48,888 nucleotides of DNA from a bacterium (GTDB lineage: Bacteria; Actinomycetota; Coriobacteriia; Coriobacteriales; CADBOM01), in NCBI GenBank assembly GCA_024698685.1, contig JAILQZ010000087.1, forward strand, positions 1 to 48,888, read 5' to 3'. A model generated the notes under the pieces. It had not been told where the DNA came from. It was given only the letters and a program-made list of their open reading frames with translations, and ran no database searches. The translations under genes and the position numbers were made by a program. Positions 1-48,888 of the stretch are shown here, piece by piece (positions within the stretch are counted from its first letter, which is position 1; each line of letters opens with the position of its first letter).

Positions 1-405
1 CTCATGGGCTACCTCGGCACGATCGATATGGTCGAAATCGAGCAGCGCATCCTCGATGGCGATGAATACGCTTCTCAGGTCATCGACGCAATGTGCTACC
101 AGATCGCCAAAGACACGGGCGGATTCGCAACCACGATGTGCGGAGACGTTGACGCGATCATCCTCACCGGAGGCATCGCGAACTGCAAGTTCGTCACCGA
201 CCGCGTTGCCAAGCGCGTATCGTTCATCGCCCCGGTCATCCTCAGACCTGGCGAACTCGAGCTGGAAGCGCTTGTCGAAAACGCCTATGAAGCCGTTGTG
301 GGCAAGATACCCATCCAAGAATTCGTCAGGGCGTCCTCCCCTCGCGAGGCGATGGACCGAATCGACGAGCTCTGGGATGCCCAGGACTGGACCTTCGAGC
401 GTTAG
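1..405 (+). CDS. buk: butyrate kinase family protein, C-terminal part (truncated by window start)
   Basis: Translation (..MGYLGTIDMVEIEQRILDGDEYASQVIDAMCYQIAKD..AIILTGGIANCKFV..) parallels the C-terminus of the next gene (GTVDTSEVQQMAMDGDEKAQLILSAWAYQIAKE..AIALTGGVAKSNYI). Confidence 0.85.
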   Translation, partial: LMGYLGTIDMVEIEQRILDGDEYASQVIDAMCYQIAKDTGGFATTMCGDVDAIILTGGIANCKFVTDRVAKRVSFIAPVILRPGELELEALVENAYEAVVGKIPIQEFVRASSPREAMDRIDELWDAQDWTFER

Positions 406-454
406 ATCAACCGAAACCCATGCGACACACCGCATTGAGATGGCAGGAACCGAG

Positions 455-1546
455 ATGGACAACAGCAAGAAATACCGCATCCTCGTAATCAACCCGGGCT
501 CGAATTCGACCAAGCTCGCCGTATTCGAGAACACGGAAATGATCGAGCAATACGATATCCCGCATACGGCCGAGACGATCGCCTCATTCTCGTCTGCAGT
601 CTACGACCAGTACGAGTATCGCCTCGAATGCGTACGCAAGAGCATCGCAGACAACGGCATCGACCTCTCGACTTTCGACGCGATCGCCGGACGCGGAGGT
701 TTCGCTCGCATCAAGGACTCTGGCACCTACCGCGTCAACGATCAGATGGTCGAGGACCTTGCCAATCCTACGGCCGAACATGTCGCGAACCTCGGCGGAA
801 TCCTCGCCAAGGAGCTCGGAGACCCCTTCGGCCTGCCTGCCTACATCACTGATCCAACCTGCATCGACGAGATGGATGACATCGCTCGCGTGACTGGCTA
901 CGAGGGAATGGAGCGCAAGCTCAAATGGCAGCCGCTCTCGCACAAGGCAACAGGAAAGCGCCTTGCGCGTGACCTCGGCGTAGCATATGAGGAGTCGAAC
1001 TTCATCATCGGACACCTCGGCGGCGGCATCACGATCGGAGCTCATTGCCATGGCCGCGTCATCGATGTCAACAACGGACTCGATGGCGATGGCCCGTTCT
1101 CCGTCGACCGTCCGGGCACGATGCCGATCGAGGACATAATCGCCCACTGCTTCGAAGGCGGACGCACCAAGGAGGATGTTGTCAAGGAGTTCATCAGCCG
1201 CGGCGGCATCTACAGCTACTTCGGCACGGTCGATACGAGCGAAGTCCAGCAGATGGCGATGGATGGCGACGAGAAAGCACAGCTCATCCTATCCGCTTGG
1301 GCCTACCAGATCGCCAAGGAGATCGGTGCGCTGGCCACGGTACTGAAGGGCAACGTCGACGCAATCGCGCTGACAGGCGGCGTTGCGAAGTCGAACTACA
1401 TCATCGACATGATTCGCGAGCGTGTGAGCTGGATCGCACCCTTCTACGTCTATCACGGCAGTCTCGAAATGGAGGCACTGGCCGCTGGCGCTCTGGGAGA
1501 CCTCGACGGATCCTCACCCGCCAAGGAATACGTCCGCGCCTGGTAG
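455..1546 (+). CDS. buk: butyrate kinase
   Basis: ASKHA acetate/butyrate kinase motifs: ILVINPGSNSTKLAVFE, GHLGGGITIGAH, VDVNNGLDGDGPFS-like, ALTGGVA. ORF track start at 56 is too far upstream; ATG at 440 or 455 is likely. Confidence 0.9.
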   Translation: MDNSKKYRILVINPGSNSTKLAVFENTEMIEQYDIPHTAETIASFSSAVYDQYEYRLECVRKSIADNGIDLSTFDAIAGRGGFARIKDSGTYRVNDQMVEDLANPTAEHVANLGGILAKELGDPFGLPAYITDPTCIDEMDDIARVTGYEGMERKLKWQPLSHKATGKRLARDLGVAYEESNFIIGHLGGGITIGAHCHGRVIDVNNGLDGDGPFSVDRPGTMPIEDIIAHCFEGGRTKEDVVKEFISRGGIYSYFGTVDTSEVQQMAMDGDEKAQLILSAWAYQIAKEIGALATVLKGNVDAIALTGGVAKSNYIIDMIRERVSWIAPFYVYHGSLEMEALAAGALGDLDGSSPAKEYVRAW

Positions 1547-1561
1547 GATGGCTAACTCCGA

Positions 1562-2203
1562 TTAGCTATTGGATGCAAGCCACGCCTCGAGCTCACGCAG
1601 CTCGGGCATGGTGTTGACGTTGACAAATGGGTTGACACGACTGCCTTCCGCATCCAACTCGCTAACATCCACATCGATCCTATTGACGTTCTCGGTCCAG
1701 CGCACGGCACGCATGTCGCCGGCTTCCAACGCCTTTTCAACTGCGTCCAGGCAAGTTTCCCTGCGAAATACGGCGTGGAATGGCTCGATGCCCTTCGATC
1801 CGATCGGCATGGCCACATCCGCCCCAGTGCTCACCAGCACTTCGAGCAAACGCGCGATCAATTCAGGAGATGGAAAGACCATATCGCAGGCAACCATGGA
1901 CATGAATGGCTTCGTGACGGCCTGTAGCGCCGTATGAACCCCGATTAGGGCTCCGCGATTATCGGTATTGTCGGAAATCAGCCTGAGCTTTCCTGAGGCG
2001 ATATACGGCTCCAAGAATCCCATCTTCTCCGGCTCGTTGGTGGTGATGACCATTTCGGAGCAGATCGGGTAGAGCCTTTCGAAGGCCTGCATGATCAGCG
2101 GTTTCCCGAGGAACTGAACGAGCGCTTTGGATGTGCCCATGCGCTTTGATTCGCCGCCTGCCTGAATGGCTACGGCGAGATCGTCTATGACCTGCATATC
2201 CAC
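1562..2203 (-). CDS. mobA: MobA-like molybdenum cofactor guanylyltransferase
   Basis: N-terminal AIQAGGESKRMGTSKALVQFLGKPL nucleotidyltransferase signature, VACDMVFP metal-binding segment. Confidence 0.8.
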   Translation of the reverse strand: MDMQVIDDLAVAIQAGGESKRMGTSKALVQFLGKPLIMQAFERLYPICSEMVITTNEPEKMGFLEPYIASGKLRLISDNTDNRGALIGVHTALQAVTKPFMSMVACDMVFPSPELIARLLEVLVSTGADVAMPIGSKGIEPFHAVFRRETCLDAVEKALEAGDMRAVRWTENVNRIDVDVSELDAEGSRVNPFVNVNTMPELRELEAWLASNS

Positions 2204-2258
2204 TTGCCTGGGCTACCTTCCTTGAACTGATGCTGCCAGTAGAGTATATCCCAGGAGC

Positions 2259-2762
2259 TCACATGCCCGGCATATCCACCGCGCTGCCCGCTGCAAGCGA
2301 TGCAGGGACATCGATTACGCGCTGATTGCTGGAGCCGCGCCATTTTGCGGAGAAGGTCTTGAGATCCTGCATGAACGGGCCGTCGACGAGCACGTCGCAA
2401 AGCTTGAGGAGCTCTATAGCGAGCGGACCCGCTTTGCCCTCGACCAGCTCGTCGAAGAGATAGCCGCTATATGCCCATACATCGAGGCCGCGCGCCTTGA
2501 CGGCCTTGACGATCTCGATCAGAGGGGCGGCCTGCTCGAACGGTTCGCCGCCGGAAAGCGTGATGCCCTTGAGCAGCGGATTGCCGTCTATCTTGGCGAG
2601 TATCGCCTCGGTGGTGGTCAGTTCGCCTCCGTTGAAATCATGGGTCTGAGGGTTCTGGCATCCAGGGCACTTATGGCTGCATCCTTGGGTGAAGATCGTC
2701 AGGCGGATTCCAGGTCCGTCCACTATCGAGTCGTTGACGATTCCTGCGATTCTTATGTCCAT
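2259..2762 (-). CDS. nrdG: anaerobic ribonucleoside-triphosphate reductase activating protein (radical SAM)
   Basis: MDIRIAGIVNDSIVDGPGIRLTIFTQGCSHKCPGCQNPQTHDF with CxxxCxxC; adjacent to nrdD. Start moved inside the 2810 ORF. Confidence 0.9.
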   Translation of the reverse strand: MDIRIAGIVNDSIVDGPGIRLTIFTQGCSHKCPGCQNPQTHDFNGGELTTTEAILAKIDGNPLLKGITLSGGEPFEQAAPLIEIVKAVKARGLDVWAYSGYLFDELVEGKAGPLAIELLKLCDVLVDGPFMQDLKTFSAKWRGSSNQRVIDVPASLAAGSAVDMPGM

Positions 2763-2854
2763 TGCAGCGCTCCCCTCTTCCTCGAAAGCGAGATCCGCAC
2801 GACGGGTCATCGCGCGGATCTCGTGTTGCCTTCTTCGCTAGCTCGTTACCGACC

Positions 2855-5197
2855 TTAGATGCCGTGCTTGACGCGATCCGCTTCCTCTGCACGCTTGCCG
2901 TCGTTGAACCTGTCAAGCGTTCCCACGAGGTAGCCGGTGATGCGGCGGATGCGCTCGAAGCCCGGTCCGTTCTCGAACTCCTTGCGTCCGCACTGCGGGC
3001 AGGTGTCGCCAATGATGCCGTTGAAGCCGCAAACCGGGTCGCGATCGACGGGGTGGTTGATCGAGCCGTAGCCGATGCCGCAGTCATGCATGTGCCTGAT
3101 TACGGCCTCGAAGGCATCGAGGTTCTGCATCGGGTCGCCATCGAGCTCGATGTAGCTGATATGGCCTCCGTTGGTCAGGTTGTGGTACGGAGCCTCGATG
3201 TTGATCTTCTCGAACGCGGAGATGTCGTAGTAGACCGGAACATGGAAGCTGTTCGTGTAGTAGTCGCGGTCGGTGACGCCCTCGATCTTGCCATAGCGCT
3301 CGCGGTCCATCTTGACGAAGCGGCCGGACAGTCCCTCTGCCGGGGTGGCGATCAGCGAGAAGTTGAGGCCGGTCTCCTGCGCCTTGCGATCGACGTAGTC
3401 GCGCATGTAGCTGATGATCTCGATGCCGAGGTTGCGGGCGCGCTCGCTCTCGCCGTGATGCTCGCCAATGAGCGCCTTCAGCGTCTCAGCCAGTCCGATG
3501 AAGCCGACGGTCAGCGTTCCGTGCTTGAGAACCTGGCGCTGCTCCTCATCCCACTCCAGCTTGTCGGAGTCGATCCAAACGCCTTGACCCATGAGGAACG
3601 GAGCGTTGTAGACCCTCTTGCTGGCCTGGATCTCGAAGCGCGCGAGCAGCTGATCGCACACCAGAGCCAGCTTGCTGTCGAGCAGCTCGAAGAAGAGCTC
3701 GATGTCGCCCTTGCTCCTGATGCCGAGACGCGGCAGGTTGATCGAGGTGAAGGAGAGGTTTCCGCGGCCCGGGGTGATCTGGCGATCGGGGTCGTGAACG
3801 TTTCCGATGACGCGCGTGCGGCAACCCATGTAGGCGACCTCGGTCTCCATGGTGCCCTTGTAGAACGCCAGGTTGAACGGAGCATCGAGGAACGAGAAGT
3901 TCGGGAAGAGCCTCTTGGCGGAGCACTCGCACGCGAGCTTGAAGAGGTCGTAGCTCGGGTCGTCCTCGAAGTAGTTGATTCCCTCCTTGACCTTGAAGAT
4001 CTGGATCGGGAAGATCGGGGTCTCGCCGTGACCGAGTCCGTCCTCGGTTGCGAGCAGGACGTTGCGGATGACCATGCGACCCTCGGGCGAGACATCGGTG
4101 CCGTAGTTGATCGAGGAGAACGGGGTCTGGGCGCCAGCGCGGGAGTGCATCGTGTTCAGGTTGTGGATGAACGCCTCCATGGCCTGGAAGGTGGCCCTGT
4201 CGGTGTCCTCGTAGGCGGTCTTTGCCGCGTAGGCTTGGGCCTTCTTCACCAGCTCGCTGTCATAGCCTGCGGCCATGAGGGCGCGGGCCTCTGCGGAGAC
4301 GTACTCGGAATCCATCTCGAGCATGGGCTCCTTGCCGCTGCGGTCGGTGGCCTCGGCGATGGCATCCTCGGCCAGCTTCTTGGGATCCTCGGCCTCGAAG
4401 AGCAGCTCGATGGCCGCGGTCAGGGCCTTCCTGTAGCGCTTCTTATAGGTCTTGCGGACGCCGAGGGCCATGCCGTAGTCGAAGTTGTAGATCGACTGGC
4501 CGCCGTGCTGGTCGTTCTGGTTCGACTGGATGGCGATGCACGCGAGCGCGGAGTAGCTCGCGATGTCGTTCGGCTCGCGAAGGACGCCATGGCCGGTGGA
4601 GAAGCCGCCCTCGAAGAGCTTGATGATGTCGATCTGCGTGCAGGTGGTGGTCAGCGTGTAGAAGTCGAGGTCGTGGATGTGGATGTCGCCGTCGAGGTGA
4701 GCGCGCGAATGAATCGGGTCGAGGACGCGCATGTTGTAGTACTGCTTCGCAGCCTCAGAGCCATACTTGAGCATCGTGCCCATGGCTGTGTCGGCATCGA
4801 TGTTGGCGTTCTCGCGCTTGATGTTGGACTCGGCAGCCTGAGTCTGCGTGATCTCCTCCATCGTCTTCATGAGCTTGGTGTTGCCCTCGCGGATGCGGTT
4901 GCGCTCGTCGCGATAGCGGATATAGCGCTTGGCAGTCTGAACGAAGCCGTTCTCGATGAGCACGACCTCGACGAAGTCCTGAATGCCCTCGACGGTCGGG
5001 ATGCCCTTGAACGCATCGTGCTCGAGCTTCTCGACAACCTGGTCGGCGAGCTGGTCGGCGGTGTTGCGTCCGTTGAGGTTTCCAGATGCGATGAATGCCT
5101 TGTTGATGGCATCCGTGATCTTGTCCTTGTCGAATGGAACGGTGCGTCCGTCCCTCTTCTGAATGCGGTCGATCACCTTTACGTTCGTGTCAGCCAT
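2855..5197 (-). CDS. nrdD: anaerobic (class III) ribonucleoside-triphosphate reductase
   Basis: 780 aa; N-terminal ATP-cone-like (VIDRIQKRDGRTVPFDKDKI), C-terminal zinc-site CGF..GDTCPQCGR and glycyl-radical RRITGYLVGT. Confidence 0.95.
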   Translation of the reverse strand: MADTNVKVIDRIQKRDGRTVPFDKDKITDAINKAFIASGNLNGRNTADQLADQVVEKLEHDAFKGIPTVEGIQDFVEVVLIENGFVQTAKRYIRYRDERNRIREGNTKLMKTMEEITQTQAAESNIKRENANIDADTAMGTMLKYGSEAAKQYYNMRVLDPIHSRAHLDGDIHIHDLDFYTLTTTCTQIDIIKLFEGGFSTGHGVLREPNDIASYSALACIAIQSNQNDQHGGQSIYNFDYGMALGVRKTYKKRYRKALTAAIELLFEAEDPKKLAEDAIAEATDRSGKEPMLEMDSEYVSAEARALMAAGYDSELVKKAQAYAAKTAYEDTDRATFQAMEAFIHNLNTMHSRAGAQTPFSSINYGTDVSPEGRMVIRNVLLATEDGLGHGETPIFPIQIFKVKEGINYFEDDPSYDLFKLACECSAKRLFPNFSFLDAPFNLAFYKGTMETEVAYMGCRTRVIGNVHDPDRQITPGRGNLSFTSINLPRLGIRSKGDIELFFELLDSKLALVCDQLLARFEIQASKRVYNAPFLMGQGVWIDSDKLEWDEEQRQVLKHGTLTVGFIGLAETLKALIGEHHGESERARNLGIEIISYMRDYVDRKAQETGLNFSLIATPAEGLSGRFVKMDRERYGKIEGVTDRDYYTNSFHVPVYYDISAFEKINIEAPYHNLTNGGHISYIELDGDPMQNLDAFEAVIRHMHDCGIGYGSINHPVDRDPVCGFNGIIGDTCPQCGRKEFENGPGFERIRRITGYLVGTLDRFNDGKRAEEADRVKHGI

Positions 5198-5279
5198 GTT
5201 CGTCCTCTCCTATCGCGCAGTAACCAAAGGCACATTATGTGCGAATGCTTTATCATCCTTTAGGCGAATTAGTTTAAAA

Positions 5280-5295
5280 ACACTATATATTGTGG
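5280..5295. promoter_or_regulatory. NrdR-box-like sequence 1
   Basis: acactatatattgtgg, 15/16 match by eye to remembered consensus acaCwAtATaTwGtgt; upstream of nrdD. Confidence 0.75.
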
Positions 5296-5311
5296 TTAAT
5301 CTGCATTTACC

Positions 5312-5327
5312 CGTATAGATATAGTAC
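5312..5327. promoter_or_regulatory. NrdR-box-like sequence 2 (weaker)
   Basis: cgtatagatatagtac, 9/16 match; centre is 32 bp from box 1 (16-bp gap), the usual tandem NrdR geometry. Confidence 0.55.
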
Positions 5328-5968
5328 TTTAGCCTTCCGGCAAATTCAAGTGAAAAATGCCGATTTACCTCGAATTTTCTTAGAATCTGCATGTTGGCAG
5401 CAACCGACAAGGCCCCAAGATAATCAGATTTCCAATGTCAAAAACGGCCTTTTAACACCCCCGCCACCAGATATTGTGGCGCTGTGAAAACCGAAAAAAT
5501 ATTTTGTTGGGAATCGTCGGCAGCGGCGGCAAGCGGCAAGCGGCTCGAAACCCGCTTTTTGCGGCGACAATCCATTTGCACAAATCTTGCGTGCACCGCC
5601 ACAGTACTTATGTATAATGTGGCACAAGCAATCCGAGGGTAAGGAAGACCTGTGGTGCAGTTCTCCTACATAAGCGAAGTCGAAGTCACCGGTGGCTCGG
5701 CTGTCTACGCCCTCAAGCCCGCCCACTACGGGGGCTATTGCTATTGCTATCGATATCTCTAGCACACGGTTGCAGCTGGCCGCTCGTTTGCTTGGATATC
5801 CAATTCCACCCCTATGCCGCTGAAGCCGTGTGCACCCCTGTGCTGGATGCCGTGCGCATTGACGCTCGCAGCCAACCCGCTCCACGCTCTGAAAGCAAGC
5901 TGCAAACGCAGCAACCTGATTGGAAAAGCAAACTGCTGCCAACGCAGCTCGAATAGATTGGTTGAAAG

Positions 5969-7588
5969 ATGTTTCTGAGAATACTGCTGATCGTAATCTT
6001 CATCGCCATCGCGGTTGCGGTGGGTGTCTTCACGCGACGCGCCGCAACCAACGTCGACGGATTCATCCTCGGCGGACGCAACGTCGGACCCTGGCTCTCG
6101 GCATTCGCCTACGGCACGGCGTACTTCAGCGCCGTCGTCTTCATCGGATACGCTGGCCAGTTCGGATGGAAGTACGGCATGGCGGCCACGTGGATCGGCC
6201 TCGGCAACGCGCTCATCGGCTCGCTGCTGGCGTGGTGGGTGCTCGGCCCGCGCACGCGCGAGGTAACTCAGCGCCTCAAGGCCTCCACAATGCCCGAGTT
6301 CTTTGGCAAGCGCTACAAGAGCAAGGGCCTGCGCGTCTCCTCCGCGGCCATCATCTTCGTCTTCCTCATCCCCTACACCGCTTCGGTCTACAACGGACTC
6401 TCCCGCCTCTTCAACATGGCCTTCGGCATCCCATACGAATACTGCGTCATAGGCATGGCGGTGGTCACCTGCATATACGTCGTTCTCGGCGGCTACATGG
6501 CAACGGTCGTCAACGACTTCCTCCAAGGCATCGTCATGCTCTTCGGCATCATCGCGGTCATATGCGCGGTGATCCTGAACCAGGGCGGCCTCACCGAGGC
6601 GGTAGTCTCGCTCTCCCAGATTCCCGGCGAGGGCACGGCGCAGCTAGGAGTGTTCACAAGCTTCCTTGGGCCCGACTTCTTCAACTTGATGGGGGTCGTC
6701 GTGCTCACATCGCTCGGCGCGTGGGGACTGCCGCAGATGGTCCAGAAGTTCTACGCGATCAAGTCCGGCCCGGCCATCAAGCAGGGCGCGATCATCTCCA
6801 CCTTCTTCGCGCTCGTCATCGCAGGCGGCTCGTACTTCCTCGGCGGCTTCGGACGCCTCTTCACGGGGTCGGTCGAGCTCACCGCCAACGGCACGCCGGT
6901 CTTCGACTCGATCATCCCGACGATGCTCGCCAACTCCAACCTGCCTGACATCCTGATCGGCCTGCTGGTAGTTCTCGTTCTCTCCGCTTCGATGTCCACG
7001 CTGAGCTCGCTCGTTCTCACGTCGAGCTCCGTCCTCACCCTCGACCTCGTCAAGGGCAACATCGTCAAGGACATGAGCGAGCGCAAGCAGATCGTCTGGA
7101 TGCGCTCCCTGATCGTCGTCTTCGTCGTCATCTCGGCCGCCATCGCGCTGTTCCAATATCACAGCTCGGTCGCTTGGATCGCGCAGCTCATGGGCATCAG
7201 CTGGGGCGCGCTCGCCGGCTCGTTCCTCGGCCCGTTCCTCTGGGGCCTCTACAGCAAGCGCGTCAGCAAGGCCTCTGTCTGGGTCAGCTTCGTGCTCGGC
7301 GTCGGCATCACCGTGAGCAACCTCTTCATTGGCTTCACCAACGTCATCAACGCCGGCGCTCTCGCGATGATCGTCTCGATCATCATCGTGCCCATCGTCA
7401 ACATCTTCACCAAGGCGGTGCCTTTCGAGGTCAATCCGCCTAGGCCAGATTCCGCAATGGACCGCGAGATCATCGCCACGCTCCAGGCCGAGGGCATCAC
7501 CTCCGGCACTGCCGAGGAGGGCGTCAAGATCGCCGACGAGGCGAGCGTCGCGGACGCAATCGGCGGCGTGGATCGACCAAACGCATAG
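5969..7588 (+). CDS. sodium:solute symporter (SSS) family transporter
   Basis: 539 aa polytopic protein; DGFILGGRNVGPWLSAFAYGTAYFSAVVFIGYAGQFGWKYG is typical of the SSS N-terminus. Confidence 0.9.
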   Translation: MFLRILLIVIFIAIAVAVGVFTRRAATNVDGFILGGRNVGPWLSAFAYGTAYFSAVVFIGYAGQFGWKYGMAATWIGLGNALIGSLLAWWVLGPRTREVTQRLKASTMPEFFGKRYKSKGLRVSSAAIIFVFLIPYTASVYNGLSRLFNMAFGIPYEYCVIGMAVVTCIYVVLGGYMATVVNDFLQGIVMLFGIIAVICAVILNQGGLTEAVVSLSQIPGEGTAQLGVFTSFLGPDFFNLMGVVVLTSLGAWGLPQMVQKFYAIKSGPAIKQGAIISTFFALVIAGGSYFLGGFGRLFTGSVELTANGTPVFDSIIPTMLANSNLPDILIGLLVVLVLSASMSTLSSLVLTSSSVLTLDLVKGNIVKDMSERKQIVWMRSLIVVFVVISAAIALFQYHSSVAWIAQLMGISWGALAGSFLGPFLWGLYSKRVSKASVWVSFVLGVGITVSNLFIGFTNVINAGALAMIVSIIIVPIVNIFTKAVPFEVNPPRPDSAMDREIIATLQAEGITSGTAEEGVKIADEASVADAIGGVDRPNA

Positions 7589-7616
7589 CGCAAGGCGCTT
7601 AGGCGGCTGCAATATC

Positions 7617-7648
7617 AAAGGGACGAGCTTTCGGGCTCGTCCCTTTTC
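7617..7648 (+). terminator. rho-independent terminator after the SSS symporter
   Basis: aaagggacgagc-loop-gctcgtccctttt inverted repeat ending in a T-run. Confidence 0.85.
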
Positions 7649-7769
7649 GTTGCATACGCGCAGAGCCTTTGAGCAGCATGATTGAGTCCATTGTCAGCAA
7701 CAATCGGCACACCTTCGGCTATTCTTTAGCGAGGAAAGCAGAAAGAGACGAAGGGGGAAGAGGAACATC

Positions 7770-8897
7770 ATGGCAGATTTCGCCCGCAAGCCACAACTCG
7801 GATTCGGTTTGATGAGGCTTCCGCATGTCGGAGGCGACATGGAGGCGCCCATCGATATCGAGCTTATGAAGCAGATGGTCGACCTGTTCATGGACGCCGG
7901 CTACACCTACTACGATTCGGCCTATGTGTACATCGGCTCGGAGGAGGCGGCGCGCCAGGCGCTCGTGGAGCGCTATCCACGCGATTCGTTCGTGTTCGCC
8001 ACGAAGATGCCCGCGCACGCAGTAGGCGACTTCGAGCAGATGGAGAAGATCTTCGCCGAGCAGCTCGAGCGCACGGGCCTCGAATACTTCGACTACTACC
8101 TGTTCCATGGCATCGACCCTACGAATATCGAGCGTTTCGCCGACAAGGCCGTATGGGATTGGATGATCGCCAAGAAGGAGTCCGGGGCCTTCAAGCACTT
8201 CGGCATCAGCTTCCACGATCATGCCGCGGTGCTCCAGGGGATTCTCGACGCGCATCCAGAGATCGAGATGGTGCAGATCCAGTGCAACTACGCCGACTGG
8301 GACAACCCGGTCGTCGAGGCGCGCCGCTGCTACGAGATCTGCCGCGAACACGGCAAGCTCGTCGTGTTCATGGAGCCGTTGCGCGGCGGCAAGCTCACCA
8401 ATCTGCCTGAGAGCGTGGCGCAGATCCTTGCGGACTGTCGCCCCGACGCCCCGCAGGCCTCGTGGGGCATGCGCTTCCTCGGCGAGCTAGACGGCGTGCT
8501 CGCGATTCTCTCGGGCATGTCACTGCCCGAGCACGTGACCAGCAACGTCGAGATTCTCTCCGGCGCGTTCGGCGCAGAGCTCGACGACGCGGAGCGCTCG
8601 GCGCTCGCCAAGGCTGTCGACGCGATCAACGCGATCCCGCACGTGCGCTGCACCGACTGCCGCTACTGCGTGCCAGGCTGCCCGGTGGGTATCCGCATCC
8701 CCAAGATCTTCGACGCGATGAACGGGTACCTGGTCTACAACGACCTCGGCTCCGCCAAGTTCTCGTACGGCTTCGCCACGCGCGGCAGCGCCAAAGCCTC
8801 CGAGTGCGTCAAGTGCGGCCAGTGCAACGCCATCTGCACGCAGCATATCGATGTCATGGCCGAGCTCGAGCGAGTAGTGGAGGTTCTCGAGGATTAG
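7770..8897 (+). CDS. aldo/keto reductase with C-terminal 4Fe-4S ferredoxin-like domain
   Basis: LGFGLMRLP, YYDSAYVYIGSEEAARQAL; C-terminal CTDCRYCVPGCPVGI and CVKCGQCNAICTQ motifs. Confidence 0.9.
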   Translation: MADFARKPQLGFGLMRLPHVGGDMEAPIDIELMKQMVDLFMDAGYTYYDSAYVYIGSEEAARQALVERYPRDSFVFATKMPAHAVGDFEQMEKIFAEQLERTGLEYFDYYLFHGIDPTNIERFADKAVWDWMIAKKESGAFKHFGISFHDHAAVLQGILDAHPEIEMVQIQCNYADWDNPVVEARRCYEICREHGKLVVFMEPLRGGKLTNLPESVAQILADCRPDAPQASWGMRFLGELDGVLAILSGMSLPEHVTSNVEILSGAFGAELDDAERSALAKAVDAINAIPHVRCTDCRYCVPGCPVGIRIPKIFDAMNGYLVYNDLGSAKFSYGFATRGSAKASECVKCGQCNAICTQHIDVMAELERVVEVLED

Positions 8898-9019
8898 ACG
8901 CACTAGCTGGGCTGGACTCATTCCTTTTGTTGGCGCGTTGAATGCGGATTGTAAGTTGAGCGTGCTGTCAGCGGTTGGGTCTGCCGCAAGCCGTCAAAGC
9001 GGTACCCCACGAATTCCCA

Positions 9020-10030
9020 TCACCAGGGCGTGATGGGCTCGTTCACCTCGTCGCAGATGATGCGGTACGACTTGTAGCGCCTTGCGGGAATCTTGCCCGC
9101 TTCGAACGCGCGCCTCACCGCGCAACCGGGCTCGTCGTCGTGCTTGCAATCCCTGAACTTGCAATCCTGCGCAAGCTCGTAGATCTCGGGGAAAGACATG
9201 CTCAGGCCCTTACTGGCGCCCGCAAGCGAGAATGCGCGCAGCCCTGGCGAGTCGATCAGGATCCCGCCGCCGGGCAGCGCCAGCATCTTGCGCGCGATCG
9301 TGGTGTGCCTGCCCTTGCCATCGACCTCGCGAACCTCGCCCGTGCGTTGCACTTCCTCGCCGAGAAGCGCGTTGACGAGCGCGGACTTCCCCACACCCGA
9401 CTTCCCGAGCATAACCGCGGTACGCCCGATGCCCACGAACTCGCGGATCTCGTCGATCCCCTCCCCCGTCATCGCCGACTCGACGACGATCGGCGTGTCG
9501 TCGGCGACGGCGCGCACGCGCTCGATGTCGCGCTCCAGGTCGGCCGCGATGTCGCTCTTCGAGAGGACGATCACCGGTTCGGCATCGCTCTCGTACGCCA
9601 GCGTCAGCTCGCGCTCCAAGTGGAAGATGTTGACGCCATTGCGGCTCAACGGATGGACGACTATCACGACATCGACGTTGGACGCCAGCGTCTGCATGCC
9701 GCTGCGCTTGCTCGAATCGAGCCGCCTCAGCGCATTTCGCCGCGGAAGCACCGAGTAGATGACGGCGTTGTCGTGGTTGGGGGGAAAGCCCGCAACGACC
9801 CAGTCGCCCACGCAGGCGAGCTCGTCAGACTCCTTGACGATGGAAATCGCGTGCTCGGCGCGAACGTTGCCGCGCGAGGTGCAGATCAGCGGCAGCGATC
9901 TGTCCAGCTGGACCACGCGCGCAAGCTCGGGCTCGCAGGGCAGCTCGCCCAGCTCGGCCACGGCCTTGCGGTAGGCGCTCGCGGTGGCCTCATCTACAGG
10001 GAACATCTCGAGCTCGATGTTGCCCGCCAT
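9020..10030 (-). CDS. rsgA: ribosome small subunit-dependent GTPase A
   Basis: Circularly permuted GTPase: SKSD, GKSGVGKSALVNAL, DSPGLRAF, C-terminal zinc-binding CKFRDCKHDDEPGC. Confidence 0.93.
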   Translation of the reverse strand: MAGNIELEMFPVDEATASAYRKAVAELGELPCEPELARVVQLDRSLPLICTSRGNVRAEHAISIVKESDELACVGDWVVAGFPPNHDNAVIYSVLPRRNALRRLDSSKRSGMQTLASNVDVVIVVHPLSRNGVNIFHLERELTLAYESDAEPVIVLSKSDIAADLERDIERVRAVADDTPIVVESAMTGEGIDEIREFVGIGRTAVMLGKSGVGKSALVNALLGEEVQRTGEVREVDGKGRHTTIARKMLALPGGGILIDSPGLRAFSLAGASKGLSMSFPEIYELAQDCKFRDCKHDDEPGCAVRRAFEAGKIPARRYKSYRIICDEVNEPITPW

Positions 10031-10033
10031 CGG

Positions 10034-10666
10034 CTACCTCAGCCTCTCGCGCAGGCGCCAGTAGAGCAGGCCGAGTGCTCCGGCGAGCACCAACAGGCCG
10101 GCCGCGATGTAGACCTTGTGCATGTCGAGCCCATGCGCGACGGGGAAGCCATTCGAGATGACCTCGACGCTCTGCGCGTGCACGTCCACATCGCCTTGAT
10201 GCGACGGACAGTCGAGGTGGAACACACCCACGACCTTGAGCGTATCGCCCTGAGAGCTGTAGCTGCCGCGATGGGTGATCTTGGCGGCATCGGCATCGCT
10301 CATGTAAACCGCGATGCTCGCGCCGTCATCATAGAGCGTGACCCACTTGTACCCATCGCCCGCATTGACGTCGTTGCCGATGACCTCGCCATCGAATACT
10401 ACGACGAGCCCGTTGAGGTGGCTTCCTCCGCTGATCAGGCCCTCGATGGCGATGTTCTCGTCAGCATCGATTACGGTGTCTGGATTGGTGGTGTCGAGCG
10501 AGGTATCGGCGGTTCCAGTGCCGCTGAAATCACCCTTATACTCCTCGGCTGCGCTCTCATCGATCGCGCCCGACGGCTCCGCGTACGCCAGAAGACCAGG
10601 GAGCGCAATGCACAGCGCAGCCAGCATCAACGCGATCGCGAGCCTGATTCCACGCTTCCTAGCCAT
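10034..10666 (-). CDS. secreted/membrane-anchored protein of unknown function (possible OB-fold)
   Basis: Signal peptide MARKRGIRLAIALMLAALCIALPGLLAYAE and a C-terminal TM helix (VYIAAGLLVLAGALGLLYW); start overlaps the 3' end of trkH. Confidence 0.65.
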   Translation of the reverse strand: MARKRGIRLAIALMLAALCIALPGLLAYAEPSGAIDESAAEEYKGDFSGTGTADTSLDTTNPDTVIDADENIAIEGLISGGSHLNGLVVVFDGEVIGNDVNAGDGYKWVTLYDDGASIAVYMSDADAAKITHRGSYSSQGDTLKVVGVFHLDCPSHQGDVDVHAQSVEVISNGFPVAHGLDMHKVYIAAGLLVLAGALGLLYWRLRERLR

Positions 10667-12245
10667 TGTCACCCACCTTCTTGCTACGCTTCTGCTCGCG
10701 CTTGAACTCTCGCCTATGGTCGCGCTTGTGCTTGCGCCTCGGAGCAATCGTGACGATGATCGAGACAATCAGCGCGAGAACCGTGATGAACTCGAGCCTG
10801 CCGAGGATCATCTGGAGAAGGTAGGTTACCTTCAGGACGAACGGCATGCCAGCTCCGACGACTCCCGAGGTGAAGCCCGCATTGGAGGTCGCCGAGATCG
10901 ACTCGAAGATCGCCGATACTGCATCGTATCCGCACGCAAGTCCGATGACCGCGCCGATGATGTAGCTGGCGAAGTAGAGGAAGACGATGACGAGCGCCGT
11001 AGACGCAACCTCCTGCGAGACGATGCGCCTGCCGCCCGACGTCGACGTGTAGGAGGCGACCATGTTCGCGCTCTCGGGCGCGAGCACCTGCTTGATGCGC
11101 ATCGCAACCGTCTTGAAGACGATTCCCAGGCGCAGCATCTTGATACCGCCGGAAGTCGACTCGGACATGCCGCCGATGGTCATCGATATCGCGATCATGA
11201 AGAAGACGCCCGAGCCCACGACGTTGGTGAGCTGATTGGCTGTGATCACCTGGAAGCCCGTATTCGTCGTCGCGGAGATCACGGTGAAGAGCATCTTGCG
11301 CAATAGCGTATCGATGTCGTTCATCTGGCTGCCAAGGCAGACGACGATCATGAGGAAGACGGTGACGATCAGAATCCAGATCGCAAAGGTGCGAACCTCG
11401 ATGTTCTTGAAGAACTCGGTCACGTGGCCGCGACGCATCCTGTTGTAGAGCGAGAAGTTGATCGCTCCGAGCACCATGATGAACATCGTGATGAACTCGA
11501 GCGGCCAGCAATGGTAGTAGAGGATGCCTAGCGATGTGGTGCAGAATCCTCCCGTGTCGTATGTGCCGATGGTCATGCAAACGCCGTTGAAGATCGCATC
11601 CGGCACGTGCATTCCCTTGATCAACAGGACGACGGTCAGGATGACCGAGCCGATAGCGACTACCACGATCGAGAAGCGCCAGATGAACGAGGCGGTCTGC
11701 TTGATGTCGGGCAGAACGTGATCGTGGCGCCCCTCTGCATCGTAAAGCGATGCCGATCCGCCGCCCTTGGCGAAGGCGCCAAACGAAAGGGCGATGACAA
11801 GCACTCCCTGACCGCCGATGTATTGGAGGATGAACCTCCATACGTTGTCGGCCATCGAGAGGTGCTCGATGTCGCGCAGCATCGTGAAGCCCGTGGTCGT
11901 GAAGCCCGAAACGGCCTCGAAGTAGCTATCGAAGAAGCTGTCGAAGTGCCCTGAGAGGAAGAGCGGGATCGCCGCGAAGAGCGAGCAGGCGAACCACGCG
12001 ATCGCGGTGATGATGACCGCCTGCTTCCTGCGCAGGATGCTCGGCGAGACCTTGACGAGGCAGAGGATGATCGCAGAGGCAACGGTGATCGCGATGCCGA
12101 TGAGGTAGTTGATGCTGATGGCGTAGTCCTGCGCAACCAGTCCGACGATCATCGGCAGGCACATAGCGAGAGCGACCACCAGCAGCAGCTTGCCGAGGTA
12201 GTGGCATACGATCCTCAGATCTTCGAGATAGATGCGGGGCCACAT
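10659..12245 (-). CDS. trkH: TrkH family potassium uptake protein
   Basis: 528 aa polytopic; selectivity-filter-like segments FEAVSGFTTTGFT, MTIGTYDTGGF, ATTNTGFQ, ATSNAGFTSG. Confidence 0.9.
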   Translation of the reverse strand: MWPRIYLEDLRIVCHYLGKLLLVVALAMCLPMIVGLVAQDYAISINYLIGIAITVASAIILCLVKVSPSILRRKQAVIITAIAWFACSLFAAIPLFLSGHFDSFFDSYFEAVSGFTTTGFTMLRDIEHLSMADNVWRFILQYIGGQGVLVIALSFGAFAKGGGSASLYDAEGRHDHVLPDIKQTASFIWRFSIVVVAIGSVILTVVLLIKGMHVPDAIFNGVCMTIGTYDTGGFCTTSLGILYYHCWPLEFITMFIMVLGAINFSLYNRMRRGHVTEFFKNIEVRTFAIWILIVTVFLMIVVCLGSQMNDIDTLLRKMLFTVISATTNTGFQVITANQLTNVVGSGVFFMIAISMTIGGMSESTSGGIKMLRLGIVFKTVAMRIKQVLAPESANMVASYTSTSGGRRIVSQEVASTALVIVFLYFASYIIGAVIGLACGYDAVSAIFESISATSNAGFTSGVVGAGMPFVLKVTYLLQMILGRLEFITVLALIVSIIVTIAPRRKHKRDHRREFKREQKRSKKVGDNG

Positions 12246-12251
12246 GTGGGT

Positions 12252-12386
12252 CTACACCAGCTTGATGATGATGGTCAGGAGAGCGAGGAAGACCAAGAAT
12301 GCTCCGAACGCGAGCAGGATGGTGAAGACGCTCTTGACGAATCTGAAGGCCGTGCCGTTGACCCTGTGGTTGATGTTATGAGCCAT
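12252..12386 (-). CDS. 44-aa single-pass membrane peptide, 6 bp upstream of trkH
   Basis: Hand translation: MAHNINHRVNGTAFRFVKSVFTILLAFGAFLVFLALLTIIIKLV*. Below the length cut-off of the supplied ORF track. Confidence 0.65.
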   Translation of the reverse strand: MAHNINHRVNGTAFRFVKSVFTILLAFGAFLVFLALLTIIIKLV

Positions 12387-12493
12387 GCCTAACCCGGTGA
12401 ACCGGAATGCCATCTCCTTACCTGTAGCCAGATACGAAAAACAAGCTCCCCGAAATGATAAGCAATAAAATGCGCGAAGGCTATATATGTTAT

Positions 12494-12518
12494 CGGCAGC
12501 GCCATTCAGACGCTGCCG
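12494..12518 (-). terminator. stem-loop downstream of the purine nucleoside phosphorylase gene
   Basis: cggcagcg-ccattcaga-cgctgccg, perfect 8-bp arms; no clear T-run. Confidence 0.45.
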
Positions 12519-12574
12519 AAATCAATGCATATATGCCGCAAATGCGCAATTTTGCACGCAAAATGCGCTTCCAA

Positions 12575-13387
12575 CTACTCGATGATGCCATCCAGAAGCT
12601 TGCCGAGGCGCTCCGGAACGCCATCCATCGCCGCGGTGATGTCATCGAGGCCGAGCTTGTCCACCGTCATCCCGGCCGCCATGTTGGTTACGAGCGATAT
12701 CGCCAGAAGCTCGATGCCGCAAGCCGATGCCGCGATCACCTCGGGTACGGTGGACATGCCCACGAGGTCCGCGCCCCAGATGCGGAACGCGCGGATCTCC
12801 GCCGGGGTCTCGAACGACGGCCCGAAGACTCCGATGTAGACACCCTCGGCGAGTTCGACGCCATGCTTGGCCGCCACGGCCTTGGCCTTCTCGCGCAGTG
12901 CGGGCGAATATGCGTAGGTCATGTCGCAGCAGGCGTTGGCTAGCCTCGGGTCTATGCCGAGCCTCAGCGGGTTGTCGCCCGAGAAGTTGATGTGGTCCTT
13001 GATCAGCACGAAGTCGGTGACGTTGTAGCTCGCGTTGATCGCGCCCGTGGCATTGGTGATGATCAGCGTCTTCACGCCGAGCAGCTTCATGACGAATACC
13101 GGGAACGCAACCTCATAGGACTCGTAGCCCTCGTACATGTGGATGCGTCCCTGCATGCAGATGACCTGCTTGCCATTGAACTTGCCGATTACGAACTTGC
13201 CTGGATGCATCGAATTGGTGGAGCAGCGCATGTTCGGCACGTCGGCGTACTCGATCACGGTCTCCACCTCGAGGTTCGAGACCGCCTTCGCAAAGCCGCT
13301 CCCCAGGATGATTCCGTACTCGGGCGCCTCGCCGATCTTGGAGGCGATGAAGTCGCTGGCTTCCTTGACCTTTGCATACTCGATCAT
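12575..13387 (-). CDS. punA: purine nucleoside phosphorylase
   Basis: GIILGSGFAKAV, GRIHMYEGY, ITNATGAIN, GPSFETPAEIRAFRIWGADLVGMSTVPEVIAA. Confidence 0.92.
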   Translation of the reverse strand: MIEYAKVKEASDFIASKIGEAPEYGIILGSGFAKAVSNLEVETVIEYADVPNMRCSTNSMHPGKFVIGKFNGKQVICMQGRIHMYEGYESYEVAFPVFVMKLLGVKTLIITNATGAINASYNVTDFVLIKDHINFSGDNPLRLGIDPRLANACCDMTYAYSPALREKAKAVAAKHGVELAEGVYIGVFGPSFETPAEIRAFRIWGADLVGMSTVPEVIAASACGIELLAISLVTNMAAGMTVDKLGLDDITAAMDGVPERLGKLLDGIIE

Positions 13388-13399
13388 TGTGCACGCTCC

Positions 13400-16108
13400 T
13401 TATGGCAGATCGAATCCGCCGAAGTCGAGGTCGAGGTCCTCGAGGCTCACGAGCTGCGGGCCGTCGGAGGACATTCCCTGCGGGATTACCGTGAAGTTGC
13501 CGTTCTCATCGAGGTCGACGAGCACCGAGTAGCCCTCGCCTATCTCCCCTGCTATCAGCGCGTTTGCCACCCTGTCGACGATCTCCTTCTGGATGAGCCT
13601 CTTGAGCGGGCGAGCGCCGAAGACCGGATCAAGACCATCGATGATCAGCTGGTCCATCGCCTTGGGAGCGATGTCGAGCGAGATCTTCTGCTTGGCAAGG
13701 CGACCGCGGACGTCGGCGAGCTGCAGCTGGACGATCTGGTCGAGCAGGCTCATGTCGAGCGCCTGGAACTGGATGATGTCGTCGATCCTGTTGAGGAACT
13801 CGGGCTTGAAGGTCATCTTGAGCGCCGCGTCGATGACGGACTTCTCATCGGTCTTCTTGCCGAGCTGATCGCCGAGCTCCTTGATGAGCTCCTCGCCCAC
13901 GCCGTGCTCTCTGAATTCGCGGATCGCTGCGGAAGCTGCGTTGCTCGTCATGATGATGATCGTGTTGAGGAAGCTGACGACCCTGCCCTGGCCATCGGTA
14001 AGGCGACCGTCGTCGAGCACCTGCAGCAAGATGTTGAAGACATCGGGGTGCGCCTTCTCGATCTCGTCGAGGAGGATGACGGAGTACGGGCGATGGCGAA
14101 CGGCCTCGGTGAGCTGGCCGCCCTCGTCGTATCCGACGTATCCTGGAGGCGCGCCGATGAGCCTCTGCACGCTGAACTTCTCCATGTATTCCGACATGTC
14201 GATGCGCACGAGCGCCTTCTCATCGTCGAAGAGCGCTTCGGCAAGCGCCTTGGCGAGCTCGGTCTTGCCGACGCCAGTCGGTCCGAGGAAGAGGAAGGTG
14301 CCGAGCGGCTTGGAGGGATCGTTGAGGCCTGCGCGGCTGCGGCGGATTGCGCTCGCAACGGCGGTGACGGCCTCGTCCTGCCCGACCACGCGGCGGTGGA
14401 GCTGCTCCTCGAGGTGGCGCAGCTTCTCCATCTCGCCCTCCATCATCCTGGTGACGGGGATGCCGGTCCAGTCGGAGACGACCTCGGCGATGTCCTCCTC
14501 GGTGACCTCCTCCTTGAGGATCGAGCCCTCCTCCTGCTTGGCCTCGAGCGCCTTGGTGGCATCCTCGAGCTCAGTCTGCAAGCTCGGGATGATTCCGTAC
14601 CTGAGCTGGGAGGCCTTGTCGAGGTCTCCGTCGCGCACAGCCTTGTCGAGCTCTATGTTCTTGGCATCGATGTCGCTCTTAAGGCGCTGGACGCGCGTGA
14701 TGACATCCTTCTCCGAGGACCATTCGGCTTTCATCTCATCGAGCTTCTCGGAGAGCTGGGCCATCTGCTTGCGGAGCGTCTCGAGATGCTTGGCCGAGGC
14801 CTCGTCGGTCTCCTTGAGGAGCGCCTGCTCCTCGATCTGCATCTGCGTGAGCTGGCGGTCGGCGTTATCGATCTCAACGGGCATCGAGTCGATCTCGATG
14901 CGCAGGCGGCTGGCGGCCTCGTCCATCAGGTCGATCGCCTTGTCCGGAAGGAACCTGTCCGCGATGTACCTGTTGGAGAGCTCTGCGGCCGCAACGAGCG
15001 AGCTGTCGGTGATGCGCACGCCGTGGTGGATCTCGTACTTCTCCTTGAGCCCGCGCAGGATGGCGATGGTGTCCTCAACGCTGGGCTCGTTGATGACGAC
15101 GGGCTGGAACCTGCGCTCGAGCGCAGAGTCCTTCTCGATGTACTTGTGATACTCGTCGAGCGTGGTGGCGCCGATCGTGTGGAGCGTGCCCCTGGCGAGC
15201 GCCGGCTTGAGCATGTTGCGCGCGTCGAGGGTGCTATCCCCGCCCGCGCCCGCGCCGACGATCGTGTGCAGCTCGTCGATGAAGAGGATGATGCGCCCAT
15301 CGGAGTTCTCCACCTCGCGCAGAGCGGCCGTGAGCCTATCCTCGAACTCGCCCCTGTACTTTGTGCCCGCGAGCATGGCCGCGAGGTCGAGCGAGATGAT
15401 ATCCCTGTCCTTGAGCGTCGAAGGAACGTCGCCAGCGGCGATGCGCTGCGCAAGCCCCTCGACGATGGCGGTCTTGCCGGTGCCGGCCTCTCCGATGAGA
15501 ACCGGGTTGTTCTTCGTCCTGCGGCTGAGGACCTGGATGGTCCTGCGGATCTCGGCGTTCCTGCCGATGACCGGGTCGAGCTTGCCCGCCCTCGCGTCCT
15601 CGGTGAGGTTGTGGCCGAACTGCGAGAGTACCTCGAGCTGCAGGTTGTCGGTTTGATCGGTGATGCGGGCCGCGCCACGCATCTGCTCGTAGACGCTCTG
15701 GCAACGCGAAGCCGTGACGCCCTCGCGCTGGAGGATCTTGCCCGCCGAGCCCTTGTCGTCGCAAAGGGCGATCAGCACGTGCTCGGGCGCCGCGAACGAG
15801 TCGCCCATGCCGGAAGCGACCTTGACGGCGTTGTCGATGAGATCGCTGAGCGCAGGACTCGGTATCGACATCATCATCGTCTGACCCGGGCGTGACGTAT
15901 CTTCGACGGCCTCCTCGACGGCATTGCGGATCGTGCCCATGTCGCCGCTGACCTTCTCTATGATGATCGGGATGTTGTTGTCCCCCGCATCGAGCAGCGC
16001 CTTGAACATGTGGATCGGCTCGATCATCGGTGCTTCCGCATCGCTTGCGATCGAGAAAGACTGCTGGAACGCCTCTTGCGACTTGACAGCCAGCTTATCC
16101 AGTCTCAT
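13400..16108 (-). CDS. clpB: ATP-dependent chaperone ClpB
   Basis: Two AAA modules (GEAGTGKTAIVEGLA; GPTGVGKTELAKALA), coiled-coil middle domain, RPYSVILLDEIEKAHPDVFN. Confidence 0.95.
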   Translation of the reverse strand: MRLDKLAVKSQEAFQQSFSIASDAEAPMIEPIHMFKALLDAGDNNIPIIIEKVSGDMGTIRNAVEEAVEDTSRPGQTMMMSIPSPALSDLIDNAVKVASGMGDSFAAPEHVLIALCDDKGSAGKILQREGVTASRCQSVYEQMRGAARITDQTDNLQLEVLSQFGHNLTEDARAGKLDPVIGRNAEIRRTIQVLSRRTKNNPVLIGEAGTGKTAIVEGLAQRIAAGDVPSTLKDRDIISLDLAAMLAGTKYRGEFEDRLTAALREVENSDGRIILFIDELHTIVGAGAGGDSTLDARNMLKPALARGTLHTIGATTLDEYHKYIEKDSALERRFQPVVINEPSVEDTIAILRGLKEKYEIHHGVRITDSSLVAAAELSNRYIADRFLPDKAIDLMDEAASRLRIEIDSMPVEIDNADRQLTQMQIEEQALLKETDEASAKHLETLRKQMAQLSEKLDEMKAEWSSEKDVITRVQRLKSDIDAKNIELDKAVRDGDLDKASQLRYGIIPSLQTELEDATKALEAKQEEGSILKEEVTEEDIAEVVSDWTGIPVTRMMEGEMEKLRHLEEQLHRRVVGQDEAVTAVASAIRRSRAGLNDPSKPLGTFLFLGPTGVGKTELAKALAEALFDDEKALVRIDMSEYMEKFSVQRLIGAPPGYVGYDEGGQLTEAVRHRPYSVILLDEIEKAHPDVFNILLQVLDDGRLTDGQGRVVSFLNTIIIMTSNAASAAIREFREHGVGEELIKELGDQLGKKTDEKSVIDAALKMTFKPEFLNRIDDIIQFQALDMSLLDQIVQLQLADVRGRLAKQKISLDIAPKAMDQLIIDGLDPVFGARPLKRLIQKEIVDRVANALIAGEIGEGYSVLVDLDENGNFTVIPQGMSSDGPQLVSLEDLDLDFGGFDLP

Positions 16109-16206
16109 ACGCGCCTCCTTTCGATTGAATCCCGGCCCCTACCGGGCATATATAAGCTTCTAGCAGGGGTTTTGCCACTAGAAGCGCTGCTTTCACTTTG
16201 TGTGGA

Positions 16207-16617
16207 TCAGATGTCCCACGGATAGCGGAGCTGGTCGTCCTCGACCTTGACTATCGCGCTGATAGCCGCCTTCATGCGCAGGTCGTGGAGGTCCTTCTCC
16301 AGCTGCTTGCGCACCTTCTGGAGCTGCTCCACATGCCTCTCGCTATCCTTGAGGCGCTCCTCGAGGTCCAAGATCCTGATGACCCCGGCGAGGTTGATTC
16401 CCTCGGCTGTGAGGTCGTTGATGAGGTTGACCCTCGCGATATCCGCGCGCGAGTACATCCTCGTGTTGCCTGCCGTGCGCTTGGGCGATACCAGGCCCTT
16501 CGACTCATACGCTCGCAGCGTCTGCGGGTGCACTCCAGCAAGCTCTGCGGCCACGCTGATCATGAACAGCGGTCGCTCGTCTTCGTTCATCAGCATATCG
16601 ATCATCTCGCCTCTCAT
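16207..16617 (-). CDS. hspR: MerR-family heat-shock regulator, HspR-like
   Basis: PLFMISVAAELAGVHPQTLRAYESKGLVSPKRTAGNTRMYS; located between dnaJ and clpB. Confidence 0.88.
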   Translation of the reverse strand: MRGEMIDMLMNEDERPLFMISVAAELAGVHPQTLRAYESKGLVSPKRTAGNTRMYSRADIARVNLINDLTAEGINLAGVIRILDLEERLKDSERHVEQLQKVRKQLEKDLHDLRMKAAISAIVKVEDDQLRYPWDI

Positions 16618-16657
16618 CTTCGATGCAGCGCCGCGATAGCCCGCAGCGCTCCACCAA

Positions 16658-17647
16658 TCACTTCTTCAGCTCGTTTTCGATGGTGCCCCTGATGCTCTCC
16701 CCGTCCTTGGCGATGGCTGAGTCGAGAGCCTTGAGGGCCGCCTTCACATCCGAACTGGCCTTGGTGGGAAGAACCACCTTGATGGTGATCTTGAGATCTC
16801 CCTTGCCGGACTTCTTGACCCTCGGGGCACCCTTGCCGTTGATGACGATCTCGTCGCCGCTCTGAGAACCAGCCGGGACGCTGATCTTGATCTTGCCGCC
16901 CTCGGGCGTCGGAACCATGATCTTGGCGCCGAGAACCGCCTCGGAAATCGAAACGGGCAGCTCCATCAGGACGTTGGCGCCCTTGCGCGTGTAGAGCGGA
17001 TGCGGCTTGATCTTGGTGACCACGAGCAGGTCTCCGCGCTCGCCGCCATCGGGGCTCACGCCGCCCTTGCGCTTGTAGCGCATCTGGCCGCCATCGACTG
17101 CGCCGGCGGGGATGTTGACGATGATCTCCTCGATGTCGCCTGTATCTGGGTTCTTGATCTTGACCTTCTTCTGCGCACCCGAGAACGCCTCGTTAAACGA
17201 GATGTGCAGCGTGCTCTTGAAGTCCTTGCCCTTCCTGGGCTGCGAAGGCTGCTGGTACTGCTGGCCCGCTCGAGCCGCACCGCCGAACATGTCGGCCCAA
17301 CTTCCGCCGCCGCCTTGTCCGCCGAATCCGGCGAACTGGCTGAAGATCTCCTCCCAGCCGTTGGGCATGCCACCGGTGGAAGTGTAGGACCAGCCCCCGC
17401 CAGGGGTGCCGGAGCCGCCGAATCCTGAGCTCGACGCGTACTGCCCGAAGGTGTCGTACTGCTTGCGCTTCTGGGCGTCCGACAGCACCTCGTATGCCGC
17501 GTTGATCTCCTTGAACTTCTCCTCATCGCCGCCAGCGTCTGGGTGGTACTTCCTAGCCAGCTTGTGATAGGCCTTCTTGATCTCATCATCGGTGGCATCG
17601 CGCTTGACACCCAAGATGTCATAATATGATCTTTGCGTGCTTGCCAT
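16658..17647 (-). CDS. dnaJ: DnaJ/CbpA-type co-chaperone (G/F-rich, no zinc-finger region seen)
   Basis: J-domain [34 protein letters not shown] with HPD; GF-rich linker; DnaJ C-terminal domain. Confidence 0.92.
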
Positions 17648-17684
17648 ATCGATTACCTCGTAACCCTAATGCTTCCTATGATGC

Positions 17685-18308
17685 TCACTCCCCGGTGCGC
17701 TTCGGGCCTCCGGTGGTGACTGCGACCATGGCTGGCCTCAACAGCTTGTCACCCATCCGATAGCCCTTCTGGTACAGCTGGTCGATGCTCTCGTCGAACG
17801 CCTCTGCGTTGTCGACCCTTGCAACGGCCTGGTGGATGTCGATGTCGAACGGATCTCCCGCTGCGGGCGCGATGGTCTCGAGGCCCTGACGGGACAGCAC
17901 GTCGGCGAACTTGCTATGGATCGCCTTGATGCCCTCGAGCATGCCCTGATCGGCGGAATCCGCGCCATGCTCGATGGCGCGCTCGATGTCATCGACCACC
18001 GGGAGCAGGTTGCTGACCAGGTGCTCGGTTGCCCTGCTGCGCTCCTGCGCCCTCTCGGCGTTGGTGCGCTTGCGGAAGTTGTCCCATTCGGCCTGCAGGC
18101 GGATGTACTTGTCCTTGAAGTCCGCAAGCTCCTGGGCCAGCTTCTCGTCGCCGCTCAATTCGGCTTCCTCTTCAACTTCGGCCTCGAGTTCGGGGGCATC
18201 CTCTACAACGCCCTCTTGCGCATCGACTCCCTCGGCATCTTGGGATGCCGAGGGGTCGAACTGCTCTTCATCGGCCGTTGGATTCATATCCTTGGGCTCT
18301 TTGATCAT
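17685..18308 (-). CDS. grpE: nucleotide exchange factor GrpE
   Basis: RLQAEWDNFRKRTNAER, LLPVVDDIERAIEH, YQKGYRMGDKLLRPAMVAV. Confidence 0.94.
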   Translation of the reverse strand: MIKEPKDMNPTADEEQFDPSASQDAEGVDAQEGVVEDAPELEAEVEEEAELSGDEKLAQELADFKDKYIRLQAEWDNFRKRTNAERAQERSRATEHLVSNLLPVVDDIERAIEHGADSADQGMLEGIKAIHSKFADVLSRQGLETIAPAAGDPFDIDIHQAVARVDNAEAFDESIDQLYQKGYRMGDKLLRPAMVAVTTGGPKRTGE

Positions 18309-18310
18309 GA

Positions 18311-20230
<1,920 letters not shown>

Positions 20231-20245
20231 TGTTGCTCCTCTCAT

Positions 20246-20266
20246 ACAAATTATTTTCTAATTTGT
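20246..20266 (-). promoter_or_regulatory. AU-rich hairpin / inverted repeat in the dnaK leader
   Basis: Minus strand ACAAATTA-GAAAA-TAATTTGT, perfect 8-bp arms, directly upstream of the SD (GAGAGGAGCAACAATG). Confidence 0.6.
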
Positions 20267-20289
20267 TTTTTACATTATCTTAGTGCCTT

Positions 20290-20318
20290 AGTATAAGATT
20301 TTGTGCAACCAATGTAAA
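20290..20318 (-). promoter_or_regulatory. predicted dnaK promoter (-35 TTTACA, 17-bp spacer, -10 TATACT)
   Basis: Read on the minus strand; each hexamer matches the sigma70 consensus at 5/6 positions. Overlaps direct repeat ACTAAG-gc-ACTAAG (20279-20292). Confidence 0.6.
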
Positions 20319-20375
20319 TAGTTAATTTGGGAGAATTGATGGAGAAATGACGTATTTACGTACATAAACATGCAA

Positions 20376-20407
20376 AAAGGGATGTCCGGAAAGGTGGACA
20401 CCTCTTT
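20376..20407 (-). terminator. stem-loop terminator between the LCP gene and dnaK
   Basis: aaagggatgtcc-ggaaaggt-ggacacctcttt, imperfect inverted repeat with A/T-rich flanks. Confidence 0.6.
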
Positions 20408-20444
20408 GGCATTGAGAGCTAGGTTGCGTGTTGAGTGAGCGGAG

Positions 20445-21920
20445 CTACCAATCTGATCCGACGACGATCAGGATGTCGCCATCGTACTTGTAGCGGCCGT
20501 TCGATTCGACCGGCGTGCCCACGCCGAGGATGCTGATGATGTCGTTGACCGCGGCGAGATAGTCATCGTTGTTGTAGATGACCAGCGTCTCATCGTAGAC
20601 ATACGAGTCGGTGTTGCCGGTGTCGCTGATGCCATAGCCCGCGTTCTGCAGCTTCTTGGCAACCTGCGATGCGCAGCCCGACATTCCGCATCCGTTGCGG
20701 ACGGTGAGCTTGAAGCTGCCACGATCGACGTTCGTAGGCGATTTGGCGTTGCTGCTGGCGTTCTTGTTCGTGTACTGGTCGGCCACGACGCCGGAGACGT
20801 ACCACTCCTGCTCCTCGGGGAGCTCGCCGGCATCGATCGTCTTCATCATCTCCGTCCACTCCTCCTCGTTGGCGACTACATAATCGACGCCATCGATCGT
20901 CTGGGTGGTGTAGGGAACGGAGTAGCTGTAGATGTTTGCGGTGGTCATGCCACGAAGCGCCGACGCAACCGAGAGGATGTCGTTGACGGACATGTCGGTT
21001 TGGACTGACTCGGCTATCGCGTTGATGCCCTTCATCAGCGTGAGCTTGTCGGCCGAGAGCAGCTTGGACGCGAGCGCCTGCAGGAATGCGCGCTGGTTTG
21101 CCTGCCTCTGGAAGTCGCCGATCGCGTAAGCGCGGGAGCGGCAGAAGATCAGAGCCTGGTCGCCGTTGAGAACCTGCGTGCCCGCTGCGAGATAGCCGCC
21201 GGCCTTCGGGTCGTCGATCTCGGTGGTCACCGTAACCTCGACGCCGCCGATCTCATCGACGAGGTCCTTGAAGCCGCCGAAGTTGATCTGGGCGAAGTGC
21301 GAGATGCCCACACCGGCAAAGGAGGAGACGGCCTGCACCGCTCCAGAGGTTCCGTAGTACTGCTGCGCGTCGTTGATCTTGGTGTAGCCGATGCCATCGA
21401 GATAGAAGCGGGTATCGCGCGGAATCGACACGAGGACCACCTGCTTCTTGCCCGTGTCCACGCGCGCGAGGATGATCGTGTCGGCGCGGTCCTCTGTCTC
21501 GCCCTTGCGGGCATCGGTGCCGAGCAGCAGGATGTAGAATGGCTCGGAGTCGCTTGCGCCGCTGACGAGAACCTCGTTCATGGCATCGGTGTCTACGCCA
21601 GAGTGGAACTTGGAGTTGATCATGCCGATGTAGCCCAGAGCCGCCGCGCCGCCGCCGATGAGAAGCGCCAAGACGATGACGACCGTGACGATCAGAACGC
21701 GCTTGCGCTTGCTCTTCTTGCGCCTCATCGACGAGTAGTTCTTCGAAGCGACCCTGCGGCTGTATGCCCTGCTCGAATCGGTATGCTGGGCGGCTGCCGG
21801 GGTGAAGCTCTTCACTTGGCTCTTGGAATAGGAGCGGCCAGTCCTGGCAATGGTCGACTTGTTCATCTTGGTTCTCCGACCAGATGATGTCGAGCGCCTA
21901 TCCGTCCTCCTGGATGCCAT
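20445..21920 (-). CDS. LytR-CpsA-Psr (LCP) family protein with C-terminal LytR_C-like domain
   Basis: TM after a Lys/Arg-rich N-terminus; LLLGTDARKGETEDRADTIILARVD, VSIPRDTRF, FGGFKDLVDEIGGVEV; C-terminal VRNGCGMSGCASQVAKKL. Confidence 0.88.
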   Translation of the reverse strand: MASRRTDRRSTSSGRRTKMNKSTIARTGRSYSKSQVKSFTPAAAQHTDSSRAYSRRVASKNYSSMRRKKSKRKRVLIVTVVIVLALLIGGGAAALGYIGMINSKFHSGVDTDAMNEVLVSGASDSEPFYILLLGTDARKGETEDRADTIILARVDTGKKQVVLVSIPRDTRFYLDGIGYTKINDAQQYYGTSGAVQAVSSFAGVGISHFAQINFGGFKDLVDEIGGVEVTVTTEIDDPKAGGYLAAGTQVLNGDQALIFCRSRAYAIGDFQRQANQRAFLQALASKLLSADKLTLMKGINAIAESVQTDMSVNDILSVASALRGMTTANIYSYSVPYTTQTIDGVDYVVANEEEWTEMMKTIDAGELPEEQEWYVSGVVADQYTNKNASSNAKSPTNVDRGSFKLTVRNGCGMSGCASQVAKKLQNAGYGISDTGNTDSYVYDETLVIYNNDDYLAAVNDIISILGVGTPVESNGRYKYDGDILIVVGSDW

Positions 21921-22115
21921 AGATACCTCAAAACTCCTTCAAGCCAACGGCTTTACATTATTGCCCAGCACGCGCACATTCGCCTCGTGGCATGTGATAA
22001 GAGTCGCTTTGGCTAGGTATAAACGGCGCGAAATCGCTGCAATTCCATGAATCGTTCACAAAATGAGAAGGGTTTAGCGGCGCAAACGCGACGAGCCGAG
22101 CCGCAGCGACAGGGC

Positions 22116-23378
22116 TTAGACGAACTCCCTCTTGATGTCCGCTCCCACGCTCCTGAGCTTGCCAACGTAGTCCTCGTATCCCCTATCGATGTGCTCGATA
22201 TTGGAGACGGTGGTCTCTCCGTCGGCTACCAGTCCTGCTAGGACGAGCGCCGCGCCGCCGCGCAGATCGCTCGACTGCACCGGCGCGCCTGAAAGCTGCT
22301 CGACGCCCTCAATCACCGCATGATGCCCGTCAACCCTGACGTCGGCGCCCATGCGCGTGATCTCATCGGCGAACATGAAGCGGTTCTCGAAGACGTTCTC
22401 GGTAATGATCGAATGCCCGTCGGCGAGAATCGAGAGCACCATGAACTGCGCCTGCAAGTCGGTTGGGAAGCCCGGGAAAGGAAGGGTCTGGATGTCGTAG
22501 GGCTTGAACGCCCCTTCATGCGAGACGGTGATGCTGTTTGGGCCCTCCTCCACGTGGACGCCCATCTTCTCGAGGATAGCCAGCGGCCTGCGCAGGTTGT
22601 TCGGGTCGACGCCCTCCACGGTGAGCGGACCGCCTCCGAGCGCACCTGCGATCAGGTAGGTGCCGGCCTCGATGCGATCGCCGACTACGCGATGGTCGGT
22701 GGCATGCATCTCCTCGACTCCGTTGATCGTTATTACCGGCGTGCCCGCGCCGGAGATGTCCGCGCCCATCTTGTTGAGGAAGTTCGCAAGGTCGCAGATC
22801 TCGGGCTCGCGCGCGGCGTTCTCGATGATAGTGGTGCCCTTGGCCACGACAGCGGCCATGATGAGGTTCTCGGTTGCTCCAACCGATGGGAACGCAAGCT
22901 CGACCTCGTTGCCCACGAGCCCGCCCTCTACCGCGCCGTAGATGTAGCCATGCTCCGAATCGAAGACCACGCCGAGCGCCTCTAGCGACGCGATGTGCAT
23001 GTCGAGCTTGCGCGTTCCGATTCTGCATCCACCGGGCATGGCCACCTTGGCCTTGCCGAACCTGGCGAGCAGCGGACCTAGGACGGAGATCGACGCACGC
23101 ATCTTGGCGACGAGCTCGTAAGGGGTCTCGAAGGAGGTGAGGTTCGTGGTGTCGATGCGGGCGCAATGGTCGCCCAGCTCGACGACAGCGCCCAGCGTGC
23201 GCAGGACATCGGCCATGATCCCCACGTCCGAGATCATCGGTACGTTGGTGATCGAATACTCACCAGGAGCGATGATCGATGCTGCCATCAGCTTGAGGAC
23301 CGAATTCTTCGCGCCCTCGATCTTGATCGTGCCTCGGATTGGATTTCCGCCGACGACCTTAATGACTTCTTCGGACAT
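22116..23378 (-). CDS. murA: UDP-N-acetylglucosamine 1-carboxyvinyltransferase
   Basis: [64 protein letters not shown]. Confidence 0.95.
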
Positions 23379-23453
23379 GATGACCTGCTTTTCGGTTGAG
23401 TGCGATTGGGCTGCGTTTGAACACATTATATTCGAGATATCAGCAAGTCAGGA

Positions 23454-24623
23454 CTAGAATCTTCGCTCGTTGTCATCCATCCCGAATTGTGCGCTCTGAG
23501 AGGTGGCCGCAGCGTTGCCTCCGCGGTCTTTTCTGTTGTTGGAGATGCGCCTGAGCAGCGCACGCGCAACGAACCCGAGGGTGTAGAGACCGCATAGCGC
23601 GGAGAGCGCCCAACCCGCTATCGGAAGAAGCGTAAGAGCGCATGCGATGGCTCCGACGATGGTGATGGCCAGGAAACGGTTCATCTTCGGGAATATCAGC
23701 CTGGAGAACGAGGCTATTGCGAATGGAACCGCAACGATCGCGAGGATCAGCGCAAGGAGCAGCAGCACTATCGAGAGGCTGATAGGCACGATGAGCATCA
23801 TGAGGCCGATGACCAATATGGGTATGAGGATTCCCAGGATCAGGCCACTGACCAGGTACTTGCCAGGATGGTCGCGGAAGTACTCGGCCGCGAACCTGAC
23901 CTCTCCGCGCATCAGCCATTCGATGACGAAGGCCATGAGGAGCGTGATGACCAGATAGATCAACAGCGCATAGGTGCGAAGCTGGTTGTAGCTGAAGCCC
24001 GACATCTTGCTGATCGTCTCGTTGTCGGCTGGCGTGTAATCGAGGTTCTGGACCCAGCCACCCTCGAGAATCAGCGGCTCCTCGGGACTCTCGACGTAAA
24101 GGGTGCCGCTCACGTAGGCGTTGCTGCCGAGCTGAACATCGACCGCGGTGATGCGAACATCGCCATCGATCCTGCCGTCGATCGTGACGGTCTCGGCGTA
24201 AACCTGAAGGTAATCGGCCGTTCCGTAGAACTCGAACTCCTGACTGGCGCCGAGAACCGCCAGCGCATCGGTGCCGGTTCCCACGATGATGGACTGCCCC
24301 GCAGCGGTGATGTTCTTCGAGACGGCGCATCCATTGATGCCGATGCGAGCGCCCGCTGCCCTGATGTTGCCGGCGATCTTGGAGTCGGCGACGGAGATCT
24401 CGCTTCCTCCGGCCAAGATGTCTCCCCCGACGTTCAGACCGGATTCGGAGAGCTCGTTGCCAACCCAGATGTAGTCGCCGGCGAACTCCTTTTCCGCTGG
24501 TGTTGCCGTATCGGCGGAATAGACATTGCCGGCAGTGTCGAAGGTGGCGGCCAGAGCGCTCGGAATCGCAAGCGCCAATGCCATGGCCAAAGCGGCGACG
24601 AGCGCCAAGGTTCTCTTGAACAT
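23454..24623 (-). CDS. secreted bactofilin/polymer-forming-like beta-helix domain followed by polytopic membrane domain
   Basis: Signal peptide MFKRTLALVAALAMALALAIPSALA; GGDILAGGSEISVADSKIAGNIRAAGARIGINGCAVSKNITAAG repeats; several TM helices at the C-terminus. SD gaggag precedes the 24623 start. Confidence 0.7.
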   Translation of the reverse strand: MFKRTLALVAALAMALALAIPSALAATFDTAGNVYSADTATPAEKEFAGDYIWVGNELSESGLNVGGDILAGGSEISVADSKIAGNIRAAGARIGINGCAVSKNITAAGQSIIVGTGTDALAVLGASQEFEFYGTADYLQVYAETVTIDGRIDGDVRITAVDVQLGSNAYVSGTLYVESPEEPLILEGGWVQNLDYTPADNETISKMSGFSYNQLRTYALLIYLVITLLMAFVIEWLMRGEVRFAAEYFRDHPGKYLVSGLILGILIPILVIGLMMLIVPISLSIVLLLLALILAIVAVPFAIASFSRLIFPKMNRFLAITIVGAIACALTLLPIAGWALSALCGLYTLGFVARALLRRISNNRKDRGGNAAATSQSAQFGMDDNERRF

Positions 24624-24837
24624 GGAGTTGCTCCTCTTTGCATGTATGCAGTGCGTATGCAGACAGTTTACCAGCGTGCGCAGGACCTGCATGGATGAAT
24701 AGGGCCAACGCCCCATCTGTCGAGCATCCTCGAAATCGCCCGAGATGCGTTGCGTTCTGTTGCGAATCAATTCGTTAACCATGGTTATCTGCAAAAGCAT
24801 GACAGATGAATTCGTACAATTAATTAACTAATCATAT

Positions 24838-24850
24838 GCATTTGCAATGC
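24838..24850. promoter_or_regulatory. gcatttgcaatgc, candidate half/partial operator
   Basis: Shares GCATTTGC with the perfect palindrome at 25022-25039, same divergent intergenic region. Confidence 0.35.
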
Positions 24851-25021
24851 AGTACGATGTAGTGCTAGGTAGTTCAGGAATCGCAATGGTGTTCGATTCT
24901 TACGAATTGGCGTAGTTCTAGAGTGCTTCTAGCAGCTTACAACTGACAAGGGGAGCCCAGTTTTTCTATCATATCGGCATGCAAATGCTTCCCCTCGCTG
25001 GCAGAGGAGATTACATTTGTG

Positions 25022-25039
25022 GGCATTTGCGCAAATGCC
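25022..25039. promoter_or_regulatory. 18-bp perfect palindrome upstream of the TetR-family gene, candidate operator
   Basis: GGCATTTGC|GCAAATGCC, 48 bp upstream of the regulator ATG. Confidence 0.6.
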
Positions 25040-25087
25040 ATGCTGAGAGATCGGCAGTCAATGGGAGAACGAAGATAGCGAGGAAAC

Positions 25088-25681
25088 ATGTCTGACAACC
25101 CAATAGCCTTGAGATCTAAGAAAAAGCTGATCAACGCGCTCGGAAAGCTCCTGAACGAGGAAACCTACAAGGACATCACCATCACCAGGCTGTGTCAGGA
25201 GGCCAAGCTCTCAAGGCCGGCCTTCTACCAGAACTTCGATTCGATTGCAGAGGCAACCGAGAAGTGCATCGGCGCCCATGCGCACGAGTCCTACAACAGA
25301 GTCGGACTTAGGCGCGTCAAGGGATCCGAGGATCTGGCTAACTTCTTCCTCGATATCATGAATTCCGATTCGAACTTCATCACCCGCATGATCGAGCAGG
25401 GCCTCGACGAGATGGTCGCAGCGCAGTATGCGAAGGTCTTCGCCGCGGCCGACCAGACGCTCAAACTCATCGACGATGTCGACGACGACAGCCTCAAGTC
25501 CTATTACGCGGAATTCATCGGCGCCGGCAGCGGCAGCACGCTGACCCGCTGGTTCTCCGAGGAGAACACCCTCACCCGCAACGAGGTCATCTCGATCATC
25601 TCGACCATGATCTCCGCCGCTATGCCCAAGGCAGCCAAGGCGGCCCAGAGGGAAAACTCCTATACATCCAAGATCGGGTAG
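25088..25681 (+). CDS. TetR/AcrR family transcriptional regulator
   Basis: N-terminal LLNEETYKDITITRLCQEAKLSRPAFYQNFDSIAEATEKC helix-turn-helix. Confidence 0.85.
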   Translation: MSDNPIALRSKKKLINALGKLLNEETYKDITITRLCQEAKLSRPAFYQNFDSIAEATEKCIGAHAHESYNRVGLRRVKGSEDLANFFLDIMNSDSNFITRMIEQGLDEMVAAQYAKVFAAADQTLKLIDDVDDDSLKSYYAEFIGAGSGSTLTRWFSEENTLTRNEVISIISTMISAAMPKAAKAAQRENSYTSKIG

Positions 25682-25710
25682 CTACCGAGCACCCGCATAG
25701 ATGCCATCGG

Positions 25711-25740
25711 TAGGGCGAATCTGATTGCAGGTTCGCCCTA
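25711..25740 (+). terminator. stem-loop downstream of the TetR-family gene
   Basis: tagggcgaa-tctgattgcagg-ttcgcccta, perfect 9-bp arms followed by ttgattt. Confidence 0.65.
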
Positions 25741-25801
25741 TTGATTTATCCAAAGCAAGTCCCCCTTCCCCTCCCAAATCCAAACTGCAATGCCCGCCAC
25801 T

Positions 25802-25830
25802 CTGACGACAACAAGATTGCCGCCTATAAT
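25802..25830 (+). promoter_or_regulatory. predicted promoter (CTGACG-N17-TATAAT) for the XRE-family gene
   Basis: Perfect -10 and a 4/6 -35 with 17-bp spacing, about 110 bp upstream of the ATG at 25940. Confidence 0.5.
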
Positions 25831-25939
25831 GCATGTTTTTCGCAAATTCAATATCTATAGTGCACATACGTGCTTAAAAACAAACTCTTGTCTGTGTAAA
25901 TGCACCTGCCAATATTTTTAGACTTTTCTGAACAGATGG

Positions 25940-26287
25940 ATGGAGCTTCAGATGGTCGATTTGGCTGTTGCTGTCGGGAAGAGAATACGTGCGTACAGGA
26001 ACCTTCAGGGCCTCACGCAGGAGGACCTTGCGGAGAGGGCAGGGCTCCACGACACCTACATCGGACAAGTCGAGCGCGGCGAGAAGAACCTGACCATCAA
26101 GAGCCTGGGCAAGATCGCCAGCGCTCTCGGAGTCGCAGCTTCCGACTTGCTGGTCCATACCGATGAATCGCGCGCGGACTCGATACCCCAGAAGATCTAC
26201 AGCCTCGTCATCTCGCGCCCGCTGAAAGAGCAGGAGATGATCGAAGGCATCCTGTATCAGCTGATCAGCTTCAAGGACAGGGGCTAG
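25940..26287 (+). CDS. XRE family helix-turn-helix regulator
   Basis: VGKRIRAYRNLQGLTQEDLAERAGLHDTYIGQVERGEKNLTIKSLGKIASALG. Confidence 0.88.
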   Translation: MELQMVDLAVAVGKRIRAYRNLQGLTQEDLAERAGLHDTYIGQVERGEKNLTIKSLGKIASALGVAASDLLVHTDESRADSIPQKIYSLVISRPLKEQEMIEGILYQLISFKDRG

Positions 26288-27024
26288 AGAGCCCTCGAAG
26301 AGAGCGCGATCATCTCCTCGATGAACGGCTCGAGAGACATATCCCCGCGCATATCCTCAGGATGCCACTGAACCCCGACGAACATCGGATGGCTGCGCAC
26401 CTCTATTGCCTCTACCAGCCCATCACTGGAGCACGCCACGATCTCGAACGGCTCGGGCACGGTGAGCACCGACTGGTGGTGCATCGAGTTGACCCAGTGC
26501 TCCCCCGCCCCGATGATCTCGGCGAGCCGCGATCCTTCTGCGACTTCGATATCGTGCCTTGGGATGTCGAAGGGACGCAGCTGGTAGTGGTTGAACGTGT
26601 ATGAGCTGCGGAGGCTGAGGTCCTGCAGCAGGCTTCCGCCGAAGCAGACGTTCATGACCTGCATGCCGCGGCAGATTCCGAGCGTGGGGATGCCGTTGGC
26701 AAACGCCCACTGCATGATGCCGAATTCGAATCGGTCGTAGTGCGGAATGCTCACCGACACCTCGGGGTGGCGCGGGCCGTAGGTATAGAGCGCCGGATCT
26801 ACATCGAGCCCGCCAAGGTGCATCAGCCCGTCAACCTGTCTGAGCAGGCAATCGAGCAGCTCCTGGTCCTCCGTGTATGGGATGAGCAGCGGAATCGCGC
26901 CGCAGCCCATGATCGGAGCGGTGAACGCCTCTGGAATCTCGAAGTGCTCCATGATCGGGCTGTAGCGCGGCACGACGCCTATCACGGCTCGATCGATCGT
27001 CTTCCTCTTCGCTTCGGCTTCCAC
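26284..27024 (-). CDS. gamma-glutamyl-gamma-aminobutyrate hydrolase (class I glutamine amidotransferase-like, peptidase C26) family
   Basis: GICRGMQVMNVCFGGSLLQDL nucleophile elbow, VGVQWHPED. Confidence 0.88.
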   Translation of the reverse strand: MEAEAKRKTIDRAVIGVVPRYSPIMEHFEIPEAFTAPIMGCGAIPLLIPYTEDQELLDCLLRQVDGLMHLGGLDVDPALYTYGPRHPEVSVSIPHYDRFEFGIMQWAFANGIPTLGICRGMQVMNVCFGGSLLQDLSLRSSYTFNHYQLRPFDIPRHDIEVAEGSRLAEIIGAGEHWVNSMHHQSVLTVPEPFEIVACSSDGLVEAIEVRSHPMFVGVQWHPEDMRGDMSLEPFIEEMIALSSRAL

Positions 27025-27101
27025 TGACAGCTCCTACGGCACGTATTTCGCTTTCCAACATTGTAAGAGATAATTCGTGATATACTTGCTATTCGTCTCA
27101 C

Positions 27102-27179
27102 GGTGGGTGTGGCCTAGTTGGCTAAGGCGCCAGATTGTGGCTCTGGAGATCGAGGGTTCAAGTCCCTTCACCCACCCCA
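27102..27179 (+). tRNA. tRNA-His (anticodon GTG)
   Basis: Cloverleaf by eye: acceptor gtgggtg/cacccac with G-1, anticodon stem-loop ccaga-ttGTGgc-tctgg, T-loop ttcaagt, encoded CCA. Confidence 0.95.
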
Positions 27180-27192
27180 GCCGATTTCCCTG

Positions 27193-27218
27193 CGCCGCTC
27201 ATGCCGAGCGGCGTTTTC
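27193..27218 (+). terminator. terminator after tRNA-His
   Basis: cgccgctc-atgcc-gagcggcg-ttttcgt. Confidence 0.8.
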
Positions 27219-27363
27219 GTTTATATGAGCATGCGGTCAAAGCAGGGATTCCGCCTCCCAGCTCGCTCGCTCCCCGCCTTCAGCACGGCAGATTGCGCGC
27301 CATTCGCCGTCATAGCGCAGCTTTTCTCTTTGACCGCATGGCAAAAGCGGCTAATATGTCTTT

Positions 27364-27439
27364 GGGCCGTTAGCTCAGATGGTAGAGCAGGGGACTCTTA
27401 ATCCCAAGGTCAAGGGTTCGACCCCCTTACGGCCTACCA
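27364..27439 (+). tRNA. tRNA-Lys (anticodon CTT)
   Basis: gggccgt..acggcct acceptor, D-arm gctcagatggtagagc, anticodon loop ctCTTaa, T-arm gggttcgaccccc, encoded CCA. Confidence 0.94.
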
Positions 27440-27448
27440 GAAAAACCG

Positions 27449-27486
27449 CAGGTCAGGAGCCAAATCGAGCTCTTGACCTGTTTTGT
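27449..27486 (+). terminator. terminator after tRNA-Lys
   Basis: caggtcaggagc-caaatcga-gctcttgacctg-ttttgtt. Confidence 0.75.
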
Positions 27487-27555
27487 TGTTCGGGTGTGCG
27501 TTCCCGTATTTGGGCAACGATTTGGGGACAAGCCAGTCCAGGAGGGGGAATTCTC

Positions 27556-28509
27556 ATGCGCATTTTGGTTCTCGGTCCGTTCAATGACGAGCACATCTCG
27601 ATGATCCAGAAAGCCGGGGGCGCAGATGCGCAGATCGCCTTCTTCCCGCAAGGGCTCGAGGGCCAGGAGCTGCTCGATGAACTGCTCAAGACCGATGTGA
27701 TCGTCGGAGATCCCGACCCCGCCATCCTCTCGCAAACCTCCAACGTCAAGCTCATGCAGACCACCTGGGCGGGCGCGGACGCATACACCCGCGGGCCGTT
27801 TCCCTTCCCCTCCACCACCAAGCTCTGCAACGCGGCGGGCTCGTATGGCCACATCATCAGTCAACACGCGATTGGCGAGCTCCTGGCGATCACGATGAAC
27901 CTCGCGGGCTATCGTGACCTGCAAGCCAGGCGCGAGTGGGGCGACCTCGGTGGCAACATGTCGCTCGAGGGCACCAACGTGCTGATCTTCGGAGCGGGCA
28001 ATATCGGAGGGGCTTGCGCGAAGAGACTCATGGGTTTCGATGTGGCCAGGATCGTCGGGGTTTGCAGGAACACCGGGAAACCGCGCGAGCACTTCGACAG
28101 GCTGGTCACGCTGGCGGAGGCGGAAGCCGAGCTGCCCGAGGCCGACGTCATCATCTGCGCGCTGCCGAATAGCGATGAGAGCGCGGGATATCTCGATGCC
28201 CGCAGGCTCGGAATGCTCAAGCTGGGTTGCGCACTCGTCAACGTAGGCCGCGGCAACTTCATCGACCTAGATGCTCTGGCTGACATCCTCGAGGCCGGCA
28301 CGATCCGCGGAGCCGCCCTCGACGTCACCAACCCCGAGCCGCTCCCTACCGGCCATCGCCTGTGGGGCGAGCCGCGCTGCCTCATCACCCCGCACATCAG
28401 CGGAGGCTCATTCAGGCACCCGACCACGACGATGAACACCTGCGAGACGGCCTGCCACAACGTCCGCGCGCTGCGCGAGGGAGCTCCGCTCAAGAACCAG
28501 GTTCTCTAG
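27556..28509 (+). CDS. D-isomer-specific 2-hydroxyacid dehydrogenase family protein
   Basis: ATG after ggaggggg SD; NVLIFGAGNIGGACAKRLMGF Rossmann motif, CALVNVGRGNFID, TPHISGGS. Confidence 0.9.
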   Translation: MRILVLGPFNDEHISMIQKAGGADAQIAFFPQGLEGQELLDELLKTDVIVGDPDPAILSQTSNVKLMQTTWAGADAYTRGPFPFPSTTKLCNAAGSYGHIISQHAIGELLAITMNLAGYRDLQARREWGDLGGNMSLEGTNVLIFGAGNIGGACAKRLMGFDVARIVGVCRNTGKPREHFDRLVTLAEAEAELPEADVIICALPNSDESAGYLDARRLGMLKLGCALVNVGRGNFIDLDALADILEAGTIRGAALDVTNPEPLPTGHRLWGEPRCLITPHISGGSFRHPTTTMNTCETACHNVRALREGAPLKNQVL

Positions 28510-28540
28510 CGGAGGAACCCGCAGTCAGATGACGGAGTTT

Positions 28541-28559
28541 GGCGCGCAGTTCGCGCGCC
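28541..28559 (+). terminator. GC-rich stem-loop downstream of the dehydrogenase
   Basis: ggcgcgc-agttc-gcgcgcc, perfect 7-bp arms. Confidence 0.45.
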
Positions 28560-28656
28560 TCTCCCCCACCCGCGCGTTTTCCGCGCGCTAGCGGCAATGA
28601 TATACTTTCATGTGTTACGCGCGCCCGCATGCAAAGCAACAACTAAGGAAACCGCC

Positions 28657-29124
28657 ATGGCATTCGAAGACGCAGACCTCTCCCTCCTCCCCGAAGGCTT
28701 CCACCAGAGGGTGGTCGACCTCAACAAGGAGGGCTACAACTGCGCTCAGATCATGTCGATCGCGACGCTGGAGCAGGAGGGCCTTGAGAACGTCGGCTTC
28801 GTGCGCGCGATGGGCGGGCTCAACGACAGCACCGGGCATTCCAAGATGACCTGCGGAGCGCTGACAAGCGCTTGCTGCATCATCTCCTACTTCGCCGGCA
28901 AAGGCGAGGATGACGAGCTTGAGGACGACGACTTCCAGGAGATGCTGGGGGAATTGGCCGATTGGTTCGCCGAGAGATACACGAACAAGTATGGCGGCTT
29001 CAGGTGCTGCGACATGCTCCACGACAACTACGACAACAGGATCTTCGTATGCCCCGAGGCAATCGGGAGCGCATACGCGAAGGCCATCGAGCTTCTCGAC
29101 GACAGGGGGCTTTGGCCTTGGTAG
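28657..29124 (+). CDS. C-GCAxxG-C-C family protein (possibly DVU_1555-like)
   Basis: YNCAQIMS, MGGLNDSTGHSKMTCGALTSACCIIS, FRCCDML, VCPEAIGSAY cysteine pattern. Start after aaggaaacc SD. Confidence 0.75.
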   Translation: MAFEDADLSLLPEGFHQRVVDLNKEGYNCAQIMSIATLEQEGLENVGFVRAMGGLNDSTGHSKMTCGALTSACCIISYFAGKGEDDELEDDDFQEMLGELADWFAERYTNKYGGFRCCDMLHDNYDNRIFVCPEAIGSAYAKAIELLDDRGLWPW

Positions 29125-30224
29125 GCGCGGTCATACCCGCCGCCGGCCTCTCCTCTCGCATGGGAGATTTCAAGCCGTTGATGGAGATCAACGGCTTCCC
29201 GATGATACGCATGACCGTGCAGTCCGCCATCGATGGTGGCGCGCGGTGCATCGTTGTGGTGACGGGGCGCGAGGCTCAAGGAGTGCGCGAGGCGCTCGCT
29301 GGGCTCGACGTGGCCTTCGCCCACAATGACAGCTATGCCACATCCGATATGATGCTCTCGGTTCAGCTCGGGCTCGCCGCGCTCATCGAGGCGGCGAAGG
29401 AACCTCTGGAGGGCTTCTTCCTGCTGCCAGGAGACATCCCCGCAATCTCACCTGCCACATTCGCGCTCATGAGCGGATACGCGATCGCCAACGACGTGGA
29501 CATGCTCAAGCCCGCTTATGGGGAGACCAACGTGCATCCTCCGTTCATCTCCGCGCGGCTCTTCGACGCGATCCTCGGCTACGAGGGCAGCCGCGGCCTC
29601 AAGGGCGCGCTCGCCGAAGCCGGTGCCGATATCGTACGCTTCCCCATCGACGATGAGGGCGCGTCGCTCGATGCCGACGAGCCCGCCGACTTCGAGCGCC
29701 TCGTAGAGTACGCGAAGGCCCGCAAGGGCGTTTCGGAGAGCGTCTGCAGGCAGCTGTTCGCGCTCGCCGACACCCCAAGCAACGTCATCGAGCACACTAT
29801 GGCGGTCTCAGGGCTCGCCAGGCGCATGGCCCGCAGCCTCAACGCAGTGGGCTACCATCTCGACGAGGAGCTCTGCGCTAGCGGAGGGGCGCTTCACGAC
29901 ATACTGCGCGTGAAGCCGAGGCACTCCAAGGAGGGAGCGGCCCTGCTACGCAAGCTGGGTTACCTCAAGCTCGCGGATATCGTCATAGCCCACGACGGAT
30001 TCTTCGGCCTCTACCCCAAGGATTTCGACGAGGCGACCATCGTCAACCTCGCCGACAAGTTCATGCAAAACGACCAGCTGGTCACCATCGGGAAGCGGTA
30101 CGAGAAGGCGACGAAAGCCTTCCCCGAAAACACCCCGATTGGCGCTAGAATAGCACTCGACGTGGAAATACTCGAAAGGCTCCAGCAGCGCTACGAGGAG
30201 TTGACGCATGACCGAATCGTCTAA
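29118..30224 (+). CDS. MobA/MocA-like NTP transferase fused to an HD domain (possibly DVU_1551-like)
   Basis: VGAVIPAAGLSSRMGDFKPLMEINGFPMI nucleotidyltransferase; HD domain VIEHTMAVSGLARRM..GALHDILRVKPRHSKEG. Likely TTG start overlapping the previous stop. Confidence 0.75.
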   Translation: MVGAVIPAAGLSSRMGDFKPLMEINGFPMIRMTVQSAIDGGARCIVVVTGREAQGVREALAGLDVAFAHNDSYATSDMMLSVQLGLAALIEAAKEPLEGFFLLPGDIPAISPATFALMSGYAIANDVDMLKPAYGETNVHPPFISARLFDAILGYEGSRGLKGALAEAGADIVRFPIDDEGASLDADEPADFERLVEYAKARKGVSESVCRQLFALADTPSNVIEHTMAVSGLARRMARSLNAVGYHLDEELCASGGALHDILRVKPRHSKEGAALLRKLGYLKLADIVIAHDGFFGLYPKDFDEATIVNLADKFMQNDQLVTIGKRYEKATKAFPENTPIGARIALDVEILERLQQRYEELTHDRIV

Positions 30225-31368
30225 CGACTTCGCCCCGATCTACCTGAACAACGCGGCGACCTCCTTCCCGAAGCCCGATTGCGTGGCCGAGGCGATGGCG
30301 CAGGCCGTCAGCTCGCTGCCAGGCGGCGACAACCGCGACTCGATGGAAAGGCGAAACGTCAACGACGAGCTGCGCATCGCACTTGCCGAGCTGCTGCACG
30401 CGCCCGACCACAGGCGCATCGTCCTCGGCTCGAATGCGACATGGGGTCTCAACGAAGCGATCTTCGGGCTGAAGCTGGTCGCTGGCGATTGCATAGTCGC
30501 CTCGATGGCCGAGCACAACTCGGTGATCCGCCCAGTCGAGGCGCTTGCCGCCAAGGGCATCGAGGTCGCATACGTGCCGGTTGATGCCGCAGGGCGCATC
30601 GACGCGAGCGCTTGGAAGGCCGCTATCGAAAAGCGCTCCCCCAAGCTCGCGGTTTGCACGCACGCTTCCAACGTCACCGGCGCGATCAACGATGTCGCAG
30701 GACTCGCGGCAGTCGCCAAGGCTCACGGCGCAATCACGCTAGTGGATGCCGCGCAAACTCTCGGGCTCGTCGAAATCGACGCGAGCGACCCGAACATCGA
30801 CATGATCGCCTTCACGGGCCACAAGTACCTCCTAGGCCCGCAGGGCACCGGCGGCCTCTACGTCAGCGAGGGCGTCGATCTCGAGCCGCACGCCATCGGA
30901 GGCACCGGCGTGAGGAGCGACCTCGCCAAGATGCCCGATGAATACCCGATGCACCTCGAGGCCGGCACCTCCAACGAACCCTCTAACGCAGGCCTTCTGG
31001 CTGCCATACGCTGGGCCAAGGGCAACCCCGTCGATCTCGGCGAACTGGCGGAGAAGCGCTCTAGGCTACGCGATGGGCTAACTGAAGCGGGCGCGAGGGT
31101 CATCGACCCTGGTGCGCCATCGACGCCCGTGGTCTCCTTCACAGTCGAGGGGCTTACCCCGGGCTATGTCGGTGAGCTCCTCTTCGACTGCTACGACATC
31201 ATCTGCAGGACGGGGCTGCATTGCGCGCCCAAGATCTTCGGCTGCCTCGGCGAAGGCCTCGAGAGCGGCACGGTTCGCATCAGCCTCTCGCGCTTCACGA
31301 CGGATGAAGAGATCGATGCGCTGATCGGTGCGATCGACGACATCATCTCATCCGAGACGGGCTTCTAG
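30208..31368 (+). CDS. aminotransferase class V-fold PLP enzyme (cysteine desulfurase-like)
   Basis: IYLNNAATSFPKP, THASNVTGAINDV, FTGHKYLLGPQGTGGLYV (PLP lysine), CRTGLHCAP (candidate catalytic Cys). Confidence 0.88.
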   Translation: MTESSNDFAPIYLNNAATSFPKPDCVAEAMAQAVSSLPGGDNRDSMERRNVNDELRIALAELLHAPDHRRIVLGSNATWGLNEAIFGLKLVAGDCIVASMAEHNSVIRPVEALAAKGIEVAYVPVDAAGRIDASAWKAAIEKRSPKLAVCTHASNVTGAINDVAGLAAVAKAHGAITLVDAAQTLGLVEIDASDPNIDMIAFTGHKYLLGPQGTGGLYVSEGVDLEPHAIGGTGVRSDLAKMPDEYPMHLEAGTSNEPSNAGLLAAIRWAKGNPVDLGELAEKRSRLRDGLTEAGARVIDPGAPSTPVVSFTVEGLTPGYVGELLFDCYDIICRTGLHCAPKIFGCLGEGLESGTVRISLSRFTTDEEIDALIGAIDDIISSETGF

Positions 31369-31377
31369 GGGCAAGCC

Positions 31378-31686
31378 ATGGAATTCACCTGCAAGAAGAT
31401 CGAGAACTGCTTCACCAACTCGGCGAACTTCCAGTACGCGCTCGAGGTGCGCGCCGAAAGCTTCATGGGCGCAATCGACGACTGGGAGAGCATCAGGGTC
31501 AACGAGAAGCTTCGCCGCCCCACCTTCATCGGCGCGTTCGCCGACGGAATCCAGGTGAAGGGCGTTCTCGCGAAGAACTCGATCCGCGTCGGCTATCCAG
31601 AGGATCGCTGGGAGGATTGCAAGGAGCGCTTCGAGGCGCGCCTATCGGCGATGGATGCCGCAAAGATATCGGAAGGCACCGAATAG
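31378..31686 (+). CDS. 102-aa protein of unknown function in the same operon
   Basis: ATG 9 bp after the previous stop, 13 bp before the next start; no family recognised. Confidence 0.6.
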   Translation: MEFTCKKIENCFTNSANFQYALEVRAESFMGAIDDWESIRVNEKLRRPTFIGAFADGIQVKGVLAKNSIRVGYPEDRWEDCKERFEARLSAMDAAKISEGTE

Positions 31687-31699
31687 AAAGGCGTTTGAA

Positions 31700-32677
31700 A
31701 TGGTTGCATTCCCCAAGAGCAAGGTTGACGAATATGCGAGCGCTTGCGAGGGGTGCACCTTCGAAACGCGCGCAGATCTCGAGGAGTTCCAGCTGAAGCG
31801 GCTCAACGAGCTGCTCGAGCGCATCGGCGGGCGCGGCCTCTACGCTGAATACCCAACGCATCTCAGCTCGCTCGCGGATATCGCGAATCTCCCATTCACA
31901 ACCGAAAGGGACATCATCGATCGCCCCAGCCAGCTCGGCATGGTCTCGCAATCGCAGTGCGTTCGCGTCATATCCGACGAGACCTCCGCGACCACCGGCA
32001 AGCCCAAGCGCATCTACTACACCCAGGCCGACAGGGACCGCACGACGCGCTTCTTCGAGATCGGCCTGCAGGAGCTCATCGAGCCTGGCGACTTCGTCAT
32101 GCTCGGCTTCCCCGAGTCGGGCGAACTCGGCCTCACCGACCTCATCGAGGAGGCATGCAGGCGCATCGGCGCGATGTGCTATGTGGCCGAGGATGAGGCC
32201 CGCTATGCGATCGACCAGATGTCGATGCTCTCTCCCAACGCATACATCGGGCACCCCTTCCACATGACGGCGCTGCTCGACGAGCTGGCGGCCCGCGACA
32301 CGGTGCCAACCTTCACGCGCGCGCTCATCAGCGGCGATTCCTGCAGCGCCGAGCTCTGCGAGGCCGTCGCAGCGGCAATCGGGAGCTACCCCTTCCTACA
32401 CTACGGTTCGCGCGAGATCGGCCTCGCCGGCGCGGTCTCCTGCTCCAGCCACAAGGGCATGCACATCAGGGAGAACGATCTGCTGGTAGAGATAGTCGAT
32501 GGGAACGGAAACCCGCTGCCAGATGGCGAGTGGGGCGAGATCGTCATAACCACGCTGGCGCAGGAAGCGATGCCGTTCGTGCGCTATAGGACGCAGGACC
32601 GAGGAAGGATCATTCCCCAGCCCTGCGAATGCTCCAGCGTTATGAGATTGCTCGATGACAAGATCGAGCGGATGTAG
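31700..32677 (+). CDS. AMP-dependent synthetase/ligase-like protein without the C-terminal subdomain (possibly DVU_1553-like)
   Basis: DETSATTGKPKRIYYT (SGTTGxPK-like), HYGSREIG, FVRYRTQDRGRI; ORF ends soon after that motif. Confidence 0.75.
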   Translation: MVAFPKSKVDEYASACEGCTFETRADLEEFQLKRLNELLERIGGRGLYAEYPTHLSSLADIANLPFTTERDIIDRPSQLGMVSQSQCVRVISDETSATTGKPKRIYYTQADRDRTTRFFEIGLQELIEPGDFVMLGFPESGELGLTDLIEEACRRIGAMCYVAEDEARYAIDQMSMLSPNAYIGHPFHMTALLDELAARDTVPTFTRALISGDSCSAELCEAVAAAIGSYPFLHYGSREIGLAGAVSCSSHKGMHIRENDLLVEIVDGNGNPLPDGEWGEIVITTLAQEAMPFVRYRTQDRGRIIPQPCECSSVMRLLDDKIERM

Positions 32678-32715
32678 CGCTCAGAGGCCATAAAACGCCC
32701 GCTAAGCCACGATAA

Positions 32716-33744
32716 TCACTTTAGCGAGATGATCTCCGCCATGATGCTGACCGCTATCTCAGCGGGCGTCTTGGCACCTATCTCCAAGCCGATCGGACTG
32801 TGCACCAGCGCGAGCTGCTCATCGGTCGCACCGCGATCGCGCAGGTTGTTGTAGACCGCAGAGCGCTTCGTCTTCGAGCCGATCATGCCGATGTAGTGCG
32901 CCGGCTTGTCGATCGCCCATTCGAGGACGTCGCGGTCGAATGCATGCCCGCGCGTGATGATCAGGATGTGCGACCTGCCATCGATGACGAGCTCGGGAAT
33001 ATGGAAGTAGTCATCGAGGACGACGATCTCGCAACCGGGGAAGTTCTCCTCGTTGGCGTACTCTGCGCGGTCGTCGAAGACCGTGACCTTGTAGCCGAGA
33101 TGCACCGCGAGGAACGCGACCTCCTTGGAGACGTGCCCGGCGCCGAAGAGGTAGATCACGCCGGCCGCCGAGATGGCATCGCTGAAGACGCTGACCCCGG
33201 GAACGTCGTCGCAGTGGATGCCCACGCGGATCGGGTTCTCGAGCAGCTCGCGCGAGATGACCCCGATCCCCGGGAAGCTACCGACAAGCCCCTCCCCCTC
33301 CACGAAGAGCGCCAGCGTGCACTTGGCGGCTTGCTCGTCGCGGGCATCGTAGATGGAGTAGAGGGTTGCTTCCTTGCCGTTCACCGTGGCATCGTGGGCC
33401 GCAGCGAACACCGACTTGGCATCTGCATCATCGGCTGAGACATAAGCGATCAGCACATCGCAATCCCCTCCGCATATCATCCCCTCGACGTCCTTCGACT
33501 TGTAGGACATGTCGAATGTGCGCATGGTGGAACGCTCGTTTACGAGCGCGTCGTCGCGCGCCATCTTGATGACGGAGTACTCCGAACCGCCGCCGCCGAT
33601 CGTTCCGACGATGCGGTCGGGCAAGACCAGCATCTTCGAACCCGAGCTGCGCGGGGTCGATCCGGCGGAGCGCACTATGGTCGCATATGCGAAGCTCTCG
33701 CCCGCATCCATGCAGGCGACGGCTTTGCTGAAGATGGTTTCCAT
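32716..33744 (-). CDS. XdhC/CoxI family protein (molybdenum hydroxylase maturation)
   Basis: TIVRSAGSTPRSSGSKMLV, GTIGGGGSE, MICGGDCDVLI, LFGAGHVSKEVAFLA, ITRGHAFDRDVLEWAI, YIGMIGSKTKR. Confidence 0.88.
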   Translation of the reverse strand: METIFSKAVACMDAGESFAYATIVRSAGSTPRSSGSKMLVLPDRIVGTIGGGGSEYSVIKMARDDALVNERSTMRTFDMSYKSKDVEGMICGGDCDVLIAYVSADDADAKSVFAAAHDATVNGKEATLYSIYDARDEQAAKCTLALFVEGEGLVGSFPGIGVISRELLENPIRVGIHCDDVPGVSVFSDAISAAGVIYLFGAGHVSKEVAFLAVHLGYKVTVFDDRAEYANEENFPGCEIVVLDDYFHIPELVIDGRSHILIITRGHAFDRDVLEWAIDKPAHYIGMIGSKTKRSAVYNNLRDRGATDEQLALVHSPIGLEIGAKTPAEIAVSIMAEIISLK

Positions 33745-33747
33745 CCG

Positions 33748-34011
33748 CTATCTGCCGGTCAGGCCGGGATTCTTGTCGAGGTGCTCGTTGAGGGCCTTGG
33801 CGAGCGCGACGAGCTGGCTGTGCGAAAGGATCACGCGGGAAACCAGATAGGACGGAGCCTGACTATCTGGGCTCGGAGCATGGTCGTTGTAGATGAAGTC
33901 GATCCTGGACTCCGAGGGAGTGGATGCGATGATCGACATGTTCGCGTAGACGCCCTTGAGGTCTTCGGGCTTGGCCGTGATGTTGAGGTTCGTGGGTTTC
34001 TGCTCTGCCAT
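33748..34011 (-). CDS. small DUF3467-like protein
   Basis: 87 aa MAEQKPTNLNITAKPEDLKGVYANMSIIASTPSESRIDFIY..VSRVILSHSQLVALAKALNEHL. Confidence 0.65.
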   Translation of the reverse strand: MAEQKPTNLNITAKPEDLKGVYANMSIIASTPSESRIDFIYNDHAPSPDSQAPSYLVSRVILSHSQLVALAKALNEHLDKNPGLTGR

Positions 34012-34208
34012 GAAGGCCACCTTTCGTTGAATCGGACAGGCGCGCAAGCGCACAGGAAGCCGCGCCTTTTCGCCATCGCCTTATACTACCACTACCAAAC
34101 GCCTAAGCGATGCGCATGCTGGTTTTCAACCCCGATGCCGCGGTCGCAAGGTACGCTATACTAACCAAGGGAAAAAATGGATACATCATCAAAAGGAGTG
34201 CTTTGAAC

Positions 34209-35555
34209 ATGGATCCCAAGAAGCTGATCAAGAAGCCCTTCGGCAAAAAGGCCATCGAATTCTACGCAACCTACGCGGCGGAGGACGTCGCCACCGAGAT
34301 CGACAAGAGCCTCGAGCTCATCGCGCGCTCGAGCGGAATCCTGTTCACTCCAGAGGATGACCTCGAAGCGAAGATCAAGGAGACGGTCTCCAAGGAGCAG
34401 TTCGACGCGCTTCTCCAGGATTTCGTCATGAACCGCCTCGCGCCGTTCGTCATCAACGCGGAGGACAACCTGGTCATCGCCACCGATCCGATCTGCTCTT
34501 CCAACGAGATTCCCAAGGCCGACAAGGACTTCACCTTCACGATCCGCGTGCTGATCAAGCCCAAGGTCACGCTCGATTCGTACGAGCCGGTCAAGATCAA
34601 GATGCCCATCCGCCCGATCACGCAGGAGGAGATCGACCAGCAGTTCGACCAGATCATCGCGATGACCACCACCTACGAGCCCAACGACGACCAGACCACC
34701 ACCGTAGAGCTTGGCGACTTCATCAAGATCAACCTGCGCACCTTCGACGACAAGGGCGAGGAGCTCAAGGGGCTCACTGGCGACGAGCGCCTTCTCCAGC
34801 TCGACTACGGCTACATGCCCAAGGACTTCGTCAACCAGATCATCGGCATGAAGGTCGGAGACAGCAAGGAGTTCGAGTTCAAGGCTCCGCGCGACTTCGG
34901 CGAGGAGAACGAGAACACCGAGTACGACATCTACAAGTCCACCGTCGAGGTCCTCGAGTTCCAGCATCAGGTGGTGCCGACGCTCACCGACGAGTTCGTC
35001 AAGGAGAACGTCCCCGGCTTCGATACCTATGCCGAACTAGAGCAGAACATCCGCAACTACGTCGAGCAGCAGCACATCCAAGCCGATGAGCAGTACAAGT
35101 CCATGCTCGTGGACGCAGCGAACGCCGAGCGCTTCAAAGGCGGAGTCGACGACGAGATCTACGAGGTCACCGCACAGAACATCGTCAGGCAGATGCGCAT
35201 GCAGCTCTCCACCGAAGGCAAGACGATCAACGACTTCATGAAGGAGCAGGACATCGACGAGCAGACGTTCAACATGCAGATCATGCTCCAGGCTCGCGAC
35301 GTGGTCAGGCAGGGCTTCGCTCTCGACGCGATCTACAACGAGCGCTTCGGCGAGCTCAACGACGAGGACATCGACAAGGCGTTCAAGGCTATCTCCCAGA
35401 AGAACCCCGAGGATGTCAAGCAGGACTTCATCGAAAGCGGCCGCTGGTTCTCGATCCTCGAGGTCGCCAAGAGGCTCAAGGCCCACAACTGGCTGATGCG
35501 CACCGCCGAGGTCGAGACCTTCGAGATGCCGGAGAACCCGCAAATTCAGCAATAG
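34209..35555 (+). CDS. trigger-factor-like FKBP-type peptidyl-prolyl isomerase
   Basis: FKBP-like core TTTVELGDFIKINLRTFDDKG..DYGYMPKDFVNQIIGMKVGDSKEFEFKAP; helical C-terminus; SD aaaggag upstream. Confidence 0.75.
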   Translation: MDPKKLIKKPFGKKAIEFYATYAAEDVATEIDKSLELIARSSGILFTPEDDLEAKIKETVSKEQFDALLQDFVMNRLAPFVINAEDNLVIATDPICSSNEIPKADKDFTFTIRVLIKPKVTLDSYEPVKIKMPIRPITQEEIDQQFDQIIAMTTTYEPNDDQTTTVELGDFIKINLRTFDDKGEELKGLTGDERLLQLDYGYMPKDFVNQIIGMKVGDSKEFEFKAPRDFGEENENTEYDIYKSTVEVLEFQHQVVPTLTDEFVKENVPGFDTYAELEQNIRNYVEQQHIQADEQYKSMLVDAANAERFKGGVDDEIYEVTAQNIVRQMRMQLSTEGKTINDFMKEQDIDEQTFNMQIMLQARDVVRQGFALDAIYNERFGELNDEDIDKAFKAISQKNPEDVKQDFIESGRWFSILEVAKRLKAHNWLMRTAEVETFEMPENPQIQQ

Positions 35556-35608
35556 CCCACCGCTTGTGAGTTGAGCCCAGCACATCGGGGCCCATGGCAA
35601 TAGAATTC

Positions 35609-35638
35609 AAAGAGGCGCTTTCGCGAGCGCCTCTTTTT
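35609..35638 (+). terminator. strong rho-independent terminator
   Basis: aaagaggcgct-ttcgcg-agcgcctcttttt. Confidence 0.9.
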
Positions 35639-35657
35639 CGACTGCAATGGAGTCAGC

Positions 35658-36569
35658 ATGGATTCGATAGCGCTTCTCATAGCCATCACCTGCGTGACGG
35701 GAATCGGCAGCGGCGTCATCGGCGCCTCTGTCGCCTCCGCGTTCAATCTCGACTCCAATCGCCTCATGAGCATGGTTATCAGCTTCGCAGCCGGACTCAT
35801 GCTCGCCATCATCTGCTTCGATTTCATACCCGATGCTCTGGAGGCCGGCGAGGGCGCTGGCCACGCGCTGCTGATCGTCGGAACGATTGCGCTGGGCGTC
35901 ATCGTGGTCGCCGCGCTCAACAAGATCATGGACTCGCGCATGCAGAAGAAGATCCACTGCTGCACCATCGACGACCCCAATCTCGCGCAGGTCATCGACG
36001 AGCGCACCCGCAGCGAGCATCTCAAGCTGCACGAGCAGGCAGAGAGCCATTCGGCGCATGCCGATGGCGGCTTGCATGACGGACACGGCATGGTCTACGA
36101 GGGCCAGAGCAGGTCTACGCTCCTGCTCGCCGGATGGGTCATGGCCGTGGCGATCGCGCTGCACAACCTGCCCGCGGGAATGAGCATCGGCGCCTCCTTC
36201 TCCATCCCCAGCATGGCCATGGTAAAGTCCGGCATCGTCATCGCGGTTCTCATCGGCATCCACAGCATCCCCGAGGCGATGGCTATGGCGGTGCCCTTCC
36301 GCTACGCGGGACTCTCCAGGGCAAAGACGATCGCGATCGCTGCGCTTGTCGGCGCGATGGTCGTCGTCGGCGCGGTCATCGGGTTCGTGCTCGGCGAGAT
36401 CGGCGAAACCTGGTTCGCGCTGTGCCTCGCATTCGCCAGCGGCTCGATGCTCTACGTCCTCTTCGGCGAGATGCTCCCGGAGGCGATTCTGCTATTCCAC
36501 TCCAAGAAGCCCGCACTTGCCGTCATTGGCGGTATACTCGTTGGGTTGATCCTGATAGTGATTCTCTGA
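35658..36569 (+). CDS. ZIP family metal transporter
   Basis: Polytopic; WVMAVAIALHNLPAGMSIGASF and VLIGIHSIPEAMAMAVPFRYAG motifs; His-bearing loop. Confidence 0.88.
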   Translation: MDSIALLIAITCVTGIGSGVIGASVASAFNLDSNRLMSMVISFAAGLMLAIICFDFIPDALEAGEGAGHALLIVGTIALGVIVVAALNKIMDSRMQKKIHCCTIDDPNLAQVIDERTRSEHLKLHEQAESHSAHADGGLHDGHGMVYEGQSRSTLLLAGWVMAVAIALHNLPAGMSIGASFSIPSMAMVKSGIVIAVLIGIHSIPEAMAMAVPFRYAGLSRAKTIAIAALVGAMVVVGAVIGFVLGEIGETWFALCLAFASGSMLYVLFGEMLPEAILLFHSKKPALAVIGGILVGLILIVIL

Positions 36570-36583
36570 CGCTAGGAGCTCCC

Positions 36584-37420
36584 ATGGATTCCGAACTGCT
36601 CTCAGGCCTAGGCATTCCCACCTCCGGCGCTGGCGTGAAAAGCGGCGTGCAGCTCACCCAGCCGATTATCGTCGATGAGATCGGCGAAGCCGAAGCGCAG
36701 CGCATATCCTCGCTGGTCAAGGAGCAGATCAGGGCCGCATTCGAAGCCCATGGCGAGGTTGTCGTGGCCTTTTCCGGCGGCGTGGATTCGACATTGCTCG
36801 CCAAGCTCGCCCGAGAGGAGCTCTCCGATGCCAAGGAGAATCTGCATGTGGTGCTCGCAGTCTCTCCCCTTCTCAGCATGCGCGGTCTGAACGAGGCTTC
36901 GAACCTCTCGAGACAGTTCGAGCTAGGCATGAAGATCGTCAGCCATCCCGGCTGGAAGCTGCCCGAGGTGCGCGCCAACGAGAAGCTGCGCTGTTACCAC
37001 TGCAAGAACGCCCTATTCGAAGCTATAGAGGAGAAGTACCCCGGAGCGGTCATCCTCGAAGGTTCGAACGTCGACGACATCAACGATGACAGGCCGGGCT
37101 TCGCGGCTGTCCAGGGGCACGGGGTCCTCTCCCCCTTCCTGCAGGCTGGCATCGGCAAGCTGCAGATCCGTCAGCTTTCCCTGCATCTCGGACTTCCGAA
37201 CGCGCTCTACGCCTCCGATTCCTGCATGGCCACGCGCTTCGAGTTCGGTCATTCCCTGAAGACGCAGGAGATGAACGACATCGAAACCAAGGAGAACAAG
37301 CTGCGTGAGAGCGTTCTCAAGCGCCGCGAGAAGGAGAACTACGTCAACGCGGTCGAGCCCAAGGTCAGAATCCGCGTGAAGAGGGGCAGCGAGGTCACGG
37401 AGGTTACCGAGTCTCTGTGA
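36584..37420 (+). CDS. larE: LarE-like ATP-dependent sulfur transferase
   Basis: VVVAFSGGVDSTLLAKLA PP-loop, KLRCYHCKNALF, EGSNVDDINDDRPG, SDSCMATRF. Confidence 0.9.
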   Translation: MDSELLSGLGIPTSGAGVKSGVQLTQPIIVDEIGEAEAQRISSLVKEQIRAAFEAHGEVVVAFSGGVDSTLLAKLAREELSDAKENLHVVLAVSPLLSMRGLNEASNLSRQFELGMKIVSHPGWKLPEVRANEKLRCYHCKNALFEAIEEKYPGAVILEGSNVDDINDDRPGFAAVQGHGVLSPFLQAGIGKLQIRQLSLHLGLPNALYASDSCMATRFEFGHSLKTQEMNDIETKENKLRESVLKRREKENYVNAVEPKVRIRVKRGSEVTEVTESL

Positions 37421-37448
37421 GGTCGATCCGCATCGCAAATGAAATGAG

Positions 37449-37473
37449 AAGAGGGGCCCGCAAGCCCCTCTTT
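37449..37473. terminator. bidirectional terminator between larE and the flavodoxin-like gene
   Basis: aagaggggc-ccgcaa-gcccctctt. Confidence 0.8.
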
Positions 37474-37506
37474 CCTATTGCTTAAGATCAACCGCCTCTA
37501 TCTTCG

Positions 37507-38148
37507 CTAGCCGCGCTTGCCTTCGCCATCGCCGATGAAGTTGGTACGGACCCTGGGCTCGAGCTCGGGGTAGAAGATGCCTGCATCCTCGCCAGCCTTT
37601 ATGCACTTGATGGTCCAGGCGATGTTGTTGCCAAGCGTGCGCATGATCTGCAGGCCCTCGAGATCCTGACGGACCTCGTCCGGGGTGTTGCCGTGCACTG
37701 CGTTCCAGTACTGGCTGCCGATGGTCAGCGCACCGCTGATGCCGAAGAACTGGTTGAGCTGCTCGTATGCTGCGCTTGCGCCGCCGCGGCGACAGGAGAC
37801 GATAGCCGCAACCGGCTTGCCGGCGATATTGACCATGCCGCTGTAGAGCATCCTAGACATGAGCGCGGAGATCTGCGGCGTGGCTCCGGAGAAGTGAACC
37901 GGGCAGCCGAAGACGAACGCGTCGGCATCCTTGGCACGCTCGGCGAAATCGTAGAGAGCGTCATGGATGGCGCACTCGTGGGCCTTGTAGCAGTAGCCGC
38001 ACGCGACGCACCCGGTGATGGGGGCCTTGCCGAGCCAGAAGATCTCGGTCTCGACGCTGTTCTTCTCGAGCGCGGAGGCGACCTCCTCGAGGGCGGTGTA
38101 GGTGCAACCCTTCTCGTGCGGACTTCCGTTGACCAGAATAGCCTTCAT
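37507..38148 (-). CDS. flavodoxin family / NADPH-dependent FMN reductase-like protein
   Basis: MKAILVNGSPHEKGCTYTALEEV, CVACGYCYKAHECAIHD, FGCPVHFSGATPQ. Confidence 0.88.
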   Translation of the reverse strand: MKAILVNGSPHEKGCTYTALEEVASALEKNSVETEIFWLGKAPITGCVACGYCYKAHECAIHDALYDFAERAKDADAFVFGCPVHFSGATPQISALMSRMLYSGMVNIAGKPVAAIVSCRRGGASAAYEQLNQFFGISGALTIGSQYWNAVHGNTPDEVRQDLEGLQIMRTLGNNIAWTIKCIKAGEDAGIFYPELEPRVRTNFIGDGEGKRG

Positions 38149-38223
38149 AGTTCTTCCAATCTCTCGAAGTGGACAGAGCTGTGCGGATCGACTCCAAGGA
38201 AGAGGCGCTCCTCTTGGGGCTTG

Positions 38224-39030
38224 CTACTTGACGATGGCCTCGAACATCTCGTCGAGCCAGTCTCCCTGGACATCCTCGATCTTGCCTGCATCGACCTTCG
38301 CAGTGATCATGGGATCGAGCGGGATGCTCGCGGTGTGCTCGATTCCATGGCGAGATGCGATCTCGTCCAGATGGCTCTCTCCGAAGAGCTTGATCTGCCT
38401 TCCGCAATCAGGGCAGGTGATGTAGCTCATGTTCTCGACAAGACCGAGAACCGGGATATCCATGTGGTTGGCCATGTTGACGGCCTTCTCGACGATCATG
38501 CCAACGAGCTCCTGAGGAGAGGAGACGATGACGAGGCCGTCGATCGGAAGCGATTGATAGACGGTCAGTGCAACATCGCCGGTTCCAGGAGGCATGTCGA
38601 TGAACATGACGTCGATGTCTCCCCAAACAACCTCGGTCCAGAACTGCTGGACGATGCCGGAGATGATCGGCCCGCGCCAGATGACGGGATCGGTCTCGTT
38701 CTGGACGAGCAGGTTGAGCGACATGATCTTGATGCCGCCCTCGGAAGCCATAGGAACCATGCCCTGCTCAACTGCGAAGGAATGGTCCTTGATTCCGAAC
38801 GCCCTCGGGATCGAGGGGCCGGTGATATCGGCATCGAGAATGGCCGTGGCGAGGCCTTCCCTATTCGCCTTGCATGCGAACAGCGAGGAAACGAGCGACT
38901 TGCCAACTCCACCCTTTCCGCTGACGACTCCGATGACCTTCTTCACATTGCTGTACTCGTTGGTCTGCGCATACTGGCATTCCTGCGTGCAGCCTTCCTT
39001 GTTACCGTGGCAACCAGCGCATTCACTCAT
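38224..39030 (-). CDS. Mrp/NBP35 family ATP-binding protein
   Basis: VIGVVSGKGGVGKSLVSSLFA, ILDADITGPSIPRAFG, FIDMPPGTGDVALTVYQSLPIDG, N-terminal Cys cluster. Confidence 0.93.
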   Translation of the reverse strand: MSECAGCHGNKEGCTQECQYAQTNEYSNVKKVIGVVSGKGGVGKSLVSSLFACKANREGLATAILDADITGPSIPRAFGIKDHSFAVEQGMVPMASEGGIKIMSLNLLVQNETDPVIWRGPIISGIVQQFWTEVVWGDIDVMFIDMPPGTGDVALTVYQSLPIDGLVIVSSPQELVGMIVEKAVNMANHMDIPVLGLVENMSYITCPDCGRQIKLFGESHLDEIASRHGIEHTASIPLDPMITAKVDAGKIEDVQGDWLDEMFEAIVK

Positions 39031-39192
39031 CTGGCGTTTCCTTTCTCCGTGCCATTCGCCGCGCCTGCTCAGCGCCTTCTCCCATAAAAGCGAATCTAAT
39101 CGTACGCAGCTGATTGTATGCCTTGGCATCGAGCAATTCAAAGGGTTGCGCGCATACGGGCTGCAAGTGCGGAGAATGAGCGTTCACAGGCG

Positions 39193-40347
39193 CTACGGGC
39201 TGGAATCTGACAGCTGGATCTCGCGACCGACAGGTGGCGTTTCCATTGGATTGGGAGAGCGCTCAGCCACTGCCTGGCTGGAATTCGCGAGGAGAGCCGC
39301 TGCCAGCAGCGCCGTGGAGACGGTTGCAGCGATCGCGGCCACTCTGGGCCTGCGGCGCCTATGGCGGATTGCTGAGCGTGAATTTCCGGATCTGCCCTCT
39401 GCAAGGTCGCGCACCAGATCGGAGGCGGCTCGCGCGAAAGCCGCGGGAGTTTGGAAGCGCTCGAAGGGCTCGGGGGCGCATGCCCGCTGTATCAGCGCAT
39501 CGAGAGCATCCAGCTCGAAGGGCGCCAGCGCAGTGCGCACAGTTGCGGATTCGGAGAGGCTCGGCAGCTCGGAGGAGAGCCTGATGGGATTCTTCCCCTC
39601 GAGCTTCCAAGGGCTAGCGCCGGTGATCATCTCGTAGAGGACGACGCCGAGCGAGTAGATGTCGGAGCGGATGTCTACCTTGCTGCAATCGGCTAGCTGC
39701 TCTGGGGACATATAGCGCAGGGTACCCGCAATCTTTGTTGCGAAATCCTCGGATACGACCATGCGCGTTTTGGCCACCCCAAGATCGGAGAGCTTGGGCA
39801 CCCCGTCGGCATCGAAGAGGATGTTCGCCGGCTTGATGTCGCGATGCGCGACGATCCTGCCATCTAGATGCAGGTATGCAAGCGCACGGGCGATCTGCTC
39901 GGCTATCCCGAGCGCACGGGCGGGCTCGATGGTCAGCTGCTCGCGCATAAGGTCGAGAAGCGAGCCCCCGCAGAGGTATTCGAGGACGACGAAGGGGGCT
40001 CCGCTGCACCCTGGCATCGTGCCGCAACCTATGCCGCAGACGATATTGGGGTGGCTGAGCCTGCAGACGAGCTGGGCTTCCCTGCAGAAGCGCTCCCTGA
40101 TCGACGACCTCGCACCCTCGAGCCGCGCGACCTTGACCGCCACGCGCGCGCCGTCCTCGAGCTCGCCACTGTAGACATCGGCCATCGCCCCGCGCCCGAC
40201 ACGCTCGCGCATGACAACCTTGCGAGGCTCTCCTCGAGTTGTGGCGAAGGTCAGCTCCGTGGCACTCGGAACTAGCCGCGCTCGGCGCGATCCATCTCCT
40301 TCCTCCACCGACGGCAAGCTATTGATTTTCGAATCGATCTGATTCAT
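39193..40347 (-). CDS. serine/threonine protein kinase with C-terminal TM segment
   Basis: RVGRGAMADVYSGE, VAVKVAR, VAHRDIKPANILFD, LSDLGVAKT, GTLRYMSPEQL, SDIYSLGVVLYEMITG; VAAIAATVSTALLAAALLA TM. Confidence 0.9.
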   Translation of the reverse strand: MNQIDSKINSLPSVEEGDGSRRARLVPSATELTFATTRGEPRKVVMRERVGRGAMADVYSGELEDGARVAVKVARLEGARSSIRERFCREAQLVCRLSHPNIVCGIGCGTMPGCSGAPFVVLEYLCGGSLLDLMREQLTIEPARALGIAEQIARALAYLHLDGRIVAHRDIKPANILFDADGVPKLSDLGVAKTRMVVSEDFATKIAGTLRYMSPEQLADCSKVDIRSDIYSLGVVLYEMITGASPWKLEGKNPIRLSSELPSLSESATVRTALAPFELDALDALIQRACAPEPFERFQTPAAFARAASDLVRDLAEGRSGNSRSAIRHRRRRPRVAAIAATVSTALLAAALLANSSQAVAERSPNPMETPPVGREIQLSDSSP

Positions 40348-40393
40348 ACTGCAGCCCCCAAACCCGCTCTCCCCAACTCGGAGGGAGTGACAA

Positions 40394-41632
40394 ATGAAGC
40401 GTTCTACCTGCAGATTCACAGCAATCGTCATCATCTCGTTGCTGTTAGCTGGGCTAATTGTAGGGTGCGATTCCAAACAGCAGCCAAGCGGCAGCCAAGC
40501 GGATTCCGATCAAGATCGAAACCAATCCCAAACGATTTCTGAATCGTCCCCTAATCCACTCGAAACCCTGATATCGGAGACGATTGAAGACAAAGGGCTG
40601 TCCAGACTGACCGTAAGCGAATCGCAGGGATTCGCGCTTTGGGTGAAGGGGAAGCTCTCCGTCAGCACGGGCAGTTCTGAGGATGAAGATGACGAGCTGC
40701 TGCTCGAGGTCGATCCGGGCAGATACCTGACAAGGATCTGGACCGCGCTCGAGATCGATGGCCCGCTGATCGCAACCGGGGAGGTGAAGGCGAGCGGGCT
40801 GCGTGCGGTTGGAAAGATCGGCGCGGCGGTGATCGAGGCCCGCAGCGCCTCCTTCGAGAGCGCAGAGATCGGCACTTTGGCAGCCGTCAGCGCAGAAGTG
40901 GAGAAGCTCGCGACCTCGGCCGCGCAGATCGCGAAGCTCGCCTCCGAGCAGCTCATCGTATCGGGCGATGCAAGCATGGGCAACCTAAGCGTCAACGAGG
41001 CGATCACCGCTCCCGCCGTGCACGCGCAGTCGATCACCGCCCAAACGCTCGAAGCCAGCAAGATCGCGGCAGACAGCGCTTCGATCGACCAGCTCTCCGC
41101 GATGCAGGGCAGGCTCGAAAGCCTCTCCGCCAGCATCATCGAGGTGAACGCGATCGAAGCTACCACCATCTCGGCTGCGAAGTCGATTTCGAGCGCAGCG
41201 ATCTCCTGCACATCCCTCAACGCAACCGACATCGCGGCGGAATCGGTCGGCGCTTCGAGCCTCAAGGCGAATTCCATCAGCGCCACATCGCTCAATGCCC
41301 GAAGCATTGCAGGAGCGCTGGGCTCCCTGAGACTGCCGAGCGATTGTTGCGGCTCCGCCACCTTCCCAGCCATCGACTCCAGCGGCGAAGGCCTTGATGC
41401 AACCGTCGTCATCGAAGTGAATCCCAAGACGAGCGGAATCGTGGCAACCCAATGCACATCGATCTCCCCATACCTATGCATGTACGAGGTGGCGCAGATC
41501 GGAGATGGCCGATGGGAGATCTCGAGAAGGTTCGAATCGGCAGCAATGGAAGCACTGGACAACGGTTCCTTCCCGGGAATCCCAGAAACCGCAATCCACT
41601 GGATCGCCTTCGTCGAGGAAGACCCTGGTTGA
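40394..41632 (+). CDS. lipoprotein with Ala/Ser-rich short-period repeats (probable beta-solenoid)
   Basis: Lipobox LLLAGLIVGC; long run of ITAQTLEASKIAADSASIDQLSA..SSLKANSISATSLNARSIAG-type repeats. Confidence 0.7.
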   Translation: MKRSTCRFTAIVIISLLLAGLIVGCDSKQQPSGSQADSDQDRNQSQTISESSPNPLETLISETIEDKGLSRLTVSESQGFALWVKGKLSVSTGSSEDEDDELLLEVDPGRYLTRIWTALEIDGPLIATGEVKASGLRAVGKIGAAVIEARSASFESAEIGTLAAVSAEVEKLATSAAQIAKLASEQLIVSGDASMGNLSVNEAITAPAVHAQSITAQTLEASKIAADSASIDQLSAMQGRLESLSASIIEVNAIEATTISAAKSISSAAISCTSLNATDIAAESVGASSLKANSISATSLNARSIAGALGSLRLPSDCCGSATFPAIDSSGEGLDATVVIEVNPKTSGIVATQCTSISPYLCMYEVAQIGDGRWEISRRFESAAMEALDNGSFPGIPETAIHWIAFVEEDPG

Positions 41633-41775
41633 TAGCTGTGGCATCCAATGGAAAGCTCGCCATTTTTGCGCGTTTCGCTTGAAATGCTTCCCCCATTGGA
41701 GTAAGCCATAAGTATCCGGCGAATGAGCTAGATTTCGTACCTAACTCATTTGCTCACTCCGAAAGGAAGTGCGTC

Positions 41776-42225
41776 ATGGGCGATGAGCAAAAGGAAGAGC
41801 TGCTGAATGCTTGGTTGCAGATGTCCCTATGCGTAAGGGGCAACAGGCTTCTGAAGAACCTGTCCCTCAACGAGGTGGCGGTCTGCAACTACCTCTACCG
41901 CAACAGAAATTCGGGCGAGGAGATCACAGCGACGCAAATCTGCGATGAATTCCGGATCTTCAAATCGCAGATGAACAAGGTCATCTCGTCCCTCGAGGAG
42001 AAAGGCGTGATCGAGCGCTACCAGGGTTTGGACGACAAGCGCAAGCTCTGCATCCGCTTGATCGAGGATAAGATCAGCATCTATCTCGACGAGCACGAGC
42101 ACGTGCTGCAGATAATGGACGCCGTCGAGAAGTCTCTCGGCAAGGAGAACACGGCCCAACTGGCCAAGCTCATGGAGATGGCAACCGCAGCGGTCAACGA
42201 GCTGCAGGGAGATTCGAAGCTGTAG
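41776..42225 (+). CDS. MarR family transcriptional regulator
   Basis: LSLNEVAVCNYLYRN..EITATQICDEFRIFKSQMNKVISSLEEKGVIERYQGLDDKRKLCIRL. Confidence 0.85.
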   Translation: MGDEQKEELLNAWLQMSLCVRGNRLLKNLSLNEVAVCNYLYRNRNSGEEITATQICDEFRIFKSQMNKVISSLEEKGVIERYQGLDDKRKLCIRLIEDKISIYLDEHEHVLQIMDAVEKSLGKENTAQLAKLMEMATAAVNELQGDSKL

Positions 42226-42261
42226 CGAACGCTCTGCGACCTTCCGCTTGCCCTATTGGCG

Positions 42262-43203
42262 CTAAAGCCCCTCGAAGGCGGGAATGTACTCCTCGATCGC
42301 AGCCGACGGATCCTGGATGAAGCACTCTTCGAAATCCAGCGTCTCGGCGCGCTCGACCAGAGCGTCGTATTCGTGCGGATCGATGCGCCTCGCAATCTCG
42401 GGGAACCCATCCGGATCGGCAAGGGGCATGAACTGGCTCATCAGGCTGAGCGCGATCTGCGCGCCATACTCGGCCCCCAGGTACTCGATGATCGCCAGCG
42501 AATCCTCGAAGCATCCGGGTAGCGCCAAGTGGCGCACAACCGTTCCGCTGACGAGCAACTCCCCTTCCCCGCCGTCGGCGCGATACTTGGGCGCGCCGGT
42601 TTGCCGAACCATCTCCGCCAGAGCCTCCTTGGCAACCTGCGGGTAATCCGCAGCACGCGAATATCGCTGAGCAAGTGCGGAATCGGCGTATTTGAAGTCG
42701 GTGAGGTAGATGTCGATCAGACCGTCAAGCGCGCGAAGCGCCTCGATGCTCTCATAGCCGCTCGTGTTCAGCAGAAACGGTATCGCAAGCCCTCCGCTAC
42801 GGGCACGCTCGATGGCCCCTGCGACCTCGGGCAGATAATGCGTGGCGGTAACCAGGTTGATGTTGTTGGCGCCTTGGTCCTGCAGATCGAAGAAGATATC
42901 CGAAAGCTCCTCGACAGAAACTGCGCGCTCGATCCACGGATTGTCGGCGGCATCGATGCTGCGCACCGAAATCTCGCTGTTCTGGCAATAGACGCAATGT
43001 AGCGGGCAATGCGCGAAGAACACGGTTCCGGAACCTGTCACACCTGAGATAGGCGGCTCCTCCCAGAGGTGAAGTGCCGCTCTCGCCACACTCACGCGCG
43101 AGCTCGCTCCGCAAACGCCGAGCTCCCCCGCCGCGCGATTCGCGCCGCATTTCCGAGGGCAGAGCGTACAGCTCTCGTAAGCGCGCAGATCCACCGAGCC
43201 CAT
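42262..43203 (-). CDS. radical SAM protein, PflA/PflX-like
   Basis: N-terminal CTLCPRKCGANR, radical SAM CPLHCVYCQN, NINLVTATHYLPEV. Confidence 0.88.
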   Translation of the reverse strand: MGSVDLRAYESCTLCPRKCGANRAAGELGVCGASSRVSVARAALHLWEEPPISGVTGSGTVFFAHCPLHCVYCQNSEISVRSIDAADNPWIERAVSVEELSDIFFDLQDQGANNINLVTATHYLPEVAGAIERARSGGLAIPFLLNTSGYESIEALRALDGLIDIYLTDFKYADSALAQRYSRAADYPQVAKEALAEMVRQTGAPKYRADGGEGELLVSGTVVRHLALPGCFEDSLAIIEYLGAEYGAQIALSLMSQFMPLADPDGFPEIARRIDPHEYDALVERAETLDFEECFIQDPSAAIEEYIPAFEGL

Positions 43204-43776
43204 CTAGCCGATTTCGCCTCCACCGGGTTCGCGCAGCTCTCCACCAGCGCAAACCTCCAAGCCGCTGTCCTTCTCGATGATCCCCTCGACACCGTTTTCC
43301 AGCAGGATCGACAGCACCGTTTGGATCGCGAGGGGAAGCGCCGACTCCACAGACTCGCTAAGCCCGATCTCGAACTCGGCTGGCGAGATGTCCTCGACCT
43401 GCACTCCGACGCAGATTCCCTCGACCTCGTAACCGAGCATCTTGGCCGCATCGCGCACATCGGAGAAGCGCATATCATGGGCGGAGTGGATAACGTGGCT
43501 CCTGTCGATGTCATCGGGGCTGAACCGGAAGACCGTTCCCGCAGGCTCGCCCGTTCCATCGACGGCATCGACCACAACGAGCAGGTCGTTCTCCTCGAAT
43601 TCGGGCAAAAGGGCCAGCCCCATGCAGGCGCAGTCCTCCACGCTCACGTTCTCGGGAAACTCGTAGCGCTCGATCATCCTCTTGGCGATGGCGGGCCCAA
43701 CGCCCTCATCGGCCAGCAGGATGTTGCCTATGCATATGACGCAGATTCTCTTCACTCGCACTCCATCGCGTTGCAA
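43204..43776 (-). CDS. hyaD: hydrogenase maturation protease (HyaD/HybD family)
   Basis: VICIGNILLADEGVGPAIAKRM, LVVVDAVDGTGEPAGT, SAHDMRFSDV. GTG at 43755 is an alternative start. Confidence 0.88.
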   Translation of the reverse strand: MQRDGVRVKRICVICIGNILLADEGVGPAIAKRMIERYEFPENVSVEDCACMGLALLPEFEENDLLVVVDAVDGTGEPAGTVFRFSPDDIDRSHVIHSAHDMRFSDVRDAAKMLGYEVEGICVGVQVEDISPAEFEIGLSESVESALPLAIQTVLSILLENGVEGIIEKDSGLEVCAGGELREPGGGEIG

Positions 43777-43843
43777 CGTGCTTTCATCTTGAGATTATCG
43801 GGCGATTGGCAAGCCTTCGCAACCTGCCCCGCCCCTTACACAG

Positions 43844-43873
43844 AGCAACCCGGCACCGAGATGCCGGGCTGCT
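43844..43873 (-). terminator. stem-loop between the hydrogenase cytochrome gene and hyaD
   Basis: agcaacccggca-ccgaga-tgccgggctgct. Confidence 0.5.
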
Positions 43874-43904
43874 GACGATAGCTGGATTTGCAGAAGCGCC
43901 GATT

Positions 43905-44621
43905 CTAGTTGAAGTAGCGCTTTGCGTCTGGATCGCTGGGATCGAGATCCTCTCCGATGATCTCCTTGGTCTCCGGATCCATGATCATTCCGCCATGCTC
44001 CTTATGCTTGAACATGATCGCAACCTGCGCAGGACCCTCGATGAGGGCGAGATACATATGCAGGCCGGTGAAGATGATGAAGACCCACATCATGAAGAAG
44101 TGGATGATCCTCACGTTCATGATTCCGCCAACGAGGTTGGTGAACCAAACGAAGATGCCCCAGTCGCAGGTGGGTCCCCAGAGCGCAAAGCCGGTGAAGC
44201 CCATGAAGAGAAGCAGGAACGGAATCCCCGCATAGGAGAGCTTTTGCGGCGAACCGTACTTGGTGCCCTTGGGATGGTCCTTCTTAAGGAAGAGGTAGTA
44301 CTTGATCCAGGGAAGGAACTGATGCTTGTTGCCCTTGCTGGGCAGATAGTTCTTGATGTCCCTGTCGAGGCCCTCGCGGGTTCCGCCATACTGGGCCGAC
44401 TTGATGAAGAAGGCCATGATCACCCTTGCGAAGAGGTTAATCAGGATGACGAACGCGCAGACCATGTGCAATCCGCGACAAAGGCCCATGATCGACGGAA
44501 TCGCGGGGTAATGGATGAAGAGGCCCGAGATGATCAGGCAGAACATGCAGATAGCATTGATCCAGTGCGTGATCACGAATGGAAGCGGGTGAGCCTCTTT
44601 GTAATGTGCGAGATGCGCCAT
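43905..44621 (-). CDS. cytochrome b/b6-type hydrogenase subunit
   Basis: FVITHWINAICMFCLIISGLFIH, LHMVCAFVILINLF, HFFMMWVFIIFTGLHMYLAL heme-binding His pattern; abuts the large subunit gene. Confidence 0.88.
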   Translation of the reverse strand: MAHLAHYKEAHPLPFVITHWINAICMFCLIISGLFIHYPAIPSIMGLCRGLHMVCAFVILINLFARVIMAFFIKSAQYGGTREGLDRDIKNYLPSKGNKHQFLPWIKYYLFLKKDHPKGTKYGSPQKLSYAGIPFLLLFMGFTGFALWGPTCDWGIFVWFTNLVGGIMNVRIIHFFMMWVFIIFTGLHMYLALIEGPAQVAIMFKHKEHGGMIMDPETKEIIGEDLDPSDPDAKRYFN

Positions 44622-46256
44622 TTACTTCACCCCCCAAGGATTGGTAACTACTTCGAAGTGCTTGCCAGTGGCGGGCTCGTTGACGTGAACCGCGCAAGCC
44701 ACGCACGGATCGAAACTGTGGACTACCCTCAGCGCGTTGATCGGCTTCTCGACATCATCGACCGGGCATCCGATGAGCGCCTGCTCCATCGGGCCCTTGA
44801 CGCCGTCGGCATCCCTCGGGGAGATGTTCCAGGTGGTGGGGATGATGATCTGATAGTCCTGGATCTCGTTGTTCTTGATGCGCTCGAAGTGATAGAGGGC
44901 ACCTCGCGGAGCCTCCCACATTCCAGCTCCCTCGCCCGTCTCATGAGCGGGCTCGGTGAAGTACTTGGTGCTCGGATCCGCAGCGGCCTTGCCCAACTCG
45001 GTGAGCCACTCGACCTCGAGGTTGGCGATGTAGAGGCACTCAAGATTGCGGGCCACGATGCGGCCGAGGACCGATTCGAGGTCGTGGATGCCAACGCCAA
45101 GCGTCTTGGTGGTGCTGTCGATGAGCTTGACGATCTCGGGAACACCCCTCATGTAGGCGACGAGCATACGGGAAAGCGGACCGGCCTCATAGGGCTTGCC
45201 GTCGTAGCGCGGAGCCTTGCACCACGTGTACTTGCCCTCGAGATCCCTTCCGCCCTCGGGGAACTCGGGGTCGGTGAGGCCATGGCGCGGGTTGAGGTTG
45301 GACTCTGTCTTGTAGTAGCTATGGCCGGTGTACTCGGTGATGAGCGACTCATCGACGTCGTGCAGCTTGAACTTGCCGTCGATGACTCCAGCGGGGAGAT
45401 ACCTCTCGTTGGGCTTCTGCGATGGGCTGTTGAAGACGCCCCATGCAGCGTAGCGACCCGGGCCCTTGCCGAAGCCGAGAGCCTCGGTGTAGTAGGGGCC
45501 GATCGCCAGAGTGTCAGGGATGAGGGTGTTGGCCACCCAGTCGCGAATCTCGATGGCGCGCATCAGCGCATCGTCGATCTTCTCCACCGTAGGAACGTAG
45601 GTGGTTCCGCCGGGGATGGAGGTCATGATGTGCGGCATCTTTCCGCCGAGGAGGCCGGAGATCTGCGACGCCTTGGCCTGATACTGCAGAGCCTCGAGAT
45701 AATGGGCCGTTGCGATGAGGTCGAGCTCGGGGGGCAGGTTGAAGGTGTCCCTCGAGAACCAGTTGCCGGAGAAGATCGAGAGCTGCCCGTTCTTGATGAA
45801 CGACTCGAGATGCTTCTTGACGGCCGCGAAGTCGGAGTTGCCGGTTCCCGCAGCATTTGCGAGATCGTAGGTATCCGCAACGTTCGCGCTCAGCGCGTTG
45901 GTGGGATCGACGTAGTCGAGTCCGGTGAGATTGTAGAACCACAGGATGTGCGAGTGCAGGAACTGCGAGCCCTCGAGGATGTTGCGGACGAGCCTCGCGC
46001 CGTTCTCCAGCGTGATGCCGTAGGCGCCCTCGCCTGCGAAGCAGGCTGCGTGCGCATGGGAGATCGGGCAGACGCCGCAGATGCGCTGCGCGATCATCGC
46101 TGCATCTGCCGGCTCGCGATTCTGAAGGATGAGCTCCATGCCGCGGAAGAGGCCACCGGTTACCCAAGCATCGGTTACCTTGCCGCCGGAAACCTCCATC
46201 TCAACCCTGAGATGGCCCTCGATTCTGGATACAGGGTCGATGACTGATCTGGCCAT
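44622..46256 (-). CDS. [NiFe] hydrogenase large subunit
   Basis: DPVSRIEGHLRVEMEV, RICGVCPISHAHA, C-terminal SFDPCVACAVH followed by a cleavable-type extension. Confidence 0.96.
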   Translation of the reverse strand: MARSVIDPVSRIEGHLRVEMEVSGGKVTDAWVTGGLFRGMELILQNREPADAAMIAQRICGVCPISHAHAACFAGEGAYGITLENGARLVRNILEGSQFLHSHILWFYNLTGLDYVDPTNALSANVADTYDLANAAGTGNSDFAAVKKHLESFIKNGQLSIFSGNWFSRDTFNLPPELDLIATAHYLEALQYQAKASQISGLLGGKMPHIMTSIPGGTTYVPTVEKIDDALMRAIEIRDWVANTLIPDTLAIGPYYTEALGFGKGPGRYAAWGVFNSPSQKPNERYLPAGVIDGKFKLHDVDESLITEYTGHSYYKTESNLNPRHGLTDPEFPEGGRDLEGKYTWCKAPRYDGKPYEAGPLSRMLVAYMRGVPEIVKLIDSTTKTLGVGIHDLESVLGRIVARNLECLYIANLEVEWLTELGKAAADPSTKYFTEPAHETGEGAGMWEAPRGALYHFERIKNNEIQDYQIIIPTTWNISPRDADGVKGPMEQALIGCPVDDVEKPINALRVVHSFDPCVACAVHVNEPATGKHFEVVTNPWGVK

Positions 46257-47473
46257 TACTCATCGCCTCCCTCTTGGACATCCTCGACAACCTCTGGCGC
46301 CTCGGCTGCCTTGGGCTGCTTCTTGCTCCAGTCGCTCTCGGTCTCGATCGGCGCGCCGCCCTTGGTGCGTCCGGCGAACTTCATGCCGAAGCCGTGAGCT
46401 GCGATCGCCACGCCCGCGATGCCGGTTACTGCAATCGCCAGGGTGGTGGGCTGGAAGTTGGTGCTTCCGACGTGCATGTCATGGAAACGCTGCAGGAACG
46501 GAGCGTTGTTGTTGACCCAGTTGTTCCTGCTGGAGCGCGGATTGCAGGATGCGCATCCGATGCAGGGCGCTCCGGCCTCGACGCACCAGCTGGCCTTGCC
46601 GTTCCAGCGAACCACCGGGCAGTTGGAGTAGGTCTGCGGACCCTTGCATCCCATCGCGTAGAGGCAATAGCCCTTGCGCTCCTCGTCCGAGCCGAACTCG
46701 TAGACGAACTCGCCGTTCTCGAAGTGGCCGCGCCTCGGGCAGTTCTCATGGATGAGCTGGCCGAACGAGAGCTCGGGCTCGTTGTTCGAGTTGAGCTTTG
46801 GCAGCTGCCCGGTGAGGACGAAGTTCATGACGACCTCGACGATGTGCTCCGGATTGACCGGACACGACGGAAGGTTGATGACCGGCGTTGCGATGCCGTT
46901 TTGCTTGAGGAACTTCTGGACGCCCATCGCACCTGCGGGATTGGGATGCGCTGCGCACCATCCGCCATCGACCGCGCAAGAGCCTGCGGAGATCACCGCG
47001 AGCGCATTGCTGGCAGCGTGGATGAGGGCATCGGTGCCCTTCTCGTCGGCAACCATGAGCGCGTTGCCATCCCAACCGGTCATGACAGCGCCCTCGTAGA
47101 TGAGGATGTATCCGCCGGCTTCGATCGTCTCCTCCTTGGCCTTCTCGAGAGAGTGGCCCGCCGCAGCGGAGAGCGTCTCCGAGTAGTTAAGGGAGAGATA
47201 GTCCAAAACCAAGGTAGCCACATCTGGCTCTACGGCCTGCGCCAGGGACTCGGTGCAGCCCGAACAGGATCCTGCCTCGATCCAGACAACCGGAATCAGC
47301 TTGCCGGTTGCGGAACCGATCTCGAGCGCTTCGGCCACCTTCGGCCCCATCGTGGATGAGAGCCCGATGGCTGCGGCGACTCCACCGCAGAATTTGAGGA
47401 ATGTGCGTCGCGAGACACCCTTGCTGGCAAGGTAGCTAGCAAGCCCCGCTTCGCGGACCTCCGGCATTACCAT
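46256..47473 (-). CDS. [NiFe] hydrogenase small subunit with Tat signal and C-terminal anchor
   Basis: SRRTFLKFCGG Tat motif, EAGSCSGCTESLAQ, Fe-S cysteines GYCLYAMGCKGPQTYSNCP and GCASC, C-terminal TM; TAATG overlap with the large subunit. Confidence 0.95.
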   Translation of the reverse strand: MVMPEVREAGLASYLASKGVSRRTFLKFCGGVAAAIGLSSTMGPKVAEALEIGSATGKLIPVVWIEAGSCSGCTESLAQAVEPDVATLVLDYLSLNYSETLSAAAGHSLEKAKEETIEAGGYILIYEGAVMTGWDGNALMVADEKGTDALIHAASNALAVISAGSCAVDGGWCAAHPNPAGAMGVQKFLKQNGIATPVINLPSCPVNPEHIVEVVMNFVLTGQLPKLNSNNEPELSFGQLIHENCPRRGHFENGEFVYEFGSDEERKGYCLYAMGCKGPQTYSNCPVVRWNGKASWCVEAGAPCIGCASCNPRSSRNNWVNNNAPFLQRFHDMHVGSTNFQPTTLAIAVTGIAGVAIAAHGFGMKFAGRTKGGAPIETESDWSKKQPKAAEAPEVVEDVQEGGDE

Positions 47474-47692
47474 TCGTTTACCTCCTCAACTCAAAAAGAT
47501 GCAACGCCTGCTTCCTCAGCGTGTCGCATTACCATCGACTGAGCATCTTTTCCCTTCATAACACCGCAATGCTTGAAAATGCGAGCAACAACGATGAACT
47601 ATTTGCAATAATATGCGTTAGCAAAACGTTGCTTCTGCACGCAAAAAAAGCACAGTCGGCGACAAGGTATATTCTATCTGCAGACGCAGCTT

Positions 47693-47722
47693 TTGAGTAA
47701 CCCGTGAAGCACTTGATGTAAT
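47693..47722 (+). promoter_or_regulatory. predicted promoter for larB (TTGAGT-N18-TGTAAT), -10 inside a TAATG triplication
   Basis: -35-like TTGAGT at 47693-47698, -10-like TGTAAT at 47717-47722. Confidence 0.35.
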
Positions 47723-47739
47723 GTAATGTAATGAACCCG

Positions 47740-47773
47740 AAAGTGTTACAAAACTGCAGGAAAATAACACTTT
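47740..47773 (+). promoter_or_regulatory. NikR-like inverted repeat upstream of larB
   Basis: AAAGTGTTA-N16-TAACACTTT, perfect 9-bp arms; read as GTGTTAC-N14-aTAACAC, close to a remembered NikR motif. Confidence 0.55.
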
Positions 47774-47797
47774 TTCAATGCTTCGGAGAGGCGCGAA

Positions 47798-48508
47798 ATG
47801 GAGCTTCAGGAATACGCAAATCTGGACTATGACAGAGAGCGAAGATGCGGCTTTCCCGAGGTGATCTTCGGGGAGGGAAAAACCGCCGAGCAGATCTGCG
47901 AAATAGCCTCTGCGCTGCTGAAACGCCATGATCTTGTGCTCGCCACGCGGGTGAGCGATGAGAAGGCTGCAGAGGTGCTGGCGCAAATCGATGACGCGAT
48001 CTACATGCCAATTCCTAGGCTGCTCTTCGTCGACAGGCGCGAGAACCCGATCCGCACCAACAACGTCAACGAGGCGCTGACGACGGTGACGCAATCCCGC
48101 ACCACGGGGAACATCATCGTGTGCTGTGCGGGGACAAGCGACCTCCCAGTGGCCCAGGAGGCGGCGATGACCGCATGCCTGATGGGCTCGCACGTCACGC
48201 TGCTCACCGACATCGGTGTGGCCGGGGTTCACAGGACGTTGGCGCACGAGGACGAGCTCAAGAGCGCTCGCGTGATCGTCGCCGTAGCGGGCATGGAGGG
48301 CGCGCTCCCCTCGTTGATCGCGGGGCTGGTAGGCGTGCCGGTTGTCGCGGTGCCCACCAGCGTCGGATACGGGGCGAGCTTCGGGGGAATCTCCGCTTTG
48401 CTCTCCATGATGAACAGCTGCGCCGGCGGGGTCAGCGTTGTCAACATCGACAACGGCTTCGGCGCAGGGCAGGTTGCTCACAGGATCAATTCACCAAGCT
48501 GGCTATAG
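47798..48508 (+). CDS. larB: nickel pincer cofactor biosynthesis protein LarB
   Basis: DYDRERRCGFPEVIFGEGKTAEQI, CCAGTSDLPVAQEAA, VAVAGMEGALPSLIAGL, PTSVGYGASFGGISALLSMMNSC. Confidence 0.93.
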   Translation: MELQEYANLDYDRERRCGFPEVIFGEGKTAEQICEIASALLKRHDLVLATRVSDEKAAEVLAQIDDAIYMPIPRLLFVDRRENPIRTNNVNEALTTVTQSRTTGNIIVCCAGTSDLPVAQEAAMTACLMGSHVTLLTDIGVAGVHRTLAHEDELKSARVIVAVAGMEGALPSLIAGLVGVPVVAVPTSVGYGASFGGISALLSMMNSCAGGVSVVNIDNGFGAGQVAHRINSPSWL

Positions 48509-48529
48509 GATGAATAGCTAAGGGGAAAC

Positions 48530-48888
48530 ATGGCACGCATAGCATCGATGGACCTTTCTACCGGCATTTCTGGTGACAAGTTCCTTGGCGCGATGATCCA
48601 GGCAAGCGAGAAGCTCGGGATCATGAGTCGCCAAGAGTTCGCTACGATCTTCGAGAGCGCGCTGAGCGATGTGGATGTCAGCATCCGCGACGTTTGCGTC
48701 GAAGGCATCAGCGGGCTCAAGATCGACGTGATCGACAAGCACGACCACGGGCACGACCACGGGCATCACCACCACGATCATGATCATCACCATGATCACG
48801 GGCGCCATGACCATGACCATGACCACGGAGACGGGCACTTCCACAGGCACTGGAGCGATATCCGCGCGATGATCCTAGAATGGGAGCG
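48530..48888 (+). CDS. larC: nickel pincer cofactor biosynthesis protein LarC, N-terminal part (runs off window)
   Basis: Hand translation MARIASMDLSTGISGDKFLGAMIQASEK..HDHGHDHGHHHHDHDHHHDHGRHDHDHDHGDGHFHRHWSDIRAMILEWE; open to window end, so absent from the ORF track. Confidence 0.9.
   Translation, partial: MARIASMDLSTGISGDKFLGAMIQASEKLGIMSRQEFATIFESALSDVDVSIRDVCVEGISGLKIDVIDKHDHGHDHGHHHHDHDHHHDHGRHDHDHDHGDGHFHRHWSDIRAMILEWE

Follow-up and report, generated by a model that had tools for sequence, protein, structure and literature searches.

The Mop-type aldehyde oxidoreductase (AOR) is structurally among the best-studied molybdenum enzymes. The Desulfovibrio gigas enzyme binds a cytosine dinucleotide cofactor (PMC3877041). 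The closest described gene set is the DVU_1551-DVU_1559 AOR neighbourhood, represented by the NCBIfam families NF045645, NF045646 and NF045663-NF045669; the literature that we searched yielded no experiment on these genes and no paper naming DVU_1551, DVU_1553 or DVU_1555. For other enzymes of the xanthine oxidase family, an XdhC-type chaperone is paired with a cysteine desulfurase in Rhodobacter capsulatus (XdhC-NifS4) and with a cytidylyltransferase in Bacillus subtilis (PucA (XdhC)-PucB (MocA)), and the selenium-dependent molybdenum hydroxylase system (Haft and Self 2008) comprises TIGR01977-like aminotransferase, MocA-like and XdhC-like proteins.

The window, the whole stretch of 48,888 nucleotides that was analysed, comes from a gut-type actinobacterium and carries a plus-strand run of five overlapping or nearly abutting genes (28657-32677, Table 1). 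All features of the layout given by an earlier sequence-only reading, namely five plus-strand ORFs with overlaps or gaps under 15 bp and a convergent xdhC at 38 bp from the end of the ligase gene, are present. The NTP-transferase/HD gene most plausibly starts at TTG 29118, overlapping the first gene by 7 bp, and itself overlaps the aminotransferase gene by 17 bp; a 9-bp gap then precedes the 102-aa ORF. The longest possible ligase ORF begins at 31655, and starting from the ATG at 31700, behind a Shine-Dalgarno-like AGAAAGG, leaves a 13-bp gap. Gene order is identical in another genome from the same genus (G013; protein identity 88-93%) and homologues of the operon genes are clustered in dozens of further genomes, so the arrangement is more than chance.

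Table 1. Genes of the operon and the convergent xdhC, in window coordinates
Gene product	Position	Strand	Models or matches
C-GCAxxG-C-C protein (CGA), DVU_1555 family, 155 aa	28657-29124	+	NF045669, PF09719
NTP-transferase/HD protein, DVU_1551 family	29118-30224	+	NF045665, TIGR03310, PF12804, PF01966
Class V aminotransferase, predicted type II (SufS/CsdA-like) cysteine desulfurase	30208-31368	+	TIGR01977, PDB matches
102-aa orphan	31378-31686	+	no Pfam/NCBIfam/PDB match; 7 homologues aligned
DVU_1553-family "AMP-dependent CoA ligase", PaaK-like ANL core	31700-32677	+	NF045666
XdhC-family AOR maturation factor, XdhC_CoxI and Rossmann domains	32716-33744	-	NF045664, PF13478, PF02625

HMM searches placed four of the five operon proteins, and XdhC, nearest to known NCBIfam families, which, except for that of the desulfurase, are families of the AOR system. 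CGA, a putative redox/thiol protein found in most ligase loci of other genomes, scored above the cut-offs of both NF045669 (135.5 bits, cut-off 103) and PF09719 (70.6 bits, cut-off 27). The NTP-transferase/HD protein (NF045665, 300.2 bits, cut-off 315), the aminotransferase (TIGR01977, 330.4 bits, cut-off 377), the AMP ligase (NF045666, 291.9 bits, cut-off 300, reaching the last model position) and XdhC (NF045664, 325.6 bits, cut-off 350) all gave full-length best matches lying 3-12% under the curated cut-offs. Both XdhC domains, PF13478 and PF02625, were above cut-off, as were PF12804 and PF01966 in the NTP-transferase/HD protein, in which an HD domain is fused to a MocA-like part (TIGR03310, 89.8 bits) bearing the motif AAGLSSRMG..KPL and which we propose to be a CTP:molybdopterin cytidylyltransferase. 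The DVU_1551, DVU_1553 and DVU_1555 family names given by the sequence-only reading agree with these searches, NF045669 being above its cut-off and NF045665 and NF045666 slightly under theirs.

The suggestion of a molybdenum hydroxylase as target of the operon, with its gene lying beyond the window, is supported by the same genome, in which contig C50 encodes two Mop-type AORs (1133 and 1140 bits against NF045668, "molybdopterin-dependent aldehyde oxidoreductase", cut-off 1100). One of them was compared with the PDB and is closest to the Desulfovibrio AOR (best matches 1SIJ/1VLB and 1DGJ). Directly behind one AOR gene lie the adjacent genes of a dicluster oxidoreductase (NF045663, 662.5 bits, cut-off 530) and a DVU_1557 redox protein (69.3 bits, cut-off 60); the operon itself is on contig C90, with no physical linkage to C50 in the draft genome. 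A TrsS-like radical SAM protein on contig C77 scored 405.9 bits (cut-off 490; 251.5 for Tes), comparable to the 396 bits of the cluster-borne TrsS of another genome (G073). TrsS is said, in a review, to go back to Haft and Tolstoy 2025 in mSystems. The redox partners that the sequence-only reading had missed in proposing a minimal version of the system thus exist, and its second missing component, the DVU_1556 methyltransferase, was indeed not found in the genome (94% complete; best score 63.1 bits, cut-off 155). Because this methyltransferase is the only component not found, what looked like a "minimal version" is for the most part a matter of genes being scattered over the genome.

The AMP-ligase family and Mop-type AOR are seldom found one without the other in the roughly 690 genomes compared. 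Of the 247 genomes in the class surrounding a Desulfovibrionaceae genome, 163 have both, 4 the ligase only and 9 AOR only (Fisher p ~3e-46), and in the window's own order (151 genomes) seven of the eight ligase genomes fall within the eight AOR genomes (p ~3e-9 with the window genome left out), both p-values being inflated because the genomes compared are related. The ligase therefore tracks AOR, the opposite of a family spread broadly through genomes that have no molybdenum hydroxylase. Among the best 80 ligase loci, 68 have at least one of TrsS (59), CGA (57) and AOR (49) within 10 kb. One genome of the same family (G003) has AOR and no strong ligase match; there, a row of genes for AOR, the dicluster protein, the methyltransferase and XdhC runs into the beginning of TrsS, where the contig breaks off with the cluster incomplete, and we rejected it as a firm exception. 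Ligase genes of Bacteroides, Methanoregulaceae, Myxococcales and others (L117, L120, L122-L126, L128) form a separate branch without partners and were not accepted as members of the system.

The ligase itself has the ANL core motifs TTGKPK, the catalytic Glu and RYRT.D, with K105, E241 and D302 invariant (alignment A1). It stops at the hinge, lacking the C-terminal lid with the catalytic lysine, and most relatives are ~70-110 residues longer; the family tree indicates that lid loss arose about four times, and the lid-less form also occurs in some Desulfovibrionaceae. Since the lid of adenylating enzymes is missing and its loss is recurrent, the "CoA ligase" of the window is probably not an ordinary one. 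The ligase does belong to a PaaK-like fold family, and a paralogue in G008, a genome without a molybdenum hydroxylase match, has an ArsM-like methyltransferase and a double-cubane reductase as neighbours. Both points would fit an alternative in which the operon acts in the metabolism of acyl-CoA or aromatic acids, its ligase is a genuine PaaK-type CoA ligase and its likeness to the AOR set is a coincidence. We strongly disfavour this explanation as barely credible, given the near-perfect co-occurrence with AOR, the clustering with XdhC, the nucleotidyltransferase and AOR, and the repeated loss of a lid that CoA ligases need. It is very probable that the five genes produce and complete the molybdenum cofactor of an AOR whose gene lies elsewhere in the genome.

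The best PDB matches of the aminotransferase are cysteine desulfurases, and its PLP lysine (Lys206) and active-site Cys339, in RTGLHCAP (R.G.HCA motif), are invariant in seven orthologues. An alternative would make it a selenocysteine lyase in the maturation of a selenium-dependent molybdenum hydroxylase: TIGR01977, under whose cut-off it falls, is the EF2568 family, termed probable selenocysteine lyase and tied to SelD and such hydroxylases (PMC2276186), and it also matches NF040779 SclA at 239.6 bits (cut-off 525). However, both hydroxylases of the genome, which exceed the AOR cut-off, reach only 384-390 bits with TIGR03311, the model for selenium-dependent XDH (cut-off 830), and no selD or YqeB-type match was present among the window ORFs scanned. 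Because the hydroxylases fall so far under the TIGR03311 cut-off, the selenium dependence once considered possible is not supported, and maturation of a selenium enzyme appears very improbable.

The 102-aa protein represents a small, previously unnamed family, new as judged from its sequence. Its gene lies directly behind the desulfurase gene in seven of seven loci, the desulfurases forming one SufS/CsdA-like subfamily, and in the seven aligned homologues Cys11 is the sole invariant cysteine, within a K-x3-C-F motif (KKxENCF in six of the seven). PDB sequence matches occurred only at E >1, and Foldseek with the AlphaFold model (pLDDT 78.7) returned nothing with E <0.25; TBP-like and viral fold similarities (TM about 0.3-0.5) were weak and taken as noise. 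Neither sequence nor fold similarity to known sulfur acceptors (SufE, SufU, TusA and the like) was found. The single invariant cysteine and the constant position behind the desulfurase nevertheless suggest a dedicated sulfur relay, in which the 102-aa protein is proposed as sulfur acceptor or carrier and partner of the desulfurase.

Sulfuration is not obviously needed by the AOR family, because the D. gigas AOR is reported to be active with no sulfido ligand (PMC3877041) and because a desulfurase gene is absent from the typical Desulfovibrio cluster. Comparison of AORs from desulfurase-carrying loci with others (8 and 40 sequences) gave no separating residue that met the threshold. The operon could accordingly mature AOR while the relay feeds a non-molybdenum target, such as the Fe-S clusters of AOR, of the DVU_1557 redox protein, of the radical SAM enzyme or of CGA. 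AOR carries two 2Fe-2S clusters, and several Fe-S motifs occur in the dicluster protein. We hold such a target to be unlikely, since a desulfurase dedicated to the Fe-S clusters of one enzyme would be unusual and the precedent for XdhC with a desulfurase is sulfuration of molybdenum (PMC2997495).

Our preferred reading, which we consider probable, is that the operon and xdhC form that half of a Mop-type AOR system which matures the cofactor, while its second half (AOR, the dicluster oxidoreductase and the DVU_1557 and TrsS-like proteins) is located elsewhere in the genome, and that the system works as follows. The DVU_1551 protein would attach CMP to Mo-molybdopterin, giving the cytosine-dinucleotide cofactor bound by AOR, which XdhC would hold. 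The desulfurase would take sulfur from cysteine as a persulfide and, most tentatively of all these steps, the persulfide may reach the cofactor on XdhC by way of the 102-aa protein and its invariant cysteine, after which XdhC would place the finished cofactor into apo-AOR. CGA, the lid-less ANL core and TrsS may carry out further modification of cofactor or enzyme, in which the ANL core most likely has a nucleotide-dependent or scaffolding part and does not work as a usual acyl-CoA ligase. Gene content, homology, co-occurrence and clustering are what the data show; all catalytic steps are inferred. Against this reading count the four family scores below the curated cut-offs, the separation of the operon from the AOR genes in the draft genome and, for the relay, the absence of any known relative or significant fold match of the 102-aa protein, the activity of the D. 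gigas enzyme with no sulfido ligand and the lack of a residue that sets apart the AORs of desulfurase-carrying loci. A bolder combination, that the relay is new and provides some Mop-type AORs with a sulfido ligand absent in the Desulfovibrio enzyme and that lid-less DVU_1553 proteins also take part, as catalysts or scaffolds, in a new type of molybdenum-cofactor modification that other enzymes of the xanthine oxidase family do not share, is possible but doubtful. The 102-aa family makes the sulfur question testable by comparison of organisms with and without it.

The analysis ties the otherwise unexplained DVU_1551, 1553, 1555, 1557 and TrsS families to AOR by clustering, and the ligase also by co-occurrence. 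The window shares CGA, the NTP transferase/HD protein, the AMP-ligase core and the XdhC-type factor with the DVU_1551-DVU_1559 neighbourhood, and its genome the AOR, dicluster, DVU_1557 and TrsS-like proteins, but here the system is split over at least three contigs, without a detected methyltransferase, and adds the desulfurase and the 102-aa protein to a lid-less ligase. The desulfurase with the 102-aa family immediately behind it recurs in AOR clusters of Lachnospiraceae and Veillonellaceae, and of further members of the order to which the window belongs (L053, L062, L063, L040, L041), the genes of L063 running CGA, desulfurase, orphan, ligase; in these clusters, however, the pair is mostly beside AOR or TrsS, the ligase is full-length and the NTP transferase is placed otherwise. 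XdhC-NifS4 and PucA-PucB resemble the operon in their chaperone-enzyme pairs but are not described with CGA, an ANL core, TrsS or a 102-aa protein. From the selenium-dependent system it differs in its target, AOR, and in YqeB, YqeC and SelD, none of which turned up in the scanned part of the window. The operon represents a variant of a system that is known but for which we found no experimental characterisation, and in this variant the 102-aa family paired with a desulfurase and the ligase without a lid are new.

We assign the operon, with strong support, to maturation of a Mop-type molybdopterin-dependent aldehyde oxidoreductase (AOR). Its genes are separated by gaps of 9 and 13 bp or overlap by 7 and 17 bp, and 38 bp lie between the last stop codon and that of the xdhC-type gene, bearing out the compact operon facing xdhC proposed in the sequence-only reading. 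In G013, a second genome of the genus, the gene order is preserved and the proteins are 88-93% identical to those of the window. The proposed resemblance to the Desulfovibrio DVU_1551, DVU_1553 and DVU_1555 proteins was likewise upheld by family searches, in which several scores were 3-12% below the curated cut-offs, though the families were the best matches at full length. Elsewhere the window encodes a LarE-type protein, with a ZupT-like gene just upstream, and a PknB-related kinase.

Features of the operon, the window and related loci
Feature	Location	Coordinates	Strand	Match
Five-gene operon	window	28657-32677	+	
C-GCAxxG-C-C protein (CGA), DVU_1555 family	operon		+	NCBIfam/Pfam, above cut-off
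NTP transferase fused to HD, DVU_1551 family	operon		+	NCBIfam/Pfam
Class V aminotransferase, TIGR01977-like	operon		+	NCBIfam/Pfam
102-aa orphan	operon		+	no NCBIfam/Pfam match
AMP ligase, DVU_1553 family	operon		+	NCBIfam/Pfam
XdhC family aldehyde oxidoreductase maturation factor	convergent to operon			NCBIfam/Pfam, NF045664
ZupT-like metal transporter	window	35658-36569		
LarE-type ATP-dependent sacrificial sulfur transferase	window	36590-37417	+	TIGR00268, 177 bits (cut-off 150)
PknB-related Ser/Thr kinase	window	39193-40476	-	NF033483, 199 bits (cut-off 450)
First AOR gene	L003 (own contig C50)	5622-8902		
Second TrsS/Tes-like radical SAM protein	L144 (own contig C21)	6781-8100		364 bits
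Clustered AOR system	L150 (G003:C56)	1-7916		
Apparently MoeA-like (molybdopterin-binding) protein	L098 (Mailhella)	466-1608		
DVU_1553-like ligase and following genes	L045 (G008:C92)	3415-6246		ligase, 282 bits

The molybdenum hydroxylase expected outside the window was found: the molybdenum-binding hydroxylase domain has exactly two matches in the own genome, both in proteins above the AOR cut-off, and comparison of one with the PDB placed the Desulfovibrio AORs 1SIJ/1VLB and 1DGJ top by a wide margin. Direct reading of the minus strand of contig C50 revealed the second AOR gene, then genes for a dicluster oxidoreductase (NF045663) and the DVU_1557 redox protein; contig C77 carries a TrsS-like radical SAM gene, and the DVU_1556 methyltransferase gave no match above cut-off in this genome. 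Because these partners lie on other contigs, the system is nearly complete with its genes dispersed, and is not the "minimal version" of the Desulfovibrio set suspected earlier. A same-family genome, G003, carries AOR, dicluster oxidoreductase, methyltransferase, XdhC and the start of TrsS contiguously, the contig stopping within TrsS; one family holds both clustered and scattered forms. The genes convergent with the first AOR gene encode an acyl-CoA synthetase, a cupin/XRE-type regulator and a 2-ketoacid oxidoreductase-like subunit, a hint that its context could be the breakdown of aldehydes or 2-ketoacids. The second TrsS/Tes-like gene lies shortly behind an apparent DMSO-reductase-type molybdoenzyme gene with NrfD-like and Fe-S genes.

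Species genomes were scanned with the ligase alignment, and the best 80 loci came from Bacillota, Desulfovibrionales, Acidobacteriota, Bacteroidales, Chloroflexi and others. In 68 of them, one or more of CGA, TrsS and AOR can be found within 10 kb, the archetype order, as in Mailhella, being AOR, dicluster, DVU_1557, methyltransferase, CGA, TrsS, ligase, XdhC and NTP transferase. An apparent MoeA-like gene directly upstream of the Mailhella AOR gene possibly encodes a further member. AOR scored above cut-off in 16 of 33 genomes searched (30 whose ligase loci offered no usable flanking AOR, and three anchors), and those that gave no match fall mostly on one lone branch of the ligase tree. At L045, genes for an ArsM-like methyltransferase and a LuxR-type regulator come after the ligase gene, and a double-cubane reductase gene is close by; the genome has no molybdenum hydroxylase match, and this ligase family possibly serves a different system there.

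Profiled against molybdenum hydroxylases, the ligase tracks AOR. Among 247 genomes of the class around Mailhella, 163 carry both, 4 the ligase only, 9 AOR only and 71 neither; among 151 genomes of the window's order, AOR occurs in 8 and the ligase (at least 280 bits) in 8, with 7 shared. The order around an Oscillospiraceae genome (295 genomes) has 2 and 3 carriers, 2 in common, one being the centre genome. Kinship among genomes inflates the co-occurrence p-values; the pattern recurs in unrelated groups. The hydroxylase domain occurs in 73 of the 151 genomes, and non-AOR hydroxylases are not accompanied by the ligase.

The aminotransferase is nearest to SufS/CsdA-type desulfurases, with PLP lysine 206 and cysteine 339 (in RxGxHCAP) invariant. 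Orphan homologues occur in G013, at three loci (L053, L062, L063) and following desulfurase genes in G101 and G039; including the window copy, the gene directly follows a same-subfamily desulfurase gene in 7/7 cases, and L068 and L100, with more distant aminotransferases, are without it. Common to all seven sequences are K-x3-C-F close to the N-terminus, RRPxF and G-x3-KG, and Cys11 is the sole invariant cysteine. Neither a PDB sequence search nor a Foldseek search with the structure model (pLDDT 78.7) returned a significant solved relative. SufS/CsdA-type desulfurases as a class pass their persulfide on to a partner protein, at one of its cysteines, and we infer that the orphan is such a persulfide-accepting partner.

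The MocA-like operon enzyme would be consistent with the cytosine dinucleotide cofactor bound by D. gigas AOR (PMC3877041), and the desulfurase and XdhC with sulfuration of an XdhC-held cofactor by a cysteine desulfurase, as in R. capsulatus (PMC2997495). Against a sulfur step count the reported activity of D. gigas AOR with an oxo ligand (PMC3877041) and the lack of a desulfurase gene in most clusters, Desulfovibrio ones included; the pair could therefore be a marker of organisms in which sulfuration takes place, or could supply some other acceptor. In a small sample, no residue of AOR separated the desulfurase-carrying set from the rest.

The window ligase retains the ATP-site residues of adenylating enzymes and stops at the hinge; 77 relatives with complete 3' ends are a median 90 residues longer, a subset likewise lacking the tail. 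The lid domain of adenylating enzymes bears the adenylation lysine, so an ordinary acyl-CoA ligase function appears unlikely in lid-less forms. In a tree built from 87 cores, four changes are required to account for the short form, and well-supported branches force two or more of them. The window genus falls within a supported clade whose other members are full-length Bacillota proteins, and away from the rest of its own order, a placement suggesting that the gene was acquired horizontally and lost its lid independently.

Since assignment to AOR maturation matches existing NCBIfam curation, the central idea is itself not novel; what is new is the pairing of the desulfurase with the 102-aa protein, the ligase without its lid and a quantitative tie to a single type of enzyme.

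Follow-up and report, generated by a model that had tools for sequence, protein, structure and literature searches.

The closest described counterpart of the operator considered here is the NikR signal of deltaproteobacteria (Geobacter and Desulfovibrio), a 27-28 bp inverted repeat with the consensus GTGTTAC-[N13/14]-GTAACAC and 13-14 bp between its 7-bp arms (PMC545781). That paper, from 2004, predicts that NikR controls nikMNQO transporters as well as a hydrogenase, the latter an iron-only enzyme. The E. coli NikR operator reads GTATGA-N16-TCATAC (PMC7055735). Both forms had been given correctly in an earlier, sequence-only reading of the DNA described below. In H. pylori, NikR activates some promoters and represses others, and a square-planar His3Cys nickel site is conserved among NikR homologues (PMC9860126).

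A dyad of this kind lies between larB and a divergent [NiFe] hydrogenase operon in the window, by which we mean the whole 48,888-nucleotide stretch of Coriobacteriales DNA that was analyzed. It shares half-sites, arm length, and spacing with the deltaproteobacterial signal, and a hydrogenase is a predicted target of both. However, the main predicted targets here are a [NiFe] hydrogenase operon and nikR-hyp in an actinobacterial order, and the nickel site is missing from the corresponding NikR. The 6-N16-6 geometry is that of the E. coli operator, whereas the half-site sequence and the target genes differ, and E. coli NikR keeps its ligands H76, H87, H89, and C95. H. pylori NikR belongs to the same protein family and has the same hinge Trp, but its operators are loosely conserved and its nickel ligands are intact. 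As judged from its letters, the window dyad is an ordinary operator of a known kind, the NikR type. It very probably serves the single NikR-family ribbon-helix-helix protein of the genome, with the divergent [NiFe] hydrogenase operon as its conserved target.

The dyad and its neighborhood

In the dyad (AAAGTGTTACAAAACTGCAGGAAAATAACACTTT), two perfectly matched 9-bp inverted arms flank a 16-bp spacer. The dyad extends from 58 bp to 24 bp before the larB ATG, exactly where the sequence-only reading had placed it. The end of its core is 269 bp upstream of the start of the hydrogenase small-subunit gene on the other side (Table 1). Perfect 9-bp inverted repeats are common in the window (22 with gaps of 3-30; for a 16-bp gap the expected number is 0.37), so symmetry by itself is weak evidence. 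The pattern GTGTTA-N12..20-TAACAC occurs once in the window and in none of 100 shuffles, and GTGTTA-N14..18-TAACAC occurs twice in the whole 1.78-Mb assembly, where a reversed-pattern control gives no hit. The dyad matches the GTGTTAC-N14-GTAACAC consensus at 13 of 14 positions. With two mismatches allowed, the genome-wide count (7) is lower than that of the control (16), and it thus provides no support for additional weak sites in the genome.

Table 1. Predicted operator, candidate promoter elements, and adjacent genes in the window
Feature	Position	Strand	Evidence or remark
NikR-type operator (predicted)	47740..47773	.	AAAGTGTTA-N16-TAACACTTT; conserved at [NiFe] hydrogenase genes across the order
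Dyad core GTGTTA-N16-TAACAC	47743-47770		
Candidate -10 element TAGAAT, hydrogenase promoter	47671..47676	-	+66 from dyad; near the -10-like positions of relatives
Candidate larB promoter TTGAGT-N18-TGTAAT	47693..47722	+	Sequence inspection; tentative
[NiFe] hydrogenase small subunit, Tat signal	46256..47473	-	Pfam PF14720/PF01058, NCBIfam hydA
[NiFe] hydrogenase large subunit	44622..46256	-	Pfam PF00374
Hydrogenase cytochrome b subunit	43905..44621	-	Pfam PF01292
Hydrogenase maturation protease	43204..43776	-	Pfam PF01750
larB, nickel-pincer cofactor biosynthesis; possible secondary target	47798..48508	+	NCBIfam NF033503 LarB, 266.9 bits
larC 5' part, cut by contig end	48530..48886	+	Pfam PF01969 Ni_insertion

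Five T residues directly follow the second arm, and the sequence-only reading had for this reason offered a larB leader terminator or attenuator as an alternative. We give this idea virtually no credence. The putative hairpin would have an A-T rich stem and a 16-nt loop that fold weakly (-7.2 kcal/mol, z -1.36), no terminator-like site was found, and what is present is not a G+C-rich hairpin with a U tract. In addition, the spacer within the hairpin is not conserved, and the copies of the dyad upstream of hydrogenase genes in relatives mostly lie 80-320 bp from the gene.

The hydrogenase large subunit has both nickel-binding active-site Cys motifs intact (RICGVCPISH and DPCVACAVH). Besides larB and larC, the window carries a larE-like gene (36134-37420), and no LarA (PF09861) is found in this 94% complete genome. 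Directly before the larE-like gene is a gene for a ZIP-family metal transporter (35658-36569). Since CbiM/NikM and NicO have no match in this genome, the ZIP-family protein could be a nickel importer.

A single NikR homologue and a second dyad

The source genome (1.78 Mb, 94% complete) has one NikR_C gene above the cut-off (G000:C87:1018-1248; PF08753, 69.8 bits). The 139-aa product combines a ribbon-helix-helix DNA-binding domain with NikR_C and scores 144 bits against the NikR equivalog model NCBIfam NF003381 (cut-off 105). Its best match among solved structures is to PDB 2bj1 and others (E 5e-32, residues 3-137); we take the 2bj1 protein to be that of Pyrococcus horikoshii. A scan of genome contigs with the NikR protein as query returned a single sister record, Coriobacteriales RGIG5709 from sheep duodenum. 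A second, canonical NikR could be encoded in the remaining 6% of the genome.

The nikR gene is part of an apparent operon on contig C87 that consists of an ~82-residue ORF, nikR, hypF, hypC, hypD, and hypE. Directly before this operon, with a thioredoxin gene on the far side, is a second exact GTGTTA-N16-TAACAC with the same 16-bp spacer, and this copy and the one in the larB/hydrogenase region are the only two in the genome. In the sister species (G001), the arms of the nikR-hyp dyad and at least 50 preceding bases are identical, and the three differences all fall in the spacer. The arrangement recurs in a genome of a different, more distant family (G039), where trxA, a comparable small ORF, nikR, and hypF follow the dyad. 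The sequence-only reading had proposed a search for a nikR gene and for further dyads near nickel genes, and the genome supplies one of each. Its assignment of the dyad to NikR gains support from this second copy, from the conserved dyads that members of the order carry at hydrogenase and nikMQO genes, and from the published consensus (PMC545781).

Two minor observations concern the nikR locus. The ~82-residue ORF that precedes nikR (MCNNGVNTNQ..., L023 471-719) resembles the ORF in the same place in G039 (MCTNGINASQ...); Pfam has no match for either of them, nor NCBIfam for the first. In many genomes of family f2, a variant dyad, ATGTTAC-N14-TTCACAC, occurs ~360-570 bp upstream of nikR (e.g., L083, L087, and L092).

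The conserved target

Upstream regions of larB and of the [NiFe] hydrogenase small-subunit gene were scored against GTGTTAC-N14-GTAACAC, and a dyad was counted at 11 or more matches out of 14. It is present upstream of larB in only 2 of 30 genomes. By comparison, 46 of 71 hydrogenase upstream regions across the order carry it (shuffled null ~1.5%), and 36 of 71 still do at 12 or more matches (null 0.2%). The difference between the two genes is significant (Fisher p = 4e-8), with the qualification that related genomes are not independent. In family f2, the dyad stands before the hydrogenase in 25 of 27 genomes, at 104-121 bp from the ATG in 23 cases, and hydrogenase upstream regions in several families have it at similar distances. 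Upstream of the hydrogenase, no dyad is found in the three genomes that have this enzyme and no detected NikR, nor in families f6 and f10, which have both. In genus g19 of f10, 20 of 21 loci instead have the dyad ahead of a CbiM/NikM gene, at a distance of 24-57 bp, and in the one annotated locus CbiQ and ABC ATPase genes follow, which is the make-up of a nikM-Q-O nickel/cobalt transporter.

On these counts the window dyad is best read as the putative operator of the divergent hydrogenase, with larB as its neighbor. It also sits at larB because the intergenic region is short, and larB, whose ATG is so near, may be co-regulated through the shared site. That proximity (24 bp, versus 269 bp to the hydrogenase start) is what would commend an operator specific to larB and without a role at the hydrogenase. 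We consider such an operator very improbable, since the only two larB regions with a dyad, those of the window and of G018, are both intergenic regions shared with the hydrogenase, and since hydrogenase regions of several families carry the dyad at comparable positions. Of what the sequence-only reading needed, a NikR-like regulator in the genome is present, whereas conservation of the dyad before larB fails in 28 of 30 genomes; a conserved role as a larB operator is not supported by the comparison of genomes. The sister species assembly (59% complete) has no larB or hydrogenase match, so the footprint within the genus is that of the nikR-hyp dyad.

Together these sites predict a NikR regulon for Coriobacteriales, an order of gut bacteria with important hydrogen metabolism, in which a single operator joins nickel import to uptake hydrogenase and Hyp maturation. 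Nothing relevant on NikR in this order, Eggerthella included, turned up in the literature searched. Exact dyads also occur in relatives with no recognizable nickel gene beside them (e.g., L029, L054, and L058), and these may be due to chance.

Loss of nickel ligands in the NikR of the genus

A gapless alignment of the ligand region to NikRs of known structure places I, R, Y, and C at the positions of E. coli H76, H87, H89, and C95, so that only the Cys is kept. Both available species of the genus have I-R-Y-C, whereas the PDB 2bj1 structure has H-H-H-C, as does every one of the 55 NikR loci parsed elsewhere in the class (46 distinct genomes). One further locus outside the parsed set (L084) visibly carries QH, HVH, and NC. 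The RFSVA DNA-reading beta-strand is unchanged and is the same as in relatives that have the nickel site. The protein is thus a NikR by its family model and is not one by the His3Cys nickel site, and we call it a NikR homologue that would work on NikR operators, rather than a nickel-responsive NikR. A ligand-less NikR is apparently undescribed, and a literature search on the subject returned nothing relevant.

Because three of the four ligands are lost, direct nickel control of the dyad, as the sequence-only reading had it, is doubtful, and the protein probably occupies its operators without nickel or on another signal. Ordinary nickel-responsive control, with the metal sensed via C95 and other residues, would suit a regulon whose logic is nickel-related (hydrogenase, hyp, and lar genes), a protein that scores above the NF003381 equivalog cut-off, and a hinge Trp that aligns with that of H. 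pylori NikR. We nevertheless regard it as unlikely, given that I, R, and Y replace the three His in both species while every other parsed locus of the class keeps all four ligands.

An alternative is that this NikR is vestigial and its operators are being lost. In its favor, the ligand loss is confined to one genus; in the family's other genus (G002, 89% complete) no NikR was detected, and the 324 bp that could be scored before the hydrogenase contain no dyad. This explanation seems quite unlikely in view of how the gene and its sites are preserved. Only 14 of 264 nucleotides in the NikR C-terminal domain differ between the two species (dN 0.010, dS 0.22), which argues that the ligand-less variant is maintained by purifying selection and is neither decaying nor an assembly error in one genome. 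The arms of the dyad are perfect at both sites, and the footprint at nikR-hyp is conserved between the species.

On balance we lean toward a rewired NikR, one whose ancestral operators persist at the hydrogenase/lar and nikR-hyp loci and which is under purifying selection but has lost nickel sensing. Such a protein could be metal-independent or could respond to a different input; Arg and Tyr now occupy the places of two nickel His. Ligand loss specific to one genus, in combination with operators that are kept, offers a natural experiment: does a metalloregulator hold on to its regulon when its signal changes or goes?

Promoter geometry

In family f2, a -10-like GARAATA is found at +68/69 past the dyad in 14 of 25 genomes, and in f5 a -10-like GATTAT is found at +78-81 in 10 of 16. 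The center of hydrogenase-side dyads would accordingly fall near -90 to -105, an activator-like position, and that of the window dyad near -92 of the predicted hydrogenase start. At nikM the dyad is near the start codon, which would be a repressor-like position.

We suggest that NikR, produced from the nikR-hypFCDE operon that bears the only other exact dyad, binds the window dyad. Bound ~90 bp before the predicted hydrogenase start, it would be in a position typical of activators. On the opposite side, the dyad is located between the candidate larB promoter and the larB ATG, perhaps just downstream of the candidate larB start site, and NikR bound there could block or modulate larB expression.

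Hydrogenase upstream regions of some relatives contain a second motif 7-8 bp past the dyad at a fixed spacing (e.g., L167, L168, and L141, from G051, G067, and G034). This motif, which is absent in the window, reads CCATTTGCGG in families f2 and f8, and in f5 it reads CCATCTACCTA with CCGCTTGCCGA ~20 bp further on; it looks like the site of another DNA-binding protein.
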